DNA of 64,000 nucleotides from positions 12,393,952-12,457,951 of the forward strand of contig CM026423.1 of the NCBI GenBank assembly GCA_014871385.1, read 5' to 3'. Position numbers and translations under genes: made by a program. The notes beneath the pieces were generated by a model that saw only the letters and a program-made list of their open reading frames with translations, was not told the DNA's origin and made no database searches. This document shows, in pieces, positions 1 to 64,000 of this stretch. Position 1 is the stretch's first letter; each line of letters starts with the position of its first letter. This DNA is from Ceratodon purpureus (Eukaryota > Streptophyta > Bryopsida > Pseudoditrichales > Ditrichaceae).

Positions 1-16
1 TAGAGCTTCTTTGGAA

Positions 17-2430
17 CTAAAATCCGAAGAATCCAAGTTCACTAGCCCGCTCCTTGTCGAAGGTTTCGAAATACTGGTAAATGATCGTGACTGCGAGAAG
101 GATACCAGTTCCGGAACCAATAGCGCCCATGAAGTCAGCAACAACCGTCAAAGCTCCAATGCACATGCCTCCAAAAGCGGCAGCTGTGGGAATGTAGCGG
201 TTCAACTCCCTTTGAAGGTTGGATTCACGATGCCCAGGCATGAACATTTGTTGCTCCTGCCAAGGACACAAGTAATCTAACGTTAGTAATCATCTAGATT
301 TTAAAATCATCTTCGTTCATGGATTTTCTTGTTGGTAACTCGGTCCACTTGCCACCACCAACACAATTCCTTGCTGATTGATTTTCATTCAAACTTTAAC
401 TACATGCAATTATAAGATTTCAAATAATAAGTCCGCATCCATCCTGATGCATATTGCTCGAAGAATAACTAGGCATTTTGACTTCGACTCAAGTACCTTG
501 AGCTGCTTGGCGACATCTCGAGCAGATGATCCTGACACTTCAATCCATGTCTTGGAGAAGAGCGCACAAGCCGTCAGCATAAAGGTCAAGTAGAAAACGG
601 CGTGGAAAGGGTTTGCAACGATGTCTCCGAGGCTGGAAGAAAACAACATATGGAGGTTAACCAAGTTCAAACAAAATCGCGGGCTGAGTATCCGGAGATA
701 AGATAGCACACCGAATAACTACTGATACAGACTTTCTCAAATAAAGTACTCAGTCAAAAGTCAAAACAGACAGATTCAAAGGGTTGTGGACGCAAGTTTC
801 AGCTGCAATAAAATTCGCATCATTTTGCGTGAAGCCTAGACATCTGAACATCAGACTATTATACGCAAAAGCCAACAGACATCATGTCACTGAATACAAA
901 AAAACATGACATACCTTGTAGGAGGAGTTATGTAGTAAACAAGCCCTCCAACAGGAATGAGTTGACCGCTCTGTGAGTATTCTGACTCCTTCCACTTGCC
1001 AAGTAGATTCACGACAAAGTTGTTGCTGTATCTCTTGAACAAAAGCTGGAAATTCAGGTGCAAGGAAACATGTTAAACCACCAAAAATATTGAATTCGCA
1101 GAACTTCCAGAGAAAAGTGGAAACTGCAGAAATGCAAGAGATATAATAGAAATTAAAACCTGTGAAATGAAATACAAGTTGGAGACGAGGGCACTCTGGA
1201 GAATGATGGGCATGTTAGACGTATAGAACAGCTTGATTGGGTACGATCCTTGTTGACCACGTGCGCTCTTGGAACGGACTGGGAGAACTACCCTAAACCC
1301 TTGGAAGTAGATGACAATGAGGAATACAACAACAGTTGCCAACAGATTGGTAACGTTGGGAAGATTTTGTCGGTAGAATGCCTCCTTCAGTGCTCTGACT
1401 TTGTCTGATCTCGTGAACAGGAGATGGAAGAGAGCAATCACTGCTCCCTCGAACTCTGCTCCACGGCCACTATTGATGGTGGTCGGGCTGAACGCCTTCC
1501 AGATGATGTTCTCACTGCAAGACAGCATCGATTCATTTTAGAGCATTTCTAAAGAACCACGACTACAAGATGTCTTTAGAAACTAGGATTATTTCAATGT
1601 TGAAATCAGCCCTTGCCAGCATCACCTTCATATCGAAAAGCTTACCAGATATTGGTTGCAATGAACAGAGAAATTCCAGACCCAAGCCCGTAGCCCTTCT
1701 GCAACAACTCATCGAGACAGATAACAATGATTCCGGCGAAAAAGAGCTGAATGATGATAAGAATCGCATTGCCAGCACCAAGGTCGCGAACGTCTCCGTA
1801 CATGCCGGACAGCACATATGCGACTGCCTCTCCAATGGTGATCAAGACACCGAGGAGCTTCTGGGCACCATTACTACACAATTACGCACAGGTAGGTTGA
1901 TTCAGTCCTCAGGCTCAAGACAAGAAACTGCTCATGAAACGGAAGAATAACTTTTAGAGTGTCAATGAGAACTGATTCGACAATCATCTCGCTTACAAAA
2001 CCCTAAACAGTGCCACTTCAGGAATCCACCCTAATGACTGATGTGTTAGGGTAATGGATGTTACAAATAGAGTTGAATACACTTACAGAAGAGCCCTGTC
2101 CTCCCTCACACTGTTGTCAACCTCAATGAGCTTCGACCCAGCCAATAGCTGCATAACAAGCCCTGAAGTAACGATGGGAGTAATTCCCAGCTCCATCACC
2201 GTGCCTCGGTTAGACGCAAGGATCACCCTCATCCAATAGAAAGGATCTGACCCGGTCGCGGAGTGAATTCCATAAAGAGGCAACTGACTGCAAACCAGAA
2301 AGATGAAAAGCGAAACTACAGTGTACATAACCTTCTCCCTAAACGGAACCCTCCTCTCCGCGGTTTGGACCTCCGGCAACACCGATAAGAAAGGCCGAAC
2401 CAGATGTAAAACTCGAAAACCGCCCCCCAT
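17..2430 (-). CDS. SEC61A: Protein transport protein Sec61 subunit alpha, six coding exons
   Basis: Pore-forming subunit of the ER translocon, which moves secretory proteins into the ER lumen and membrane proteins into the bilayer; a polytopic ER membrane protein. Exons read on the minus strand with GT-AG borders: 2087-2430, 1646-1873, 1160-1514, 915-1045, 497-632, 17-256. They sum to 1434 bases (477 residues plus stop), the normal length for the family, and codon phases match at each join. The start is the ATG at 2428-2430 followed by [14 protein letters not shown], the family N-terminus. Hallmarks include VPFREK, REDRALLNGAQK, the plug and pore segment [28 protein letters not shown], and the end [14 protein letters not shown] tail, here [11 protein letters not shown]. 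No frameshift or stop is seen. It is the best-supported gene in the window and is probably a functional housekeeping gene. Confidence 0.97.
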
Positions 2431-3991
2431 TTTAACCGGTCTTCTAAACCAAACTCCAAACGCTGTCTACAAGCCCAAGACCCGAGCTACTTAAGCTCCT
2501 GCTCCTGAGGTCACCGCTTGATCCTTCAAGACACCACTATATCTCTTATGGTTAAAACCACAAATGCTCGGATACCTGTCGAAACACCAGAAACACAAGA
2601 AACGCTCAGCTCTTCATCCAGATACAATCCTACACCCATCCAATCCTCAATAAACGAATCACTAGACATAGCTAACAGGAACAGTGCTGTTAGATCACCG
2701 CGCCAAAATCAACAACTCTAAATTCTCGCCCCATGGCATAAATTGGACACAAAAAGCCACTATCACCTATACACCATAAGAGCCTCATGATCAGCTCACC
2801 AAACGCCAAACCCCAACCACGCCAGATCTAACAACAAAACCCTAGACTGAGACTCTCGGACAATGACCGCAAAAGCACAGCAATGCCAACGGCTTTGCGA
2901 GTCAAAAACAAAGTCGACAACCACGAGCACAACAATGAGGCACAAAACAACCTCTCCTCCTGCCACAGCACAGCGATCCGGCACTCTAACACCCTCCTCT
3001 CCAGGCACCAAAAGAAACCGCAATAGTACACGAAAATGTACCACGTAAAAACGAGAACCCCGATCCGGCGCTTGGTGTGCACAATGCAGGCTTCCTTGAC
3101 TCCCCGCCGAGGCAACGCGCACTCCAAGTCGAGCCGAAATCGATCGCAGCGCACTCCGCGAGCTCCACAAAAGTCACCCGCCGTTCTTCCCCTTCGCCTT
3201 CGCTTCCCTCCGCAGCTTCACTCCCAAACCCGTCACCACAACCCCCAAAACCCGTCACTATCCACCCTGCAGCTAGATCTCGTTCCCTGGAATCTTGTCC
3301 CTTCTGGAATATCAAAATGTACTTCTGGTTAACATGAATAGTGTCACGGTTCCTGTATCCAAAATCGTTGATGTCTACGTATAAGATAGATTATTTTCGG
3401 TTTTGGGTCCAGTGTTGGCGATCGGACATGGAGTACGAGGTCTATGATTTTAAGGATCTAGGTTTCGGGGCTGATTGGAGAGGGAAATGTTAGATTGGGA
3501 TAGTCGTGGGAGGGGAGGAGCGAATGGGGGGGCGCCCTGTCGGATTGGGTGAGTCATAGGACCTGTGCGAGAGGGTGGGAGTCCGGGCCAATCACGCGGC
3601 TGCTGGAGTTGGAGGCAGCGTCGATGGCGAAGTTGGGTCGTGGGGGTGGGTGCCGTCGTTCCGATGGGATGGTGGCAGATTCCACGCGGAATTCCACAGA
3701 TGTCGTGGTATGCGTCGAGTTTCGCTCAGAATTTTCCTCCTTTTCTGAAATGGCTCTGTTCACGTTGCGGGGAGTTAGTACGGTAGGGACATGTCTCTAA
3801 GAACCTAGATCTCCAGTCTTAGGACCTTCTTAGGGTTATTTTATTTGCAGTTAGAAAGAAGCTTGATTACTCATGTGATTGGACTCCGAGAGAATACAAG
3901 AGGCAAAAAGAAATAACTATGATTTCAAATTAAAATTAAAATCACTTTTAGAACTAAAAATCTATTCATGTGACTACTCATGTTGATTAAA
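2431..3991. other. Spacer upstream of SEC61A (5' UTR and promoter region)
   Basis: No convincing gene. Overlapping open frames on both strands at 2.5-3.3 kb show no recognisable domain and overlap each other. The stretch must hold the SEC61A 5' UTR and promoter, possibly with a 5' UTR intron, but no TATA box could be fixed with confidence. It ends at the TTAA target of the piggyBac element. Confidence 0.5.
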
Positions 3992-4405
3992 TTAACCCCT
4001 AAAGCACAATGCGGCAAAAATGGGCTATTTCAAAGTTTGGGCATGTACCTGTGACTTCAATTTAATTCGAGATTTTGTGAAATTTTTATTGAAAAGAGGC
4101 CCTTTCAAGAGCTTTTTGTAGAACTTTTTTTTTCTAAATTCCGATCTGCGATTAAAAAGATATGATGGTCTGAATCTCAAAAGCTCTTCGTAGGGCACTT
4201 TGGTAAGATTCTGTGTCCAATGAGGAGGAGGGTCGGAGTTTGACTTTGATGTTGTGCAGGTGACCCAATAAAATTGGATAGAGGGTGGGGCGTTAAGAAA
4301 GAGGAAGGATAGTGAGTGGAGGGCGGAGTGTGAAGGGACCCGTTACCAGAGGGGTCCTTGTTAACTGTAGTCGCCTAGGATCCGGCCGTGGCCTCTCTGG
4401 CAACC

Positions 4406-4464
4406 GGGGAACGGCAGCGGGGAACGGTAGCGGGGAACGGCAGCAGGGAACGGGAGCGGGGGGC
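4406..4464 (+). repeat. Tandem GGGGAACGGCAGC-like repeat
   Basis: About four copies of a 13-15 base G-rich unit (GGGGAACGG plus C/T-AGC), each slightly varied, inside the left part of the piggyBac element. Similar G-rich stretches recur at 5565-6085 and 8215-8490 of the same element. Confidence 0.7.
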
Positions 4465-5147
4465 ATGACGGGGTCGCAGCGCCCTGGGAGAGCCCGAGGT
4501 GAGGGGGACGGAGTCCGCCTCTGTCTGCGCAGACAGTAGGCTCTGTCTGTGCAGGCTACTAGTAAGCTACGTTTCCTTCATCTTATTATTTTTTTGTTTT
4601 TTTTATTTTCTTTCTAGAGAATTCACTGATTCGCATGTTCCTTCATTGCCATTCAACTTACCTTGCCCTTGAAAATGTATAAAATCAACACATGATTGTA
4701 CAAAATTTGGTTTCAACCTTTGAGCAATTTTTACATGAATCATACATCATCAGATATTCCTCATGCAACCAAGTCAATTCCACACTTTGTCATTCAACCT
4801 AGAAGACAAATTCAGATGCTACACAACAATGTCACAAGTATAAGCTCAAACTTGACAACAACACCCCCCAATTGTAGAAGTTGACATCTTCAAACATACC
4901 ATGAACCTATAATTTGAGCACAAACAACCTCCTCTACATCATTCTCAATTGTCAAACTTGTCATAAGTCTTACTCTTTGCTAGTGCTAAGATGCCAAGGA
5001 AGGGCAAAACATCATGGAGGGGGAAGGAGGTTAGATAGAACACTTTCTTTTGACATTACATATTCATTGTTCAATGCCAAATGTTGCAACAAGTTTGTAT
5101 GGAATGTTACTTACATGTGTGCTTGCTGAAATTTGTAGGAGAGCTTC

Positions 5148-7856
5148 TTGGAGGCTCCAAGACGTTCTTCAAGATTGCATTTGAAGCAATTGGAAACAAC
5201 ATCCACTCCTTCATCTCCACCATCTTCTCCACCTCACACTTCTCCTCTTTCACCTCTTCCAATTTCTTTACCCCCCTCACCACCTCCTCCACAACCTACA
5301 ACTTTTGATAAAGACATCTATTCATTGCTAGAAGAAGCAATTGGAGAGTACAATCCTGACTTTGTGGATAGCCAAGAAGTAGGTGTAAGTGGAGGAAGGG
5401 AGAGTTCTTGTGAAGAACCAAGTGAGGATGACTTTGATGAGGGAGATTATGCAAATGCAGAAGAGAGGACTTTGGAGGAGTTGTGGTGGCCTCAAGAGTC
5501 AACCTACAATGTTCAGACATATGATGCTAGAGCTCAAAGGAAAAAAAAACGCAAATCAGTAACAGAGGGTGAGCTGGGTCTGAGAGGGGAGGGACATGCA
5601 GGAGCGGGAGTGAACAGAGGAGAGGAGCGGGGGGAGGGAGCCGTTGCGGGAGGGCGGGAGGGCGAGAGCGGGGAGCGGGGGCGGGGGCGTCACTGGTCGG
5701 GCGACGGGACTGATTGGTTCCCTGACGGGGAGGGCCACACCATCGGAGCGGGGGCACTAGGTCGGGCCACTGCCTCGGCCCCCACTGATGACGGGGCGGG
5801 CTGCAGTTGGTCCGCCACTGAGCCCCGCCACCGCGGCATGGCCGGGGCCCACAGTGTGGAAGAAGCCACGGGTTGGGGCGCACTGGGCCCGGGAGTTGGG
5901 GTACGGCAGGGCCCGGGGGTTGATGGGTTGATGGGGTTTAGGGTGGGGGTATTGGGAGAGAGTTTGGAATTGGGGGGCGGGGGAATAAATCAGACAGTGG
6001 GGTTGGGGGTTGGGGGCGAAGAGGCTGGTACAGGCATGGGGTGGGGGTTGGGGGCAATTATTTTGGGGGTATGGAGCAGAGTTTGGTGAGGGTATGAGGG
6101 ACGAGAGAAACATTGAGGGAAGGCAAAGGCAAAGGAGAAGAGAAAGACGAATATTTTGGAGGTGCCAACTCTTGATGGTGAAAGTGATGACTCCTATGAT
6201 GAGGATTTTTTTAGTGCTGAAGAAGATGAGGGCGGAGAAAATGGAGACCCGAATAGCATAAATTTCTTATACCGTGATGATACGTGGAAGAAAACTTATT
6301 TCACGTATGATCCAACGCCTATGGATTTCGAAGGTCATTCTACTTCTACCACATTTTGGAGGGCATTCCCAACAATGTTGCAATTATTCGACATGTTTTG
6401 GACACATCATATCATACTTGACATCGTGAGGGAAACCAGTCGATATGCAACGGAGGTGGATGGTGAGGGTAATTCCATGGGTGGTGAAAGTTGGAGAGAA
6501 TTTACATTACCAGAGTTCAAGGCATTTATAGCAATTTGGTTGTACATGGGTATGAAACGACAAGCAAATATCAAATCATATTGGCACATGCGAGGGTCTA
6601 TTTTTCATTGTTCGATTATCTCTAGAGTGATGACACGTTCTAGATTCATGGACTTGACACGATGTTTACACATCACTAGTCCTACGAGGTATGTACGTGA
6701 CAAGGAGTTACCGGGATATGACAAATTAGGACAAGTGCGATGGTTGATAGAAAGCATTAGAGAAAATTGTAAGAATGCTTGGAAGTTGGAAAAATTTTGC
6801 ACTATTGACGAGATGATGATACAGTACAAAGGTTCATATTGTCCATTACGTCAATATATGCCCCAAAAACCACAAAAATGGGGCATAAAAGTTTGGTGTT
6901 TAGCATGTTCTACAACTAAGTATGTGTGGAATTTTTCCATTTATTGTGGAAAAACTCAAGTAGAAGAAGAGGGCACTAGGAGAACTAAAGGTGAACCGAA
7001 GTTGGCACACAACGTGGTGTTGGAGTTGACAAGTGAAATATGTGGGAAAGGACACGTGATTGCCATGGACAACTTCTTCACGAGTGTAGGACTTTTCAAG
7101 GATTTACATGCAAGGATGATCTACGCAACCGGGACAATGTGATCAAATCGTCTGGGATTACCATTGATATTTAGAAATACAAAGCCTTTGATGAGAGAAG
7201 AACAAAGATGGATGGATTGGAGGATGCATGTGTCACGGACAATGTCGGTAGTGGTTTGGAAGAACAAAAAACCGGTTTTACTATTATCTACCCATGCTCC
7301 TCCAACTACCGCCCCTGGTTACCACATTCAAACGGTACCACGCAGGAATGGAGCGGTTAGAGAGGAAATACCAACATCACCTATGCATTTAGAGTACACG
7401 ACGCATATGAGAGGGGTGGACGTCGCCGACCAACTCCGGGCTTCGTATTGTACTCAAAATCGTTCCCACAAATGGTGGCACCGTATATTCTTTTTCCTAA
7501 TTGACATGACGGTGGTGAATATGTTCTTGGTGTACCTTGATAAATGTCGAAGCGCGGTACCAGTTAGGAGACCTATGACACACTTACAATTTAGAACGGA
7601 GTTATGTGAAGCTTTATTGCGAAATTGGAGTGGCCGGGAATGTGAAGACTTTGTTGGGCCTCCACGGGGCCGTGGTTTATGTTTTCCTATGTATTCTAGG
7701 AAGAGAAGCCCGTGTGTGGTGTACAACAAGTCTAAAACCAGAACTGGTAAAAGGCCCCATCAGTATTGTCCGTCATGTGACAATAAATTCATGTGTGTCA
7801 TAGGTACTTTGTGCTTTCAAAAGTATCATGAACGACTTCGACGCCAAAGCATGTGA
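5148..7856 (+). pseudogene. piggyBac transposase (DDE_Tnp_1_7 family), interrupted
   Basis: Transposase that cuts and pastes its element at TTAA. All pieces lie in one reading frame. An N-terminal part (5148-5560) is acidic and Pro/Ser-rich and ends in a basic KKKRKS stretch. A G-rich segment (5565-6085), closed by TGA codons and perhaps an intron or insertion, follows. The catalytic part runs 6156-7142 and 7143-7856. Aspartates expected for the family are visible in TIDEMMIQYKG, IAMDNFFTS and MRGVDVADQLR. The C-terminus has Cys-rich CPSCDNKF and CVIGTLC motifs typical of the piggyBac cysteine-rich domain. An in-frame TGA at 7140-7142 lies between GTM and SNRLGLP, where relatives usually have Arg, so CGA to TGA is the simplest explanation. 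The element is probably not autonomous, unless the stop is a polymorphism or sequencing error. Confidence 0.85.
5565..6085 (+). repeat. G-rich segment inside the piggyBac transposase region
   Basis: About 520 bases with strong G bias (GGGGAG, GCGGGG and GGGGTTGGGGG runs). It is open in the transposase frame but codes low-complexity Gly/Arg and ends in TGA, so it is probably an intron or an expanded insert and not protein-coding. Its composition matches the G-rich tracts at 4406-4464 and 8215-8490. Confidence 0.5.
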
Positions 7857-8214
7857 AATTGTAAGTTTGTTACATTTCTATTCATCTATTTATTTCCTTA
7901 TGATTTTTTAATTTTTTTTAATTTTTTTTTTTTTCATATTTCCCTTTCCTACTTCACATTTTGTATGTGATTCATGTGTTGTTAGATATACTAATACTAT
8001 AAGTTTCGTCATTATTCATTTTTCAATTTATTTCCACACGTCAAAAAACTAAAAATAAAGAGGAGAAACTAAAAAAATTGAAGTCAAAAAATGATTTTAG
8101 TTGTATATGAGAGGTATTTGATATACATGAATGAAGTAGGAGAAATTGGGTTGTTTTCAAGGACCTCACTGCCAATTGTTTGAGTACAGAGACGTAATTA
8201 GGTCCACCTCTTTT

Positions 8215-8490
8215 GGAGGCCACGCAAAAAGGGGGTGACGGCTTTTGGTGGAGGATGGAGAAAAGGAGTATGGAGTGGAGAAGGCGGAGTGGAGAGGGTG
8301 GAGGGGTCGCGGCCTCGGTGGCGAGGAGGGGTCGCTGGGAAGCAACAACAGTGCTCATGCGGGGAGGGAGCGAGGAACGGGAGTGGGGAGCGGGGAGCTG
8401 TGGGGAGCAGGGGGGTACAGCGGTGTCGGGCGGGAGGCCGGGGACTGTCGCTCCAGCGGGGCGGGCAGAGCCCCCACGATCCACTTTCCC
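8215..8490 (+). repeat. G-rich tract in the 3' part of the piggyBac element
   Basis: Dense GGGGAGCGGGGAGC-like sequence following the transposase. Open frames across it on both strands are composition artefacts. It resembles the tract at 4406-4464 in unit and base bias. Confidence 0.5.
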
Positions 8491-9079
8491 GTTCAAGAAA
8501 GGGGGGGTTTGCTGGGTGTCCGTTGGGGACGCCACACATTGTTTCACCTGCGCCTGTATTGTCTGCCTATTTGTATAAATGGGCAGATTTCACATAAAGG
8601 TTGATATATTATTTGTTCCTTACTATTTTTATAGTTTTTTTTTTTTTTTTTTTTTTGATAACTATGTTTGAAGAGCAACATTCTTACCGAATGGATTGCA
8701 GTTTTCTATAAAGGTCAATGCCCAAGAAATTGTTGAAAGAAAAGAATGGATGTGTGGGACTTGGACCCCTACAACATTTGCATGAATTTTTAGAATATGT
8801 TTTGGTCATTCAATATGTCTAATATTTGGAATACTTCTTTCTAACATGCTCTTCTTTGCAAATGTCAAAAACCCCCAACTTCTGTAGTGTAAAAAAATCA
8901 CTTCACATGTAGTCAAACTACACTAAACCTCTCGGGCACTATCCACAAAAATAAAATTCCTAACTTCAAACGCTATAAACTTCTAATCCGTAAAGCCGAT
9001 CATGCTAAAATTTTTTATGGACATTCCTATTGTTATTTTATTCAAGATCCTACGGTCAAAATCATTGAATAGTACATAA

Positions 9080-9127
<48 letters not shown>

Positions 9128-9724
9128 GCACTCTAAGTGGCAGTTTTGGACTCATTTATTGGAAACATAGTCAAAGAACTGTAGGGGTTAAAAATCAACA
9201 TCAAAAATGATGTTTTGGATACTTAAGTAAAATTTTAAATTTCAAAAAAATGTCAAAGAGAGAGATTTTGGTTTGCTAAAATAATTTTTGATGTTCTATA
9301 TACTCAATGTTTCAGTGGAATAAAATAAGTAGATTTTCTTACAACTTTGGATAATTATTATTCACGACAAATTAACCAATTTCTGTTGAGTTGTTGTACA
9401 CTTTTGCCATTTCAATCTCCTTATCTCTAAAGTTTTATCGACCAAGGAAACTAAATTATGTGAAATTTTGACCACATCAAAAATGGCATTGACTTTGGTT
9501 CCAAAATGGTCTTGAAACAAATGAAGTCATGAATTTAAACAATAGATTATTTTTAACAATTATCATTTTAAGAATATCTCATTATAAAAAATAAAATTAA
9601 GAAGTATTAACATTTTGTATCGAATTCAGCTTAAAATGATTTTTCAATTCCATACTAAAATAAAATATTGGTGATGGCATTATTGAATTTAACTAGAATT
9701 CAAAGTCTACGATTTTCAGAAGAA

Positions 9725-10055
9725 GAACTCCGGCCCCAAAGGAGCCGACGTGAATATAGTATTTGTTCGTTCTATCCACTAATCCGATGGCTGCTGGTCA
9801 AAGGATAATGAATCTAGAGCTACTCCCCCCTTTCGAAGGTAAACACTTTTCTATACGAAGTGCCTTAAAGACAACCGACATGTCATCTTCCCCAAGGTCT
9901 TTTTTGGATATCCATGCAACGATGTCTCAAGACCCCCCACCATAGTTGGGTGGACTATGGTAGTAGACACCATGTCGGCATAGGGATTCGAACTCACAAC
10001 TACGATTTTCATTTGTATATCATTACTCTCTAAAATACTCTTCACTACTTGATAA
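9725..10055 (-). repeat. Candidate tRNA-derived SINE
   Basis: On the minus strand GAGTTCGAATCCC (about 9983-9995) fits the pol III box B consensus, and TAGTGAAGAGT about 50 bases upstream is one base off box A. No cloverleaf is formed, so it is not a tRNA gene. A composite pol III promoter with a roughly 250-base body is the layout of a tRNA-derived SINE. No target duplication was identified. Confidence 0.3.
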
Positions 10056-10109
10056 TAGTTTTTTGAAACATAGTACTTTTAAAGGCACCCTTGGGAATTT
10101 AGGGGTTAA

Positions 10110-10776
10110 TGAAAAATTTAATTGGCACCTTCCTGTTAACGGGTTATTACCGGGTTATTACCATATAAGTTATAACAATAATTGTGAATCTAAAATAACG
10201 ACTCATGATGAGAAGAAACCGATTCTGGACTCTATCTGCCTTTAATGTGCTGGGAGGAAATGGCACGATTGGTTTGACAAAGTAAATTAAGGTGTTGTAT
10301 GTACACAGAGACGTGCAATTTCTTATGAACTTCTAGTAATACATAATAAATGCTTGAGATAATGTACCAGAAATCTGAAATCCATGACCTTAAGCCCGCA
10401 AGGCTTTCCTTTCACAGGGTAAAAATTGGAAAGGAAACAACTTCAACAAGTGATCACGTTTCCAGTGACAAACTTCTCTACCATGATGTTCCAATTAGGT
10501 GTTTTATTTTGAACACAAAATGTGTAAACCCGAAAATAGTACAAGGTACCATACACCAATTCTCAACATCTGTAAAACCCAAGAGAACCAGGTACAAAAT
10601 CCTCGGAGCTGACAAAAGCCTTCATGACCAATTTCATCATCTTGCAACAATAGTACAGGTAAATTACAATGTACACTATCTCACATGTCTTGCAATGCAT
10701 CGAGGAGCATGGTGCATGGATACACCACCGCTATCTCAACAGCGAAATCTCCAATCCGGAACACGCAACCCGTTGG
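10110..10776. other. 3' flank of APE1L
   Basis: No gene seen. The stretch downstream of the APE1L stop codon should hold its 3' UTR. Plus-strand open frames here run antisense to the 3' end of APE1L and have no recognisable domain. Confidence 0.4.
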
Positions 10777-13700
10777 TCATGTATCTAAAGAATCCACCTG
10801 CCTGCTCTGTATACACTCTAACCTGACAACTTCCTTCGATGCCGCTTGAATCTCCATGGTAATGGGGCAATGGTCACTACCACAAAAACCTGCAAAAAGA
10901 AATTACCAAGGTTCATTTATAAGAAACTCTTCGCAAGTGGAACACAAACTTCAGCGACACTATCAGAAAAAAATGTAGCCTCAAAACAAAGCTTCAGAAA
11001 GTTAACATACCTTCCTGCTCAATACCCTGGCCGTGAATATCACTGCTTATAAGCCTGTTGACCAATTTTCGGGATATCAAAAAGTAGTCAATCCTCATGC
11101 GCTTCCCCCGGTACCTGTCAAGAAGGACATCACCACTTCAGTAAAGACAAAGTTGCTCCCAGCTGATATTATCCTGTAGAAGAATAATGTGACTTCCCAC
11201 ATTCAACATATGTAACTACTCCTCCAACATGGATGTAACAAAAACTCGGGACGTTAATTATGAGAATGCTTCCGCTTAAAGCATGCACAAAAGAACATCC
11301 TTTAAAGTGAACCCCAATGATGTAGAAGCTGTTTACTTACTTTCCAACAGGATTTCCTGACCACGTGAAGCCAGTATCAAACTCCTGTTCTTTGTGCAGA
11401 GATCTATATGTGTCTACCAAATCTCCCCTGCTCAATGTCCAAACGCATACGATTAGAAGCCATGTTCCGGAATACACTTATCCACTCTAACAGAACATAC
11501 AGGAATTAGAGATCAAATAACAGATTCCACAGCATTTAATATATATTATGCAGACGTTGTAAAACCTGAGCGAAAACTCTACGTGAACTCGTCAACTAAA
11601 ACATGAAGACTACACATTCATCCTGGCAAACGTGTCTTGGACAAAATGGGACAACTCCAAATTTGACTCCTACGCGTTCCATATCTGTAGTGGTTACCAC
11701 ATCTACACCAGTTGATAGCAAACCTAGATAGTTGAGAGGATACACACTCTGACAAGCAATCAGCAAATCGTTGGCGCTCTCCAAGGGTAAAGCCTGGTTG
11801 TCCAATATCCTGCTCCACAACATGTCAGGTTATATCACTCCACAACGTGTGTAGACTGGGCTGCTTGAACACGAGGAACGATGCACTCGAAAGTAGGGTT
11901 GTCGCCCAACACACAAATCGTCAAACACTGGCACTGTCTAACGCCTTCGTGCTTAAACGACCACGTCTTGCCAAGATTAAAGCCGATTTTAGTACCTCAG
12001 TATTTGGGGGCGTATACCCCTGAAGTTTGGCGTTAGCGAAAAAATCCGGGTGACTAACATCAATGTCCTCGTGGCTGCAAACCGAACAATATTATCAGAA
12101 GGTCGGATGTAAGAATGCATCCACAGTCAGTCGGAAAACATCCAAAACATAAATTTCGCAACCACTATTGGTGGGCAAGCATAAGATAGACCTCGTCAAA
12201 ATTACAATACAAGAAGACATCATGTAGGACCGAATATAAACACTCACCTAACATTAAGGTCTCCACACCAGATCAAGGGCTTCTTGTGTGGGCGTTTCAC
12301 AAACTCAAGCATACGTGCATCCCAGGCTCGTCGTCTCGGGAATCCGTTGTCCTCATCTTTCCAACCGTTGTTTGGAACATACGTGTTCAGAAGCCGAAAA
12401 GAGTGAAACTCTGCCAAAATAACCCTCCCGTCTGGTTCGTGCTTCAATTTACTTCCATCTACGAACAAAATGTTAGCACACTTTTTAGCAGGAGTTCTGA
12501 AACTTAGGTTCCGGAATCGTAATGTATGTGTGGATGAAAACAAGGAAACCCAGCCCCTAAGCAACTTGCATTAGACATTAAATTCTCAACCATCACAAAA
12601 TCTACAAGGGGTAACAAAATTTAGTAGGCACAACAAGAAGCCAGAAAAATATCTAGCAGAGCAGACACAATACTTCATAGACTAAGCTATTCTCAAGGAA
12701 AGACTTAACAGACCTAGTGGTGGGGTCCATGCAAAGGACTTCTGGACCTGGGGCCTTGATTCAAAGATGGAAGGTCATTTACAGCTCTGGGCTGCTGGCA
12801 ACGAGCCATTACAAGTAAGGAGAATTACTTATCTTTCTCATTCTATCTATTACTTGTTTACTACGAAGACGTGAGCAGGAACATATCAGGTCATGCATAA
12901 TTCATGTCGTCGTCTGAGGTAGTGGAGTGCTACATGAGTAATCGATTATAGACGATACGATTTACTTCAGATTTGTAGAGTGTGCTTGATTACTAGGCAT
13001 ATAATCAAGTTCAGCTAACAATAAACCACAACGCAACTCCAAATGTAAAGTAGAACATTTCTGTAGTTTTCGGCCTTTTATTTATTATTTATTTATTATT
13101 TAATCATATAAAGGGTATGCCAAAGCACCTGACTGGTCCAAAGAGTATGATATTGAAACTGGAGAGCAACTGTGCTTCACAAGAAGAGCGGTTCCGCCGT
13201 ACTTGCTGTCACCCAGCGACCACCAAACTCCGTAGTCTGAAAGTGGTGACACTGACAGGGCACGCATCATGATCTGTTTGTAAGGATTGACACCACCCCA
13301 CCCCACCCCACCAGATGGTGTACCCTATCTTATGAGTTATCTGCTACATGGCAAAACTCATCATTGAGCTGAACAATCAAGTGAAACTAGAGATTAGGTG
13401 TACAGGAAATCCATCAGCCTTCAGAAGGAAACGTGGACTGCAATGATAGTTACAGCGCATGACGGGTTTTCCCTAGAACGAGTTAGATAAATACAAATTA
13501 AATGATGATAGGTCGGAAAATCCGAATCCTCAAACTAATCAATGCCAAGTTGCCAACCGTGGCCCTCGTTATCAAGACCAGTCCCAATTTTGAATCTAAT
13601 GAGACCATCCAGGTGAAAAGTTTCGAACAAACCTGCTTATCTTCACGTGAAGGATTAGTATCGTCCTTGAGTTCGCAACGATTCTTAGGTTCACCTTTCC

Positions 13701-14119
13701 GACCGGCTGATGGAATGCGAACTTCCTGTTTCCCGCAACATGCGGAACACATGTCATATTGTTAAACCATAGCAAATTGCCTCCCAATTCAATTTTTCTG
13801 GTGCATAACCAGGGGAAAATAAGTGTGAACTGGTAATTTTATTATTAATTTCATAATTTAAGTACATCCTTCAGGCTGATGAAATTAACACCTGGATAGC
13901 GATGACATCTGGATCGAGACGCCGAAGCAGGCTGAAAACCTCTTCCCGGTTAGTTTTTAAGCGGAGTAAGAAGCTGTTCGTATTCCATGACAAGAACTTG
14001 GTTGGTTCTCTCTTGACTGTATCTTCAGCAGCACAAACAGGAGTATCATCCTCCCCACGAGAAGTTGCCAACCTCTTAAAAGAACCCTCACGGCCAATGG
14101 ACTTGAAAAACCTCTTCAT
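10777..14119 (-). CDS. APE1L: APE1L-type apurinic/apyrimidinic endonuclease (exonuclease III family), nine exons
   Basis: Base-excision repair nuclease that cleaves DNA 5' of abasic sites; an endonuclease/exonuclease/phosphatase fold enzyme acting in the nucleus or organelles. Minus-strand exons with GT-AG borders: 13892-14119, 13633-13725, 13129-13273, 12248-12458, 11996-12074, 11748-11809, 11341-11427, 11011-11114, 10777-10889. They total 1122 bases (373 residues plus stop) with consistent phases. The start ATG at 14117-14119 gives MKRFFKSIGR, the N-terminus I recall for plant APE1L. Catalytic motifs are visible: LSWNTNS (Asn), IAIQEVR (metal-binding Glu), IWCGDLNVS (Asp/Asn), RIDYFL and GSDHCP (Asp/His). 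Family-specific blocks include RLLNTYVPNNGWKDE and WSGNPVGKYRGKRMR. No disruption was found, so the gene looks functional. Residue-level agreement with the APE1L subgroup is from memory. Confidence 0.93.
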
Positions 14120-15690
14120 GTTCCTCTCCAAACTTGACTTGGAAACGCAACTGCACCGTGATCTGCTTCCAGAACAGAAACTCCAAATCAACCAGAGAAC
14201 AGCGCCTAAACCTAAACCTGTCTGTAGTGTCGAGTTCTATATTACTAAGACCCAAATAGTAAAATTGTTCTAGCACGGCTCTCCGCAGAGTCTACACCAA
14301 GCCTTCAGAGCGTAGAACCCACAGTAACGTGGAGACTATAACGAAATTGTACAGCTTCATTGTCGACAGTTAGAAATATTCCGATCGAAGCGCTTCAGTA
14401 AAATAACGAGCGAACGAAAACTTAAACCTCCCTCCAATAATCAACAATCACCTCTAATTACGCAGTTAAAAGCTATACTGCCACCAGCAAACCCGACCTT
14501 GAAACCCTCTCGAACGGACAGAATCTGTCTAAAATGATCATACGCTATAACGCGGAAATCCACTCGATCCTTAACCCCCGATAACTTAGCTGCAGAAACT
14601 CTCATTAACGAACCAAAACACAACCACTTCTCCCCTTCCGCTCCCCCTCACCATACCAAATCAGTACCAACTCTTTCCACTTCCTGCCTTCCGCGCGCTC
14701 CAGTCTCTCTCCACAGACCACAACAGAATGCGCAGAGCCCTCTTCAGTATAACAACCACCTCAACCTCACTCTCCAATTCCTATCACGACGCGCCAAGAG
14801 CACCAGCAACTCATACGTTCCAACCAACCCGAACACCACAAAACTCCTCCAGAAAACCAGGTCCGAAAATGGCCTCAAACCCTAAGCGCGCTCTCCTCAC
14901 TCAATCTCATATCCCACTCACGCAATCCGCCAGGGGGAGAATCATACCAGCGCTCGACCTCAACCTCAACCTCAACCCCTGTAAGCCACCGTCCCCGGCC
15001 TTCTCTCCAACCTCATCCAGACATCGAGCAGCGCCTCCCCCGCTCTCCGTTCTCGCAGCTCAACCCGAACGAGCTGCATGAAACACCCGCTCCCCGTCGC
15101 GGATTGCGCTCCCGGGCTCTAATTCCAAGCACTGCCTCCTCCAGCGGCTTCAGCTGGCGCTCCACGACTGGTCCTCCACTGCACGCTGCCGTCCACATAA
15201 GTGCGCGACATCGGCGATGGCGCTCACAACATGCAGCGCTCACAACAATCCTCGCACTCTCAAGCCACTGCAAACTCTCCGACGTGAGCTTCTCCCTTCC
15301 TCCCTTGCGCCGAGGCGCCTCCGTATATCATCTACGAATATCGTAATTTAGGCATGTAAAATATTCCATAGTGGTAGATAGTGACGGCTTATTGCACAGT
15401 CATTGTATACGCTAAACCGTCATTCATCCGATGTATACCTCACCATGTATACCCAGAGCCGTCATAGACCCAAAACCGCATCATCTATGCAGATGGTAAA
15501 TCTTGTAAACGTGAAGTATTTAGCATTCATAGATGTTACTGGTTTTAGGTGCAGTGCTGCGTTTGGGGATGTAGTGCCTGAAACCAACATTATCTAGCGG
15601 GTGGGGACATTTATTGGCTCGAGTTTTAGGAGATGCGTAGATGATGTTGGCTTTGGGGGTGCGTCTCAATCTTTGGTGTTGGGGTGGGAG
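14120..15690. other. Upstream region of APE1L, no gene seen
   Basis: Contains the APE1L 5' UTR and promoter. A 117-codon plus-strand frame at 14,728-15,081 is Ser/Pro/Thr-rich without a domain and is overlapped by opposite-strand frames. I do not call it. Confidence 0.4.
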
Positions 15691-15795
15691 TGACTAAAAT
15701 GTTCAAAATCAGCTTCAAGTTTTAAGAAATAGCACACTTCATATTCACTTTCTAGTGATTACACATTGCACTTACTGGTCGACTTTACCGTGCGT
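15691..15795 (+). repeat. Copy of the right end of the 19.6-20.35 kb inverted-repeat element
   Basis: The sequence from TGACTAAAATG through CACTTCATATTCACTT and CTAGTGATTACAC matches 20,220-20,335 with scattered differences. It therefore looks like a solo or decayed end of the same repeat family. Confidence 0.55.
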
Positions 15796-16058
15796 ACACC
15801 TCCAAGCGAGATCAACATAACGTGTTCTATTCCAGACGCCATCCAAGGTTCTTGCTCTAGTTCTGGTGATTGAAATTCCAATAAGTCCACCGAAGGAGCA
15901 GACTCCAACTGCTGGAGTCGGTCCGGGATGGAGGACCGATCCGTGTCCAACCGGACGTACCAAGGTAATTTCTCCCTCCCCCACTTTGCAGACCCCACTA
16001 GTCACTCCGCTCTCGGATTCTCTAGGAGTGTTACGTATCTCCACGAAGGAGAGGTCGC

Positions 16059-16340
16059 TTGAAGAAGAACAAGTGGCAGGCCGAGGAGAGTCCAGTAATA
16101 AAGGTGGACTCGGAAGAGGATTTGGAGTATTCCGGATGGAGTATATCCTCGGCCACCCCACCTTCCGTATCTATTCACACAGATACGCTAACCCTGACTC
16201 CGATCGGAACTCTAACAAAGGTCTCGTCCGGACCAAAGATTCTATTCCGGTCCCAGGAGCAGAAGAAGAAGAAGGCCGCAGATCGTACAGCGAAAGCGAG
16301 AGCGAAGGCGGGAGGCTCGGTCAAGGGAGCATGTAGGTAG
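16059..16340 (+). other. Possible coding remnant, unrecognised
   Basis: A 93-codon open frame with an acidic patch (KVDSEEDLEYSG), a Ser/Thr-rich middle and a Lys/Arg-rich end (EQKKKKAADRTAKARAKAGG). The composition would suit the tail of a retroelement gag or a DNA-binding protein, but no domain is recognisable. Downstream at about 16,529 there is a TTATTTAAAG box and at about 16,670 an AATAAA, spacing that would suit an LTR. No second LTR copy was found in the window. Treat as unproven. Confidence 0.2.
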
Positions 16341-19300
16341 GATAAGGACAAGATGAAGAAGAAGATGAAGACCAAGTAGATAGGCCACTTGCCATTTTCC
16401 GGTTTTGTAGGAGTAGAAATACGATTTGAGAATATCCGGAAAACTTGCAGTGGTAGGATTAGAGTATTTTAAGTGGGAATTAGGGTTCTAAGTGAACTTT
16501 TGGCGCCGCCGCTTTTGTGAAAGCCTCCGCTTATTTAAAGGGAGTTTGCAGAATCTGTCGGGTCCTTGTTTTTGGATAATTCCTTTCCATATTCCTTATC
16601 AGTAAAGCGTTTTTTCATTAACTGTTTTGTCTTCTGAATTTCGTTCTAAGTGCGAATGATCGGAGATGAAATAAAGTTCTGCTGTAGACTAGATGTGAAG
16701 GTGATGGAAGTTGTGAGGCAACACCCGGATCATCTAGAATCTGTGATTGAGCAGTAGGATTCATTAGTTTGTCGTGGGATTGTAGCCTCATTGTCCGGGG
16801 TTCTAATTATCCCTACATGGAAAGCCGTCACTACGGTCGTAGCGGATCGAGGGGTACTTGATCGTGCTCCCTGAACTTCCAAAGAGGTTCCGATTGCTAT
16901 GAGGAAGAGGATTGGACAATGGAACGAGTCTCCCAGAGATAGCCAGATCCCAGCTCTCTCGGACCCGGATCGATGTGTCGTTGTAGTCTCACGGATCAAA
17001 AGGAAATCACTTGTGTGAGCTACTAATTAGAGTATTCTAGGTTAGTTGTAAGGTGACTCCTAGCCGGATATGTTGGGGTTGGTTTGTCTAATCAACAAAG
17101 AAAGGAATAGATCACGAAAAGTGAGAAGTTAGGAAGAATATCCGATTTTGAAGATACAATCCGGACACAGTGTAAGAGAGACCGGATCGCATAGGAGTAA
17201 AATCTGACATCACAATAACGAGTCCCTGAAACGATACTCAAAATCTCACGGATAGGAGGAATATAAGTTTGGTTTTAGTCCTATCCGTAAGATAAACAAG
17301 TTTCCGTGTTCCGACAAATCCAATGACAACTTAGCTGTTAGCCGATTGTAAAAGGCCATTATTGATTACTCTAAAAGTAAATGAATAGAATACATAGTCT
17401 GGAATGCAAAACATGACTTCCACATGTACATAGGAAGAATACGCGTGTGATGAAAGTATAATACTGAGACTCGGATGAAAAATAGAAATTACACTCAATA
17501 CTGTAAAGAATATCTTTTTGATTCAAGTAGAAAAATGTATAATACAGAGTCAGTATCCCGCTGATAATAAATTATGCTAGACTGTCTAGTCCCATTCAAG
17601 TATGAAACATTCAATTCTAAAACATCAAGTCCATGACCACTAGTAGAATCTAAGTCAACGTAAATCTTATCACAACATAACCTACTCCGTGAATCGTTAT
17701 CCGCTAAACATAACCTATGTCGTGAGGTCCGATGGGGACTGTTGTAAATATGATCTCCGCACACACGCTTGGATTTAGTTGGCGGGCGCCGCGCAGCAGA
17801 TGGAAGGTATAAAGGTCATCACGATACGGAGAAAGTGGAAGACGTAGGTGATGAAGACCTATGAACTCACTTCCAACACACTTCAGTCTAGTCCACTTGT
17901 ATACATCGAAGCCGTCTCGCAACCTTCACCATAAGAAACACGTGTTTTTAGAGATGTTCTTGAAAAACATGGTTGTGTTTTTGTAATGTCTCTATGTTGA
18001 TCATTCATGTCTTTGCGAATGTGAGGACGTTAACGCGTTTTTAAAGATAAACTAGGCTCATCGTGTCCAGACACAAGCATATTAGCCTAAAAACGCAAAG
18101 ATGTCTGGAAAAACATACGCGTCTACAAGGACGTGGCAAATGACATCCCTGTAAACACGAAATTGCCACGTCGGCAACAGCCCGGGTTTGACATACGGTA
18201 AATGAACGCAAATTAATTAAGCTTCAAGGTAACTTCTTGTCCACAGTGAAAAAACCAGCAAGAAGGGCACGGTCAGCGAAGGGAGCAGAAAAAAACCTTC
18301 ATTGTATTAAAGAACCTTTTTTTATTTTCTCTTTGTACACGAAATTTACAATATCAATCTTCTTCTCTATTTCTTCTTTAAAGATGTCCGCGTGTCTCGG
18401 AAGATGTCGACACACACATCTGTCAAGACATAGTGACGTTCATTCATCCATTGTTCGTTCATTGATGGCAATATTCATCCATGAAGTCTTTAAATTAGGG
18501 CTTTGAGCCTTAGTAGGGTCAGGGTGAGCCACCACTTCGTCGGCTACTTATCTTGTATTTGAGAGCTTGTTTTCAAGCTTTGCAAGCCCTCTCAATCTAT
18601 GTTGATATTGACTCTCTTCCTCCTTCACTTGTAATGGTTAGTTGTTAGGATAAGAAAAGCCGTGGGCCTCCTTCTCACTCCTCTTGATCTTCTTTTCCAT
18701 CCTATTAGTATTTATATTGGGCTTCATTAGTTAGATGGTGTTTTCTTCTTGCTCCTTGGAGTGTCTCCTACTATTATTTCCATCAGTCCCTTGTTTCTTG
18801 TCCAAGTAGAGTGAGATTTGACAATGTGGTAGATCTCTTGTAGTGCTTTCCAATGGTAGTTAACACGTCCAATTCCCAGTTGTAGAAAGTGAGATATCGC
18901 CTCCCAAAGTTGGAATTGTCAAAGGAGGAAGGGTCTCGGTTTTTTAGCAATCACTCCTAGGATTTTTATCCTATTCTCTTAAGATTTTGAGAGTAGATGC
19001 AAAATCAACTTGGCTTTCCGAAAAGCTAAGGCAGGCCTCAATCCGAGCTAGGATGGAGAAATGGCGACCTAACAACTGAAAGGTACTTCAAAAACATCCC
19101 CGGGCGGGGGGGGGGGGGGTGGGGGGTTTCCTCTAACTTAATTCTTGTTCTCCATCTTCTTCTTGCCTCCTTCCCTCCTACCCTCTCTTGTTCCTTTCTT
19201 CATATGATCTTGTTCCCTTAACTTCCTTGTGATCAAATGCCACCTTCATGGCTGCAAAACCTCATGTCTTCAAAAACACTCACATGTCTGCTAAAACACC

Positions 19301-19622
19301 ATCATGCCACTTCATGGCTATGCCAAAGGTTAAACAAACTATCATCCCTTTTCAAAATAAAAGTTTGTCAATATGATGAGGTATCTAGATACTAATGCTA
19401 GCGAAAAATACACTTAAAAGTAATTAGAATTTCTAAAATTTAAAATTTGCTAAATTTATTTTTTGATCACAAACAACGTATTGAATTGTCAACATTGATT
19501 GGCTTGAATCTGTTGCTACTAAAAATTAATCCCAATCAAGTAGATTCTCTAAATCATCTAAAACATAGATTTCTTCACTATGATTGTAGCATTTAAAGAG
19601 AGGCTTGAGAATCTTAAATCAA
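16341..19622. other. Non-coding spacer
   Basis: No supported gene. It includes LTR-like sequence at 16.4-16.8 kb (TATA-like box then AATAAA), short open frames without domains, and a run of G at about 19,107-19,120. Confidence 0.4.
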
Positions 19623-20354
19623 ATGTGGGGGGAAGCACAATAAAGTGTACCACAAAAGTGCTTAGCTCATTGCCAATTTCAGCCATTGTTGTAAACACTA
19701 AGAAAAATGACATATAATTTGATGATATGTTGGAAGGGGCTTCGGGTGTAGAAAATAGACTCGGTCATCTTGAGTCTACGAAATTTTGGAACCGATGTGT
19801 GCCTTTTACGAAGCCATACGAGTCACAGCAAGTGATCCAAAGGGAATGCTGTCATTCGAAGAAGTGGACAAAAAAGAGTGCACAAATGTTAGAAATCACT
19901 TTTGATTGCGTTGTACCCTCCGATTGTGAATTGCGGTTTCAAAAATGGGCCTAAGCAATTCCTTTGGAAGTTTGTACATCCAAAAAGTTTCGTTTGGACG
20001 TTTTCGGGAGCTGTTTTCGACGAAGATTTTTGTGAGGTTTTTTTTACCGAACATTGTATTTTAAATTGGAAAAAATATCCTCTAAAGACAATAAAGGGAC
20101 CCAAATGAAGAAAATAAGACTTTGGAAAAGTTCATTTTTATGATTAGGTAAAAAAGTTTCAATTGAAGATGTTTTTTCTATGGAGATGCTTGTAAGATAT
20201 CTCGTGACACCTTAAAAAGTGACTAAAATGCTCAAAAACTACACCAAAATGCTCAAAATCAGCTTTGAGCAATAAAAAACACCACACTTCATATTCACTT
20301 CCTAGTGATCACATGTTGCACTTTGTGGTACACTCTATTGTGCTCTCCACCATG
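19623..20354. mobile_element. Non-autonomous element with about 33-bp imperfect inverted ends
   Basis: The left end contains GCACAATAAAGTGTACCACA and the right end its inverse with one mismatch in 22 bases (19,635-19,656 against 20,322-20,343). Weaker similarity extends outward through ATG-GGGGGGA-like bases. No transposase and no clear target duplication, so the superfamily is open. The right part recurs at 15,691-15,795. Confidence 0.55.
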
Positions 20355-20522
20355 TCCATATATATATAATAATATACTACAAATCAAACTATATTAACCT
20401 AGTACATAGAACTACTTTTCAACTCCATAATGGTAAGTTCTAGAACTTCTAATTTAAGAGATAAACATATCTATTCTAAATTCATGTGTATGATCGCAAA
20501 GATATAATGGTGCTGGATGTGG

Positions 20523-22310
20523 TTATATCCACAATACAATGGTGCAACCCACTATTTCTTCCCAAGATAAATTCCAATCATTACAGAGATCTATATAACA
20601 AGCCTTCCAAATAAAATCTTTTAGATAGAACTTTAGGACCTTGTTGTCGTCAATAATAAGAGGTATTCTACTATCCCTCTTTTCAGCATGGTGCTCATCC
20701 ACAATTTGTAGTTCTCCCCACTTAAAACCCTCTTGAAGACCCTCCCGAAAACGCTTCGAGTCTCCAGTGATCTTAATCTGTAAGGAGGAGATAATCGGAT
20801 CCTCAAAATTGATCTCTGCCGCAACATGCTTGACATGCGATCTCCACATTGATGCTGTGGTATGAGTTAAGTATGATACATCCACACAATCATCTTGTCC
20901 CTCTAATTTCCGATTTCCAGACATTGTAGGCATATTAGAATATTTCTCTAATCCTCTAAATGTCCACACCAATGCCTCAAACACATTAGGATTAACCCGC
21001 AATCCTGAGTCATTGCTCATTGAACCCCATGCACCATATGGAACAATGGCACCCAAAGCTTCTTCTATAATGCCCAAATCCATACCACATCTCTCCACAT
21101 CAAGGCTTTCACAACCCATTGGCAGTAGAACTTGACATTCCCTTCCCCATTTTCTAAACCGATTTGATTTCTCTGATGAGATGTTGCTGCTGTTCAGATT
21201 AACCAACACTGCAACAGCTCTTCTCACCCATTGCTTAATGCTCAGGACCTTTGTGATTTCTCGAAGCACCGGTTCCCATTCTGGAGGCTTCTCTCCATAA
21301 TCCTCGACATAAATAAAATGACTATAAGCCCCATGTCGCAAAATGGTCAGAAACTCCCATGCAAGCATAGTCACAGCACTTGATGCAACCTGTATCGCTT
21401 CCTCTTCACTGCCAACATCCGTGTAAATATCGCCAATCCTCTCCTTGTCAAAGACCGACGCATTCACGACCTGCCATCTTCTACCCTCCAGCTCTTCGAA
21501 GAGTGCAGATTTGGGCTGTCTATCGAAACCAACTCCCGACAAATTAGAGCCGTGGCTAGAGGACGTACTCGATGTTGACATGTTCTTAGTTCCATTAACT
21601 AACATCTCAGCTATCAGATTCCTTGCCCTCACATTCGACCCCATCAAAAGAATCCTCCCTTTCGCCAGGTTTGAACGCAAACGTGAATTTGATGTCAAAT
21701 CTGGCACAGATGTTGCAAGTGACTCTTGCAATACTACCAGCGAATCTGTTCTCAACTTATCACTTCTCCTCGTCCTTACGCTTGATGAAGCTTCTGGCTT
21801 GTTGGCTGCAGGAAAGTCTACAGGTATATACCGCTCACATCCCTCAAATGCAACCTTAATGTCCTCTAGATTCTCTTCAAGTGCGGTCGGGCTACAATGG
21901 GTGAATATGATCACAAAATTCCTCTCTGCACCTACGAAAGCTTTCTGGAAGAAGCCCCACAATTCACCATCAAGGTGATCCAGCTTGCCCCACTTGTGAA
22001 CATACGCAAAATAGTTGTACCTCTCCTGGCTGATTTTGACAAAGAAATCGTACAACATGTTCCGTGCCTCATCGTCCGTAACACTTCCTTGTTGAGCTTC
22101 GCCAAGCCCGACAGTATCGACCACTACAAAGTCCTCACACTCCTCCCTTTGACAGGATACGGTCTTTCCACGAACACCTGAACTCGTTGGGAACAAAAGA
22201 GGGTGGTTCAGATGGCCTTTGACCAACATATTGGCAACACTGGACTTCCCAGACCCCGTTCTCCCACACAACAAAATCTTGATAGGAGGCTTGGGCCTTG
22301 ATCCAGACAT
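20523..22310 (-). CDS. AIG1-type GTPase, copy A, two-domain protein with truncated end
   Basis: Single-exon gene for a GTP-binding protein of the AIG1 (IMAP/GIMAP-like) family, 595 residues. Residues 11-200 hold the G domain: P-loop GRTGSGKSS (about 16-24), then GVRGKTVSC and VVDTVGLGEA (G3). The usual TKxD G4 motif is replaced by FTHCSP. From about residue 215 a second segment, RILLMGSNVRARNLIAEML, repeats the P-loop layout but lacks the Gly-Lys-Ser, so it looks like a degenerate GTPase domain. Compared with copy B at 47.6 kb (roughly 85-90% alike by eye) the protein ends early: WI is followed by TAA where B has Asn, after which homologous codons continue in frame for about 26 residues. The start ATG at 22,308-22,310 agrees with copy B. 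AIG1 proteins in plants are tied to defence and membrane dynamics; a specific role here is not known. Confidence 0.85.
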   Translation of the reverse strand: MSGSRPKPPIKILLCGRTGSGKSSVANMLVKGHLNHPLLFPTSSGVRGKTVSCQREECEDFVVVDTVGLGEAQQGSVTDDEARNMLYDFFVKISQERYNYFAYVHKWGKLDHLDGELWGFFQKAFVGAERNFVIIFTHCSPTALEENLEDIKVAFEGCERYIPVDFPAANKPEASSSVRTRRSDKLRTDSLVVLQESLATSVPDLTSNSRLRSNLAKGRILLMGSNVRARNLIAEMLVNGTKNMSTSSTSSSHGSNLSGVGFDRQPKSALFEELEGRRWQVVNASVFDKERIGDIYTDVGSEEEAIQVASSAVTMLAWEFLTILRHGAYSHFIYVEDYGEKPPEWEPVLREITKVLSIKQWVRRAVAVLVNLNSSNISSEKSNRFRKWGRECQVLLPMGCESLDVERCGMDLGIIEEALGAIVPYGAWGSMSNDSGLRVNPNVFEALVWTFRGLEKYSNMPTMSGNRKLEGQDDCVDVSYLTHTTASMWRSHVKHVAAEINFEDPIISSLQIKITGDSKRFREGLQEGFKWGELQIVDEHHAEKRDSRIPLIIDDNKVLKFYLKDFIWKACYIDLCNDWNLSWEEIVGCTIVLWI

Positions 22311-23010
22311 GATGTCTGCACATAATCAACTCTCAACTCAGAACCTCAGTAAGTTTTGTATGGTTCTCATCTGGATTTTTCCTTCGTTGTTTGAGAAATA
22401 ATATCCTTGGGGCACACAAGACTGTAAGAATTACCAAGTTGCACCTTGACGACTGCAAGCCTCTGCTGTACCGAGGACAAGGAATTCATACTGTTCCTAC
22501 ATGTACTATGCAAAAATGGGAGAAAATCTTGCAAACAGATCTACAAAAGCACTGGGAATTCTGATGGAAGAGCCAAAATCGGAAAGGGGGAAGCTGCTCC
22601 AGAAAAGAAAACCCTGAGCAAAAAAGAAAACCCTGAGTGAAAAAACTCATTAGGCTTACTTGTTTTCACAATCAGCTTTGCGTCGACGTTTGGCAGCCTA
22701 AGATTGCGACAACACCCTACACATCCAATTCAATATCCCCGCCAGTGACAAAAGGGGTCATGACAAGAAAAACACCTGCACACTACAATACAAACAAACC
22801 CTAAGTGGCACCGGCAACAGCAAGAGTAGTCTGGAACTAAGTTGCGACTGTTCTAACAAAATAGCAACCTGAGCGTCTCCAGAACTGTAATGAATTTAGG
22901 CAGACATTCCAGGTGCTTCCTCGCACACTCGTTCTGTGTGGAAATGCCCAAGTAAGGTAGAGATCCCTTATTTAATCGATTACTTAAGCTACCTACACCA
23001 ATCTTGATCA

Positions 23011-23324
23011 ACATACATGATAGTCGGTTCTGCTCAGGTGCTGAGTTAGTACTGTTGTTATTGTTGGGTTTGATAAAACAACATCAGCTATCGAGAACAG
23101 AATGCTGAAGCGAACAAGAAAAGGAACCTGTACCTGAAGAGGTGCGCTGGCTAAATGGTAATAATTCTGTGGGACGGGCGCGGCATCATGGACGTGGGCA
23201 ACGACACAATGGGGATCTGCAACAGAAGGAAGGCAGGCCGAGTGGTGGACGCACTTGTGTGGCTGCACTGTGCATCTTATCACGCAAGCTTGGAGGAGCT
23301 CAGTTGCATCGACCGTGCTGACTA
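23011..23324. other. Insertion of about 310 bp relative to arm B
   Basis: Arm B runs straight from the GATCAAAAGT flank (46.90 kb) into the sequence equivalent to TACATCTCGACGAGC at 23,330, while arm A has this extra block. No clear inverted ends or target duplication were seen. A 131-codon minus-strand frame across it (23,008-23,403) is therefore unlikely to be a real gene. Confidence 0.4.
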
Positions 23325-23402
23325 AAAGTACATCTCGACGAGCATCATGTACATCCCCTATACCATTTCCTGAAGGTCCCGAAGCACATGCAACTTGTGA
23401 CA

Positions 23403-23734
23403 TTAACCCTTAAACTTCATTTTAGGGCCGGGGGGAGCCCGGAGAGACTGCACTGCGGTCTGCGGCAGTGTAGCACTGTTTAGCACTGTAGCACTACGGC
23501 ACTGCTGAACTTTAGCTGCCCCAACTTCAAAACTTGTTCAATTTGATAACTTTGATTGCTTACCAACGATTCCACAATCTCTCAAATGAAGCGAAAAATT
23601 GGAATTTAGATCGCCTTTTAAGTAGCTTTTCAACGCGACAAGTCTCGCTTGATTTGGTTAAGAAATGAAACTTCTGTCTCCAAATATTCCATTAAACGAA
23701 GCCCGTGGGGCTGGCTCTGACGTTTAAGGGTTAA
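23403..23734. mobile_element. 332-bp piggyBac-type MITE
   Basis: Bounded by TTAA on both sides with a 13-bp perfect inverted repeat TTAACCCTTAAAC. No coding capacity. Arm B shows the unoccupied site: GACA-TTAA-ACTGATC in arm B against GACA-TTAA-element-TTAA-ACTGATC here. This proves the boundaries and a precise TTAA insertion. Confidence 0.9.
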
Positions 23735-24017
23735 ACTGATCTATATACTTCTAATTTAAAATCATGCAGTCCACGAATTTACAAGGATCCAGGGAGGACA
23801 GTCCTCCGGTGCGCTACTGGTCGTCGATCATATGTTGTACCGTTGATCTTTGACGCGGAAATCCAAATTTTCAATATAAGAAGCTCTTGGGTTCCACGAA
23901 GCCCCAAGACCTGGTCACATCTGACACACCCGAACATGCGGATCATAGGAGTCAAGATACCTTTACAAGTCGCTGTTTGCACAGTAGTCTCAGCCAAGGC
24001 TGATTTTTCACAAAGTT

Positions 24018-24133
24018 TTAACCCGTCTATGTCCAAAAACCTTGAATTAACCCGTCTATGTCCAAAAACCTTGAATTAACCCGTCTATGTCCAAAAACCT
24101 TGAATTAACCCGTCTATGTCCAAAAACCTTGAA
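24018..24133 (+). repeat. 29-bp tandem repeat, four copies
   Basis: Four head-to-tail copies of a 29-base unit beginning TTAACCCGTCTATGTCC and ending CCTTGAA, starting at 24,018, 24,047, 24,076 and 24,105 with no variation seen. It lies at the subterminal position of the 24-26.6 kb hAT element. Further single CCCGTC motifs follow to 24.26 kb. Confidence 0.9.
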
Positions 24134-24598
24134 TTGAAAGGCAAAAAAAAAATGGAACCCGTCTCAAAACCGGTAATCTCAAAACCAACCCGTCCATGGA
24201 AAGGTTAAAAAAAACAACCCGTCCCAAAACTGGTTCAAAAATATATTACCCGTCTTGTAGTATTTGTAATTTTTTAATTAAAAAAAAAAATAGAAAAAAA
24301 AAAATAAAAATATTTAAAAACCACAAGCTCACAGCCACAAAGCCTAGCTTTCAAGCCCGGCTTCTTGGCGTGGCCCTAACCCGGCTCCGAAGCCCGACCT
24401 GGCCCGACCCCATGCCCCGACCCAGCCTGGCTCCAGAGCCGACACAGACTGCCTGTTGTAGACAACAAGCAATTTGTCTGTAAGCAGGTTGAGAGCAGCA
24501 TAGGGCTGATTTTGGAGCATGGCTCTTTTCAAGTTCCAAGGGAACTTCTTCAATTGTTTTCTTTGAGAAGGCTGTAGCTTGAAAAGGAGGTACATTTG

Positions 24599-25691
24599 TT
24601 AACCCCTAAAGTATTTGGCCATAAAATCCCAAATTCTGCCTCAATTCTGCCCTGTTTTAGTTCAAAGTAGAATTATGCAAATTTAAATGTATTTAGGAGA
24701 ATCTAACCGTAGGATCTAGTACCTAATTTGTACATGTATGTGTAAACAAAATTTTAGACTGTAACTCTTCACCGTTTGGAAGATCATAAGGTTTGAACTT
24801 GAGTGAAAAGTTTTTTTTGGTCCAGCCCGTTAGGGACAGCCAAACTTCGGAGTGTAAAACAATCCATTTTTGAAGATTGCATGGGTGGAGGCTCTTCAGT
24901 TTTGGATTCTAAAGTGAGTTGGGAGTATGCCCAAAAGATTTGAAGACAATACAACACACAAAAGCATTGGAAAACCACATTTCTAGTGCGGGAGTCAAAT
25001 GAAATGCATATACACTAGGTCTTTTTCCACACTACAAATGCCTAAGAAGATCATCAATTTTTGGGAATCCGAACGGTGTATACATGCATTTGTATGGAAA
25101 AGAAATTGTAGAGGAAAAAAATCCAAAAATTAAATAAATCCAAAATAGATATGAATTTTACAGCATATACTGTGGTTTAGGAGGAGAAAGTGGTGAAGGG
25201 AAAATGGGTGATGAAGGTGAGTCAATCACTGTTGATCTGTCTTGACAGTTTTTATAAAACTTGAAACTTTGATTGAATATATCTCAAGATCCGTACGGTC
25301 AAAGTTTACAAAACTTGGTTTGTAGACTAATTGGATGGTTTTAAACAAGATCCTACGGTTGGATTTTTCAAAATCAAATTTAAAAAAAAATTATGAAACA
25401 ATTTCAGAAAGGATCATATGGAAGTTACTATAGACTTTCACAGATTTGGTACACCACTCCCATCGGCCACAAACCTGCCCGAGCTGCCCTGAATTGAATT
25501 TTGATCTTTAAACACCAATTATTTCTTAACTACGGGCCCGATGGAAGTAAAATTTGGTCTTGCTAGAAAGATATGACAATTTCCCATGCTGTGCCAAAGT
25601 TACAGCCACATCTGATAAAATTTGACTCATAGGGAGCTTGACCGGACCCTAAATCATACCAAAACTGTTGAGTTGATACTTTAGGGGTTAA
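24599..25691. mobile_element. 1.09-kb non-autonomous piggyBac element
   Basis: TTAA borders at 24,599-24,602 and 25,688-25,691 with a 16-bp perfect inverted repeat TTAACCCCTAAAGTAT. No transposase. The inside has AAGATCCTACGGT motifs near both ends in opposite orientations, shared with the full-length piggyBac at 4-9 kb, so that family is the likely source of transposase. It is inserted in the 24-26.6 kb hAT element. Confidence 0.9.
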
Positions 25692-25824
25692 TAATTTATT
25701 ATTTTATCTTTTTTCCAAGTGTTAAACAAGTAATGTGTAGAAGAAATCAACATAGAGTCACACATTTGGGATTTTTGTGAATCATGTGAATGGTGATTGA
25801 TGTGTATTGAATATGCTTTGCAGT

Positions 25825-26052
25825 TATGAAGCATGGAAGTTTGCAGGTACAACTCCACAATGGTCCATCAATTGGCTTGGTTAGAGTAACTTGTGGAGGA
25901 GAGTCATGGTAACTCTTGTGAGCACAGAAATATGTGAGAGGGGTTTTTCTAAACAAAACCTAACCAAGAGTCATCTCCGTACTAGCTTGAAGTTGGAGAC
26001 TTTAGAATCTAGATGCTTTGATGCGCATTTCATGTGCAAATATTCCAGTTGA
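25825..26052 (+). pseudogene. hAT transposase C-terminal dimerisation remnant
   Basis: Translation of this frame gives CERGFSKQNLTKSHLRTSLK followed by LETLES, the hAT dimerisation signature (S/CERxFS, N, K, R, L spacing). It is interrupted by an in-frame TAG (after NWLG) and ends at TGA 26,050-26,052. No upstream transposase domains remain. It marks the surrounding 24-26.6 kb block as hAT-derived. Confidence 0.7.
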
Positions 26053-26780
26053 AAACATCAATTGGAATGCAATGATGCTTGTTTGGAGAAACATGAAGGA
26101 TAGGAGAATTCATCCACTTGTTTGAATGGTAAGTTCTTCATTTTTTGTAAAAATTGAACATGTTTATATAAACTTAATTTTTATACAATTGCTTAGTTTA
26201 CCTTTAGGCTTCAATTTAGATCTCTGACATTGTATTTAAAAGGTTCTAAATATTGTGGTTGACAAATCAACGGTGTGCAGGTGAATCAAGCTCTTGAAGA
26301 TTGGTATTTTGATTAAGTAATAGTGATTTGACTCCAATATGTTCACATTCACATGTCATATATGACATGATGTTATTGATATTTGCATCATTCATTTTTT
26401 GTGGAAAAATTGTCAAAAAAATATATTTATTTTTAGAACCCGTCCAAAGTGAATTTGACATGTCCAAATACCGCTTCAGTTTCAGAGAATTCGTCCACTG
26501 GAAATGTTTTTTTTGTCAGAACATGTCCCGAGACATGTTAGGGACCTTGTGAAAAATCACCACTGGTCTAGGCCCTCGGGTCTCGAAGGCCTCACAAGTT
26601 GACGCGGGGCCAGAGATAGATCGCGGACATGGTAATAAATGTGACTGCTGATCATGGTTGTCATAATGGACCAACCGTCCGTTAGTCCGTCATGGTGACA
26701 AGACAGACCCCCGTGTCCGTCACATGAGGGCGTTGACCAGTTGACTCACGGTAAGGGTAAAACGAATTTACCTAGCGCTG

Positions 26781-27105
26781 AATTAGTGCGGGCGCGGGCG
26801 CGATTACGGGCGCGATTACGGGCGCGAGCGGGTGGGCGCGAGCAGGACGACGGGCGCGAGCGTCCGCGCGAACGCGATGTCACGGGCGCGAGCAGGAGTG
26901 CGGGAGAGCGAGGGCGCGTGCGTTGTTTCGGCCGCGCGCGTGCGCGTGCAAACGTGCGCGAGCGTCGCTGCGGGCGCGATCCAGTTGACGGTTGCGAGCA
27001 CACTTATCGGGCGCGGTCATGTGGGCGCGAGCCTGGATCGGGCGCGTGCATTCGGGCGAGTGCGCTGCATCGGGCGCCGGCGGTCGGGCGCGAGCGCTGC
27101 AGGTT
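26781..27105 (+). repeat. Array 1 of GGGCGCGAGC-type units (left subterminal)
   Basis: Irregularly spaced units GGGCGCGAGC, GGGCGCGTGC and GGGCGCGATC separated by 5-25 variable bases, about 130 bp inside the left end of the 13-kb hAT. Long Arg/Ala-rich open frames on both strands here are composition artefacts. Confidence 0.9.
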
Positions 27106-27288
27106 AGTAGGGAAAGAGCGACATCGGGCAAAATGACAAGAGAGGGCATGTATTTCAAGAGAGGGCAATTGGGAAGTGCAATGTTTATTGAAAAGTATTG
27201 CAAAATTGTGGCAGTAAACCACTTACAAAAAATGTCCCCTCTTATGGAGAACTGAGAATATCACATTGTTGTCACTATTTGCCTACTT

Positions 27289-28857
27289 CTAAATATGTTT
27301 GCGATAACAACACTCTGGAATCTGAAAATTGTAGGGAGGGGCTGTTAGAGTAGCGTGGACCAACTGCAAGGTGGAGCGGTTCTTGGGATCGGGATTTGTG
27401 AGCTCCTTCAACGCCACTGCAAATCTAGCCTTCCCCGCTACATCCTTGAAAAGGTCGAAGTCGTCCTCGTCCTTCCAAATCATATTTGCTACCACTCCAA
27501 CCAAGTACGCATCGGCAGCCTGCGTATATAGATGCCTCCTCCTTAAAGTTTCATATGAGGTCTCTGAATTTGGCTTACCATAAGTGTACCACAACTCCGG
27601 AGCGACAAAAGTACCACGTTCCTTGAAGGCAGCCGTACGCGCCTCAGCAGTTGGATAACCGTACCTTGAAGGAGTTGTCTCATACACCCGACTTGCAAGG
27701 CCCCAATCGCATACTCCAATGTAAACTTCGCTCACTTTATCCTCTGGGAAGTGAAGCAAGACGTTTCCCGGGGAGATGTCATTATGCTGCAAATACTCCT
27801 TATGGACCCGGTCCATAATACAGATCAGTGCCCAAGCTAGCTTGGCCCTATGGGTGCGGAAGGCCTTAACACGGTCACGTGTTTCCATGGGCATATCGGT
27901 CTGCTTGTGGATGTTACGGTTCTGAGTACCCTCACTGATATTTGAATTGAACTTGTTTAGAAAATTCTGCAGGCAATCCCCATTCCACCAAAACGTGTAG
28001 GCTTCCATCCTCCAGTCATTGACCGCAAAAAACTTAATAACGCCGGGATGGTCAATCCTGCAAACCATGGCTTCTATTGATGTCTCGTACCGCTTCTGGG
28101 TCTCGTCAGTAGCCTTGGACATCTTCCCCGCAAAGACACAAGTCTCAGGTATGGTTTGCATGCCAACAATACGTAATTTTTGGACTTTACCATAACCGCC
28201 TTCCTTTGTGCCTGACAGCGGAACCAACTTGACCCCTCTTGGAACTCCAACCACTGCTCTCCACAAGTACTTCTCCATTGCGCTTTTCAGTCCAGCTTCA
28301 AGCCATGGCCTCACCCTCGTTCTATTACTCGAGAATCTCGTGCACGAATCTTGGACATATTTGAGCTTCTCTATCTCCTCCTTCTTCCCCCGCGAGTAGC
28401 CCTCCTTCGGCTTCTTGTTGACACACTCAAAGACATGCACAATATTCGTAGTGTTTGTTGTTATTTGTTGCTCCATCCACTTAGGGAAATGAAAGTAATG
28501 AATACAATCATTATATCTCTGGGAACTGTCCAGCTTCTTCCACAAATACTCTTCCAACTGGGTCTTCAAGTTCTTAATTCCGGTCTCTCCCTTCTCAACG
28601 TATGTACGGGTAATCATCTCCCGTTTCCGACATCTGTACCACTCCAATGCTAGCTCTCTAACGAAATCCTGGTACCGAAGAGGTGGGTAGTCCGGGTCCC
28701 TCTCACTCGCCCGTTTCCGGTTCTTCTTTCCCGATGAGCTCGATGACGGGTTTGAGCCTGTATGAGATGGTGCTGTGGAGGTTGCCACCACCTCATCTAC
28801 AGGAGCATCAAGATCTACGTAGGCGGGACGTTTCCAGGATCCACAAGAGACCGACAT
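27289..28857 (-). CDS. Protein kinase-like gene carried by the 13-kb hAT
   Basis: Intact 522-residue frame from ATG 28,855-28,857. An upstream in-frame extension to 28,965 begins with GTG and is not used. Residues 1-180 are novel apart from a basic KKNRKR patch near 45. The kinase fold follows: Gly-rich loop SGTKEGGYGKV (about 215), Lys in FAGKMS (245), Glu in SIEAM (about 262), catalytic loop QHNDISPGNVLL (HND in place of HRD, Asp about 360), VCDWGLA (DWG in place of DFG, about 384) and FVAPELW (APE, about 419). Catalytic Lys and both Asp are kept, so activity is plausible. The NDISPGN loop recalls FunK1-like fungal kinases, a tentative comparison. It sits between arrays 1 and 2, with a TATA box at 29,033. 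Homologous C-terminal fragments occur in the hAT at 53-56 kb, so the kinase belongs to the transposon family and is not a host gene hit by chance. Confidence 0.85.
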   Translation of the reverse strand: MSVSCGSWKRPAYVDLDAPVDEVVATSTAPSHTGSNPSSSSSGKKNRKRASERDPDYPPLRYQDFVRELALEWYRCRKREMITRTYVEKGETGIKNLKTQLEEYLWKKLDSSQRYNDCIHYFHFPKWMEQQITTNTTNIVHVFECVNKKPKEGYSRGKKEEIEKLKYVQDSCTRFSSNRTRVRPWLEAGLKSAMEKYLWRAVVGVPRGVKLVPLSGTKEGGYGKVQKLRIVGMQTIPETCVFAGKMSKATDETQKRYETSIEAMVCRIDHPGVIKFFAVNDWRMEAYTFWWNGDCLQNFLNKFNSNISEGTQNRNIHKQTDMPMETRDRVKAFRTHRAKLAWALICIMDRVHKEYLQHNDISPGNVLLHFPEDKVSEVYIGVCDWGLASRVYETTPSRYGYPTAEARTAAFKERGTFVAPELWYTYGKPNSETSYETLRRRHLYTQAADAYLVGVVANMIWKDEDDFDLFKDVAGKARFAVALKELTNPDPKNRSTLQLVHATLTAPPYNFQIPECCYRKHI

Positions 28858-29032
28858 AGTTGGAATAATGAACTGGACACACAAAAAACAAAAAACAAAA
28901 GTTCCCCCCCACCCAATCTGGTTGCTCCCACTTCCTGCAGTTCCAAGCAGAGCACGTGGAGTCACGAGCTAGGACAAGGAGCCACCTGGAAGAGGAGACT
29001 TTGAAAAGTAGAAAATAAGGGTTAAGGGGCGC

Positions 29033-29042
29033 CTTTTATGGT
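29033..29042 (-). promoter_or_regulatory. TATA box of the kinase gene
   Basis: CCATAAAAGG on the minus strand about 180 bp upstream of the ATG and touching array 2. The leader contains CTTGGAACTG and GGGTGGGGGG motifs also found before the transposase ATG. Confidence 0.65.
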
Positions 29043-29335
29043 CCCCTCGGATGATCGCGCCCGTAAGCGCGTACACGCGCGCGTACATGGCCTCCACACG
29101 CGCCCATCCGCATGCGCCCGTCCGCACGCGCCCGTCCACCGCGTTCGCACGGGGGACTGCCCGCGCCCGTGCCCGCGTGCTCGCGCCCGTAACCCTGCGC
29201 GCGCCGGTTATCTGTACGCGCGAGCACGCTTCACGCGCCCGTGACCGTGCACGCGCCCGTCCTCGCGCACGCGCCCGACTCCGAGCACTCGCCCGCCTTC
29301 CTATACGTGCCCGTCCCCGTGCACGCGCCCGGATA
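29043..29335 (-). repeat. Array 2, upstream of the kinase TATA box
   Basis: Same unit family as array 1 but reading ACGGGCGCG on the minus strand, so inverted relative to the other arrays. It begins within a few bases of the kinase TATA box. Confidence 0.9.
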
Positions 29336-29669
29336 TGGAGCGTTACATACACTGTACAGGTTCGGTTACGGTATACTCGTATATTGAACAGAATACAAAA
29401 AAAAATCACTGCGAAATTACTCAATGGAAATATATTAACCGCATTTAGTGCTCAAAAAATAATACAGAGCACAACCATACAATTCCTTCGAGTGTGAGAT
29501 AATGAACTAGGTTGACTCTAAGTAACAGTATAAGTCTACGTAATAAGAAGGTGCTACCAAAACAAAAAAAAAACATTGAGAATAACATAGTATTTTTTTT
29601 GGGTTTTTAGCTGGTAGATTTTATGGTTAGATTTACTGCTACTTCATGCGCTAAAAAAGTGACCACAGT

Positions 29670-32600
29670 CTAGACTCTCCTTGCTTTGCGGGGCTTCTTC
29701 TTGCGTGAAGATTATCTTTTCCGAGCCACAGTGGGCCCCAATTCGTGCCGGATTATCACATCTTCGTCATCTGGCGCCTCATCGCAATCCGGGTCTTCCT
29801 CCTCTGAGTGCTCGTTGTCACCTTCATCCTCAGGAGCTCCGACCACTGGAGCTCGTACCTCTCCTTCCACCTCCGATGTAATATTTCGCACTTGCATGGA
29901 AACTTCACCCGTATCGCCATCTCTGGCACTTACTAGGCGCTTCATAGGCCTCTCCTTTCCGGAATTACCGATGGCTGTGATGCCATCCTCACTGATTATG
30001 CGTGTGCGAACAACCCCAGTTCCAGAAGATGGCCCCCCTTCAGTGTACCCTATATAGAATGGAAGGGGATCAGGTCCGGTTCTTTTGCTTGACTTTCGTG
30101 TTCCTCCACGGGGTTCTTATGATGGTGGTTTCCTAACAACCTTGTTTGTGGACTTCTTCGCACCACGTTGGGCCACATTCTGTACGGCGTCGTCTATAGC
30201 TGGCCCCACGGGGACTTGGTTGGCGGTGGAGGCACCACGCCGACTACCACCAACTCGATTGAGTGGAGGCCTCGCCGCTGCAGATGATCTAAGGAGTCGA
30301 GCTATTTTTGCGCCCATTGAACTTGTGGGCCTCCGAGCCAGGCCTCCATCCACGATTTTATATGGTTCGATACCCCCCATACCAGTGGGTTGCGATGGAG
30401 GCACAGTCCGTGCGGGGATTGCGTGAACGGTCCCTCTCTCATCAGCAGGAGGAATCTCTTGAAGCAAGCTTGAGTCTCCTTGTGCCGGAACGGTTCCCCA
30501 GTTGCCCTCCCCACTAACGAGGCCGGTCCAATGAGGTCCATCTGCAGCCCGTCCATGACTTCCATCACCCCCTTCGTCATTGTCCTCGTCATCATCGCCA
30601 GCATGGATATCGTTCCCAAGATGGTCCTCGCTGGACGAATCATCTGCAACCCCGTCATTTTTCTCGGGATTGATATGGACTGGAATAGCATCTTCTTGGT
30701 CACGTGTGTCTCTTCCTTCTGCATTAGCCGCTTCATCAAATACCGGGAGTGTGGGTAATTCGTCTCCATAGATGTTCATGTTCGGGTTTCCCTGGTTATA
30801 TTCTGGTTCATTGTTGAAGTCGTACGCATCACCGTTATCATCGTGGTTGTTGCGGTCACGAGGATTGTTGCGGTTAGCGTCACCGCGCCCGTTGCCATTA
30901 CCGTCGTTCTGCCCATTCGTGTTAACGTCGTCGTTATCATGTCCCCAGACATCATCATCCCCACCGTCTGCGTGGTCAACTGGTATGTAATGATCGTCGT
31001 CATCTCCGTCCTCTTCGCTTGGATCTCTCTCCGGATCTGACTCCTCTGACCATGCATTGTTCTCGTACCATCTGAGGGGGTTGGGCTTTGGGCGTTCGCG
31101 GAGGAGTCTGCTATTCGTATAAATGTACACCAAAGCCTCAGACTTCTCCAACCCCAGGCGGTTGCGTACCTTGTTGTGGACAAACGAATACATGCTCCAA
31201 TTCCGTTCACACGATGAGGCGGAGCAGACCTGAGATAAAATGCGCTTTGCAATGATTGCCAAGGGCCCCCCTCCAATCCTCTGCCACCATTGATGGGGTC
31301 CAGATTCAAACCTTTGATATCGATGGTCACTTCGGGGTTGTAAGGGCCACGTCCCTCGTCGAACTCGATCATCTCTTTCATAAGAACGGCAAATGGAATT
31401 CCCATTTGGCCACCCACCTGACGAAACACCCGATTGAGAGCGGCTTTCGCTTCTCCTATGGCTTGTAAGCCCTTATGCGTTCTGGTCCAAGGGTTCAAGA
31501 GCGCCGCGGCATAATGAAGATCGGTGTGCATCATGTCCCATCTACGGTCGAATCGCATCTCCATCCTTGTTGCCATGACCGGTGGGAAAAAGCAAGGGGA
31601 TCCTCGGAGACTGTACACGTGATCCTTTAGGTTGCTCATTGTAATCCATGCCTTGCCCATTGCCGGCTGGTTTCCATCGAAGGTTCTGAGAGCTACCAGG
31701 GCTGGTTTCACTAGGTGCGTGAAGTTGTCACACAGATGCCAGAACCCATCATCACGAATTGTTTGACGCACTACGCTTGCGCGTGCATGATTACGCACCC
31801 CTTCGGTTTGGTTGAATAAACCGTCGACATAATCGTACCACTCCGCTGCCATGACCACTTGCTCCAAAGCAAATTTAACCTCGATAAGGCGCTCTATCAT
31901 CAGATAGTTACAAGCAAATCTGGTTTCAGCGGGAACCACCAAGGACAACTTCGGTTCAAATTTGCGGAAAAGGGCCATGGGAACATGATGTCTCCAAATG
32001 TAATGACACACGTGTTTAGCCTTGGCGACCAAATCCTTCACAAAGACTTCCTTGCCCCAGTCCTCCATAAGAAGATCTAGAATATGGGCACAACAGCCCT
32101 GCTTGTACATGTGAGGATACTCCTCTAGGATATTATCCATGGCGCCAAGCATGTTGGCTGCATTGTCCGTGCAAATCTGGACAACATTCTGAGGGCCAAT
32201 TTCTCGAATATATTTCTTCATCTCCCCCGCAATATATCCCATTGACTTCTTCTCGCCAGTCGTATCAACAGACCCAAGAAATACATCGCCTGCCGAACAT
32301 ACTAGCATGACATTCATCAACGGTCGGCGATTCACATTATCCCAACCATCGGCGCAAATGGTAGCCCCGTACAACTCGGTCGAGGTTTTCGTACGTTCAT
32401 CAATCTTTGCCTTGATTAACTTCTTTTTTTCCTTGATGTGCGTTGTTCGCTTTGCGTCATAGGAAGGAGGACCGTAGTTTAATCCGGCAGCCGCGGTTGT
32501 GCTCACCGCCTTAATAAATGCTGGGTGCTTGGCCACGTTGAATGCGACGTTGGCTTCGTAAAAGAAGGATGACCACAACATGTCCAGCTCCTTTTGCTTG

Positions 32601-33115
32601 GCGATCTGGAGTGCTTCACTCATGTCCTGTTGCCGCAAGCTCCTAGTGGTATTCGAACCGGCCCTATTAGGTGCAGCACTGGAGACATTTCGGTCCTCTT
32701 CGGTATCATTATACGAGGGTTTGGATCCACCGTACAGAGTGCCGTGTGTGGAAGCACTGGAACACCCACGTTCAACTGACGCGGGGAACGTTGGCCTCAT
32801 ACCATCCATCTCCTCCTGTGTCAAAGGGCCGGAAATCTTCCCACCGCAAAACTGAAACTTCCTCTTCACTACGGTAGGTGCCTTTTGGCAAACCCTCGAG
32901 AGATTGGACTGGTCCCAACCATAATGCTGAAAGCACCTAGACTTCACGTACGAAAACTTGGTCCTGCAATACACACATTGGGCTACCTTATGTGACAGTG
33001 ACCCTTCCTGGAGCTTGACCGTAAACCATGGTGCCCACTCTCTCGTACCGAGTCTCGGAATGGCTCTAGCCGGAGCAACCACTTCATCCGCTTCAACCGC
33101 TTCAATCGGTTCCAT
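29670..33115 (-). pseudogene. hAT transposase (BED, DUF659, dimerisation domains) with one frameshift and two in-frame stops
   Basis: Likely the transposase of the 13-kb element. ATG at 33,113-33,115. A BED-like zinc finger, CVYCRTKF (Cys 47 and 50) then FQHYGW, lies near the N-terminus. The RNase H-like core follows, with ATICADGWDN, QICTDNAANM and GCCAHILDLL. Near 31,320 the frame shifts by one base: the upstream frame runs out after NPEVTID, and the next frame resumes with RFESGPHQWWQRIGGG and the dimerisation motif SQVCSASSCERNWS. A long acidic, Asn/Asp-rich tail follows. That frame meets TAA at 30,117-30,119, continues open, meets TAA again at 29,712-29,714, then encodes a basic SSRKKPRKARR tail to TAG 29,670-29,672. 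Both TAA codons could derive from CAA. As it stands the protein would lack dimerisation, so the copy is probably inactive unless the shift is a sequencing error or a spliced intron. Confidence 0.85.
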
Positions 33116-33356
33116 AGTGAATGATTAGGGAAGTATCGGGACTAATAGGACCAGTAGTACCAAAAGATTATTATCTGATATAACTTAGTGTGTCTGAAAA
33201 GTGCTTGACACATTGATTTATGGAGAGAAGAATTTTTACATTCCCCCCACCCAAAGCAAGTGTCTCCCCAAGCTAACAGTTTCAAGCAAGGAGCCCTCAA
33301 GGAGACCCAGGACATGAAGCACGCAAGGAGGTAAGGTGGATGTCAAATCAAGGGGG

Positions 33357-33369
33357 CAATTTATATACT
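33357..33369 (-). promoter_or_regulatory. TATA box of the hAT transposase gene
   Basis: AGTATATAAATTGCC on the minus strand, about 245 bp before the ATG, followed by a CCCCC stretch as in the other genes of the element. Array 3 starts about 25 bp upstream. Confidence 0.7.
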
Positions 33370-33394
33370 GCCGCCCTCGACCAGGCAAGTACTG

Positions 33395-33658
33395 TCCGGA
33401 CGGGCGCGACCGAACGGGCGCGCGCAAACCAGGAGATCGGGCGCGCTCCGACGCGAACGGGCGGGCGCATGTGGATGCGCGCGATTGTAGGCCGCGTGGC
33501 AGAATGCGCGCGCGGGGGAAGACGGGCGGGGGCGGGCGAGCTCGCGACCGCGCGTGTGCCTGCGCGCGCGTGGGCAGGTTCAATGGGTCGACTGCGGACG
33601 CGATCGCGCGGGCGCCTGCAGGCGCGGACGGACGGGCGTGATGGAACAGGCGCGCGCA
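33395..33658 (+). repeat. Array 3, upstream of the transposase TATA box
   Basis: Irregular GGGCGCG-type units with CpG-rich spacers. Open frames on both strands across it are Arg/Ala composition artefacts. Confidence 0.9.
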
Positions 33659-33820
33659 ATGAAGTTTAAAAGTCGGAAGTTCAAAAAAAAATAAAAATAA
33701 AAAAAAGTTAAGGGAGAGAATGGACTACACTGAAATACCATACATTAGTATGGAAGATTGGAGTACCCAAAAGAAAATAAAATAAAATAAAATAGACGAA
33801 TAGGCATTCGAATTTATAAA

Positions 33821-34051
33821 ATGAACACATCTACCTTAGTTGCAAGGTTCAGCGAAGGGAATTTGTCTCTGCCGTACCATTTTCAACGAACGTCTTCTCC
33901 ACCGATGGCCATATCTTCTGCTACATTTGAAACAATGGATATTGACGAATCATCAGCTGAACTCAAGCGCTTAGAGGATCTTCAGGTGACTCTGGGTCGA
34001 CCTGAAGATTTACTAGCTTTAGTATATTATAAAAATGAACGGACGAAATGA
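33821..34051 (+). other. Small open frame, possibly coding, unrecognised
   Basis: 76-codon plus-strand frame with ordinary protein composition (a MDIDESSAELKRLEDLQ stretch and a predicted helical end), opposite to all other genes of the element. It runs into the first 144-bp tandem repeat. No TATA box or domain recognised; it may be a leftover exon or chance. Confidence 0.25.
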
Positions 34052-34456
34052 GAAAAGGAATTAAATGAAAGCGTAGTGTTCAAAGAAGGGGAAAAAAAAA
34101 AAAAAAAACAAATTAAAGAGTGTGGGAATATTAAATAAAAACAAGGGGATAGGATGGGAGAGTGGTGGAATTATAAAAATGAACGGACGAAATGAGAGAA
34201 GGAATTAAATGAAAGCGTAGTGTTCAAAGAAGGGGAAAAAAAAATAAAAAACAAATTAAAGAGTGTAGGAATATTAAATAAAAACAAGGGGATAGGATGG
34301 GAGAGTGGTGGAATTATAAAAATGAACGGACGAAATGAGAGAAGGAATTAAATGAAAGCGTAGTGTTCAAAGAAGGGGAAAAAAAAAAAAAAAAACAAAT
34401 TAAAGAGTGTAGGAATATTAAATAAAAACAAGGGGATAGGATGGGAGAGTGGTGGA
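34027..34456 (+). repeat. 144-bp tandem repeat, three copies
   Basis: Units start at about 34,027, 34,171 and 34,314 with TTATAAAAATGAACGG (a fourth start is at 34,457) and differ by a few bases, mainly in the length of an internal A run. Each unit carries a TATA-like sequence readable on either strand. The block abuts array 4. Confidence 0.9.
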
Positions 34457-34480
34457 ATTATAAAATTTATTTGAGTGATG

Positions 34481-35070
34481 TTGTTGGAGTGCTCGGGCGC
34501 GTGCAAAACGGGCGCGAGCACTGATGGGCGCGAGCGCGTGCAAATGGAACGAGGGAGTTTGGGGGGAGAAATTAGTTCCATGATATGGTTGCAGTGCTCG
34601 CGCGCGAGTATTGACGGGCGCCAGCAGTCGGGCGCGTGCAAGATCGGGCGCGAGCGGAACGCGGGAGACATTGTGGAGGGAGAATGAGTTCCAGAATTTG
34701 GTATCCGTGCGCGCGCGGTTGGTTTGACGGGCGCGAGCAGGACGCGCGCGCGGGTACGGGCGCGTGCAAATGGAAAAGAGAGTTCGGGGGGCAAATTAGT
34801 TCCTTAACAAGGTTGCAGTGCTCGTGCGCGTGCAATGTCGGGCGCGAGCAGTCGGGCGCGTGCGAAATCGGGCGCGAGCGGAACGAGGGGGACACCGTCG
34901 GGTGTTTCACATTTCGGTATCCGTTCGCGCGCTGTTGGTGCGATGGGCGCGAGCAGTTCGCGCGCGCGCGTACGGGCGCAATCCTGGGTTTACTCTCGCT
35001 GGGGGCAGGTTTGTGCGCGCGCGGGTACGCACACTACGGGCGCGCGCAAACGCGCGCGTGCATGCAGGCG
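34481..35070 (+). repeat. Array 4, higher-order repeat of about 224 bp
   Basis: GGGCGCGAGC-type units set in a longer period: GTTGCAGTGCTCG recurs at 34,588 and 34,812. The periods include GGGGGGCAAATTAGTTCC, which resembles the GGGGGCAATTTATA promoter core of the element. The array therefore looks built from decayed promoter-plus-array modules. Confidence 0.8.
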
Positions 35071-35561
35071 GGTTCAGAGTTCAAATCCACGTAACATAAA
35101 ATTCAGTCCATATGTTAAATACACTTACAATAACTTAAGTTTTCTTACCGTGACTTAAATCCACTGACCATATTAAACATTTTGGTGTGCAACAGAGATA
35201 TTTATACACTTATCATACGATAGAAGGAGATGAGACAACGGGCGGAATGAATAACATGATTGGCAATCAAAAAAAGGGAGGCCAATGTATTATGTAGGGA
35301 GAATAAAAGCGTCTTGAGAACCACGACAATGATTTACAAAAGAAAATTATCATCCATTGTTTGAGTTTAACAAACATTAAACATGTGAATGTAATCCTAA
35401 ACCTATCCAATTCCCTATGCCTTCTACATGTATTTATATTCCGATATCTTTTTACAAAACGTGGTCTTCACTCATGGATCTCCACGACGTCACGTGCTCG
35501 GTGCAGAGGAACTTGATCCACCCTCATCGTGTCGTGCACGAGAGCTACCGGCTGCACTACT
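35071..35561. other. Non-coding stretch between array 4 and the RING-like gene
   Basis: AT-rich sequence with no supported gene. It should contain the 3' end of the minus-strand RING-like gene. Confidence 0.4.
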
Positions 35562-38052
35562 TTATGCCCCATCGTTAGCGATGAGTTTCCGCTTCGCAGA
35601 ACAGGTTCTCTTCGCTATGCCATCTCCTCCAAGCATTGCTTCCATGAAGTTGTTGTTGCGCATCCGACGGAGCACTGTTACGATCTCCGGAGTTTGTTGC
35701 GCACATAGGAAATCCACGGCTTGAGTCTTGAACAATATATCCCATTCAGATTCCGCGGTTTGTAACTCATTAGCGATCTCAAGATCCTGTTCCGTCATGT
35801 CGTGCAACTCCTTGATCTGATCCGCAACCAACTTCCCTTTGGAATTCCACTTAAATCCAAGAGGATGGGGGCCGTACTAGAATGTACGAGTTTGAATATC
35901 CCAGTGCCCATGTAGCACTTGGTAGAAGAAATTCCTCCTTCCCTCGAGTTCGTCCTCCGTCTCGCCCTTGATGAGTTCGTGGCAGATCCGTACAATCTCC
36001 GCAGGTTTCTGGTCCCACCTCCACTGATCGCTCATTTGTTTAACATAGGACTGGTGCATTCCCATAAGCCAATTCCAAATCAAGTCCTCACCCCACTTGT
36101 CCGGAAAGTCAGGAGTATTTTCCTTATTTTGCTCCTAATGCGGTGGCATCCAATTCGCTAGGCCGAACTGCTCATAAAAACGCTTGTGTAAGGGGGCCTT
36201 ACATACTGCACACCGCCGACGTATCAAGGCATGGGAAATCAAGCATTGTGGATGATACATGCAGTGACAGGATCCCAATGACCAGGCCCCCTCTGGCCCA
36301 AATGGATTGCAACAAACGGGACACTTGGTTCCATCCAACACATACTTCTGTGGATTGGGCCAGAGCAATCTTGGCTGCATATTACTATTCTTAGGGATCT
36401 TCTCATTGGATATGGCGGTCTTGTACTCCCACTCCAACTGCGTCCAATCTATTGCTTTACCAATCATCGGTATGTCTTCAGGGAACATTTCATCTAGATC
36501 TGCCCACGAGGTAAGTCCGAAATCTCTCCTGGAGTTAAGCTGGAGGTAGTCGCGGTCAATCCTCTTGAACTCACTGTACATCTGTCTATGACGGTCGACG
36601 TTCATGATGCATGCAATCTTTCATTGGTAGTACTGTCTGCTCATCTGGATCAGATACTTTCTGAGCATCCCGTTGGTAGCTTGCAATTCGGAGACAGTGG
36701 GTACCGATGGCTGTTGAAATCCCAAAGAGTCCTCTGTCTCTTGAGAATCCACGAACATGATTTGCCGCTGAGGGGGGTGCATCACTTGACTTGATGACGC
36801 GAATGGGATGATTGGCTTACGGGGAACTCGGACCGGGGTATCTTTCTAGAAGACCGTGCGTGGCCATTTCAATGATGGCATTCATGTCTTCCTCGTTCAT
36901 TCCAGCGCTACCAGGGATTGGAGCTTGGCTTGCCTCGGGTACGTAAGTCAGAGTCCTCGCAGATCTAAGTTGCAAAATCTTCTCATTCTGCTTCCGTATA
37001 ATCTCATTCATCCTATCAGCTTCTTCGTACAAGTTCTGGATAGTCTTCTCCATCTCAGAAATTATTGCATTTTTTCCTTCCAGCTCCTTCTGCAATGCAT
37101 CGCCTTGCGGGCCCTGGGCATCAGCGGCGGCTATTGTAGCCTCCAACTCATCTGCAAACCCAGTGTCATCATCTTCCATTTCATCACTCGGGCCCGCAAT
37201 CTGTGGATTCAATACATGAGGAGCTACATCAACATTGCTCGGGCCCGCAATTTGTGGAAGTAATATAGGAGGAGGAACATCAACATTGCTCGGGCCCGCG
37301 ACGATTGCTGGAGGAGCCTGATGAGGAATCCCCGGTCCAATAGGATTTGCAGGCGGTGCACGGTTCCTCGTCGACAAACAGGCAGCTAGCTCAGGATCCT
37401 TCTGTTTTAACCGTGTGATTCTAGCACTAGTCGCTGCTCTTGTTTGTGACTGAGCGGGACGGTCTACCGTACCATCAGAATCATTATCCTCCCCTGAGTC
37501 ACTCCAATCAACATGCAAATGATCCTCAGGATCATCCGCGTATTCCCAGTCCACATCTGGAAATTTTAAGACCCCTGTAGGTATCACCATCTCTCGTGGA
37601 CGCTGCTGGACGCTAGGAGTCAACCGTATGGTCCTCCAATCCACCTGCCTATGAAGCATTACCTCGGCATATACCATTCTACAAATAAAGAGCGGAACCT
37701 CGTTTCTATCCTTCATCGCTCGGCTGTATAGAACCTGCCACACCTCCAAATACCGCCTCCCGAACTGACGGTTCTTGCAAAATCTCATGTTCGCCTTGTT
37801 TGAAGTACGATTTTTATTATGGCGGTGCAACTGGAATAACTTCCCAATGTGGCACCATTCAATGAATTGTTCACACGTTGCTAGACTCCACGGTTGCGGT
37901 GCAGCTTCCCATCCTCTGAATGCCAGCTTTGCAGGATTCATTAAGACGTGAACCCTCTTATGTTGGCGGCTTCCATGCCAGACCCGTCCTGCATCCTTCT
38001 GCTTTTTCCTCTGCTCTGCCGCCGTGGGCTGATCTGGTCCTCGCCGTTCCAT
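35562..38052 (-). pseudogene. RING-like zinc-finger protein carried by the 13-kb hAT, broken
   Basis: ATG at 38,050-38,052. The first 400 codons are not recognised: a basic N-terminus, an acidic middle (DWSDSGEDNDSDG), two copies of an IAGPSNVDV motif in a Pro-rich stretch, and a coiled coil with ISEMEKTIQNLYEEADRM. The frame shifts by one base in the A run at 36,843-36,845 (LLE continues as DTPVRVPRKP in the next frame). It then runs to a zinc-finger block, CPVCCNPF, SCHCMYHPQC and CAVCKAPL, with RING-like Cys/His spacing. In-frame stops TGA 36,621-36,623, TAG 36,135-36,137 and TAG 35,877-35,879 interrupt otherwise continuous coding to 35,562. All three could be C-to-T changes (CGA, CAG, CAG). 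Introns could remove some of them; none was obvious. If intact, a ubiquitin-ligase role would be a reasonable guess. Confidence 0.7.
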
Positions 38053-38233
38053 AGCTGCTCGAGGTAGACCGTTCTTCGAAGTCTTCCGAAAGTGCAAAAT
38101 TAAAAGCCTACGACTACCCCAAAACCTCAATCACATTTACAAATTATAAATATTTACAAAATTCTCAAATGTACCACACAAACACCATAGAGTTCTGGAG
38201 AACAAAAACAAAGACACGTGTCAGTGTGCTGGG

Positions 38234-38334
38234 ACCTACCTGAGTACCACGCAATCAGCTACTCGGGGGCAGTTGAAGGCAAGGTGCTCAACGGGGGGGA
38301 GTGCAAACTGAGGGGGCAAATCGCCCTTTTATAG
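38234..38334 (-). promoter_or_regulatory. Promoter and 5' UTR splice donor of the RING-like gene
   Basis: GACTATAAAAGGG (TATA) near 38,326-38,334, then GATTTGCCCCC and GCCTTCAACTGCCCCCGAG leader motifs shared with the 39.3 kb gene, then a strong donor CAG-GTAGGT at 38,234-38,242. The first exon is probably non-coding. Confidence 0.6.
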
Positions 38335-38335
38335 T

Positions 38336-38712
38336 CACGGGCGCCAGGGAACGGGCGCGAACATCCTGCTACGGGCGCGAGCAGAAACTCCACGGGCGCG
38401 CGCCGGCACCGACGGCGGGGTTTCGGCCGTGTATACCTTCGCGCCCGCGCGAGTATCAACGGGCGCGAGCGGTTCAGTGGCGGGTATATGACGGGCGCGA
38501 TCGGGTTTTACTGCGCATGAGCGGGTAGCGACCCGGTCTTCGTCGGGCGCGCGCGGGCGTCATCCGGGTACCAAAGGGGCGCGCTCGCGGACGTCGTTGC
38601 GGGCGCGCGGATATTATTCGGGCGAGATCCGAATTGCACAGGTGCGACCGTCGGGCGCGAACGCTGGATGGACGGGCGCGACCACTGGTCCAGGACGGGC
38701 GCCACCACAAAC
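38336..38712 (+). repeat. Array 5, upstream of the RING-like gene TATA box
   Basis: Irregular array of GGGCGCGAGC, GGGCGCGAAC and GGGCGCGATC units starting a few bases from the TATA box. Confidence 0.9.
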
Positions 38713-38818
38713 TAGAACACTATTAAAAATCAGAGTAACCAAAGAGAACTTGCAAATTCAGAGTTAAAAAAAAATACTTTATTTATTTTGAAAATTTATC
38801 ACTTCATTGTAATGTCAA

Positions 38819-39256
38819 TTACAGTGCCATACACTCTAGGTACCGGTCCTCTAGGTCTTTCAAGTGCGTCTCAAAATGGTTCGTTTGAGCACTAGAGACT
38901 ATATTGGGGACACAAAGTATTGCCATCTCGTTCTTCAGTTCTTTGATGAGATTCCAAATCTCAGTGTCAAGTTCTTCGACAGTCGCTTGGGTTGCCAACT
39001 GCTCTTTAGTGGTTGGAGGCAGAGGGCGTCCATTCTCAGCGTAGGCCACCAATTTGTCACGGCGAGAGATCCAATCCTCAAAGAACTGAATCAGTTGACG
39101 GAGTCGCTCCAGCATTGTCCAAATAACTGTGTCCGTTCGCTGTGCAGTGCCCGGTGGGGTGGCACCATTTGTTACACTCATGTACGACTTGATTTGTTGG
39201 CAATTGCATGCGTTGGAATTCATGTTCGACGGTCTAGCGATTGTTGAGAAACCCAT
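38819..39256 (-). CDS. Small protein of the 13-kb hAT, function unknown
   Basis: Intact 145-codon frame with ATG at 39,254-39,256, about 90 bp downstream of a clear TATA box. The N-terminus has Asn/Cys-rich NACNCQQIK; the rest is predicted mostly helical (TMLERLRQLIQFFEDW, EELDTEIWNLIKELKNEM), which suggests coiled-coil or helical-bundle packing. No enzyme motif or known family is recognised. It is the first gene inside the right end and shares the TATA-leader module with its neighbours, so it is probably a genuine gene of the element, perhaps a partner of the transposase or kinase (inference). Confidence 0.6.
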   Translation of the reverse strand: MGFSTIARPSNMNSNACNCQQIKSYMSVTNGATPPGTAQRTDTVIWTMLERLRQLIQFFEDWISRRDKLVAYAENGRPLPPTTKEQLATQATVEELDTEIWNLIKELKNEMAILCVPNIVSSAQTNHFETHLKDLEDRYLECMAL

Positions 39257-39343
39257 CGTAACACTAAGCAATCAACTACCCTCGGGCTGTTGAAGGCAAA
39301 ATGCACAAAGTGGGGGGGGTGCGAATCAGTGGAGGAGGGTGGC

Positions 39344-39354
39344 AATTTATACTC
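39344..39354 (-). promoter_or_regulatory. TATA box of the small hAT gene
   Basis: AGTATAAATTGCC on the minus strand, then C-rich leader and GCCTTCAACAGCCCGAGGGT, nearly the same as the leader at 38.26-38.31 kb. Array 6 lies immediately upstream. Confidence 0.7.
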
Positions 39355-39356
39355 AC

Positions 39357-39575
39357 GGGGCCGACAGTGTGGGCGCGAGCAGGTTGGGCGCGCGCAGGCT
39401 GGTACGGGCGCGAGCACGTTCATCCTAAGCTACGGGCGCGCGCGACCCTGATCGGGCGAGGGTAATCGGGCGCGATCACTGTGCGCGCGCGAGACTGACG
39501 ACGGGCGCGATCAACCACATATGACAAGCGCAAACAGGCGCAAAGACGCGCGCGGACACGACGACGGGCGCCACC
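39357..39575 (+). repeat. Array 6 (right subterminal), upstream of the small gene TATA box
   Basis: GGGCGCGAGC-type units ending about 150 bp inside the right end. Between it and the end are repeated GTCCGTCCGATAA and GTCACGTGAC motifs. Confidence 0.9.
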
Positions 39576-39732
39576 CATGGTAAACAGTAGTAAACTGTGA
39601 GGACAATAATTTTGCTCGCGGTCGGAAGCCCGTCCGATAAGTGTCCGTCCGATAACCGTCCGTCACGTTCGTCACGTGACTACACGACAATTTTTTGGCC
39701 CGTCCGTCCATTATGACAACCCTGCTGCTAAT

Positions 39733-40289
39733 GACTTTACTGTAGTGATGCAATGTGCACTTTACCGTAGGATACCTTGTGGACGGCAGTACACGTTGAA
39801 GCTGTTGCAGTGCGATGACCTTCTTTTCCTAAACTTATCAGCCTTGGAGTTTTCATTAAAATGGACAAAAACAGTTGGTCCTAGTTCAAAATTTTCAGGA
39901 AACTAATGCTTTATTTTAGAAGGCAGAATAGCAAATGGATAGACTCATAGACAAGCTCTAGAATTACTCCTCTTCCAAATCAGTTGCATCATATTCTCGG
40001 GGAAAGAGAATTTTTCCTTCAATCCTCAATTATGCTTCCCAAAACAATTGAGCTAGTATTTCATGAGTTTGTGTAGCTTGCACAAGCATATTTTTAATTC
40101 TAGTTTCTTGTCTTTCTTCGTTTTTGAAATTCTAGCACTCAATTTCTCTTCTTCTTCCTCTACACCATCATTTTCATTTACCTTAGTTCCTTCAAGCTCT
40201 TCAAACAACACATTTCCAGCTTCAACGTCCTCCATTCTCAAATATCTCTTCATCTCCTTTGCAGCTTGTGTAGCCGCCATCAAAAAATT
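39733..40289. other. Spacer: end of arm A (to about 39,823), then non-coding
   Basis: 39,725-39,823 aligns inverted with 46,072-46,160. After GATGACCT the homology stops. The rest shows only the Ser-rich antisense of the Harbinger remnant. Confidence 0.5.
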
Positions 40290-41518
40290 AGAATTCCGTA
40301 AATCTCCTAACTGATTTCTACTTTTCCTTTGCATTATCATCTCTCCTTCTTTGGCCGAATTGGCATCGAACTTGTCTTGGTGTATACCGTAATGCACAAA
40401 TTATGAAGACAAATGCAGCTTGTAGTCTCATGCGGTACATGTCGAAAAGGCATCTCAATCCTCTTCAATAAAATCCTCGACTTCCCTTTCAATATTCCAA
40501 ACGCCCTCTCTACAGCCATTCTTGTTGATGATTGAATAAAGTTCCAATGCGCCTTTATTCCACGTAATCTTTTCTTTTCACCTTTGAAAGGAGGATAAAA
40601 CCGCGGTCTCATCGGATAAGCCGCATCAACAATTAATTTGTAAAACAATTATAACTCACCCCTCATCACTTTTTTCCCAATATCTGCATTTTGGAACAAA
40701 GTCCAATCATGGTAGCCATTCAAAATCGTAATCCTATAACTTGCGTTTGCTATTCGCTATGCCTTGAAGTAGAGTCAAATAAAAACCTTTCCTGCAGTAA
40801 AAGGAAGTAGGATCTATGGGGGGCAATGATAAGTATTTGGCTTCCGTCAAGTGCTGTCATAACATAAGGCAATCCCCTAGGCTCCTCAAATTTGGTTGCA
40901 ATTCTACTTAAAAAATATCTAGATAGTTCGCAATTACTAATGGTTTTAAATGCTTCTCAATTGCTACACAAAGTCCCCATAGATAAATGCGGTGCTTTCG
41001 TGAATGCCATATATTTCAGTACAACCACGTAATGAATTCCCACTACTAAGTCTATTCAATGAAAGAGCAACCTGATTTCTAAAAGGAATCACTACTCTGA
41101 AAATTTGAAATTTGCTACACAAATAATCAAAAGTTTCCGGAATTAACCTTGTATACTGCTTGAATAACCTAACCAAATATCTTCCAAATAATAATTTCTC
41201 CGCAAAAATATTGTTTTGGTCATACATCCAAATGCACCTTGTCCTCCTAAAAGCACTAACCTCCGCAACCATTATAACAAAAACCATCGCCATAGCACCA
41301 TAATGTTGGTTCAAAGCAAGTTTTTGCAATATTGCAATAACCGCCGTAATATGTCGCACGGCTATGAAGGATACAAGAGCCACTAAAACCTTATGCCTTT
41401 GTTCATCCATCTCGAAGAAATGCCAATGAAGAGAGAGAGAGAAGTGTTGAATTTTTTGACCTTTAACCCTTAAAATTCCTTGACTATGTTTCACCAAAAA
41501 ACGCTCCAAAACTGCCAT
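40290..41518 (-). pseudogene. PIF/Harbinger transposase remnant (DDE_Tnp_4)
   Basis: Broken pieces of a PIF/Harbinger nuclease. The N-terminal piece (41,518-40,964) contains TRCIWMYDQNN and an HTH-like region ending STAFIYGDFV. The first catalytic region, ALDGSQILIIAP, lies near 40,840. VDAAYPMRPRFYPPFKG and RMAVERAFGILKGK, holding the second Asp and the Glu, lie at 40,648-40,480. Frames change and stops intervene, so no full protein is possible. No matching terminal repeats or 3-bp target copy were found. Confidence 0.75.
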
Positions 41519-41529
41519 TTCCAATGTAA

Positions 41530-42396
41530 AAAGTATGAATGACTAAAAAATCATTATTTTCTAATTAAAATCAGAAGATCTTCAAGAAGATTATTCTATT
41601 GGACAGCTCAAAAATTTTCATCATAATCAACCATAGATAAAGGAAGATTAAATAGCGATTGAAATTTGAAAACAGACTTTTTTGACAAGATTTTTGACTA
41701 AGGTTGATACACTCTAACTTTTTTTTTTTAGGTTTTTTGCATTATGGATTTTGGGGGTTTTGGTGCATGTCAAAGAAGACTAAGTTAGCTAATTGTATTA
41801 AAAACAATACACTCAAAAGTCAAGTGTAGCATGTACAAAACAATATTTTTATTAAGTTGAATACACAAGAATGCTAAATCTTATTTCTTTCCTAGAAATT
41901 CCATTATGTTATAAAGTCCCAATCCAAACAATCAAAGTAAAGATTGATGTCCATCATTTAAGTGAAAAAAAAGAAAATATCTAAAATAATTTTTTTTTAA
42001 ACTTTTATGAAGAAAAGAGGAAGTTTTTTTAGTACACTACCCCAAACGGTGAGAAAACTTTGATATTTTGTGGAGTGAACATTTTGTACTGAAACAAGTT
42101 TTTATTTGGAAATCTCAAAGATGAAAACATTAAGTATTTATAGAAAAAATCTCAAAGGTAACAAATGTATTTAGCATGGCTACCCAAATTGCCGACCGAA
42201 TACAAAATTTCATTTCGGGTACCATAACTATTTTTTGAAATGTGTGATTGAAAAAAAAAATTAGTTCCCTCAAAGTCCTTGTTACGGCAAACATTCACAA
42301 AAAAATTTCAAAAAATATTGATTTAAATTGAAGTCATATGTACATGCCCAAACTCTAAAAAGACCCAATCTTGCCACTTTGTCCTTTAGGGGTTAA
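41530..42396. mobile_element. Solo right end of a piggyBac element
   Basis: TTAA at 42,393-42,396 preceded by the inverse of CCCCTAAAGGACAAAGTGGC. The last 90 bp align, inverted, with the left end of the 4-kb piggyBac element, including GTTTGGGCATGTAC and GACTTCAATTT. No partner end lies within reach, so this is a truncated copy. The inner limit is a guess. Confidence 0.7.
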
Positions 42397-43553
42397 TGAA
42401 TTGGCCTGACTTCTCGGCACCAAGGCCATTACATATAGGAAAATCAGCCTCCGTTATAATTTTATTATAATGGGGACTTCAAGCCATCCCCAACCCAAAA
42501 ATGGGTTGAAATTTCAAGCAATCGGCCCCAAGGAAAATTGGCCCGGCCTCTATATGTAGATCGGCCCTTATATTGGACCAATTACAAGTAATCCCATGAA
42601 ATATGCTTTACATAGTGTATTTTCAATGTGATGTCAATTCTTACTTGGAATGCTACCTCGAAATTGGACAAGTGCTAAGTATCCATGGATTGTAATAAGC
42701 AAAGCTCTAAATAACAACAAGCTAAATGGACCCATTCCATTGTGCTTTGATGTTGCTCACAATAGCTTATCAAGGCCTCTACCCGTCTCAACCACCAGTC
42801 CACATGGGAAAAAAAAATAAAAAATTCATTTTCATGTTTTCACGTAGCAAGTTCTATTGCACTACAACTAGTAGGACTTTGAGCACGTTGACCTTAGCTT
42901 GGTTTGTCTCCTCAACGGATTCTAGCACAGAACGGTCGAGTGAGACAAACCGAGCTGTATAATATATTTGCCACAAGATGAGGCAGTGACACATTCAAGT
43001 AACCCGAAAGATTAAAATCAATCGAAGCAATTCATATAAAATTGAGGGATTACCTAGAAAATCCGGGCATGAAGAGACTGAATATTTGACTCGGCTAGTA
43101 ACTGGACTCTGAGCCACCTTGAGCGTGGTCGAGCGGGAATTTCCGGGTCGTCGACCACTCTATGTTTTAGGAATCAACACATCACCTTTGGCTTCTTCGG
43201 CTAAGATGATGGAACCAGAGGACTCACCCATCAAGTCAGACAACGTCTTACTCACGACTCAAGCGTGGTTACGTCCAAAGGGGTTCTCGAGACTGTACCC
43301 GAACTGCCTTTAATCGTCACTCCAGGATTTGCTACGCTCGTAATTGGTACCCGTGAGTCCACCCCTTGCCGACGATCAATGTCCATCAGCTCAACTTGCA
43401 CCTAGTCGACCTTTGTGTACATTCAACTCTCTTCACCTGATCTCGATATGGACTTGACACCGCCCTTGCGAACAAGATCTCTAACGTGGATAGGACACTG
43501 CAACATGGTCTCCGATAGTAAGCATCAAAGCTCATGTATGAGTTCATGTGCAG
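42397..43553. other. Spacer, no supported gene
   Basis: Small open frames only. A short hairpin-forming pair, TTGGTTTGTCTC and GAGACAAACCGAGC, lies at about 42,899-42,955. Confidence 0.4.
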
Positions 43554-44096
43554 GTAGTGGATGCGTGTGTGGATGCCATAGGGTCAACTGAAGTGGCCAT
43601 ATTTAAGCTGCAATCTGGGGTGACCTTCAGTGACTTAATTGAACATGAGGACGACGTCCTCGCACAGTACAAGTATTTAGGCCCTGAATTGGAGAAGCGC
43701 AAGCTTGCATACATCTGCCTCTCCAGCATTAATGGAAAGCCATACTTCAGGTAACACAACATCAGTTGATAACTTTGTTCGGGAAGTTGAGACTTTCAAA
43801 AACCTTCCTGTCTGACTTCTTTGGAGCTTCTTTAGCAATAATTCACATAACTCTAATGTGAAATTAAGTGGCATGCATCTGCCACCATATCTGCCACGAA
43901 GCTTTCTGTAAAACATGCCACTTCGGTCTTCAAACGCATAGTATCAATTTAGGCTCGTCTCCCTGATCGATTCTTGGGACTTTGTTGCAGATTTGCCCAG
44001 CTTTCGGAGTCAAACCTCAGTATTGATCCATTCCACTACTTCCGGAAATACTACAAAGGGACGCTGATTATCAATGGTGCATTAACCCCTGAAAAG
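43554..44096 (+). pseudogene. Two-exon fragment of an old yellow enzyme / OPDA reductase-like gene
   Basis: Exon 43,554-43,750 follows a TGTGCAG acceptor and ends at CAG-GTAACA. Exon 43,991-44,096 follows TTGTTGCAG and ends AAG-GTAAGC. Joined, they read VVDACVDAIGSTEVAIFKLQ, then a KRKLAYICL strand, then KYYKGTLIINGALTPEK. This matches the C-terminal half of the flavin barrel in the OYE/OPR family (VVDAVxxAIG, the Y-KGT-I-G motif). Preceding and following exons with the flavin and catalytic residues are not seen nearby, so this is a partial duplicate. Splice borders are intact. Confidence 0.6.
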
Positions 44097-44647
44097 GTAA
44101 GCTCACAGCCATGCTCTTTGTTGTTCTTAACGTCAACACCCAATCAAGAAGAAATCTAAGAACACTTACTAAGAGTGTGCATGTAGTTTACTCGCTAGAC
44201 CGGTTTGAAATATCTGCAATGATAAAAGTGTACGTTTTGACTTATATCCTTTGCGAATTATAAGTGAAACAAAACAACCGAAGATGACCTTGATCAAAGC
44301 TCTTCAGGTGTCCATGCCACTTCTAGCTCGATCCCTTACCTCTGCCAAGTTTATCATATATTGTAATATCAGTGAAACTATAATATTCTAGAGACAATTC
44401 AATTGTAGCCGGCTCAAGGTGATTCACATGAGACAGTGCAGAATGCCTACCAAATGTCATCGTCTGGAAGTCGTCATGATTATCGATGTGGTTAAAATGG
44501 AGGCATCATCTTCACCAGCAAAGATTTGCGATTACGCATGATCATTTTGCACTCCAAGATACCCAACTTCTATTCAAGTCTACATATTTTGGACCTAATT
44601 TTATTGTACGTAAGGAATGCCACCAACGACATGCATGCACTCGAATA

Positions 44648-45430
44648 TCATATTCCTCCAGCAAACATTATAATCAACTGAGCAACACTCACAAAGATGG
44701 TGATAGACATTTGGGCTGCAGGCTTTCCATAATCCTTCATCAACTTCCTGATGAAAGCAGCTATCTTTTCTAGGACACTGTTTGCTTTCTTCTTGATCTC
44801 CTCATCTTCCATCCTGAAGATGTCGGGCTCCACCCACGGACTTGATTGGAACATTTCTTTCATCTGCTTCTCTAGCCTCTCCAGCTCCTCCTGCCTCATT
44901 TCAGCATTCATTTCTTCCATATCAGTGTCTGTGTCAACTCCCGGAAAATCCACACAAAGAAAATGCTTGCACTCCGAAAAATCCTTCTCAATGTCCTCAC
45001 GGTTCACATCTAGCCAGTCCGCTTCATCGACCTTGGTGAAAAGGACAACAAAGTTCTTCTCGCCCCCTGAAAAAATTTGACGAAATGTTTCCCAAATAAT
45101 TGCATCGACCATGTCCAACCTGCCTTTCTCTTTCACGAAAACAATGTGGCTGTAACGGCCTTTCACTTCTTTCAGGAATTCGGTGACCATCTTCCTAGCA
45201 TCCTCATCTGGAACAGTGCCGCCCTTGGGTTCACCAAAACCCATGGTGTCTACGACTGTCCATCCTCTGCCACAGTATGTCTTGCACTTGCGGGTGGTGC
45301 CTCTCACTCCGCCTCCTATGGGCGCCAAAGGGGAATCCTCAAGCTTCCCACTCACAAGCATGTTTGCAAGTGTTGATTTCCCTGACCCCGTCTTGCCGAT
45401 TAGCACAACTCGCCCCATCTCCTCGGCCAT
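44648..45430 (-). CDS. AIG1-type GTPase, single domain with C-terminal membrane tail
   Basis: Intact 260-residue frame, ATG 45,428-45,430. G domain of the AIG1 family: P-loop GKTGSGKSTL (about 12-21), GVRGTTRKC (G2 region), VVDTMGFGEP (G3) and FTKVDEAD (G4, TKxD retained). A charged helix follows (EEMNAEMRQEELERLEKQMK). The last 20-odd residues (SITIFVSVAQLIIMF) are hydrophobic and would act as a tail anchor, as in GIMAP proteins and plant AIG1 members. It is head-to-head with GTPase copy B, 2.15 kb apart, so the locus is an AIG1 cluster. Function is likely GTP-dependent assembly on a membrane; the exact role is unknown. Confidence 0.85.
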   Translation of the reverse strand: MAEEMGRVVLIGKTGSGKSTLANMLVSGKLEDSPLAPIGGGVRGTTRKCKTYCGRGWTVVDTMGFGEPKGGTVPDEDARKMVTEFLKEVKGRYSHIVFVKEKGRLDMVDAIIWETFRQIFSGGEKNFVVLFTKVDEADWLDVNREDIEKDFSECKHFLCVDFPGVDTDTDMEEMNAEMRQEELERLEKQMKEMFQSSPWVEPDIFRMEDEEIKKKANSVLEKIAAFIRKLMKDYGKPAAQMSITIFVSVAQLIIMFAGGI

Positions 45431-46071
45431 CGCGATAGAGGAACTACAGTTAAGACAAAGTCAACTCGTGAACCCAGCTGGGCCCAGACGCAGAGGTATG
45501 TTGACCAGATTAGCAAACGGGGCTTTGGCTGTCCACTGAAATCGTGCAATTATTTCGTTCAAACTCGACGATCTCTCTCACCTAGAAAGATTGCAAGAAT
45601 GTTAAGTTACAGAAATCTAGTCGGTAGTAGACTCGGCGGTCTACAAACAAACGCAAGACTCGATCGTCACTCCAACTCCATAAACGTCAAAATTAGAGAG
45701 TATAAGGAGTAGGTCAGAAGAGACGTGGACACAAGCAGAAATATTCGTACGACCAGACTGGCAAACACAGAAAATCACTCTATTTGGCGAAACGAATTGA
45801 ACTGTTAAATACATTGCACGACGGCGCATCTTCAAACGCGGCTGAGTGTACATTGACCAACAAGAAAGAAACTCACACATACCTGACGAATCAATCCGTT
45901 CAGTTTTCGCATCCGAACAGTCTTAATCGGTCCTTGACCCGAAAGCCAACCGACACTTCGAAGCTAAAATGTCCACGTAAAATTGCGTTCTTTCCCCGTG
46001 AGTCAACAGACATCCTTCAAATTGTAAAATCCTCAGGCTTCAGCTTCGCTCTCGAAGGCAAGTGTAATTAG
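45431..46071. other. Spacer upstream of the small AIG1 gene
   Basis: Contains the 5' region of the minus-strand GTPase gene. No other gene seen. Confidence 0.4.
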
Positions 46072-46589
46072 GTCATCACACTGCAACAGCTTCGAAGTGT
46101 ACTGCCGTCCACAAGGTATATATCCTGCGATGCACATCACATCACTACAGTAGTGTCATCAGCGATTCAGCAGTCACATTCATTAATACTTCCGGAAGCT
46201 ATCTCTGGCCCTAAGCCAACTTGTTGAGGCCCAGCTTGAGACCCGAGACTACTAAGTTATGCAAGCAGCGGCAGCTTGCAAAGGATTCTAATGAACTCCT
46301 ACAATCCGCATGTTCGGGCACCTTCCTCCACTCAGAAACAGATGTGACCAGGTCTTGAGGCTTCGTGTCACGTGAAACCTAAGAGTTTTTTAAATATATA
46401 TTGCAAATTTGGATTGCCGTGTCCAGGATCGGTGGTACAGCAATATGTAAGATCGACGACCAGTGGCGCACCCGAGGACCGTCCTCCCTGGCTCCGTCTT
46501 CGTGAATTCGTGGACTACGTGATTTTAAATTGGAACTATATTGATCAGTTTAATGTCACAAGTTGCATGTGATAATTGTGGAGCTTCAG

Positions 46590-46757
46590 TAAATGGTATA
46601 TAGTGGATATAGGGTATATATGGTATATACCATATATATACCATATATAAATATATGGATATACCATACATATATACCATATATATATGGATATATGGTA
46701 TATATATATATATATATGGATATATGGTATATAGTCTATATAATGGTATATTAAATT
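46590..46757. repeat. TA-rich satellite
   Basis: Repeated TATATGG and CCATATA blocks forming short palindromes within arm B, absent from arm A. Confidence 0.8.
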
Positions 46758-47581
46758 ATGGCAATTCTAATCTTGGAGAATCAGACGTCTGGCAGTAGAT
46801 TGCATGCGGTTGTATGCACGACATTTGGGAGCCACATGCTGTTGTTGAACCTAGCTCCTAGCGGCTGGCCGTACAACATGCTCGTCGTGATCTACTTTTG
46901 ATCAAAATTGGTGTAGGTAGCTTAAGTAATCGATTAAATACCTTACTTGGGCATTTCCACAAAGAAGGAGTACAGTATGCGAGGAAGCACCTGCAATGTC
47001 TGCCTCAATTCAGTACAGACCTGGCGACGCTCAGGTTGCTAGGAGTATTTTGTTAGTACTGTGGCACCTTAGTTGCAGACCACTCTTGCTGTTGCCGGTG
47101 CCACACTTAGGGTTTGTTTCTATCGTAGTGTGCAGGTGTGTGTCTTGTCATGACCCACTTTGAATCTGGCGGGGATATTGAGGTGGATTTGTAAGGTGTT
47201 GTCGCAATCTCAGGCTGCCAAACGTCGACGCAAAGCTGATTGTGAAAACAAGTAAGTCTGGTGAGTTTTTTCGAGCCTGGTTTTCTCTTTTGGAGCAGCT
47301 TTCCCTTTCCGATTTTGGCTCTTCCATCAGAATTCTCAGTACTTATGTAGATCCGTTTGCAGGATTTTCTCCCATTTTTGCATATTACATGTATGGAACA
47401 GTATGAAAATTTTGTCCTCTATACGGCAGAGGCTTACAGTCGTCAAGGTGCAACTTGTTAATTCTGACAGTCTTCTGTGCCCCAAGGATATTATTTCTGA
47501 AACTATGAAGGCAAAATCCAGATGAGAACCATTCAAAACTTACTGAGGTTCTGAGGCGAGATTTGATTATGTGCAGACATC

Positions 47582-49447
47582 ATGTCTGGATCAAGCCCCG
47601 AGAATATCAAGATTTTGTTGTGTGGGAGAACGGGGTCTGGGAAGTCCAGTATTGCCAATATGTTGGTCAAAAGCCATCTGAACCCCCCTCTTTTATTTCC
47701 AACAAGTTCAGGTGTTCGTGGAAAGACCATATCCTGTCAAAGGGAGGAGAGTAGGGAATTTGTGGTGGTCGATACTGTCGGGCTTGGCGAAGCTGAACAT
47801 GGAAGTGTTATGGACGACGAGGCACGGAACATGCTGTACGATTTCTTTGTCAAGATCAGCCAGGAGAGTTACAATTATTTTGCGTATGTTCACAAGTGGG
47901 GCAAGCTGGATCACCTTGATGGTGAATTGTGGGCCTTCTTCCAGAAAGCATTCGTAGGTGCAGAGAGGAATTTTGTGATCATATTCACCCATTGTAGCCC
48001 GAAGGCACTGGAAGAGAATCTAGAGGACATTATGGGTGCATTTGAGGGATGTGAGCGGTATATACCTGTAGACTTCCCTGCAGCCAGCAAGCCAGAAGCT
48101 TCATCAAGCGTAAGGACGAGGAGGAATGATAAGTTGAGAACAGATTCGCTGTTAATATTGCAAGAGTCGCTCGCAACATCTGTGCCAGATTTGACATCAA
48201 ATTCACGTCTACGTTCAAACCTGAAGAAAGGGAGGGTTCTTTTGATGGGGTCGAATGTGAGGGCAAGGAATATGATTGCTGAGATGTTAGTCAATGGAAC
48301 TAAGAAAATGTCAACATCAAGTGCGTCCTCTAGTCACTGCTCTAGTTTGTCGGGAGACGTTGGTAATCTCGACAGGCAGCCCAAATCTGCACTCTTTGAA
48401 GAGCTCGAGGGTAGAAGATGGCAGGTTGTGAATGCGTCGGTCTTTGACAAGGAGAGGATTGGTGATATTTACACGGATGTTGGCAGTGAAGAGGAAGCGA
48501 TTCGGGTTGCATCAAGTGCTGTGACTATGCTTGCATCGGAGTTTCTGACCATCTTGCGACACGGGGCTTATAGTCATTTTATTTATGTCGAGGAATATGG
48601 AAACAAACCTCCAGAATGGGAACCGGTGCTTCGAGAAATCACAAAAGTCTTGAGCATCAAGCAATGGGTGAGAAGAGCTGTTGCAGTGTTGGTTAATCCG
48701 AACAGCAACAACATCTCATCAGAGATTCCAAATAGGTTTGGAAAATGGGGAAGGGAATGTCAAGTTCTACTGCCATTGGATTCTGAAAGTCTTGGTGTGG
48801 AGAGCAAGAACCAAGTCATCCGTCAACGTGATTTGGGCATTATAGAAGAAGCTTTGGATGCCACTGTTCCATATGGTGCATGGGGTTCAATCAGCAATGC
48901 TTCAGGATTGCGGGTTAATCCTAATGCGTTTGAGGAATTAGTGTGGACATTTAGAGGATTAGAGAAATTTCCTAAAGCTATAATGTCTGAAATTTGGAAT
49001 TCTGAGCGACAAGATGATTGTGTGGACACATCAACCTCACGTTCTACCATAGCATCAATATGGAAATCGCATGTCAAGCATGTTGCAGCAGAGATCAAAC
49101 TTGAAAGAAAGAGGTATCCCTTCTTACGGATTGAGATCAGTGAAGGCCTTGTGTTTCGGGAGGTTTATTGGAAGGATTTTAAATGGGGAGAACTACAAAT
49201 TGTGGATGAGCACCATGCTAACAAGACGGATACTAGAATTCCTCTCTTTATTGATGACTGTGATGCCTCAATTGGTACGTGGACAATATCTTCTCCGACA
49301 TTTCTAGCTCATGGGGATATAGAACATTGTGAATTAGAATTGGATTGCACCATTATATTGTGGATAAATCCACACCCTCGTCCATTATGTCTTGAGGATC
49401 ATATAGACAAGTTTATGGTTCGACTAAGTTGGCTCAATTCTAACTAG
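47582..49447 (+). CDS. AIG1-type GTPase, copy B, two-domain protein
   Basis: Single-exon frame of 621 residues, ATG 47,582. N-terminal G domain with P-loop GRTGSGKSS (about 15-23), GVRGKTISC and VVDTVGLGEA; the G4 position reads FTHCSP. A second domain begins near residue 215 with RVLLMGSNVRARNMIAEML, a P-loop-shaped segment lacking Lys-Ser and therefore probably a non-binding pseudo-GTPase domain. The C-terminal third is unique to this pair of genes. This copy keeps the end WINPHPRPLCLEDH that copy A loses to a stop. The upstream 600 bp are shared with copy A, so both probably have the same regulation. No known function; membership in the AIG1 family suggests GTP-regulated oligomerisation. 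Confidence 0.87.
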   Translation: MSGSSPENIKILLCGRTGSGKSSIANMLVKSHLNPPLLFPTSSGVRGKTISCQREESREFVVVDTVGLGEAEHGSVMDDEARNMLYDFFVKISQESYNYFAYVHKWGKLDHLDGELWAFFQKAFVGAERNFVIIFTHCSPKALEENLEDIMGAFEGCERYIPVDFPAASKPEASSSVRTRRNDKLRTDSLLILQESLATSVPDLTSNSRLRSNLKKGRVLLMGSNVRARNMIAEMLVNGTKKMSTSSASSSHCSSLSGDVGNLDRQPKSALFEELEGRRWQVVNASVFDKERIGDIYTDVGSEEEAIRVASSAVTMLASEFLTILRHGAYSHFIYVEEYGNKPPEWEPVLREITKVLSIKQWVRRAVAVLVNPNSNNISSEIPNRFGKWGRECQVLLPLDSESLGVESKNQVIRQRDLGIIEEALDATVPYGAWGSISNASGLRVNPNAFEELVWTFRGLEKFPKAIMSEIWNSERQDDCVDTSTSRSTIASIWKSHVKHVAAEIKLERKRYPFLRIEISEGLVFREVYWKDFKWGELQIVDEHHANKTDTRIPLFIDDCDASIGTWTISSPTFLAHGDIEHCELELDCTIILWINPHPRPLCLEDHIDKFMVRLSWLNSN

Positions 49448-49814
49448 AATAGCAATTTCTATTTTTTAAACGAGAAGGTTTAGACATTACCATTGTAGAG
49501 TTTAAAAGTGACTTCATACACTCACTAAATATAGTTTAACATAGAGTATGATATGAGAGAGAATAGAGAGGGGTAGCGGATATTGAGCAGCATGGTATCA
49601 TATGACTTTACTAGATATAGAGTAGGAGGGTTTCATATGACTTTAAACTATCTTTGCTCTACATGCTTAGACTCTCAATTCAAAATGTGCAAACCTCTCT
49701 TTGAATGTTTTACACATACTTAAGAAATTTATATTTTAGGCAATTTAAAAGACTTTATTTGATTGGGACTAAATTTTTGGCTGTAACATATTTAAGACAA
49801 TTGACATAGACAAA

Positions 49815-50280
49815 TTAACCCCTAAAGGCCCGTGCGACCCGATTCAAGTCGCACCACTTTTCGGTAGACTAATCTAAGGTTTGAGAATTTTATTATTTTC
49901 TGGAATTTTTACTATATGTAGCTTTCAACAATAGCTTTCGAATGGCGCAAATTTCAAAGCATTTGGAGTTACGATGCAAAAGTTATGAATTTTAGAAGAA
50001 TCTGCTTTTACCCCTGATGTAGAATGCCTTCAAAATTGCAAAAAACCCTCAAAACTGCCCTCTTAAAATGCAAGGTGCAAACTATGAATCTTAAATTCGA
50101 ATTCCTTACCAATTGTGAGATCATAATGTTTAAAGATGGAAAAAAACAAAATTGCTTGTTGAGAAAAGGATAACTGGTTTTTTGACGGCCAAAAAAACCA
50201 TTTTGGTAGAAAATTTGATATGAGGCTCTTCAGATTCTTGTTTTTAGGTGAGTAAGGAACATGCCTTTGCAATTTTTACC
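49815..50280 (+). mobile_element. Solo left end of a piggyBac-type element
   Basis: TTAA at 49,815-49,818 followed by CCCCTAAAGGCCCGTGCG, the same end as the other piggyBac copies. No matching inverse end was found before 64 kb. The inner limit is arbitrary. Confidence 0.55.
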
Positions 50281-50320
50281 CTCATACGACCTATAAAACC
50301 TAAAGAAATGCTTGATTATT

Positions 50321-50720
50321 CACATGGAGGTATGCTGAAATTTAACTACAAAGGCCAATCTTTGACAATAAAAAAGGTATGTGAAGAATAATTGGATTGA
50401 AAATCCAAACTGTGAGATTATGCCTTAATACCTTATTTACTTGAATTAAAAACAAAACTTGGAAATAAGTAAAATCTCAATTTTTGGTGAATTTTTGAAG
50501 TTTTTGCAGCTTAATTGATTTTGGGCAGTTTTTGAGAATAAATGATCATATACCGCAGTTTGGTTAGTTTTGGGCAGATTTCAAATAGTGTTTTCTAACT
50601 TTGACTAGGAATTTCTCCTAAAGTATGAGGAATTTTGAATCATGATACGACTCTCCGGAAAGATATGGAAAAAAAACTACAATCTGCTAAATATAGAAAC
50701 TTCATATGATTTAAATTTGC
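50321..50720 (+). repeat. Diverged dispersed repeat, copy 1
   Basis: Matches 60,621-61,020 in the same orientation: GGAGGTATGCTGAA, TTTGACAATAAAAAAGG, AAAACAAAACTTG and CGGAAAGATAT are shared in order. The two copies lie on either side of the Copia element. Confidence 0.75.
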
Positions 50721-50722
50721 AA

Positions 50723-51112
50723 GCTGAAGCCCGTGCTAAGGTCGATACCACCGGCGGGATAGACAATGACGACAACTACGATCCTCCCCCGAGCAAAGGG
50801 CCCACCAAGTTCTCCAAAGATACTTGCTCCGCGCCCTTCAAAATATGCAGCTCAGAACATTCCCATGGAAGGAGGACTGAAAGGGCAGAAAAATAGGTAC
50901 CCTTTCCAACTGCTCCTGTTGTCTGCGTCCAGTACATGGAATTCCTCGATGATGAGTTTAACGAAGCCTTCGAAGATATCACTCTTCTATCCTCTGGAAC
51001 GGACATCAGCAAATCAGTTGAGGGTCGGACGGGTACGGAGAAACAGCCCCATTTGGATGGTACTTTCAACCCCTCTCGCAGCGACACGTCGGAGAAAGTT
51101 GTGAAAACTTAG
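50723..51112 (+). pseudogene. Unrecognised coding remnant with one in-frame stop
   Basis: A frame with normal protein composition starts near a possible acceptor (TTTGCAAG at about 50,715-50,722). It reads AKVDTTGGIDNDDNYDPPPS to TAG at 50,894-50,896, continues open as VPFPTAPVVCVQYMEFLDDE, and ends at TAG 51,110-51,112. The stop would be CAG to TAG. No family recognised. It could be the end of a host or transposon gene. Confidence 0.35.
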
Positions 51113-51653
51113 GAGAAAGCGCGCTCCCGTGGATAGGGTGAGTTTATGCTTCTTATAAAGTTTGATTCCATAGATTTACATAATGTAGTATGCTTTAACT
51201 ATGTTTTCTATGAGTACTGTTAGTTTATATTGTGGATTTGAACCTTCATTATTTCGACTCCAAAGGAATACTGACTTATTCTAGGTGAAAATTGACAGAG
51301 TTAGTGGAGGTCATCGCTCAATATTGGTGTATGGTCTCGGAAGCAACCGGGGGCACTTATCCTGTAGACAAAGCACAACAACGATTTGCTGATCTGGAGT
51401 TCTCAACATAGCTCTAAAAATGACAGAAGAACTACATTTTTTTTCCAAACATTGCAGATCTATTTTGCTAACCTCTGCAGTGTTACATGCAATGATTTGA
51501 ATTTTCTGCAGACTAGAATTACAATCAAACTCTTTTTGATGACATCATTGTAAATGTTTTATCCCCTAAAACCCTACAGAACAATGCATCTGCTGTAATC
51601 AGAACTGTAATTTCGACGTGTTTAAATTTTTTCCTCTTAATTTATGTTTTTTC

Positions 51654-51836
51654 TATTAAACTATACGTAAACAGTGATGAAACAGTGTACAACAACAAAC
51701 AGTTTACACGCAGAGATTAACCAGAAACAATGACACAGTGTGTTTCATTATCGTGAAGCTTATACAGATTCTCCGAACCGGAGTAATGGATGTACTTTTT
51801 CATCCACATGAAGGTCGATGAAACCCTAGTCCAATA
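51654..51836 (-). repeat. 3' LTR of the Copia element
   Basis: 183 bp, preceded on the minus strand by a purine-rich stretch (GAGTGGGAG at 51,837-51,845) that fits a polypurine tract. Confidence 0.93.
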
Positions 51837-51924
51837 CTCCCACTCGACCTCATGTGCACAATGAAAAAGTTCACCATTTCTCCCACTTCAGAGTGCAGCC
51901 ATGAAGGTGAGAACTAAAATTAGT

Positions 51925-53321
51925 CTACGAGGAGAGAGTCTGGGGACGATGGACACCAAGAAGTTCCCGAAGTTGAAGAAATCGTGTCGGTGGGAGGGCT
52001 TTGGTGAAAATATCGGAAACCTGATCTTTCGTAGGAACGTAGGACACTGAGATGTTACCGTTAGCTTAGTGTTCACAAATCACATGATATTGAATATCAA
52101 TGTGCTTCGTCTTCTGATGATACTCAGGGTTGAGGATCAACCAAATTGCCGACTGGTTGTCGGACAGAAGGGGAGTAGGATGACGTTGGGGGTAACCGAG
52201 CCCTGCAAGGAGACGACGACTCCAAAGGATTTCTTTCGTGGCAATATGAGCTGCGAGATACTCTGCTTCTGTAGTTGATGATGCAGTGCAGGACTGTTTG
52301 CGGCTTAGCCATGCAACAGGACCATTGTTGATCAGAAGAACAACGCCAGACCTTGGTTTTCTGTCGTCAACGTCCTGGCCATAGTCAGCATCGCAGTACG
52401 CTTGGAGGGTGTGCGGTGCAGCAGTGGCAGAGAAGCTAATGCCATAGTCTTTAGTGGCCTTTAAGTAACAAATTATCTTCTTGAGGGCTGTGCAATGAGA
52501 CCTTGTGTAACAATGGTTGAAACGTGCGCAGCTACTGACAGCATACGCAATATCAGGTTGGGTGCCCAATGCTGCAAAGGCCACGCTACCGAGGAGTTGG
52601 GTGTAAGGGAAATCGAGTTCTTGAGCAGCGGTTGAGTCGTGGTCCATGTCGATTTGGAGCTTGAGATTGGGATCTGCGGGGACTTGAACGTAGTGCAGAT
52701 CGGTGTAGCCGTATCTTTTCAGCAATCGGTCTACATATTGGGTCTGATCGAGGAACAGGGATCGCATGTGACGGTGGCAAGTAATGTGAAGGCCGACATA
52801 AGTGTCTGGCTTGTTTTGACGCACTTTGAAGACATCATCCATTTCCTGAAGAATGCCGGAGATGACGTGCTTGTCATGAGCTGCCACAAGACCGTCGTCA
52901 ACAAAGATGGCGAGAAGAACGATGGAGCGTGTCGTGGACACGTAGATACAGGGGTCTGCGTCGGTAGAGCGAAGATTGTGTCGCAGCAGGAACTCGTTGA
53001 AACGGCGATTTGAGACTCGAGAGGCTTGTCGTAAGCCATAAATGGACTTCTTGAGGCGGCAAACGTGGTTTGGGAGAGTCTTGTCCTCAAAGTAGGGGGG
53101 TTGTACCATGTAGAGCTCCTCGTCTATTTCTCCATGGAGGAATGCGGTGCAGACATCAAACTGCAGCATTTCGAGATCTTCAACGGTGACGATGGAGAGC
53201 AATGTTCTGATGGAATCGAATTTTGCTACCGGGCTGAATGTCTCGGTGAAATCTATGCCGTATCGCTGCGTGAAGCCTCTTGCGACAAGACGCGCCTTGT
53301 ACCGCTCAACATTGCCCTGAG
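51925..53321 (-). pseudogene. Copia pol, second part: reverse transcriptase and RNase H
   Basis: Continues pol after the hAT insertion, starting at the 8-bp target copy. Reads ERYKARLVARGFTQ and FSPVAKFDSIR, the RT active site ILLAIFVDDGLVA (FVDD), then RNase H motifs AYCDADYGQD, SSTTEAEYLAA and LSDNQSAIW. An in-frame TAA at 52,066-52,068 is followed by the normal Copia end, YVPTKDQVSDIFTKALP, to TAG at 51,925-51,927. The frame across the insertion site would be continuous if the hAT and one target copy were removed. Confidence 0.92.
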
Positions 53322-53559
53322 CAGGGTTGTTCATGGAACATAAGGACCGGTCCGTCCGTCCGGTCCGCTCGTCCGTCCGTTAGGGGTCAGGGGAGGTCCG
53401 TTTGACCAGGACTTACGGTTGACCACCCAAATGGTGAAATGGGAGTTACCTTGGCCACCTAGGATGCCACGCGTCTGACATGTCACCAAATATTCCACAT
53501 ATAGAGTTGACACGGGGGATGACGTGGCTAAGAGGAAGGGCGCCAACGCCTTGGGGGGA

Positions 53560-54122
53560 TGGGGGGGGGGGGGGGGGGGGGGGCGCCATGCATCTTGGGG
53601 GGGGCGAGAGCTTTTGGGGTGGGGGGGGAGGGGGGGGCGCAAGCTTCCAAGGGGAGGGGGGGCGAGCGCTTTAGGGGGGGGGCGCGGAGCTTCTAGGAGG
53701 GGGGGCGAGCTTCTAGGGGGGGGGGGGGCGCAGCTTTAGGGGGGGGGGGGCGCGAGCTTCTAGGGGGGGGCGCGAGCTTCTAGGGGGGGGGGGCGCGAGC
53801 TTCTAGGGGGGGGGCGGGCGGGGGCGAGCTTCTAGGGGGGGGGGGGGGGGCGAGCTGCTAGGGGGGGGGGGGGGGGGCAAGTGCTTTAGGGGGGGGGGAG
53901 GCGAGGGAGTGCTCTAGGAGGGGGGGGGGGGGGAGTGCTTCTAGGGGGGGGGGGGGGGGGGGGGGCGGCTTCTGGGGGGGGGTGGGGGGGGGGGGGCAAC
54001 ACATGCGCTTCAAGGCGGGAGGGGGGGCCAGCGCTTCTAGGAGGGATGGGGGGGGCGCAAGCTTCTGGGAGGGGAGGCCAGAGCTTCTTGGAGGGGAGGC
54101 CAGAGCTTCCGCGAGGGGGGGC
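53560..54122 (+). repeat. G-run array with GGGCGCGAGC-TTCTAG units (left)
   Basis: About 20 units of a long G run followed by GCGAGC or GCGCGAGC and TTCTAG or TTTAG. The core GGGCGCGAGC is the same 10-mer as in the arrays of the 13-kb hAT, here expanded by poly-G. Confidence 0.9.
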
Positions 54123-54328
54123 GCAAGGTTATGGGTTTAAGGTGATTCTGGAGAACGGGGCATACAATTGATATTTTATTTTTTTCCGTTCCATTACAAA
54201 AATAGCAATAAAATTTTATTCTCCACAAGAGTACATAGCCGTCAAAAAAAGATTTATTACGATTTTGCAAACGTGTAAACAAAGCCATATAGGCAATCAA
54301 AATGTTACATATGCAATTCACTATGGTA

Positions 54329-54565
54329 CTACAATGTGCCTCTAAAACAACTATCGGGAGCTTTGAAGTTGTAAGGGGAACTCATCAAATCATCCACAAC
54401 TCTTGCAAGTGATAGCCTCATCGTGGGGTCTTCGTTAAGCAAGCCATTCAACTTCGTTGAGAATGCAATCATTGACATTGTATCCTTGAAGAGGTATGGG
54501 CATTGTTCGTCCCTCCATATCATCTTTGCCAAATAGCCTACCGAAAATGCATTAGATTGCTCCAT
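54329..54565 (-). pseudogene. Kinase C-lobe fragment in the left arm
   Basis: 78-codon frame, the last part of a kinase domain. AKMIWRDE, LFKDT, NEDPTMRLSLARVV and PYNFKAPDSCFRG match in order the end of the 27-29 kb kinase (ANMIWKDE, LFKDV, NPDPKNRSTLQLV, PYNFQIPECCYR). The catalytic loop and Gly-rich loop are absent, so it cannot be a kinase. Its sequence is identical to the copy in the right arm. Confidence 0.85.
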
Positions 54566-54718
54566 CTTGGAACTCTAAATTTTATATTATAATCCCCTTT
54601 CTCTTCCAATATTAATGTTTCATCTCTTAATGTTTTGTGCATACTTCCCTCTGTAATGATTCATTTATTTATTTCTCTTCCAACCTTGTTCCACTCTATA
54701 CTATTTTTTTTATTTTTT

Positions 54719-55206
54719 TTGTCTCTTCCATTTATTTTTAAACATAAAATGAAAAATAAATGGAAGAGATGGAAATAGATCGAACTTTAATATTGAAAAA
54801 GAAAAGGAAAAATATAAAATTAAGAGTATAGACTGGAAGAAGGTTGCAAGAGAAATAAATAATTATGAATGGAAGTATGCCAGAATCAAACAATGAATTA
54901 ACATAGAATTAAAAATATTTAGATAATTAATTGATTTAGTACGGAAGAAACAAACAATGCTCTAACATAGAATTAAAAATAAATGGTAGAGATTAAAAAA
55001 AAAACAAAAAAACAAACATTAAAATCAAAAGAGAAAGGGATAATATAAAATCAATAGCATGGGATGGAAGAAGGTTGGAAGAGAAATAAAAATTTGAATA
55101 ATTAATCAATTTAGTACGGAAGAAACAAACAATGCTCTAATATAAAATTAAAAATAAATGGAAGAGTTAAAAAAAAAACAAATATTAATATTGAAAGATA
55201 AAGGGA
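54719..55206 (+). repeat. AT-rich centre of the foldback hAT with diverged direct repeats
   Basis: Three or so diverged units containing GGAAGAAGGTTGGAAGAGAAATAAA-like blocks and a GTACGGAAGAAACAAACAAT block occurring twice. No coding. Confidence 0.7.
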
Positions 55207-55359
55207 AAAAAAAATAAAAAATAGTATAGAGTGGAACAAGGTTGGAAGAGAAATAAATAAATGAATCATTACAGAGGGAAGTATGCACAAAACATTAAGA
55301 GATGAAACATTAATATTGGAAGAGAAAGGGGATTATAATATAAAATTTAGAGTTCCAAG

Positions 55360-55596
55360 ATGGAGCAATCTAATGCATTTTCGGTAGGCTATTTGGCAAA
55401 GATGATATGGAGGGACGAACAATGCCCATACCTCTTCAAGGATACAATGTCAATGATTGCATTCTCAACGAAGTTGAATGGCTTGCTTAACGAAGACCCC
55501 ACGATGAGGCTATCACTTGCAAGAGTTGTGGATGATTTGATGAGTTCCCCTTACAACTTCAAAGCTCCCGATAGTTGTTTTAGAGGCACATTGTAG
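55360..55596 (+). pseudogene. Kinase C-lobe fragment in the right arm
   Basis: Exact inverted copy of the 54,329-54,565 frame. Identity between the arms implies recent duplication or ongoing gene conversion of the palindrome. Confidence 0.85.
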
Positions 55597-55802
55597 TACC
55601 ATAGTGAATTGCATATGTAACATTTTGATTGCCTATATGGCTTTGTTTACACGTTTGCAAAATCGTAATAAATCTTTTTTTGACGGCTATGTACTCTTGT
55701 GGAGAATAAAATTTTATTGCTATTTTTGTAATGGAACGGAAAAAAATAAAATATCAATTGTATGCCCCGTTCTCCAGAATCACCTTAAACCCATAACCTT
55801 GC

Positions 55803-56205
55803 GCCCCCCCTCGCGGAAGCTCTGGCCTCCCCTCCAAGAAGCTCTGGCCCCCTCCATCCCTCCTAGAAGCGTTGGCCCCTCCTCCTTGAAGCGCTTGCCC
55901 CCCCCCCTCAGAAGCTCGCGTCCCCCCTCCTGAACCCGCTCGCGCCCCCCCTTGATAGCTCGCGCCCCCCCCCCCCCCCTAGAAGCTCGCGCCCCCCCCC
56001 CCCCTCAAAAGCTCGCGCCCCCTACCTAGAAGCTCGCGCCCCCCCCCCCCTCAGAAGCTCGCGCCCCCTACCTAGAAGCTCGCGCCCCCCGCCCCCTCAG
56101 AAGCTCGCGCCCCCCCCCCCCTCAGAAGCTCGCGCCCCCTACCTAGAAGCTCGCGCCCCCCGCCCCCTCAGAAGCTCGCGCCCCCCGCCCCCTCAGAAGC
56201 TCGCG

Positions 56206-56237
<32 letters not shown>

Positions 56238-56335
56238 TGTGAACCCGCTCGCGCCCCCCCCCTTTGAACCCGCTCGCGCCCCCCCTTAAATCCGCTCGCG
56301 CCCCCCCTGTACTAGCTCTCGCCCCCCCTACACAT
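55803..56335 (-). repeat. C-run array (right), inverse of the left array
   Basis: AGAAGCTCGCGCCC and related units with C runs, the mirror of the left array. Near the outer edge the units change to AACCCGCTCGCGCCCCC. Confidence 0.9.
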
Positions 56336-56565
56336 GCTGGCACCCCTTTTGCATATGTGGAATTCCCCGTCATCGTTCGTTGTCCATGTCATCAATATGT
56401 TTCCCCTATAGGTAAGTTGTAAAAAAAAAAAACTAACTTAGTAATTTTCCTCCTCCCCTCAATGTCCGATTATGTCTGGGGACCGACCGGTCCGTCCGTC
56501 CGTCTGTCCGTCCATGTCTGGAAATTTTGCCCATGTCCGTCCGATAAGACAACCCTGGCCCTGAG

Positions 56566-58651
56566 AATCATACTTAATTTTGTATGTCCATTTGCAGCTG
56601 ATAGGTTTTCTATTGGAGGGGAGAGTTGTGAGTTCCCAGGTTTCATTTTGCAGTAGAGAAGTGTACTCCGTACGCATTGCTTCAATCCATTTGATAGCTT
56701 CTGGAGATGATAAGGCTTCTGTTAGGGTTCCGGGCTCAAGAGAAACATCGTTGGCGGCAGCTAACTTAGTGAGATAGGCCCAATCTCCATACCGGCTGGG
56801 AGGTTTCACCTGTCGGGAGGGTCGAGAAGAGCTGGCAGAGCTACGGTGAAGATCGAGGCGATCTAAAGGATCATCCTCTAGGGAATGCTGATCTGCTGGG
56901 TCAGGCTGGACGGGAGAAGGAATGTGTTCAGGAACTACAGCAGGAGGAGGATTCGAAGCAGTAAGGGGGAGAATGGGCGACTGGGGATTTGAAGGCGGTG
57001 TAGGAGGATTCGAAGGCAGAGGTTGAGGTTCGGGAAGCGGGAGCTGTGGGTTAGAAAGCGGGGGTGGGGAGTTAAAGATTACAGTTACGGGAGATACAGG
57101 GGAAGGAGTTGCCTTAGATGAAGCTGAGGAGGAAAACAACAGCGGGGCCTGCTCATTGCAGATGATATCTCTGGTGATTACAACTTTCTTTTTCGTGAAA
57201 TCCCAAATGCGATAAGCCTTGGACTCTTCTGAGTAGCCGAGGAACATGCCTGGTCGGCTCTTCGGTTGCAACTTAGTTCGAGTATGTTTCTCGGCGTGAA
57301 TAAAGGTGGAGCAGCCAAAAATTTGGAGATGATTCAGTGATGGTCGGGTACCCCACCATGCCTCATAAGGAGTGGTGTGTGATCTGTCGAAGGTAGTGGT
57401 GCGATTCAGAACGTAAATGGCCGTTTGCATGGCTTCGGCCCAGAACTTTAGGGGGACGTTACATGAGTGCAACATGCTCCTGACAAGTTCGATAGTGGTT
57501 CGGTTTTCTCGTTCAGCTGCTCCATTCTGTTCTGGAGTATGCGGAGTGGTTAGTTCTTGACGAATCAGGTTCTCATCAAAAAACTTTCTGGCCTGCTTGC
57601 TCATAAATTCTCCGCCACGATCGGTGCGAAGCACTCGAACAGGATGGCCAGTGTCACGCAGGACTTGGCGGCAAGCTTGTTGGAGAGCCGAGAGAGCGTC
57701 GGATTTGTACTTGAGGGAAAAAGCGATTCGGTAACCAGTGGCATCATCCTTGATGATCAGACAGTAGAAGGCTCCACCAATTGATTTTGTGTCCATAGGT
57801 CCCATTAGGTCGGCATGCATGAGCTCTCCTGGATTATTGGCGAAGGTACGTACACTGTTGACAAGGAAGGGAGTACGATGCTGTTTGCCATAGCAGCAGC
57901 CTTCGCAGAAGGTGTCGGATGCATTGTCCTGAAGGAGTTCAATACCGTCTACAAGATCGTGCCGAACCAGTAGCTTGATGGAAGCAGGATTGATGTGACA
58001 TAGCCGGGCATGCCAGACTCAAAGAGATTGGCGGGCTTCGACTCTGGTCGGTGGCCAGAAAGATGCAGCGACAAGAGCATTGTCAGATGGTGGTATTACA
58101 ACGCGGATTTGTAACTCATACAAATTGTTGAGCTAAGTGCCTTGAAGAACAACGGCTCCCCCAGATGTCATGGTGCACCCTTGAGCCGAGAAAGTTGTAA
58201 GAACATCCTTCTGAGCGGCCTTTGTGATGGAAAACAGGTTGCTCTCAATTTGAGGGACGTGGAGAACATTTTCAATGTAACCAGGTAGCCACTGCCCATT
58301 GATGAAACGTTCAATGACGATGGTACCTGTTCCAACAGCGTACAGTGGCTGCGGTGTGATGCCTTGGACGGGCCAGTATCTCGCTGGAAACGGGGAATAA
58401 CTGGTGAACCAGTCACGATGACTTGTCATGTGACTTGATGCCGCACTATCAGCGTACCATATGGCCTCTCAGGAGGATGAAGCAAGACTTGTACCGGTGT
58501 CTGTGTGTGGCTGGAACTGCTCAAAGGCCATGAATCCTGTGTGCGTGAGCTCGTGTTGAGGAGGTTCGGGAGGGATCTCAACAGCAGGGAAACCTCGAGA
58601 CAGTGGAACAGTTGATTGAGGTCTGGGACGACGGTTGCGTCGGAACTCCTG
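56566..58651 (-). pseudogene. Copia pol, first part: protease, GAG-pre-integrase, integrase, start of RT
   Basis: Single frame on the minus strand interrupted by stops. Protease region WYADSAASSHMT has DSA where DSG is usual. GAG-pre-integrase is seen as VWHARLCHINP. Integrase shows the zinc-binding HxxxH/CxxC block (CEGCCYGKQHRT), HADLMGPM, RTDRGGEF (second Asp) and HTPEQNGAAERENRT (catalytic Glu), and the C-terminal FGCSTFIHAEKH. The start of RT is ETWELTTLPSNRKPISCKWTY. In-frame stops lie near 58,470 (TGA), at 58,133-58,135 (TAG) and near 58,020 (TGA). The frame enters the hAT insertion after YDSQG. Confidence 0.9.
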
Positions 58652-59677
58652 TCACTCAGCTTCGGTGAGGTCGGGACACTCTCCCTGCCAGTGACCTGGT
58701 TTGCCACAATTGTGGCATGCAGTAGTCTTCTTTAGTTCATCATAATATTTTTGACGTGGTTGCCTTTGTTGAGGAGTTAGAACAGTTGCGGCAGATGACG
58801 GTGAGGAACGAGCAGTGGTTCCTGGTGAAATAGAGGAGAGCTTATGCATCGGGTGAGTACATGAGCTCCCACTGCAGTTGTGTGCACCTGATCCGGTAGG
58901 AGTGCTCCCACTTGAGCCTGGACGTGAAGCATTATGAGTCTTAGAAGCACTATAATAGGCCTTCGTAACGTCGATAGAGGCTGTGGCCACGGTCTTTAGT
59001 TTTGCCTCCTCTTTGACAAGCCCCATGGATGGGTTCGACAGAGTCTTGTCAGCGGGAGACATGAGCTCCCAGGCTGTAGTGAAAGCATTGAAGTCCTGTG
59101 GAAGACTAGATATCACCTTAGAGATGACAGCATCATCGTCGAAAACCTTGTTAGAATCGAGATCTCGCAACTGACTGTTAATGTCATTTAGCTCTGAGAG
59201 GAAAACCCGAATCCCTTTCGCTGCAATAGGTTTGAGATTGAAGAACCTCTTCTGAAGATTATGCACCGAGCTGATTGCTCGTTTGTCATAATGTAGCTGC
59301 AGATTGGACCACATCTGATGTGCCGAAATTGCACCGAGTAACGGGCGGACCAAGCTGCGATCCATAGTCTGGACAAGGATGTCCATGGCTTGTTGGTCGC
59401 GGCGTTTCCAGTAGCGGCAAGTACGTAGATCAGCATCAGGATTGTAACGTTCGATTCCCTCAGCGATGTCGAGCAGATCTCGCGAGCGGAATATGCACTG
59501 AATTTGGAATTTCCAAAGATTAAAGTGCTCTCTAGTGAATGGAGACAGAGTAACTGGAGCGTTGTCAAGCGGGATATCCTGAAGCGCGTTGACAACATTG
59601 TCTACTGGAACAGAATTAGCGGAGATATGTGGACTGTTTGTATCAGGATCAACTAGAGGATCTGAGATGATCGCCAT
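58652..59677 (-). CDS. Copia gag
   Basis: 341 codons from ATG 59,675-59,677. Contains the UBN2/gag block (LWKFQIQCIFRSRDLLDIAE, YWKRRDQQAMDILVQTMD, VISSLPQDFNAF) and a zinc knuckle ACHNCGKPGHWQGECP near the C-terminus. Ends at TGA 58,652-58,654, beyond which the same frame stays open as QEFRRNRRP toward the protease, so this stop was probably a TGG or CGA codon and gag-pol was originally one frame. Confidence 0.9.
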   Translation of the reverse strand: MAIISDPLVDPDTNSPHISANSVPVDNVVNALQDIPLDNAPVTLSPFTREHFNLWKFQIQCIFRSRDLLDIAEGIERYNPDADLRTCRYWKRRDQQAMDILVQTMDRSLVRPLLGAISAHQMWSNLQLHYDKRAISSVHNLQKRFFNLKPIAAKGIRVFLSELNDINSQLRDLDSNKVFDDDAVISKVISSLPQDFNAFTTAWELMSPADKTLSNPSMGLVKEEAKLKTVATASIDVTKAYYSASKTHNASRPGSSGSTPTGSGAHNCSGSSCTHPMHKLSSISPGTTARSSPSSAATVLTPQQRQPRQKYYDELKKTTACHNCGKPGHWQGECPDLTEAE

Positions 59678-60001
59678 GAGAGATACAGCGAGGATAGCTT
59701 AAGCAAGAAAAACGTGAAGTAAGTGAAAGAAACAAGAACGCGCAGGAAAGAGTGAACCGCGATAATGTGAAGTAGATTTACGATCCGTTGATGCGAGCAG
59801 CCGTTCTGGTTCAGAGCTCCAATACAGCGCGAGAAGTAATGGTAGAGGTTGAAGTAGCGAGAGAGTTTCAAGAATCAAGAAACATGCAGAGAGACAATTT
59901 TTCAAGAAACGATCCAAGAACTGTGATCCTGGCAGAGATAAGGAGTACGGTGCTAGGGAGTGTAAGCAGCAGCGGATACGCTAGTGTAGAGGCCCATAAC
60001 C

Positions 60002-60184
60002 TATTAAATTATACGTAAACAGTGATCAAACAGTGCACAACAACAAACAGTTTACACGCAGAGATTAACCAGAAACAATGACACAGTGTGTTTCATTATC
60101 GTGAAGCTTATACAGATTCTCCGAACCGGAGTAATGGATGTACTTTTTCATCCACATGAAGGTTGATGAAACCCTAGTCCAATA
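60002..60184 (-). repeat. 5' LTR of the Copia element
   Basis: 183 bp. Differs from the 51,654-51,836 copy at four positions (two near its low-coordinate end, one at CAGTG(T/C)AC, one at GGT(C/T)GATG). Confidence 0.93.
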
Positions 60185-60189
60185 TTTTC

Positions 60190-60620
60190 TTTGTATCTAA
60201 TGTTTGGTGTTCTCGAACAGTACTAAGCTCCTACCTTCATGTTACTCTGAGTTATAAGTCAAATTTTAGTGCTAAACTGAAAAACGAGCAAATCGAGGTA
60301 CCGGATAGCTGCTGGGCGCCCATGAATTCGTAGTGTCTGTGTTTGAGCATAAGAGCATAATAGTGAACATTCAGTAGTGGAGTCACTATGTAAGGGCGTG
60401 GATTTTAGCTATGTTTCTGGACGAACTGACTAATTCACCATAAGAGAAACTAATTTCCATTAGAACATAGTGTAGAACGTAGAAGAAGTGATAGCAAACA
60501 TATTATAATAAGTGCACATGAAACACAAGAATATTGTGAATAAATTTATAGGCCTAATTTATGGAGGTCAAATATACTAATTCAAAAATTAAAAAAAAGT
60601 AAAAAAAAAGATTTGTTTTT
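60190..60620. other. AT-rich spacer
   Basis: Nothing recognisable between the Copia target copy and the second dispersed repeat. Confidence 0.4.
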
Positions 60621-61020
60621 AAGATGGAGGTATGCTGAAGTTCAAATATAAAGGCCTGACTTTGACAATAAAAAAGGCATGTTAAATATTATTAGATTGG
60701 AAATCCGGACAGTGAAATCATGCATTAGAATCTTATTTAAACGAATAGAAAACAAAACTTGAGAAATGTGTAATCTCTAAATTTGCCGAATTTATGAAGT
60801 TCAAGGAATTAATAGATTTTGGGCTGAACTTGATAATAAATGAGCACATACTTCACTTTGGATAGTTTACAAATACTATTTTCAATCTGTGACTGCAAAT
60901 ATTTCCTAAACTATGAAGAATTTTGGAGCTTGAATGGTCTTTTCGGAAAGATATAGAAAAATTCTACGACTTGCAAAAGCATCCAATCTCATGCAATCTA
61001 AATTTAGAAATTCAAATGCT
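60621..61020 (+). repeat. Diverged dispersed repeat, copy 2
   Basis: Partner of 50,321-50,720, same orientation. Confidence 0.75.
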
Positions 61021-61174
61021 GCCCAGATCCAAACCGACTCTGTTGGGGTCATTTTTTGCTTACAGTAAAGTAATGGTCAAAATTATGAATTGTAGCACAT
61101 ACTATTCTTAAGCCTGAAAATCCAAGCGTTTTTTGGAGCATGAAACCTCAAAATTGAGATTTTCTACTTCAATG

Positions 61175-61224
61175 TACTACCGGGGATATGTACATACCGG
61201 GGGTATGTACATACCGGGGGTATG
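61175..61224 (+). repeat. 17-bp tandem repeat, three copies
   Basis: TACATACCGGGGGTATG twice, preceded by a 16-base variant. Each unit is a near-palindrome around CCGGGG. Confidence 0.85.
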
Positions 61225-61780
61225 TTCTAATGATAATGTTTTTTTTTTTTGTTTAATCTAATGTGAACTATTTATTACACTTTAATTTTAAAATCCATTT
61301 CTTGAATTGATTAAGAGAGGTACAAATCATATATGCACATATTGCATTAATATGTAAAATTCATTATGAAAAATTAATTTGACTTGATAATCATTACCTA
61401 TTTTTAATACTTTTCAAAATAAATAAAAAAATAACGTTTACAAATACTAACAAAATTTGCACTATTTAATATTTCATACATTGGAGAACTTATTAAATGA
61501 TAATTAATTAAATGATACATATAAAGCTTCACCTTATATAGGATTTTCTATATCTTTGTTATTAATATTAATTTTTGATTTCTATACAATTCAATCGAAA
61601 GTTCAATAGTGTAGCTAAAATAGTTACACAATAATCATTAACTTATATTTATATGTCCTGCTATTGAGAATGTAGATCAAAATCATTTGAAATTGAACTT
61701 AAAAAGAATTCTTCAAACAATGGTATTAAACCAATTGAATGATAACGCTTATGCCTAGAGAATACTGACACAGTATAGGT
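61225..61780. other. AT-rich spacer
   Basis: Strongly AT-rich with no coding signal. Confidence 0.4.
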
Positions 61781-61789
61781 TGGAAAAAA

Positions 61790-62160
61790 ATGCGAGTGCT
61801 TAAAATGGCGGGAACAGAAGCTCCTTCCTTCACTGCCAACGGTTCTTTCATCCACGCCACCACCAACCTCAACTTTCATCCCCTCCGTTCATAACCAAAC
61901 TCCCACTGTTCGACTCTCTCATTCAATCTCCCTCTCTCCCTCTCGAGCCCTTGTCTTCCTTTCTAGCCCTTGTCTTCCTTTCTAGCCCTTGTCTTCATTG
62001 CCCTTCTTGTCTGCGTTGCATTGGTTTCGCCGCAGATCTTACACGTACCATTACACTCTCATGGAATGTGTATAAGATAGCTTTGTAGAGTGGTAGCTCT
62101 TGTTAGTCATTGCTGAGGTTTTGCAGCATGCTCCTCTCTTGTTGTGGGTTCCGCCTTTAG
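61790..62160 (+). promoter_or_regulatory. Possible promoter/5' UTR of a plus-strand gene
   Basis: Base composition changes sharply from AT-rich to CT-rich. A pyrimidine-rich patch (CTCCCTCTCTCCCTCTCG) and three copies of CTAGCCCTTGTCTTC-like sequence at 61,940-62,000 resemble plant Y-patch and 5' leader sequence. No TATA box could be fixed. Confidence 0.3.
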
Positions 62161-62682
62161 TTTTTCAATAGTTAGGACCTTTTTATCGAACTCTTGGTAA
62201 GTGCCATTGCCCATCTTTAGGGTTCGATGTTGGGGTACGAAAGAGAGAGGGAGGTTTAGGATATGTTCAAACTTTGTGTTCCGAATTCTTCATTTCAATT
62301 TTCAATGACGTATCTACACTGGGCTCAACTGTCTTAGCATTACGAGAATGATCAAGGGTTTACAGCTGTGGCCTGAACTGTGTCAATGTAGGATACATTT
62401 TCTCATTAGGAAGCGATCAGGCCAACCAGAAACGCAGAAAGAAGCTTTTTGCACCCAGAAACGCAGAAAGAAGCTTTTGCACAGTAGTTTCTTATCTTCT
62501 TACTGAGACGCTGAACTTACTGTGATATAAGGTTAGTTTTGAAGTCCCTTGTTGTATTCGCATTGTCAGACTCTCAATGTAGGTCTTCTAGTATGATATC
62601 TTGGGTGGTTCTCACGCTCGTTGCATTACTGAGGATGTAGGGTACGGATTTGGTGGTCGTGACAAACAATTCTGCTAAGTCA

Positions 62683-62762
62683 AGGGAGCACCATCTACAA
62701 GTGCTGCCAAGAAGAAGGCGAATGGCCCCAACCGCCCTGTCACCGGAAAGCGCATTGCTGGG
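62683..62762 (+). other. Possible first coding exon, gene not identified
   Basis: A short frame, APSTSAAKKKANGPNRPVTG followed by KRIAG, ends at a good donor GG-GTAAGT (62,763-62,768). The Lys/Pro/Ala-rich composition would suit the start of a nuclear or ribosomal protein, but no ATG upstream and no following exon could be assigned before the window ends. Confidence 0.25.
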
Positions 62763-62768
62763 GTAAGT

Positions 62769-64000
62769 TAGTGTTGAGTCGATTATGCAGATGCTGTCGT
62801 GGTCGGAATTTGCATGTAGGGGTTTAGGGTTTTAGGAAATCTTGGTTTTAGATGACGGTGGAAGGCGTTGTGATGGCGATAATTTTTTAGGGCAAAGTTT
62901 GGTGGATGATCTTGGAAAGATTAGAGATATTAAATTGCATAGTGCCTTTCTACAGTTTTGTGGATTGCTAAATTTGATTTGTGATTTTTTGCGTCATCAA
63001 GGATGTGGAGATCCACCTTCACTTTTCCAGTAATGCATTGCAATTTCTAAGTCAAGATTCATCTTGTAACAGATCCCACAGTTGATGCCCACCGCGTTGA
63101 TGCTCCTACTTAGAAAATCCCCTTGCATCACTGTCAATACAATTGGAATAGGCTTGTTTGCATCTCCATTCTATCATGTGTGCTAGGATTCATCGTTAGA
63201 AAAATAGACGCTTTGAGAAGCATGTTGTTGAAGACGTATTGTAATTAATGTGATATGCACTTCGAAGGTTGGTGTAAATAATCTGCAATTCAGATGCCAA
63301 AGTATCCGCTTTGTTGTTCCTTCTTTAGCTTAATTGAATCTGAGATACAAATTGCTGCTCAGCCTGTCTGGATTCAGAATTGCAGAAGGTCCTTCATTAG
63401 CGTAAATTTGCACAATGTGTTGTCGACGATGATTTCTAGTTTGATGTTTAGAGGATATGTAGGTTGAAGGTTGGTGTAATTACTGCAATTGGGAGAATGG
63501 ACAATCAGTTCATATGTTCATTCTTTAGCTTCATTGAATCTGAACATGAGCTGTAACATATGGTCCACTTTGAATAGACTTGGGCAGTTTTCTGCTTGTT
63601 ATTATTTTTTATTTTTGGAGTAAGTGGGTTACCAACGATTGAACTTCCTTTGCTAAAAAATCATTGAGACTTAGGCTTATCACGGATATGTGCCAGGTGA
63701 TGTTGAGTATAGAATCGATTCTTGCAGACGCGTTATTAACCAAATTGAAATGAATGGCTGCACTGCAGATGGTATGTGAAAGAACGTCACGACTCATCAT
63801 AATTTGGGAGGCTATTTCACTGCCGACGTAGTTCACTTGATTCACGTGAGTATAATTAATTTACACAAGAAGCTGGGTTGAGTCCACCAACTGATCTATC
63901 TCCAAAGTTGGTACTACGAATCCGAAACCATGCACTCAATGGGATACTCCAGCAACACCGGGAGTAGGCGAAGGTTGGACGTTAATTACTGGGGACCTTG
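62769..64000. other. Window end, no supported gene
   Basis: Likely intron or spacer following the candidate exon. Small open frames have no domains. Two related blocks around GGTTGGTGTAA and CTTCATTGAATCTGA-like motifs (63.26-63.34 and 63.47-63.55 kb) suggest a local diverged duplication. Confidence 0.35.

Follow-up and report, generated by a model that had tools for sequence, protein, structure and literature searches.

DNA transposons are usually pictured as a transposase gene between two ends, and this locus raises the question of why a hAT lineage should also keep a protein kinase gene, a RING-domain gene and CpG-dense arrays. The element lies at positions 26653-39724 of the window (the whole stretch of 64,000 nucleotides analyzed here) and is a hAT DNA transposon about 13 kb long. 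Very probably, it is an old member of a high-copy, autonomous-looking, four-protein hAT family in which the kinase and the RING protein are long-term partners of the lineage that aid the element.

The ends are marked by an inverted repeat of 28 nt (26653-26680 and 39697-39724; 82% complementary, arms 13,016 nt apart), the outermost 19 bp of which match at 18 of 19 positions. The left flank (26575-26651) matches 46247-46167 of an inverted duplicate arm, the right flank (39727-39821) matches 46163-46070 of the same arm, and because both flanks align to this empty arm, the boundaries are set independently of the terminal repeats.

26645..26652, no strand: left target-site copy, CTGCTGAT, 7 of 8 positions matching the right copy
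26653..26680, plus strand: left terminal inverted repeat, beginning CATGGTTGTCATAATGGAC, the same terminus as in other copies
39697..39724, minus strand: right terminal inverted repeat, ending ...GTCCATTATGACAACCCTG
39725..39732, no strand: right target-site copy, CTGCTAAT, 7 of 8 positions matching the left copy
46070..46247, minus strand: empty site, the paralogous arm without the element, from flank alignment

Comparison with other copies indicates that the T at the third base of the left end is a family-wide rule and not a mutation. Short terminal inverted repeats of the form CA.GG, a start typical of the hAT superfamily, are present in the family, with CAGAG or CATGG at some of the right ends.

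In the empty arm one would expect a single CTGCTGAT; the sequence there is CTGCTGAATCGCTGAT, which resembles a hAT excision footprint. As the footprint of this insertion it is ambiguous, and we set it aside on the relative divergence of arms and element. The three longest aligned pieces of the duplicate arms have K2P distances of 0.104, 0.150 and 0.182 (0.113 and 0.228 in two pieces of about 50 bases), whereas, over the non-coding segments compared, the element and young copies are 2.7-9.9% different, apart from one 50-base segment at 16%. Since the arms diverge more than the element does from young copies, the insertion is probably younger than the arm duplication, and the footprint, if real, would therefore record another event.

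Four genes, all on the minus strand, lie between the ends. The window copy is worn, with the transposase and RING genes disrupted and the kinase and small genes open.

27289..28857, minus strand: protein kinase gene, 522 aa, open, retaining the catalytic K, E, HND, N and DWG
29712..33115, minus strand: hAT transposase gene (DUF659 and Dimer_Tnp_hAT), frameshifted, 1148 aa in intact copies
35480..38052, minus strand: RING-domain gene with a frameshift and stops, 850-867 aa when intact, 3′ limit approximate
38819..39256, minus strand: small gene, 145 aa, open, without a known domain

The transposase frames of the window match the Pfam models DUF659 (1e-33) and Dimer_Tnp_hAT (6e-6). Protein searches for transposase and RING relatives scored the best 8000 candidates; both transposase domains are found in all 18 relatives aligned (from at least 36 found), as are D256, D317 and E637 (P0035 numbering), which we take to be the DDE catalytic triad. 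The kinase relatives match PF00069 in 16 of 16 aligned (34 found), and the window kinase itself scores 27.9 bits against that model, under the cut-off of 31.7. The Pfam matches of the kinases are to PF00069 and PF07714, with none to alpha-kinase; the kinase frame also gave a below-cut-off match to a helicase domain model from coronaviruses, which was taken as chance. The catalytic K, E, D, N and D are kept, with HND replacing HRD and DWG replacing DFG; across the aligned kinases, counting ungapped positions, K282 and E299 are found in 35 of 35, D397 in 34 of 34 and D421 in 33 of 33. As for the RING protein, all eight zinc ligands stand in RING spacing in the 10 relatives aligned (at least 13 found), with position 4 being H in eight and C in two, and zf-RING_2 is matched in 8 of the 10. 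P0071, the RING protein closest to the element, has no Pfam match at 0.01; a profile recovers RNF24 at 6e-8. The protein is predicted to be a probable E3 ubiquitin ligase. What the preliminary description had called a RING-like protein is a fragment of one of about 850 aa.

Each gene is preceded by a CpG-dense array, and arrays also occupy both ends.

26678..27177, no strand: left subterminal CpG-dense array, GGGCGCG forward x13
28978..29402, no strand: CpG-dense array upstream of the kinase gene, GGGCGCG in reverse orientation x9
33303..33727, no strand: CpG-dense array upstream of the transposase gene
34026..34465, no strand: minisatellite of 143/144 bp, 3.1 units
34478..35152, no strand: CpG-dense array between the transposase and RING genes
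38278..38752, no strand: CpG-dense array upstream of the RING gene
39303..39702, no strand: right subterminal CpG-dense array, upstream of the small gene

These six non-coding blocks hold 13.5-15.6 CpG per 100 bp, their unit is CGGGCGCGAGC, and within each block the units mostly share one orientation; a seventh, weaker block (9.6 CpG per 100 bp) lies within the transposase coding region. The minisatellite is strongly expanded in one other copy (C6:102541515). The preliminary description had thus correctly reported a 19-bp terminal repeat with one mismatch, an 8-bp target copy at 7 of 8, boundaries visible against a paralogous arm lacking the element, four genes on one strand, six CpG-dense arrays and tandem repeats inside the ends.

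Whether the kinase and RING genes are part of the element is best judged from its other copies, which were searched for in the host genome assembly (362 Mb). In three further copies of 14.4-16.4 kb both ends are kept and the four genes are all open. Among the 12 copies with both ends read, the 8-bp target copies are perfect and mutually different in 10; the other two are the window copy (7 of 8) and C5:12742488, where all four genes are present and a matching target copy is absent. The left end of a thirteenth copy was not seen. Genome-wide, 60 of 78 scored kinase matches (from 1584 candidates), 40 of 53 RING matches (from 1675) and 37 of 40 transposase matches (from 1586) are without an internal stop. 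Among the matches listed, a kinase or left end stands in register at at least 26 of the 40 transposase matches, a RING gene at at least 23 and both partners at at least 16. Of 51 copies examined, 48 have the kinase next to the left terminus (24 paired from two match lists, 6 of 7, and 18 of 20, the last with 18 distinct flanking 8-mers), and for the remaining three the left end is missing where it was sought. The check proposed in the preliminary description, recurrence of the four genes between the same ends with different 8-bp target copies, came out in favor of its reading, and the kinase and RING genes are not confined to this copy, which it had named as one way the reading could fail.

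Many family copies are interrupted, degraded or extend beyond the sequence examined, and long or nested ones (31.6 kb for the C7 copy, while C12 sits within another hAT) might suggest a composite, in which the kinase and RING genes came from other mobile elements that landed in a hAT copy. We regard this as scarcely credible, as it is contradicted by gene order, strand and spacing that are the same across independent copies with different target copies. At C3:23516302 and C5:19065702 similarity is lost past the kinase, and a RING match lies about 29 and 38 kb, respectively, from the left end; because it keeps the expected order and orientation, these copies are probably interrupted rather than deleted. 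The C11 and C2 contigs start at or close to the left end of an element, and no telomere repeats were seen in their first 120 and 220 bases, so these starts are taken as assembly edges.

A second hAT family in the same genome, with a transposase 39% identical over 491 residues, extends the argument. Its one bounded copy is 16,790 bp long with a perfect target copy, CGTGGGCA, on both sides, and carries a transposase, a relative of the kinase (spread over several frames by frameshifts or introns), a RING gene in which the eight ligands are complete, and CpG-dense arrays. Because this family, in that one bounded copy, has relatives of both genes, the kinase and RING proteins may be seen as long-term partners of the hAT lineage; one-off insertion is ruled out by their recurrence in independent copies and in the second family. 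They look like long-standing working parts and not accidental passengers and, judged by sequence comparison, are part of a lineage of hAT transposons that are giant and carry several genes. Searches outside the host added little: the viral contig collection held no confirmed relative of the kinase, RING protein or transposase, a genome collection gave three weak matches to the kinase, all from bacterial bins (L001-L003) and judged irrelevant, and no host ancestor of the element kinase was found in the searches made.

The genes themselves show signs of purifying selection, apparently weakest for RING, in a sample that consists of open copies and is therefore biased towards such a signal. For the kinase, the window copy against C12 gives a pN/pS of 0.48 (p 0.0009), and in a wider table the ratio exceeds 1 in 3 of 36 pairs, all involving C5:19065702 and few changes. 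C12 against C6:26809602 gives 0.32 (p 1e-5) for the transposase and 0.63 (p 0.03) for the RING gene, whose pairs overall range from 0.53 to 0.77 with p above 0.05 in two of six. The small gene has a ratio of 0.38 between the window copy and C12 (p 0.009), and 0.48-1.28, not significant, between young copies. DNA transposons often capture host genes, and the weak selection on RING would suit a view of both genes as passengers, caught by an ordinary hAT and carried without benefit. This is improbable given that the same gene types occur in two families with transposases 39% identical, that the kinase is under apparent purifying selection and that its catalytic residues are kept across 35 aligned kinases.

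How, then, would such an element work? Family members are mostly 13-17 kb with an array upstream of each gene, and their products would be a DDE transposase, an active-looking kinase, a RING protein that is a probable E3 and a small protein. The transposase would cut and paste the element via its CA(T/G)GGTTG termini, generating 8-bp target copies, while the kinase and RING protein would most likely maintain its expression or competence, their targets being either host proteins of silencing or checkpoints or the transposase itself, with the CpG arrays perhaps serving as shared regulatory platforms. As to which target matters, anti-silencing and control of transposition together make up the likely role; taken singly, anti-silencing is a tentative first choice, control of the transposase or of the cell cycle is rather doubtful, and so, to the same degree, is any other role.

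Anti-silencing of the VANDAL/VANC kind is plausible while falling short of probable. One or more accessory proteins would attach to the CpG arrays and remove silencing or keep it from being set, the RING protein ubiquitinating and the kinase phosphorylating a silencing factor. Dense non-coding arrays upstream of four genes and at the ends recall the VANC21 motifs arrayed in non-coding regions (described in the consulted part of PMC5735166), and the RING protein differs in length between copies (850 to 867 aa) and contains a tandem-peptide region, as VANC proteins do. In keeping with this reading, array CpG sites decay no faster than other sites, a weak test that presupposes a polarity and in which excess decay is slight in the transposase gene too. 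Against anti-silencing, neither the RING protein nor the small protein showed a DNA-binding domain. Alternatively, the kinase and RING protein might set the amount, assembly or timing of the transposase, for example by restricting excision to part of the cell cycle, with the arrays as its binding sites. Arrays at both subterminal positions and the long transposase with its acidic C-terminal part are consistent with this; however, arrays occur inside the element too, ahead of every gene, and one-gene hAT elements such as Ac, Tol2 and Hermes transpose without kinase or RING factors, which makes this reading an unlikely one. Both belong to the broader account of the two genes as partners that aid the element. 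With the lineage multiplied in a plant genome, probably that of a moss, manipulation of host signaling or silencing by a DNA transposon is now directly testable, and annotators should be warned that where such genomes show large families of kinase or RING genes, the members can belong to transposons.

Like other members of the hAT superfamily (Ac, Tam3, Hermes, Tol2), the element has a DDE transposase with DUF659 and a C-terminal dimerization domain, 8-bp target copies and short inverted repeats starting CA.GG, but it differs in its size (13-17 kb versus a few kb), its four genes and the array before each.

No kinase or RING gene is known in VANDAL21/Hiun, the MULE with VANA, VANB and VANC. 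That transposon is likewise a plant multi-gene cut-and-paste element with same-oriented non-coding motif arrays, and in its case anti-silencing has been demonstrated, whereas it is conjectural here (consulted part of PMC5735166). The transposase of the present element is also of hAT type and not the MULE type that defines the VANDAL/VANC group. Lanisha elements, named by the Ceratodon genome authors (Maumus, McDaniel and Carey 2020) and possibly from the same host, have a transposase that is EnSpm-like and fall in a group whose target copies measure 2-5 bp, according to the portion of PMC12730594 that cites them.

The closest precedents come from the same portion of PMC12730594, in which fungal hAT7 transposons carry a TET/JBP gene and IS3EU transposons a TET/JBP plus an alpha-kinase gene. 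TET+ hAT7 of Puccinia is a hAT with an extra enzyme gene beside its transposase and a proposed anti-silencing role; it is fungal and has 7-bp target copies, and that portion mentions no PF00069-type kinase or RING gene for it. The ten window frames scanned against Pfam gave no TET/JBP match, and the target copies here are of 8 bp, unlike those of hAT7. TET+ IS3EU is a cut-and-paste transposon with a kinase gene in conserved order, but it belongs to another superfamily, has 6-bp target copies and carries an alpha-kinase rather than a PF00069-type kinase (PMC12730594, as consulted). The preliminary description had suggested that the cargo would be new in kind: a kinase and a RING gene in a hAT is borne out, whereas novelty of kind is too strong a claim, given these precedents. 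The uses it proposed, in controlling transposition, replication timing or host silencing, are conjectural. Among the papers listed by the literature searches, often a small share of the matches, none was seen to describe a hAT with both genes; Repbase lay outside that search and may hold an entry. It is conceivable, at slightly less than even probability, that this is an unrecognized lineage of giant hATs with a core of transposase, kinase and RING protein and an array per gene, whose kinase and ligase form an element-encoded signaling pair that neutralizes a host factor acting in silencing or at a checkpoint. Such anti-defense would resemble the strategy of large DNA viruses, here in a cut-and-paste transposon.

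At 26653-39724 of the window, the preliminary description placed a hAT element of 13 kb whose transposase gene is accompanied by a kinase gene, a RING-like gene and a small gene, and this observation is confirmed. The terminal repeats are 28 nt long, 82% complementary and 13 kb apart, with 18 of 19 positions matching in their outer part, and the element lies between CTGCTGAT and CTGCTAAT, a target copy (8-bp target-site duplication) matching at seven of eight positions. Self-comparison of the window reveals an inverted duplication surrounding the insertion site (20646-23011 against 49258-46898, 87%), the second arm of which (the empty arm, a paralogous duplicate of the site) is without the element, and both flanks map to adjoining positions in it (26651 to 46167 and 39727 to 46163). 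All four genes lie on the minus strand:

27289-28857, minus strand: kinase gene, 522 aa, open
38819-39256, minus strand: small gene, 145 aa, open
Within the element, minus strand: transposase gene, broken in the window; DUF659 (1e-33) and Dimer_Tnp_hAT (6e-6) in two frames (Pfam)
Within the element, minus strand: RING gene, broken in the window; weak RING match (Pfam)

The protein kinase match of the window kinase in Pfam falls below the cut-off. Several other features of the locus can be recorded. The empty-arm junction, at about 46163-46167, reads CTGCTGAATCGCTGAT and resembles a hAT excision footprint, although by dating the duplication seems to have preceded the insertion. The left copy of the duplication overlaps an AIG1/MMR_HSR1-type GTPase gene, and a second GTPase of this type lies at 44648-45460. 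G-rich and C-rich tandem arrays at 53580-54748 and 55185-56346 form an inverted pair (86%), and minus-strand coding remnants at about 40300-41540, adjoining the element's right end, have no clear Pfam match; we take them to resemble another transposase.

The host assembly (362,488,568 bases in 151 contigs, with the window on contig C3) was searched with the ends and genes, and since only the best candidates were scored, all copy counts are lower bounds. The left 448 bases gave 419 candidates, the best 40 of which are all full length at 92-100%; for the right 425 bases the best 40 of 406 were scored. Frames without internal stops were found in 60 of the best 78 of 1584 kinase candidates, in 40 of the best 53 of 1675 RING candidates and in 37 of the best 40 of 1586 transposase candidates. 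Eleven further copies from the left-end list, ten high-ranking and the lower-ranked C5:12742488 (contig:position), were examined as long stretches. The kinase is present in all 11 as well as in the window, although one lacks the kinase start and some kinase frames are broken. The recurrence of the same genes between the same ends, which the preliminary description had proposed as a check, is borne out by three complete copies, C6:26809602, C12:12674582 and C5:12742488 (14.4, 14.6 and 16.4 kb), each of which retains the two ends and an open frame for every one of the four genes, where the small gene is taken to begin 11 residues later (134 aa). The remaining eight are decayed, interrupted or extend past the examined stretch. 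In one copy, C6:102541515 (stretches L030-L031), the element's 143/144-bp minisatellite has expanded to more than 5 kb, with overlapping matches from 8024 to 13461.

Target copies were perfect and mutually different in all eight copies with both ends readable among nine more that were chosen because a right end paired with a left end or kinase; in the ninth, a left end was sought and none was seen. Perfect target copies also flank C12:12674582 (CCTTGCTT) and C6:26809602 (GTTGTCAT), and no matching target copy was found at the ends of C5:12742488. A C7 copy with perfect target copies spans 31.6 kb and probably contains a nested insert. Contig C6 (110.5 Mb, 30% of the assembly) accounts for 32 of the 40 right ends and 34 of the 78 kinase copies that were scored, a share biased by the ranking of the lists by similarity to the window. 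C6 is possibly the V sex chromosome, on which older copies may persist. PMC8000587 describes the genome of Ceratodon purpureus as 360 Mb in size, with a U and a V chromosome that each exceed 100 Mb, about 30% of the genome.

A scored left end stands at the expected distance from 24 of the 78 kinase matches, a left terminus stands at the expected place in 18 of 20 other kinase loci (with 18 distinct flanking 8-mers) and by the kinase in six of seven in the target-copy test set, giving 48 of 51 examined, with 27 of the 78 scored outside the count. Among the best 40 transposase matches, a kinase or left end stands in register with 26 and a RING gene with 23, both being present for 16; of the 78 listed kinase matches, 18 are in register with a scored transposase and 22 with a scored RING gene. 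For 31 of 53 RING matches, a left end or a kinase lies no more than 25 kb away, and in 30 of these 31 the distance is 9.8-12.9 kb.

Database relatives number 34 for the kinase, 36 for the transposase and 13 for the RING protein. The transposase P0035 and the RING protein P0071 belong to the element's own family: they are 93% (over 77% of the query) and 87% (over the whole query) identical to the proteins in the window and about 93-98% identical to the products of genes that are open in other copies. The closest kinase relative has 67% identity, and Closterium is among the weak transposase matches. Kinase residues K282 and E299 are kept in 35 of 35 sequences, and D397 (34 of 34) and D421 (33 of 33) in every sequence without a gap there, with HND replacing HRD and DWG replacing DFG; the RING ligands are kept in 10 of 10 aligned relatives and the transposase D, D and E in 18 of 18. 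In domain scans, all 16 kinase relatives scanned match Pkinase, all 18 transposase relatives match the two hAT domains and eight of 10 RING relatives match zf-RING_2, with nothing matched at 0.01 in P0071. Profile searches of PDB put RNF24 and RNF38 closest to the RING protein and ordinary Ser/Thr kinases closest to the element kinase.

Selection was assessed as pN/pS (Nei-Gojobori counts, one-sided Fisher test) in a chosen set of open copies, a choice that biases toward selection, and in pairs that share branches and so are not independent tests. Ratios were 0.16-0.60 for the kinase (15 pairs of six copies; p <0.05 in 11), 0.31-0.52 for the transposase (six pairs; p <0.05 in five) and 0.53-0.77 for RING (six pairs; p <0.05 in four, none <0.02). 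The small gene gave 0.33-0.46 in the three comparisons that include the window (p <0.02 in each) and 0.48-1.28, not significant, in three pairs among young copies. This set omits C5:19065702, C3:23516302, C6:84574227 and C6:102541515 and adds C5:12742488. In a wider table of nine kinase copies, dN/dS is below 1 in 33 of 36 pairs (0.11-0.66); the three above it (1.11, 1.39 and 1.67) all involve C5:19065702 and at most 10 changes.

A CpG-dense block lies upstream of the start of each of the four genes, the one before the small gene being the right subterminal block, and an additional block lies at the left end; between the transposase and RING genes there is one block in the window and two in the three complete copies. 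Plain alternating CG aside, the commonest 11-mer of the C12 blocks is CGGGCGCGAGC, and GGGCGCG lies mostly on one and the same strand in every block but the one before the kinase, in which it is inverted. Between window and C12, transitions in the six arrays are no more frequent at CpG (35 of 722) than at other positions (54 of 1109), and with C6:26809602 as reference the counts are 28 of 752 and 66 of 1184. Relative to other positions, changes at CpG were about two to four times as frequent in the kinase, RING and small genes, but only 1.3 to 1.4 times as frequent in the transposase gene. This pattern would fit, weakly, an escape of the arrays from methylation-driven decay.

A second, distantly related hAT family came to light at C12:12674582, which sits within another hAT transposase gene (56% to the transposase P0059, 39% to P0035 over 491 residues), adjoined by a RING-family gene (about 29% to the RING protein P0076, with all eight ligands). 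This family is abundant (best 80 of 1376 scored, many listed with 1032-aa frames). Its C1 copy, with a transposase 98% identical, spans 16,790 bp with CGTGGGCA at both flanks; the right end was set where similarity to the C4 copy ends, and for the left end the 8-mer of the right flank with CA directly after it was looked for, the sole candidate beginning CAGGGTTG. The ends match in their first eight bases and in only 12 of the first 20, and the right end has CAGGGTTGTCA in common with the family of the 13-kb element. The kinase relative lies in pieces (35-41% to the kinase P0032) in more than one frame, and would therefore be frameshifted or intron-containing. The other genes are a RING gene (1056 aa, 33% to P0076 over 191 residues), a transposase (994 aa) and a 500-aa gene (ORF 5936-4434, minus strand, stretch L084+L082) that shares with the RING proteins their N-terminal domain alone; a RING motif was looked for in it and none was found, which suggests that this domain may work alone. 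A CpG-dense block precedes each of these four genes. The full anatomy of the second family is known from this one copy, since the C4 copy is cut off on its left side, with no kinase seen nearby, and the C12 locus is unbounded, with no kinase in the examined flanks.

The structural interpretation is supported: the four-gene element is an autonomous-looking, multi-copy hAT transposon, and its kinase and RING genes are old components of this hAT lineage. In the literature searched, which lay outside the Ceratodon genome paper and Repbase, we found no report of a hAT element that carries a protein kinase together with a RING ligase. Precedents point to a possible role of the two in defence against silencing. 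Transposons with enzyme cargo are already known from PMC5735166 and PMC12730594: the VANC proteins that VANDAL elements encode bind non-coding regions in which same-oriented motifs form dense arrays, and cause local methylation loss (PMC5735166), whereas TET/JBP genes occur in fungal hAT7 and other transposons, accompanied in IS3EU elements by an alpha-kinase gene (PMC12730594).
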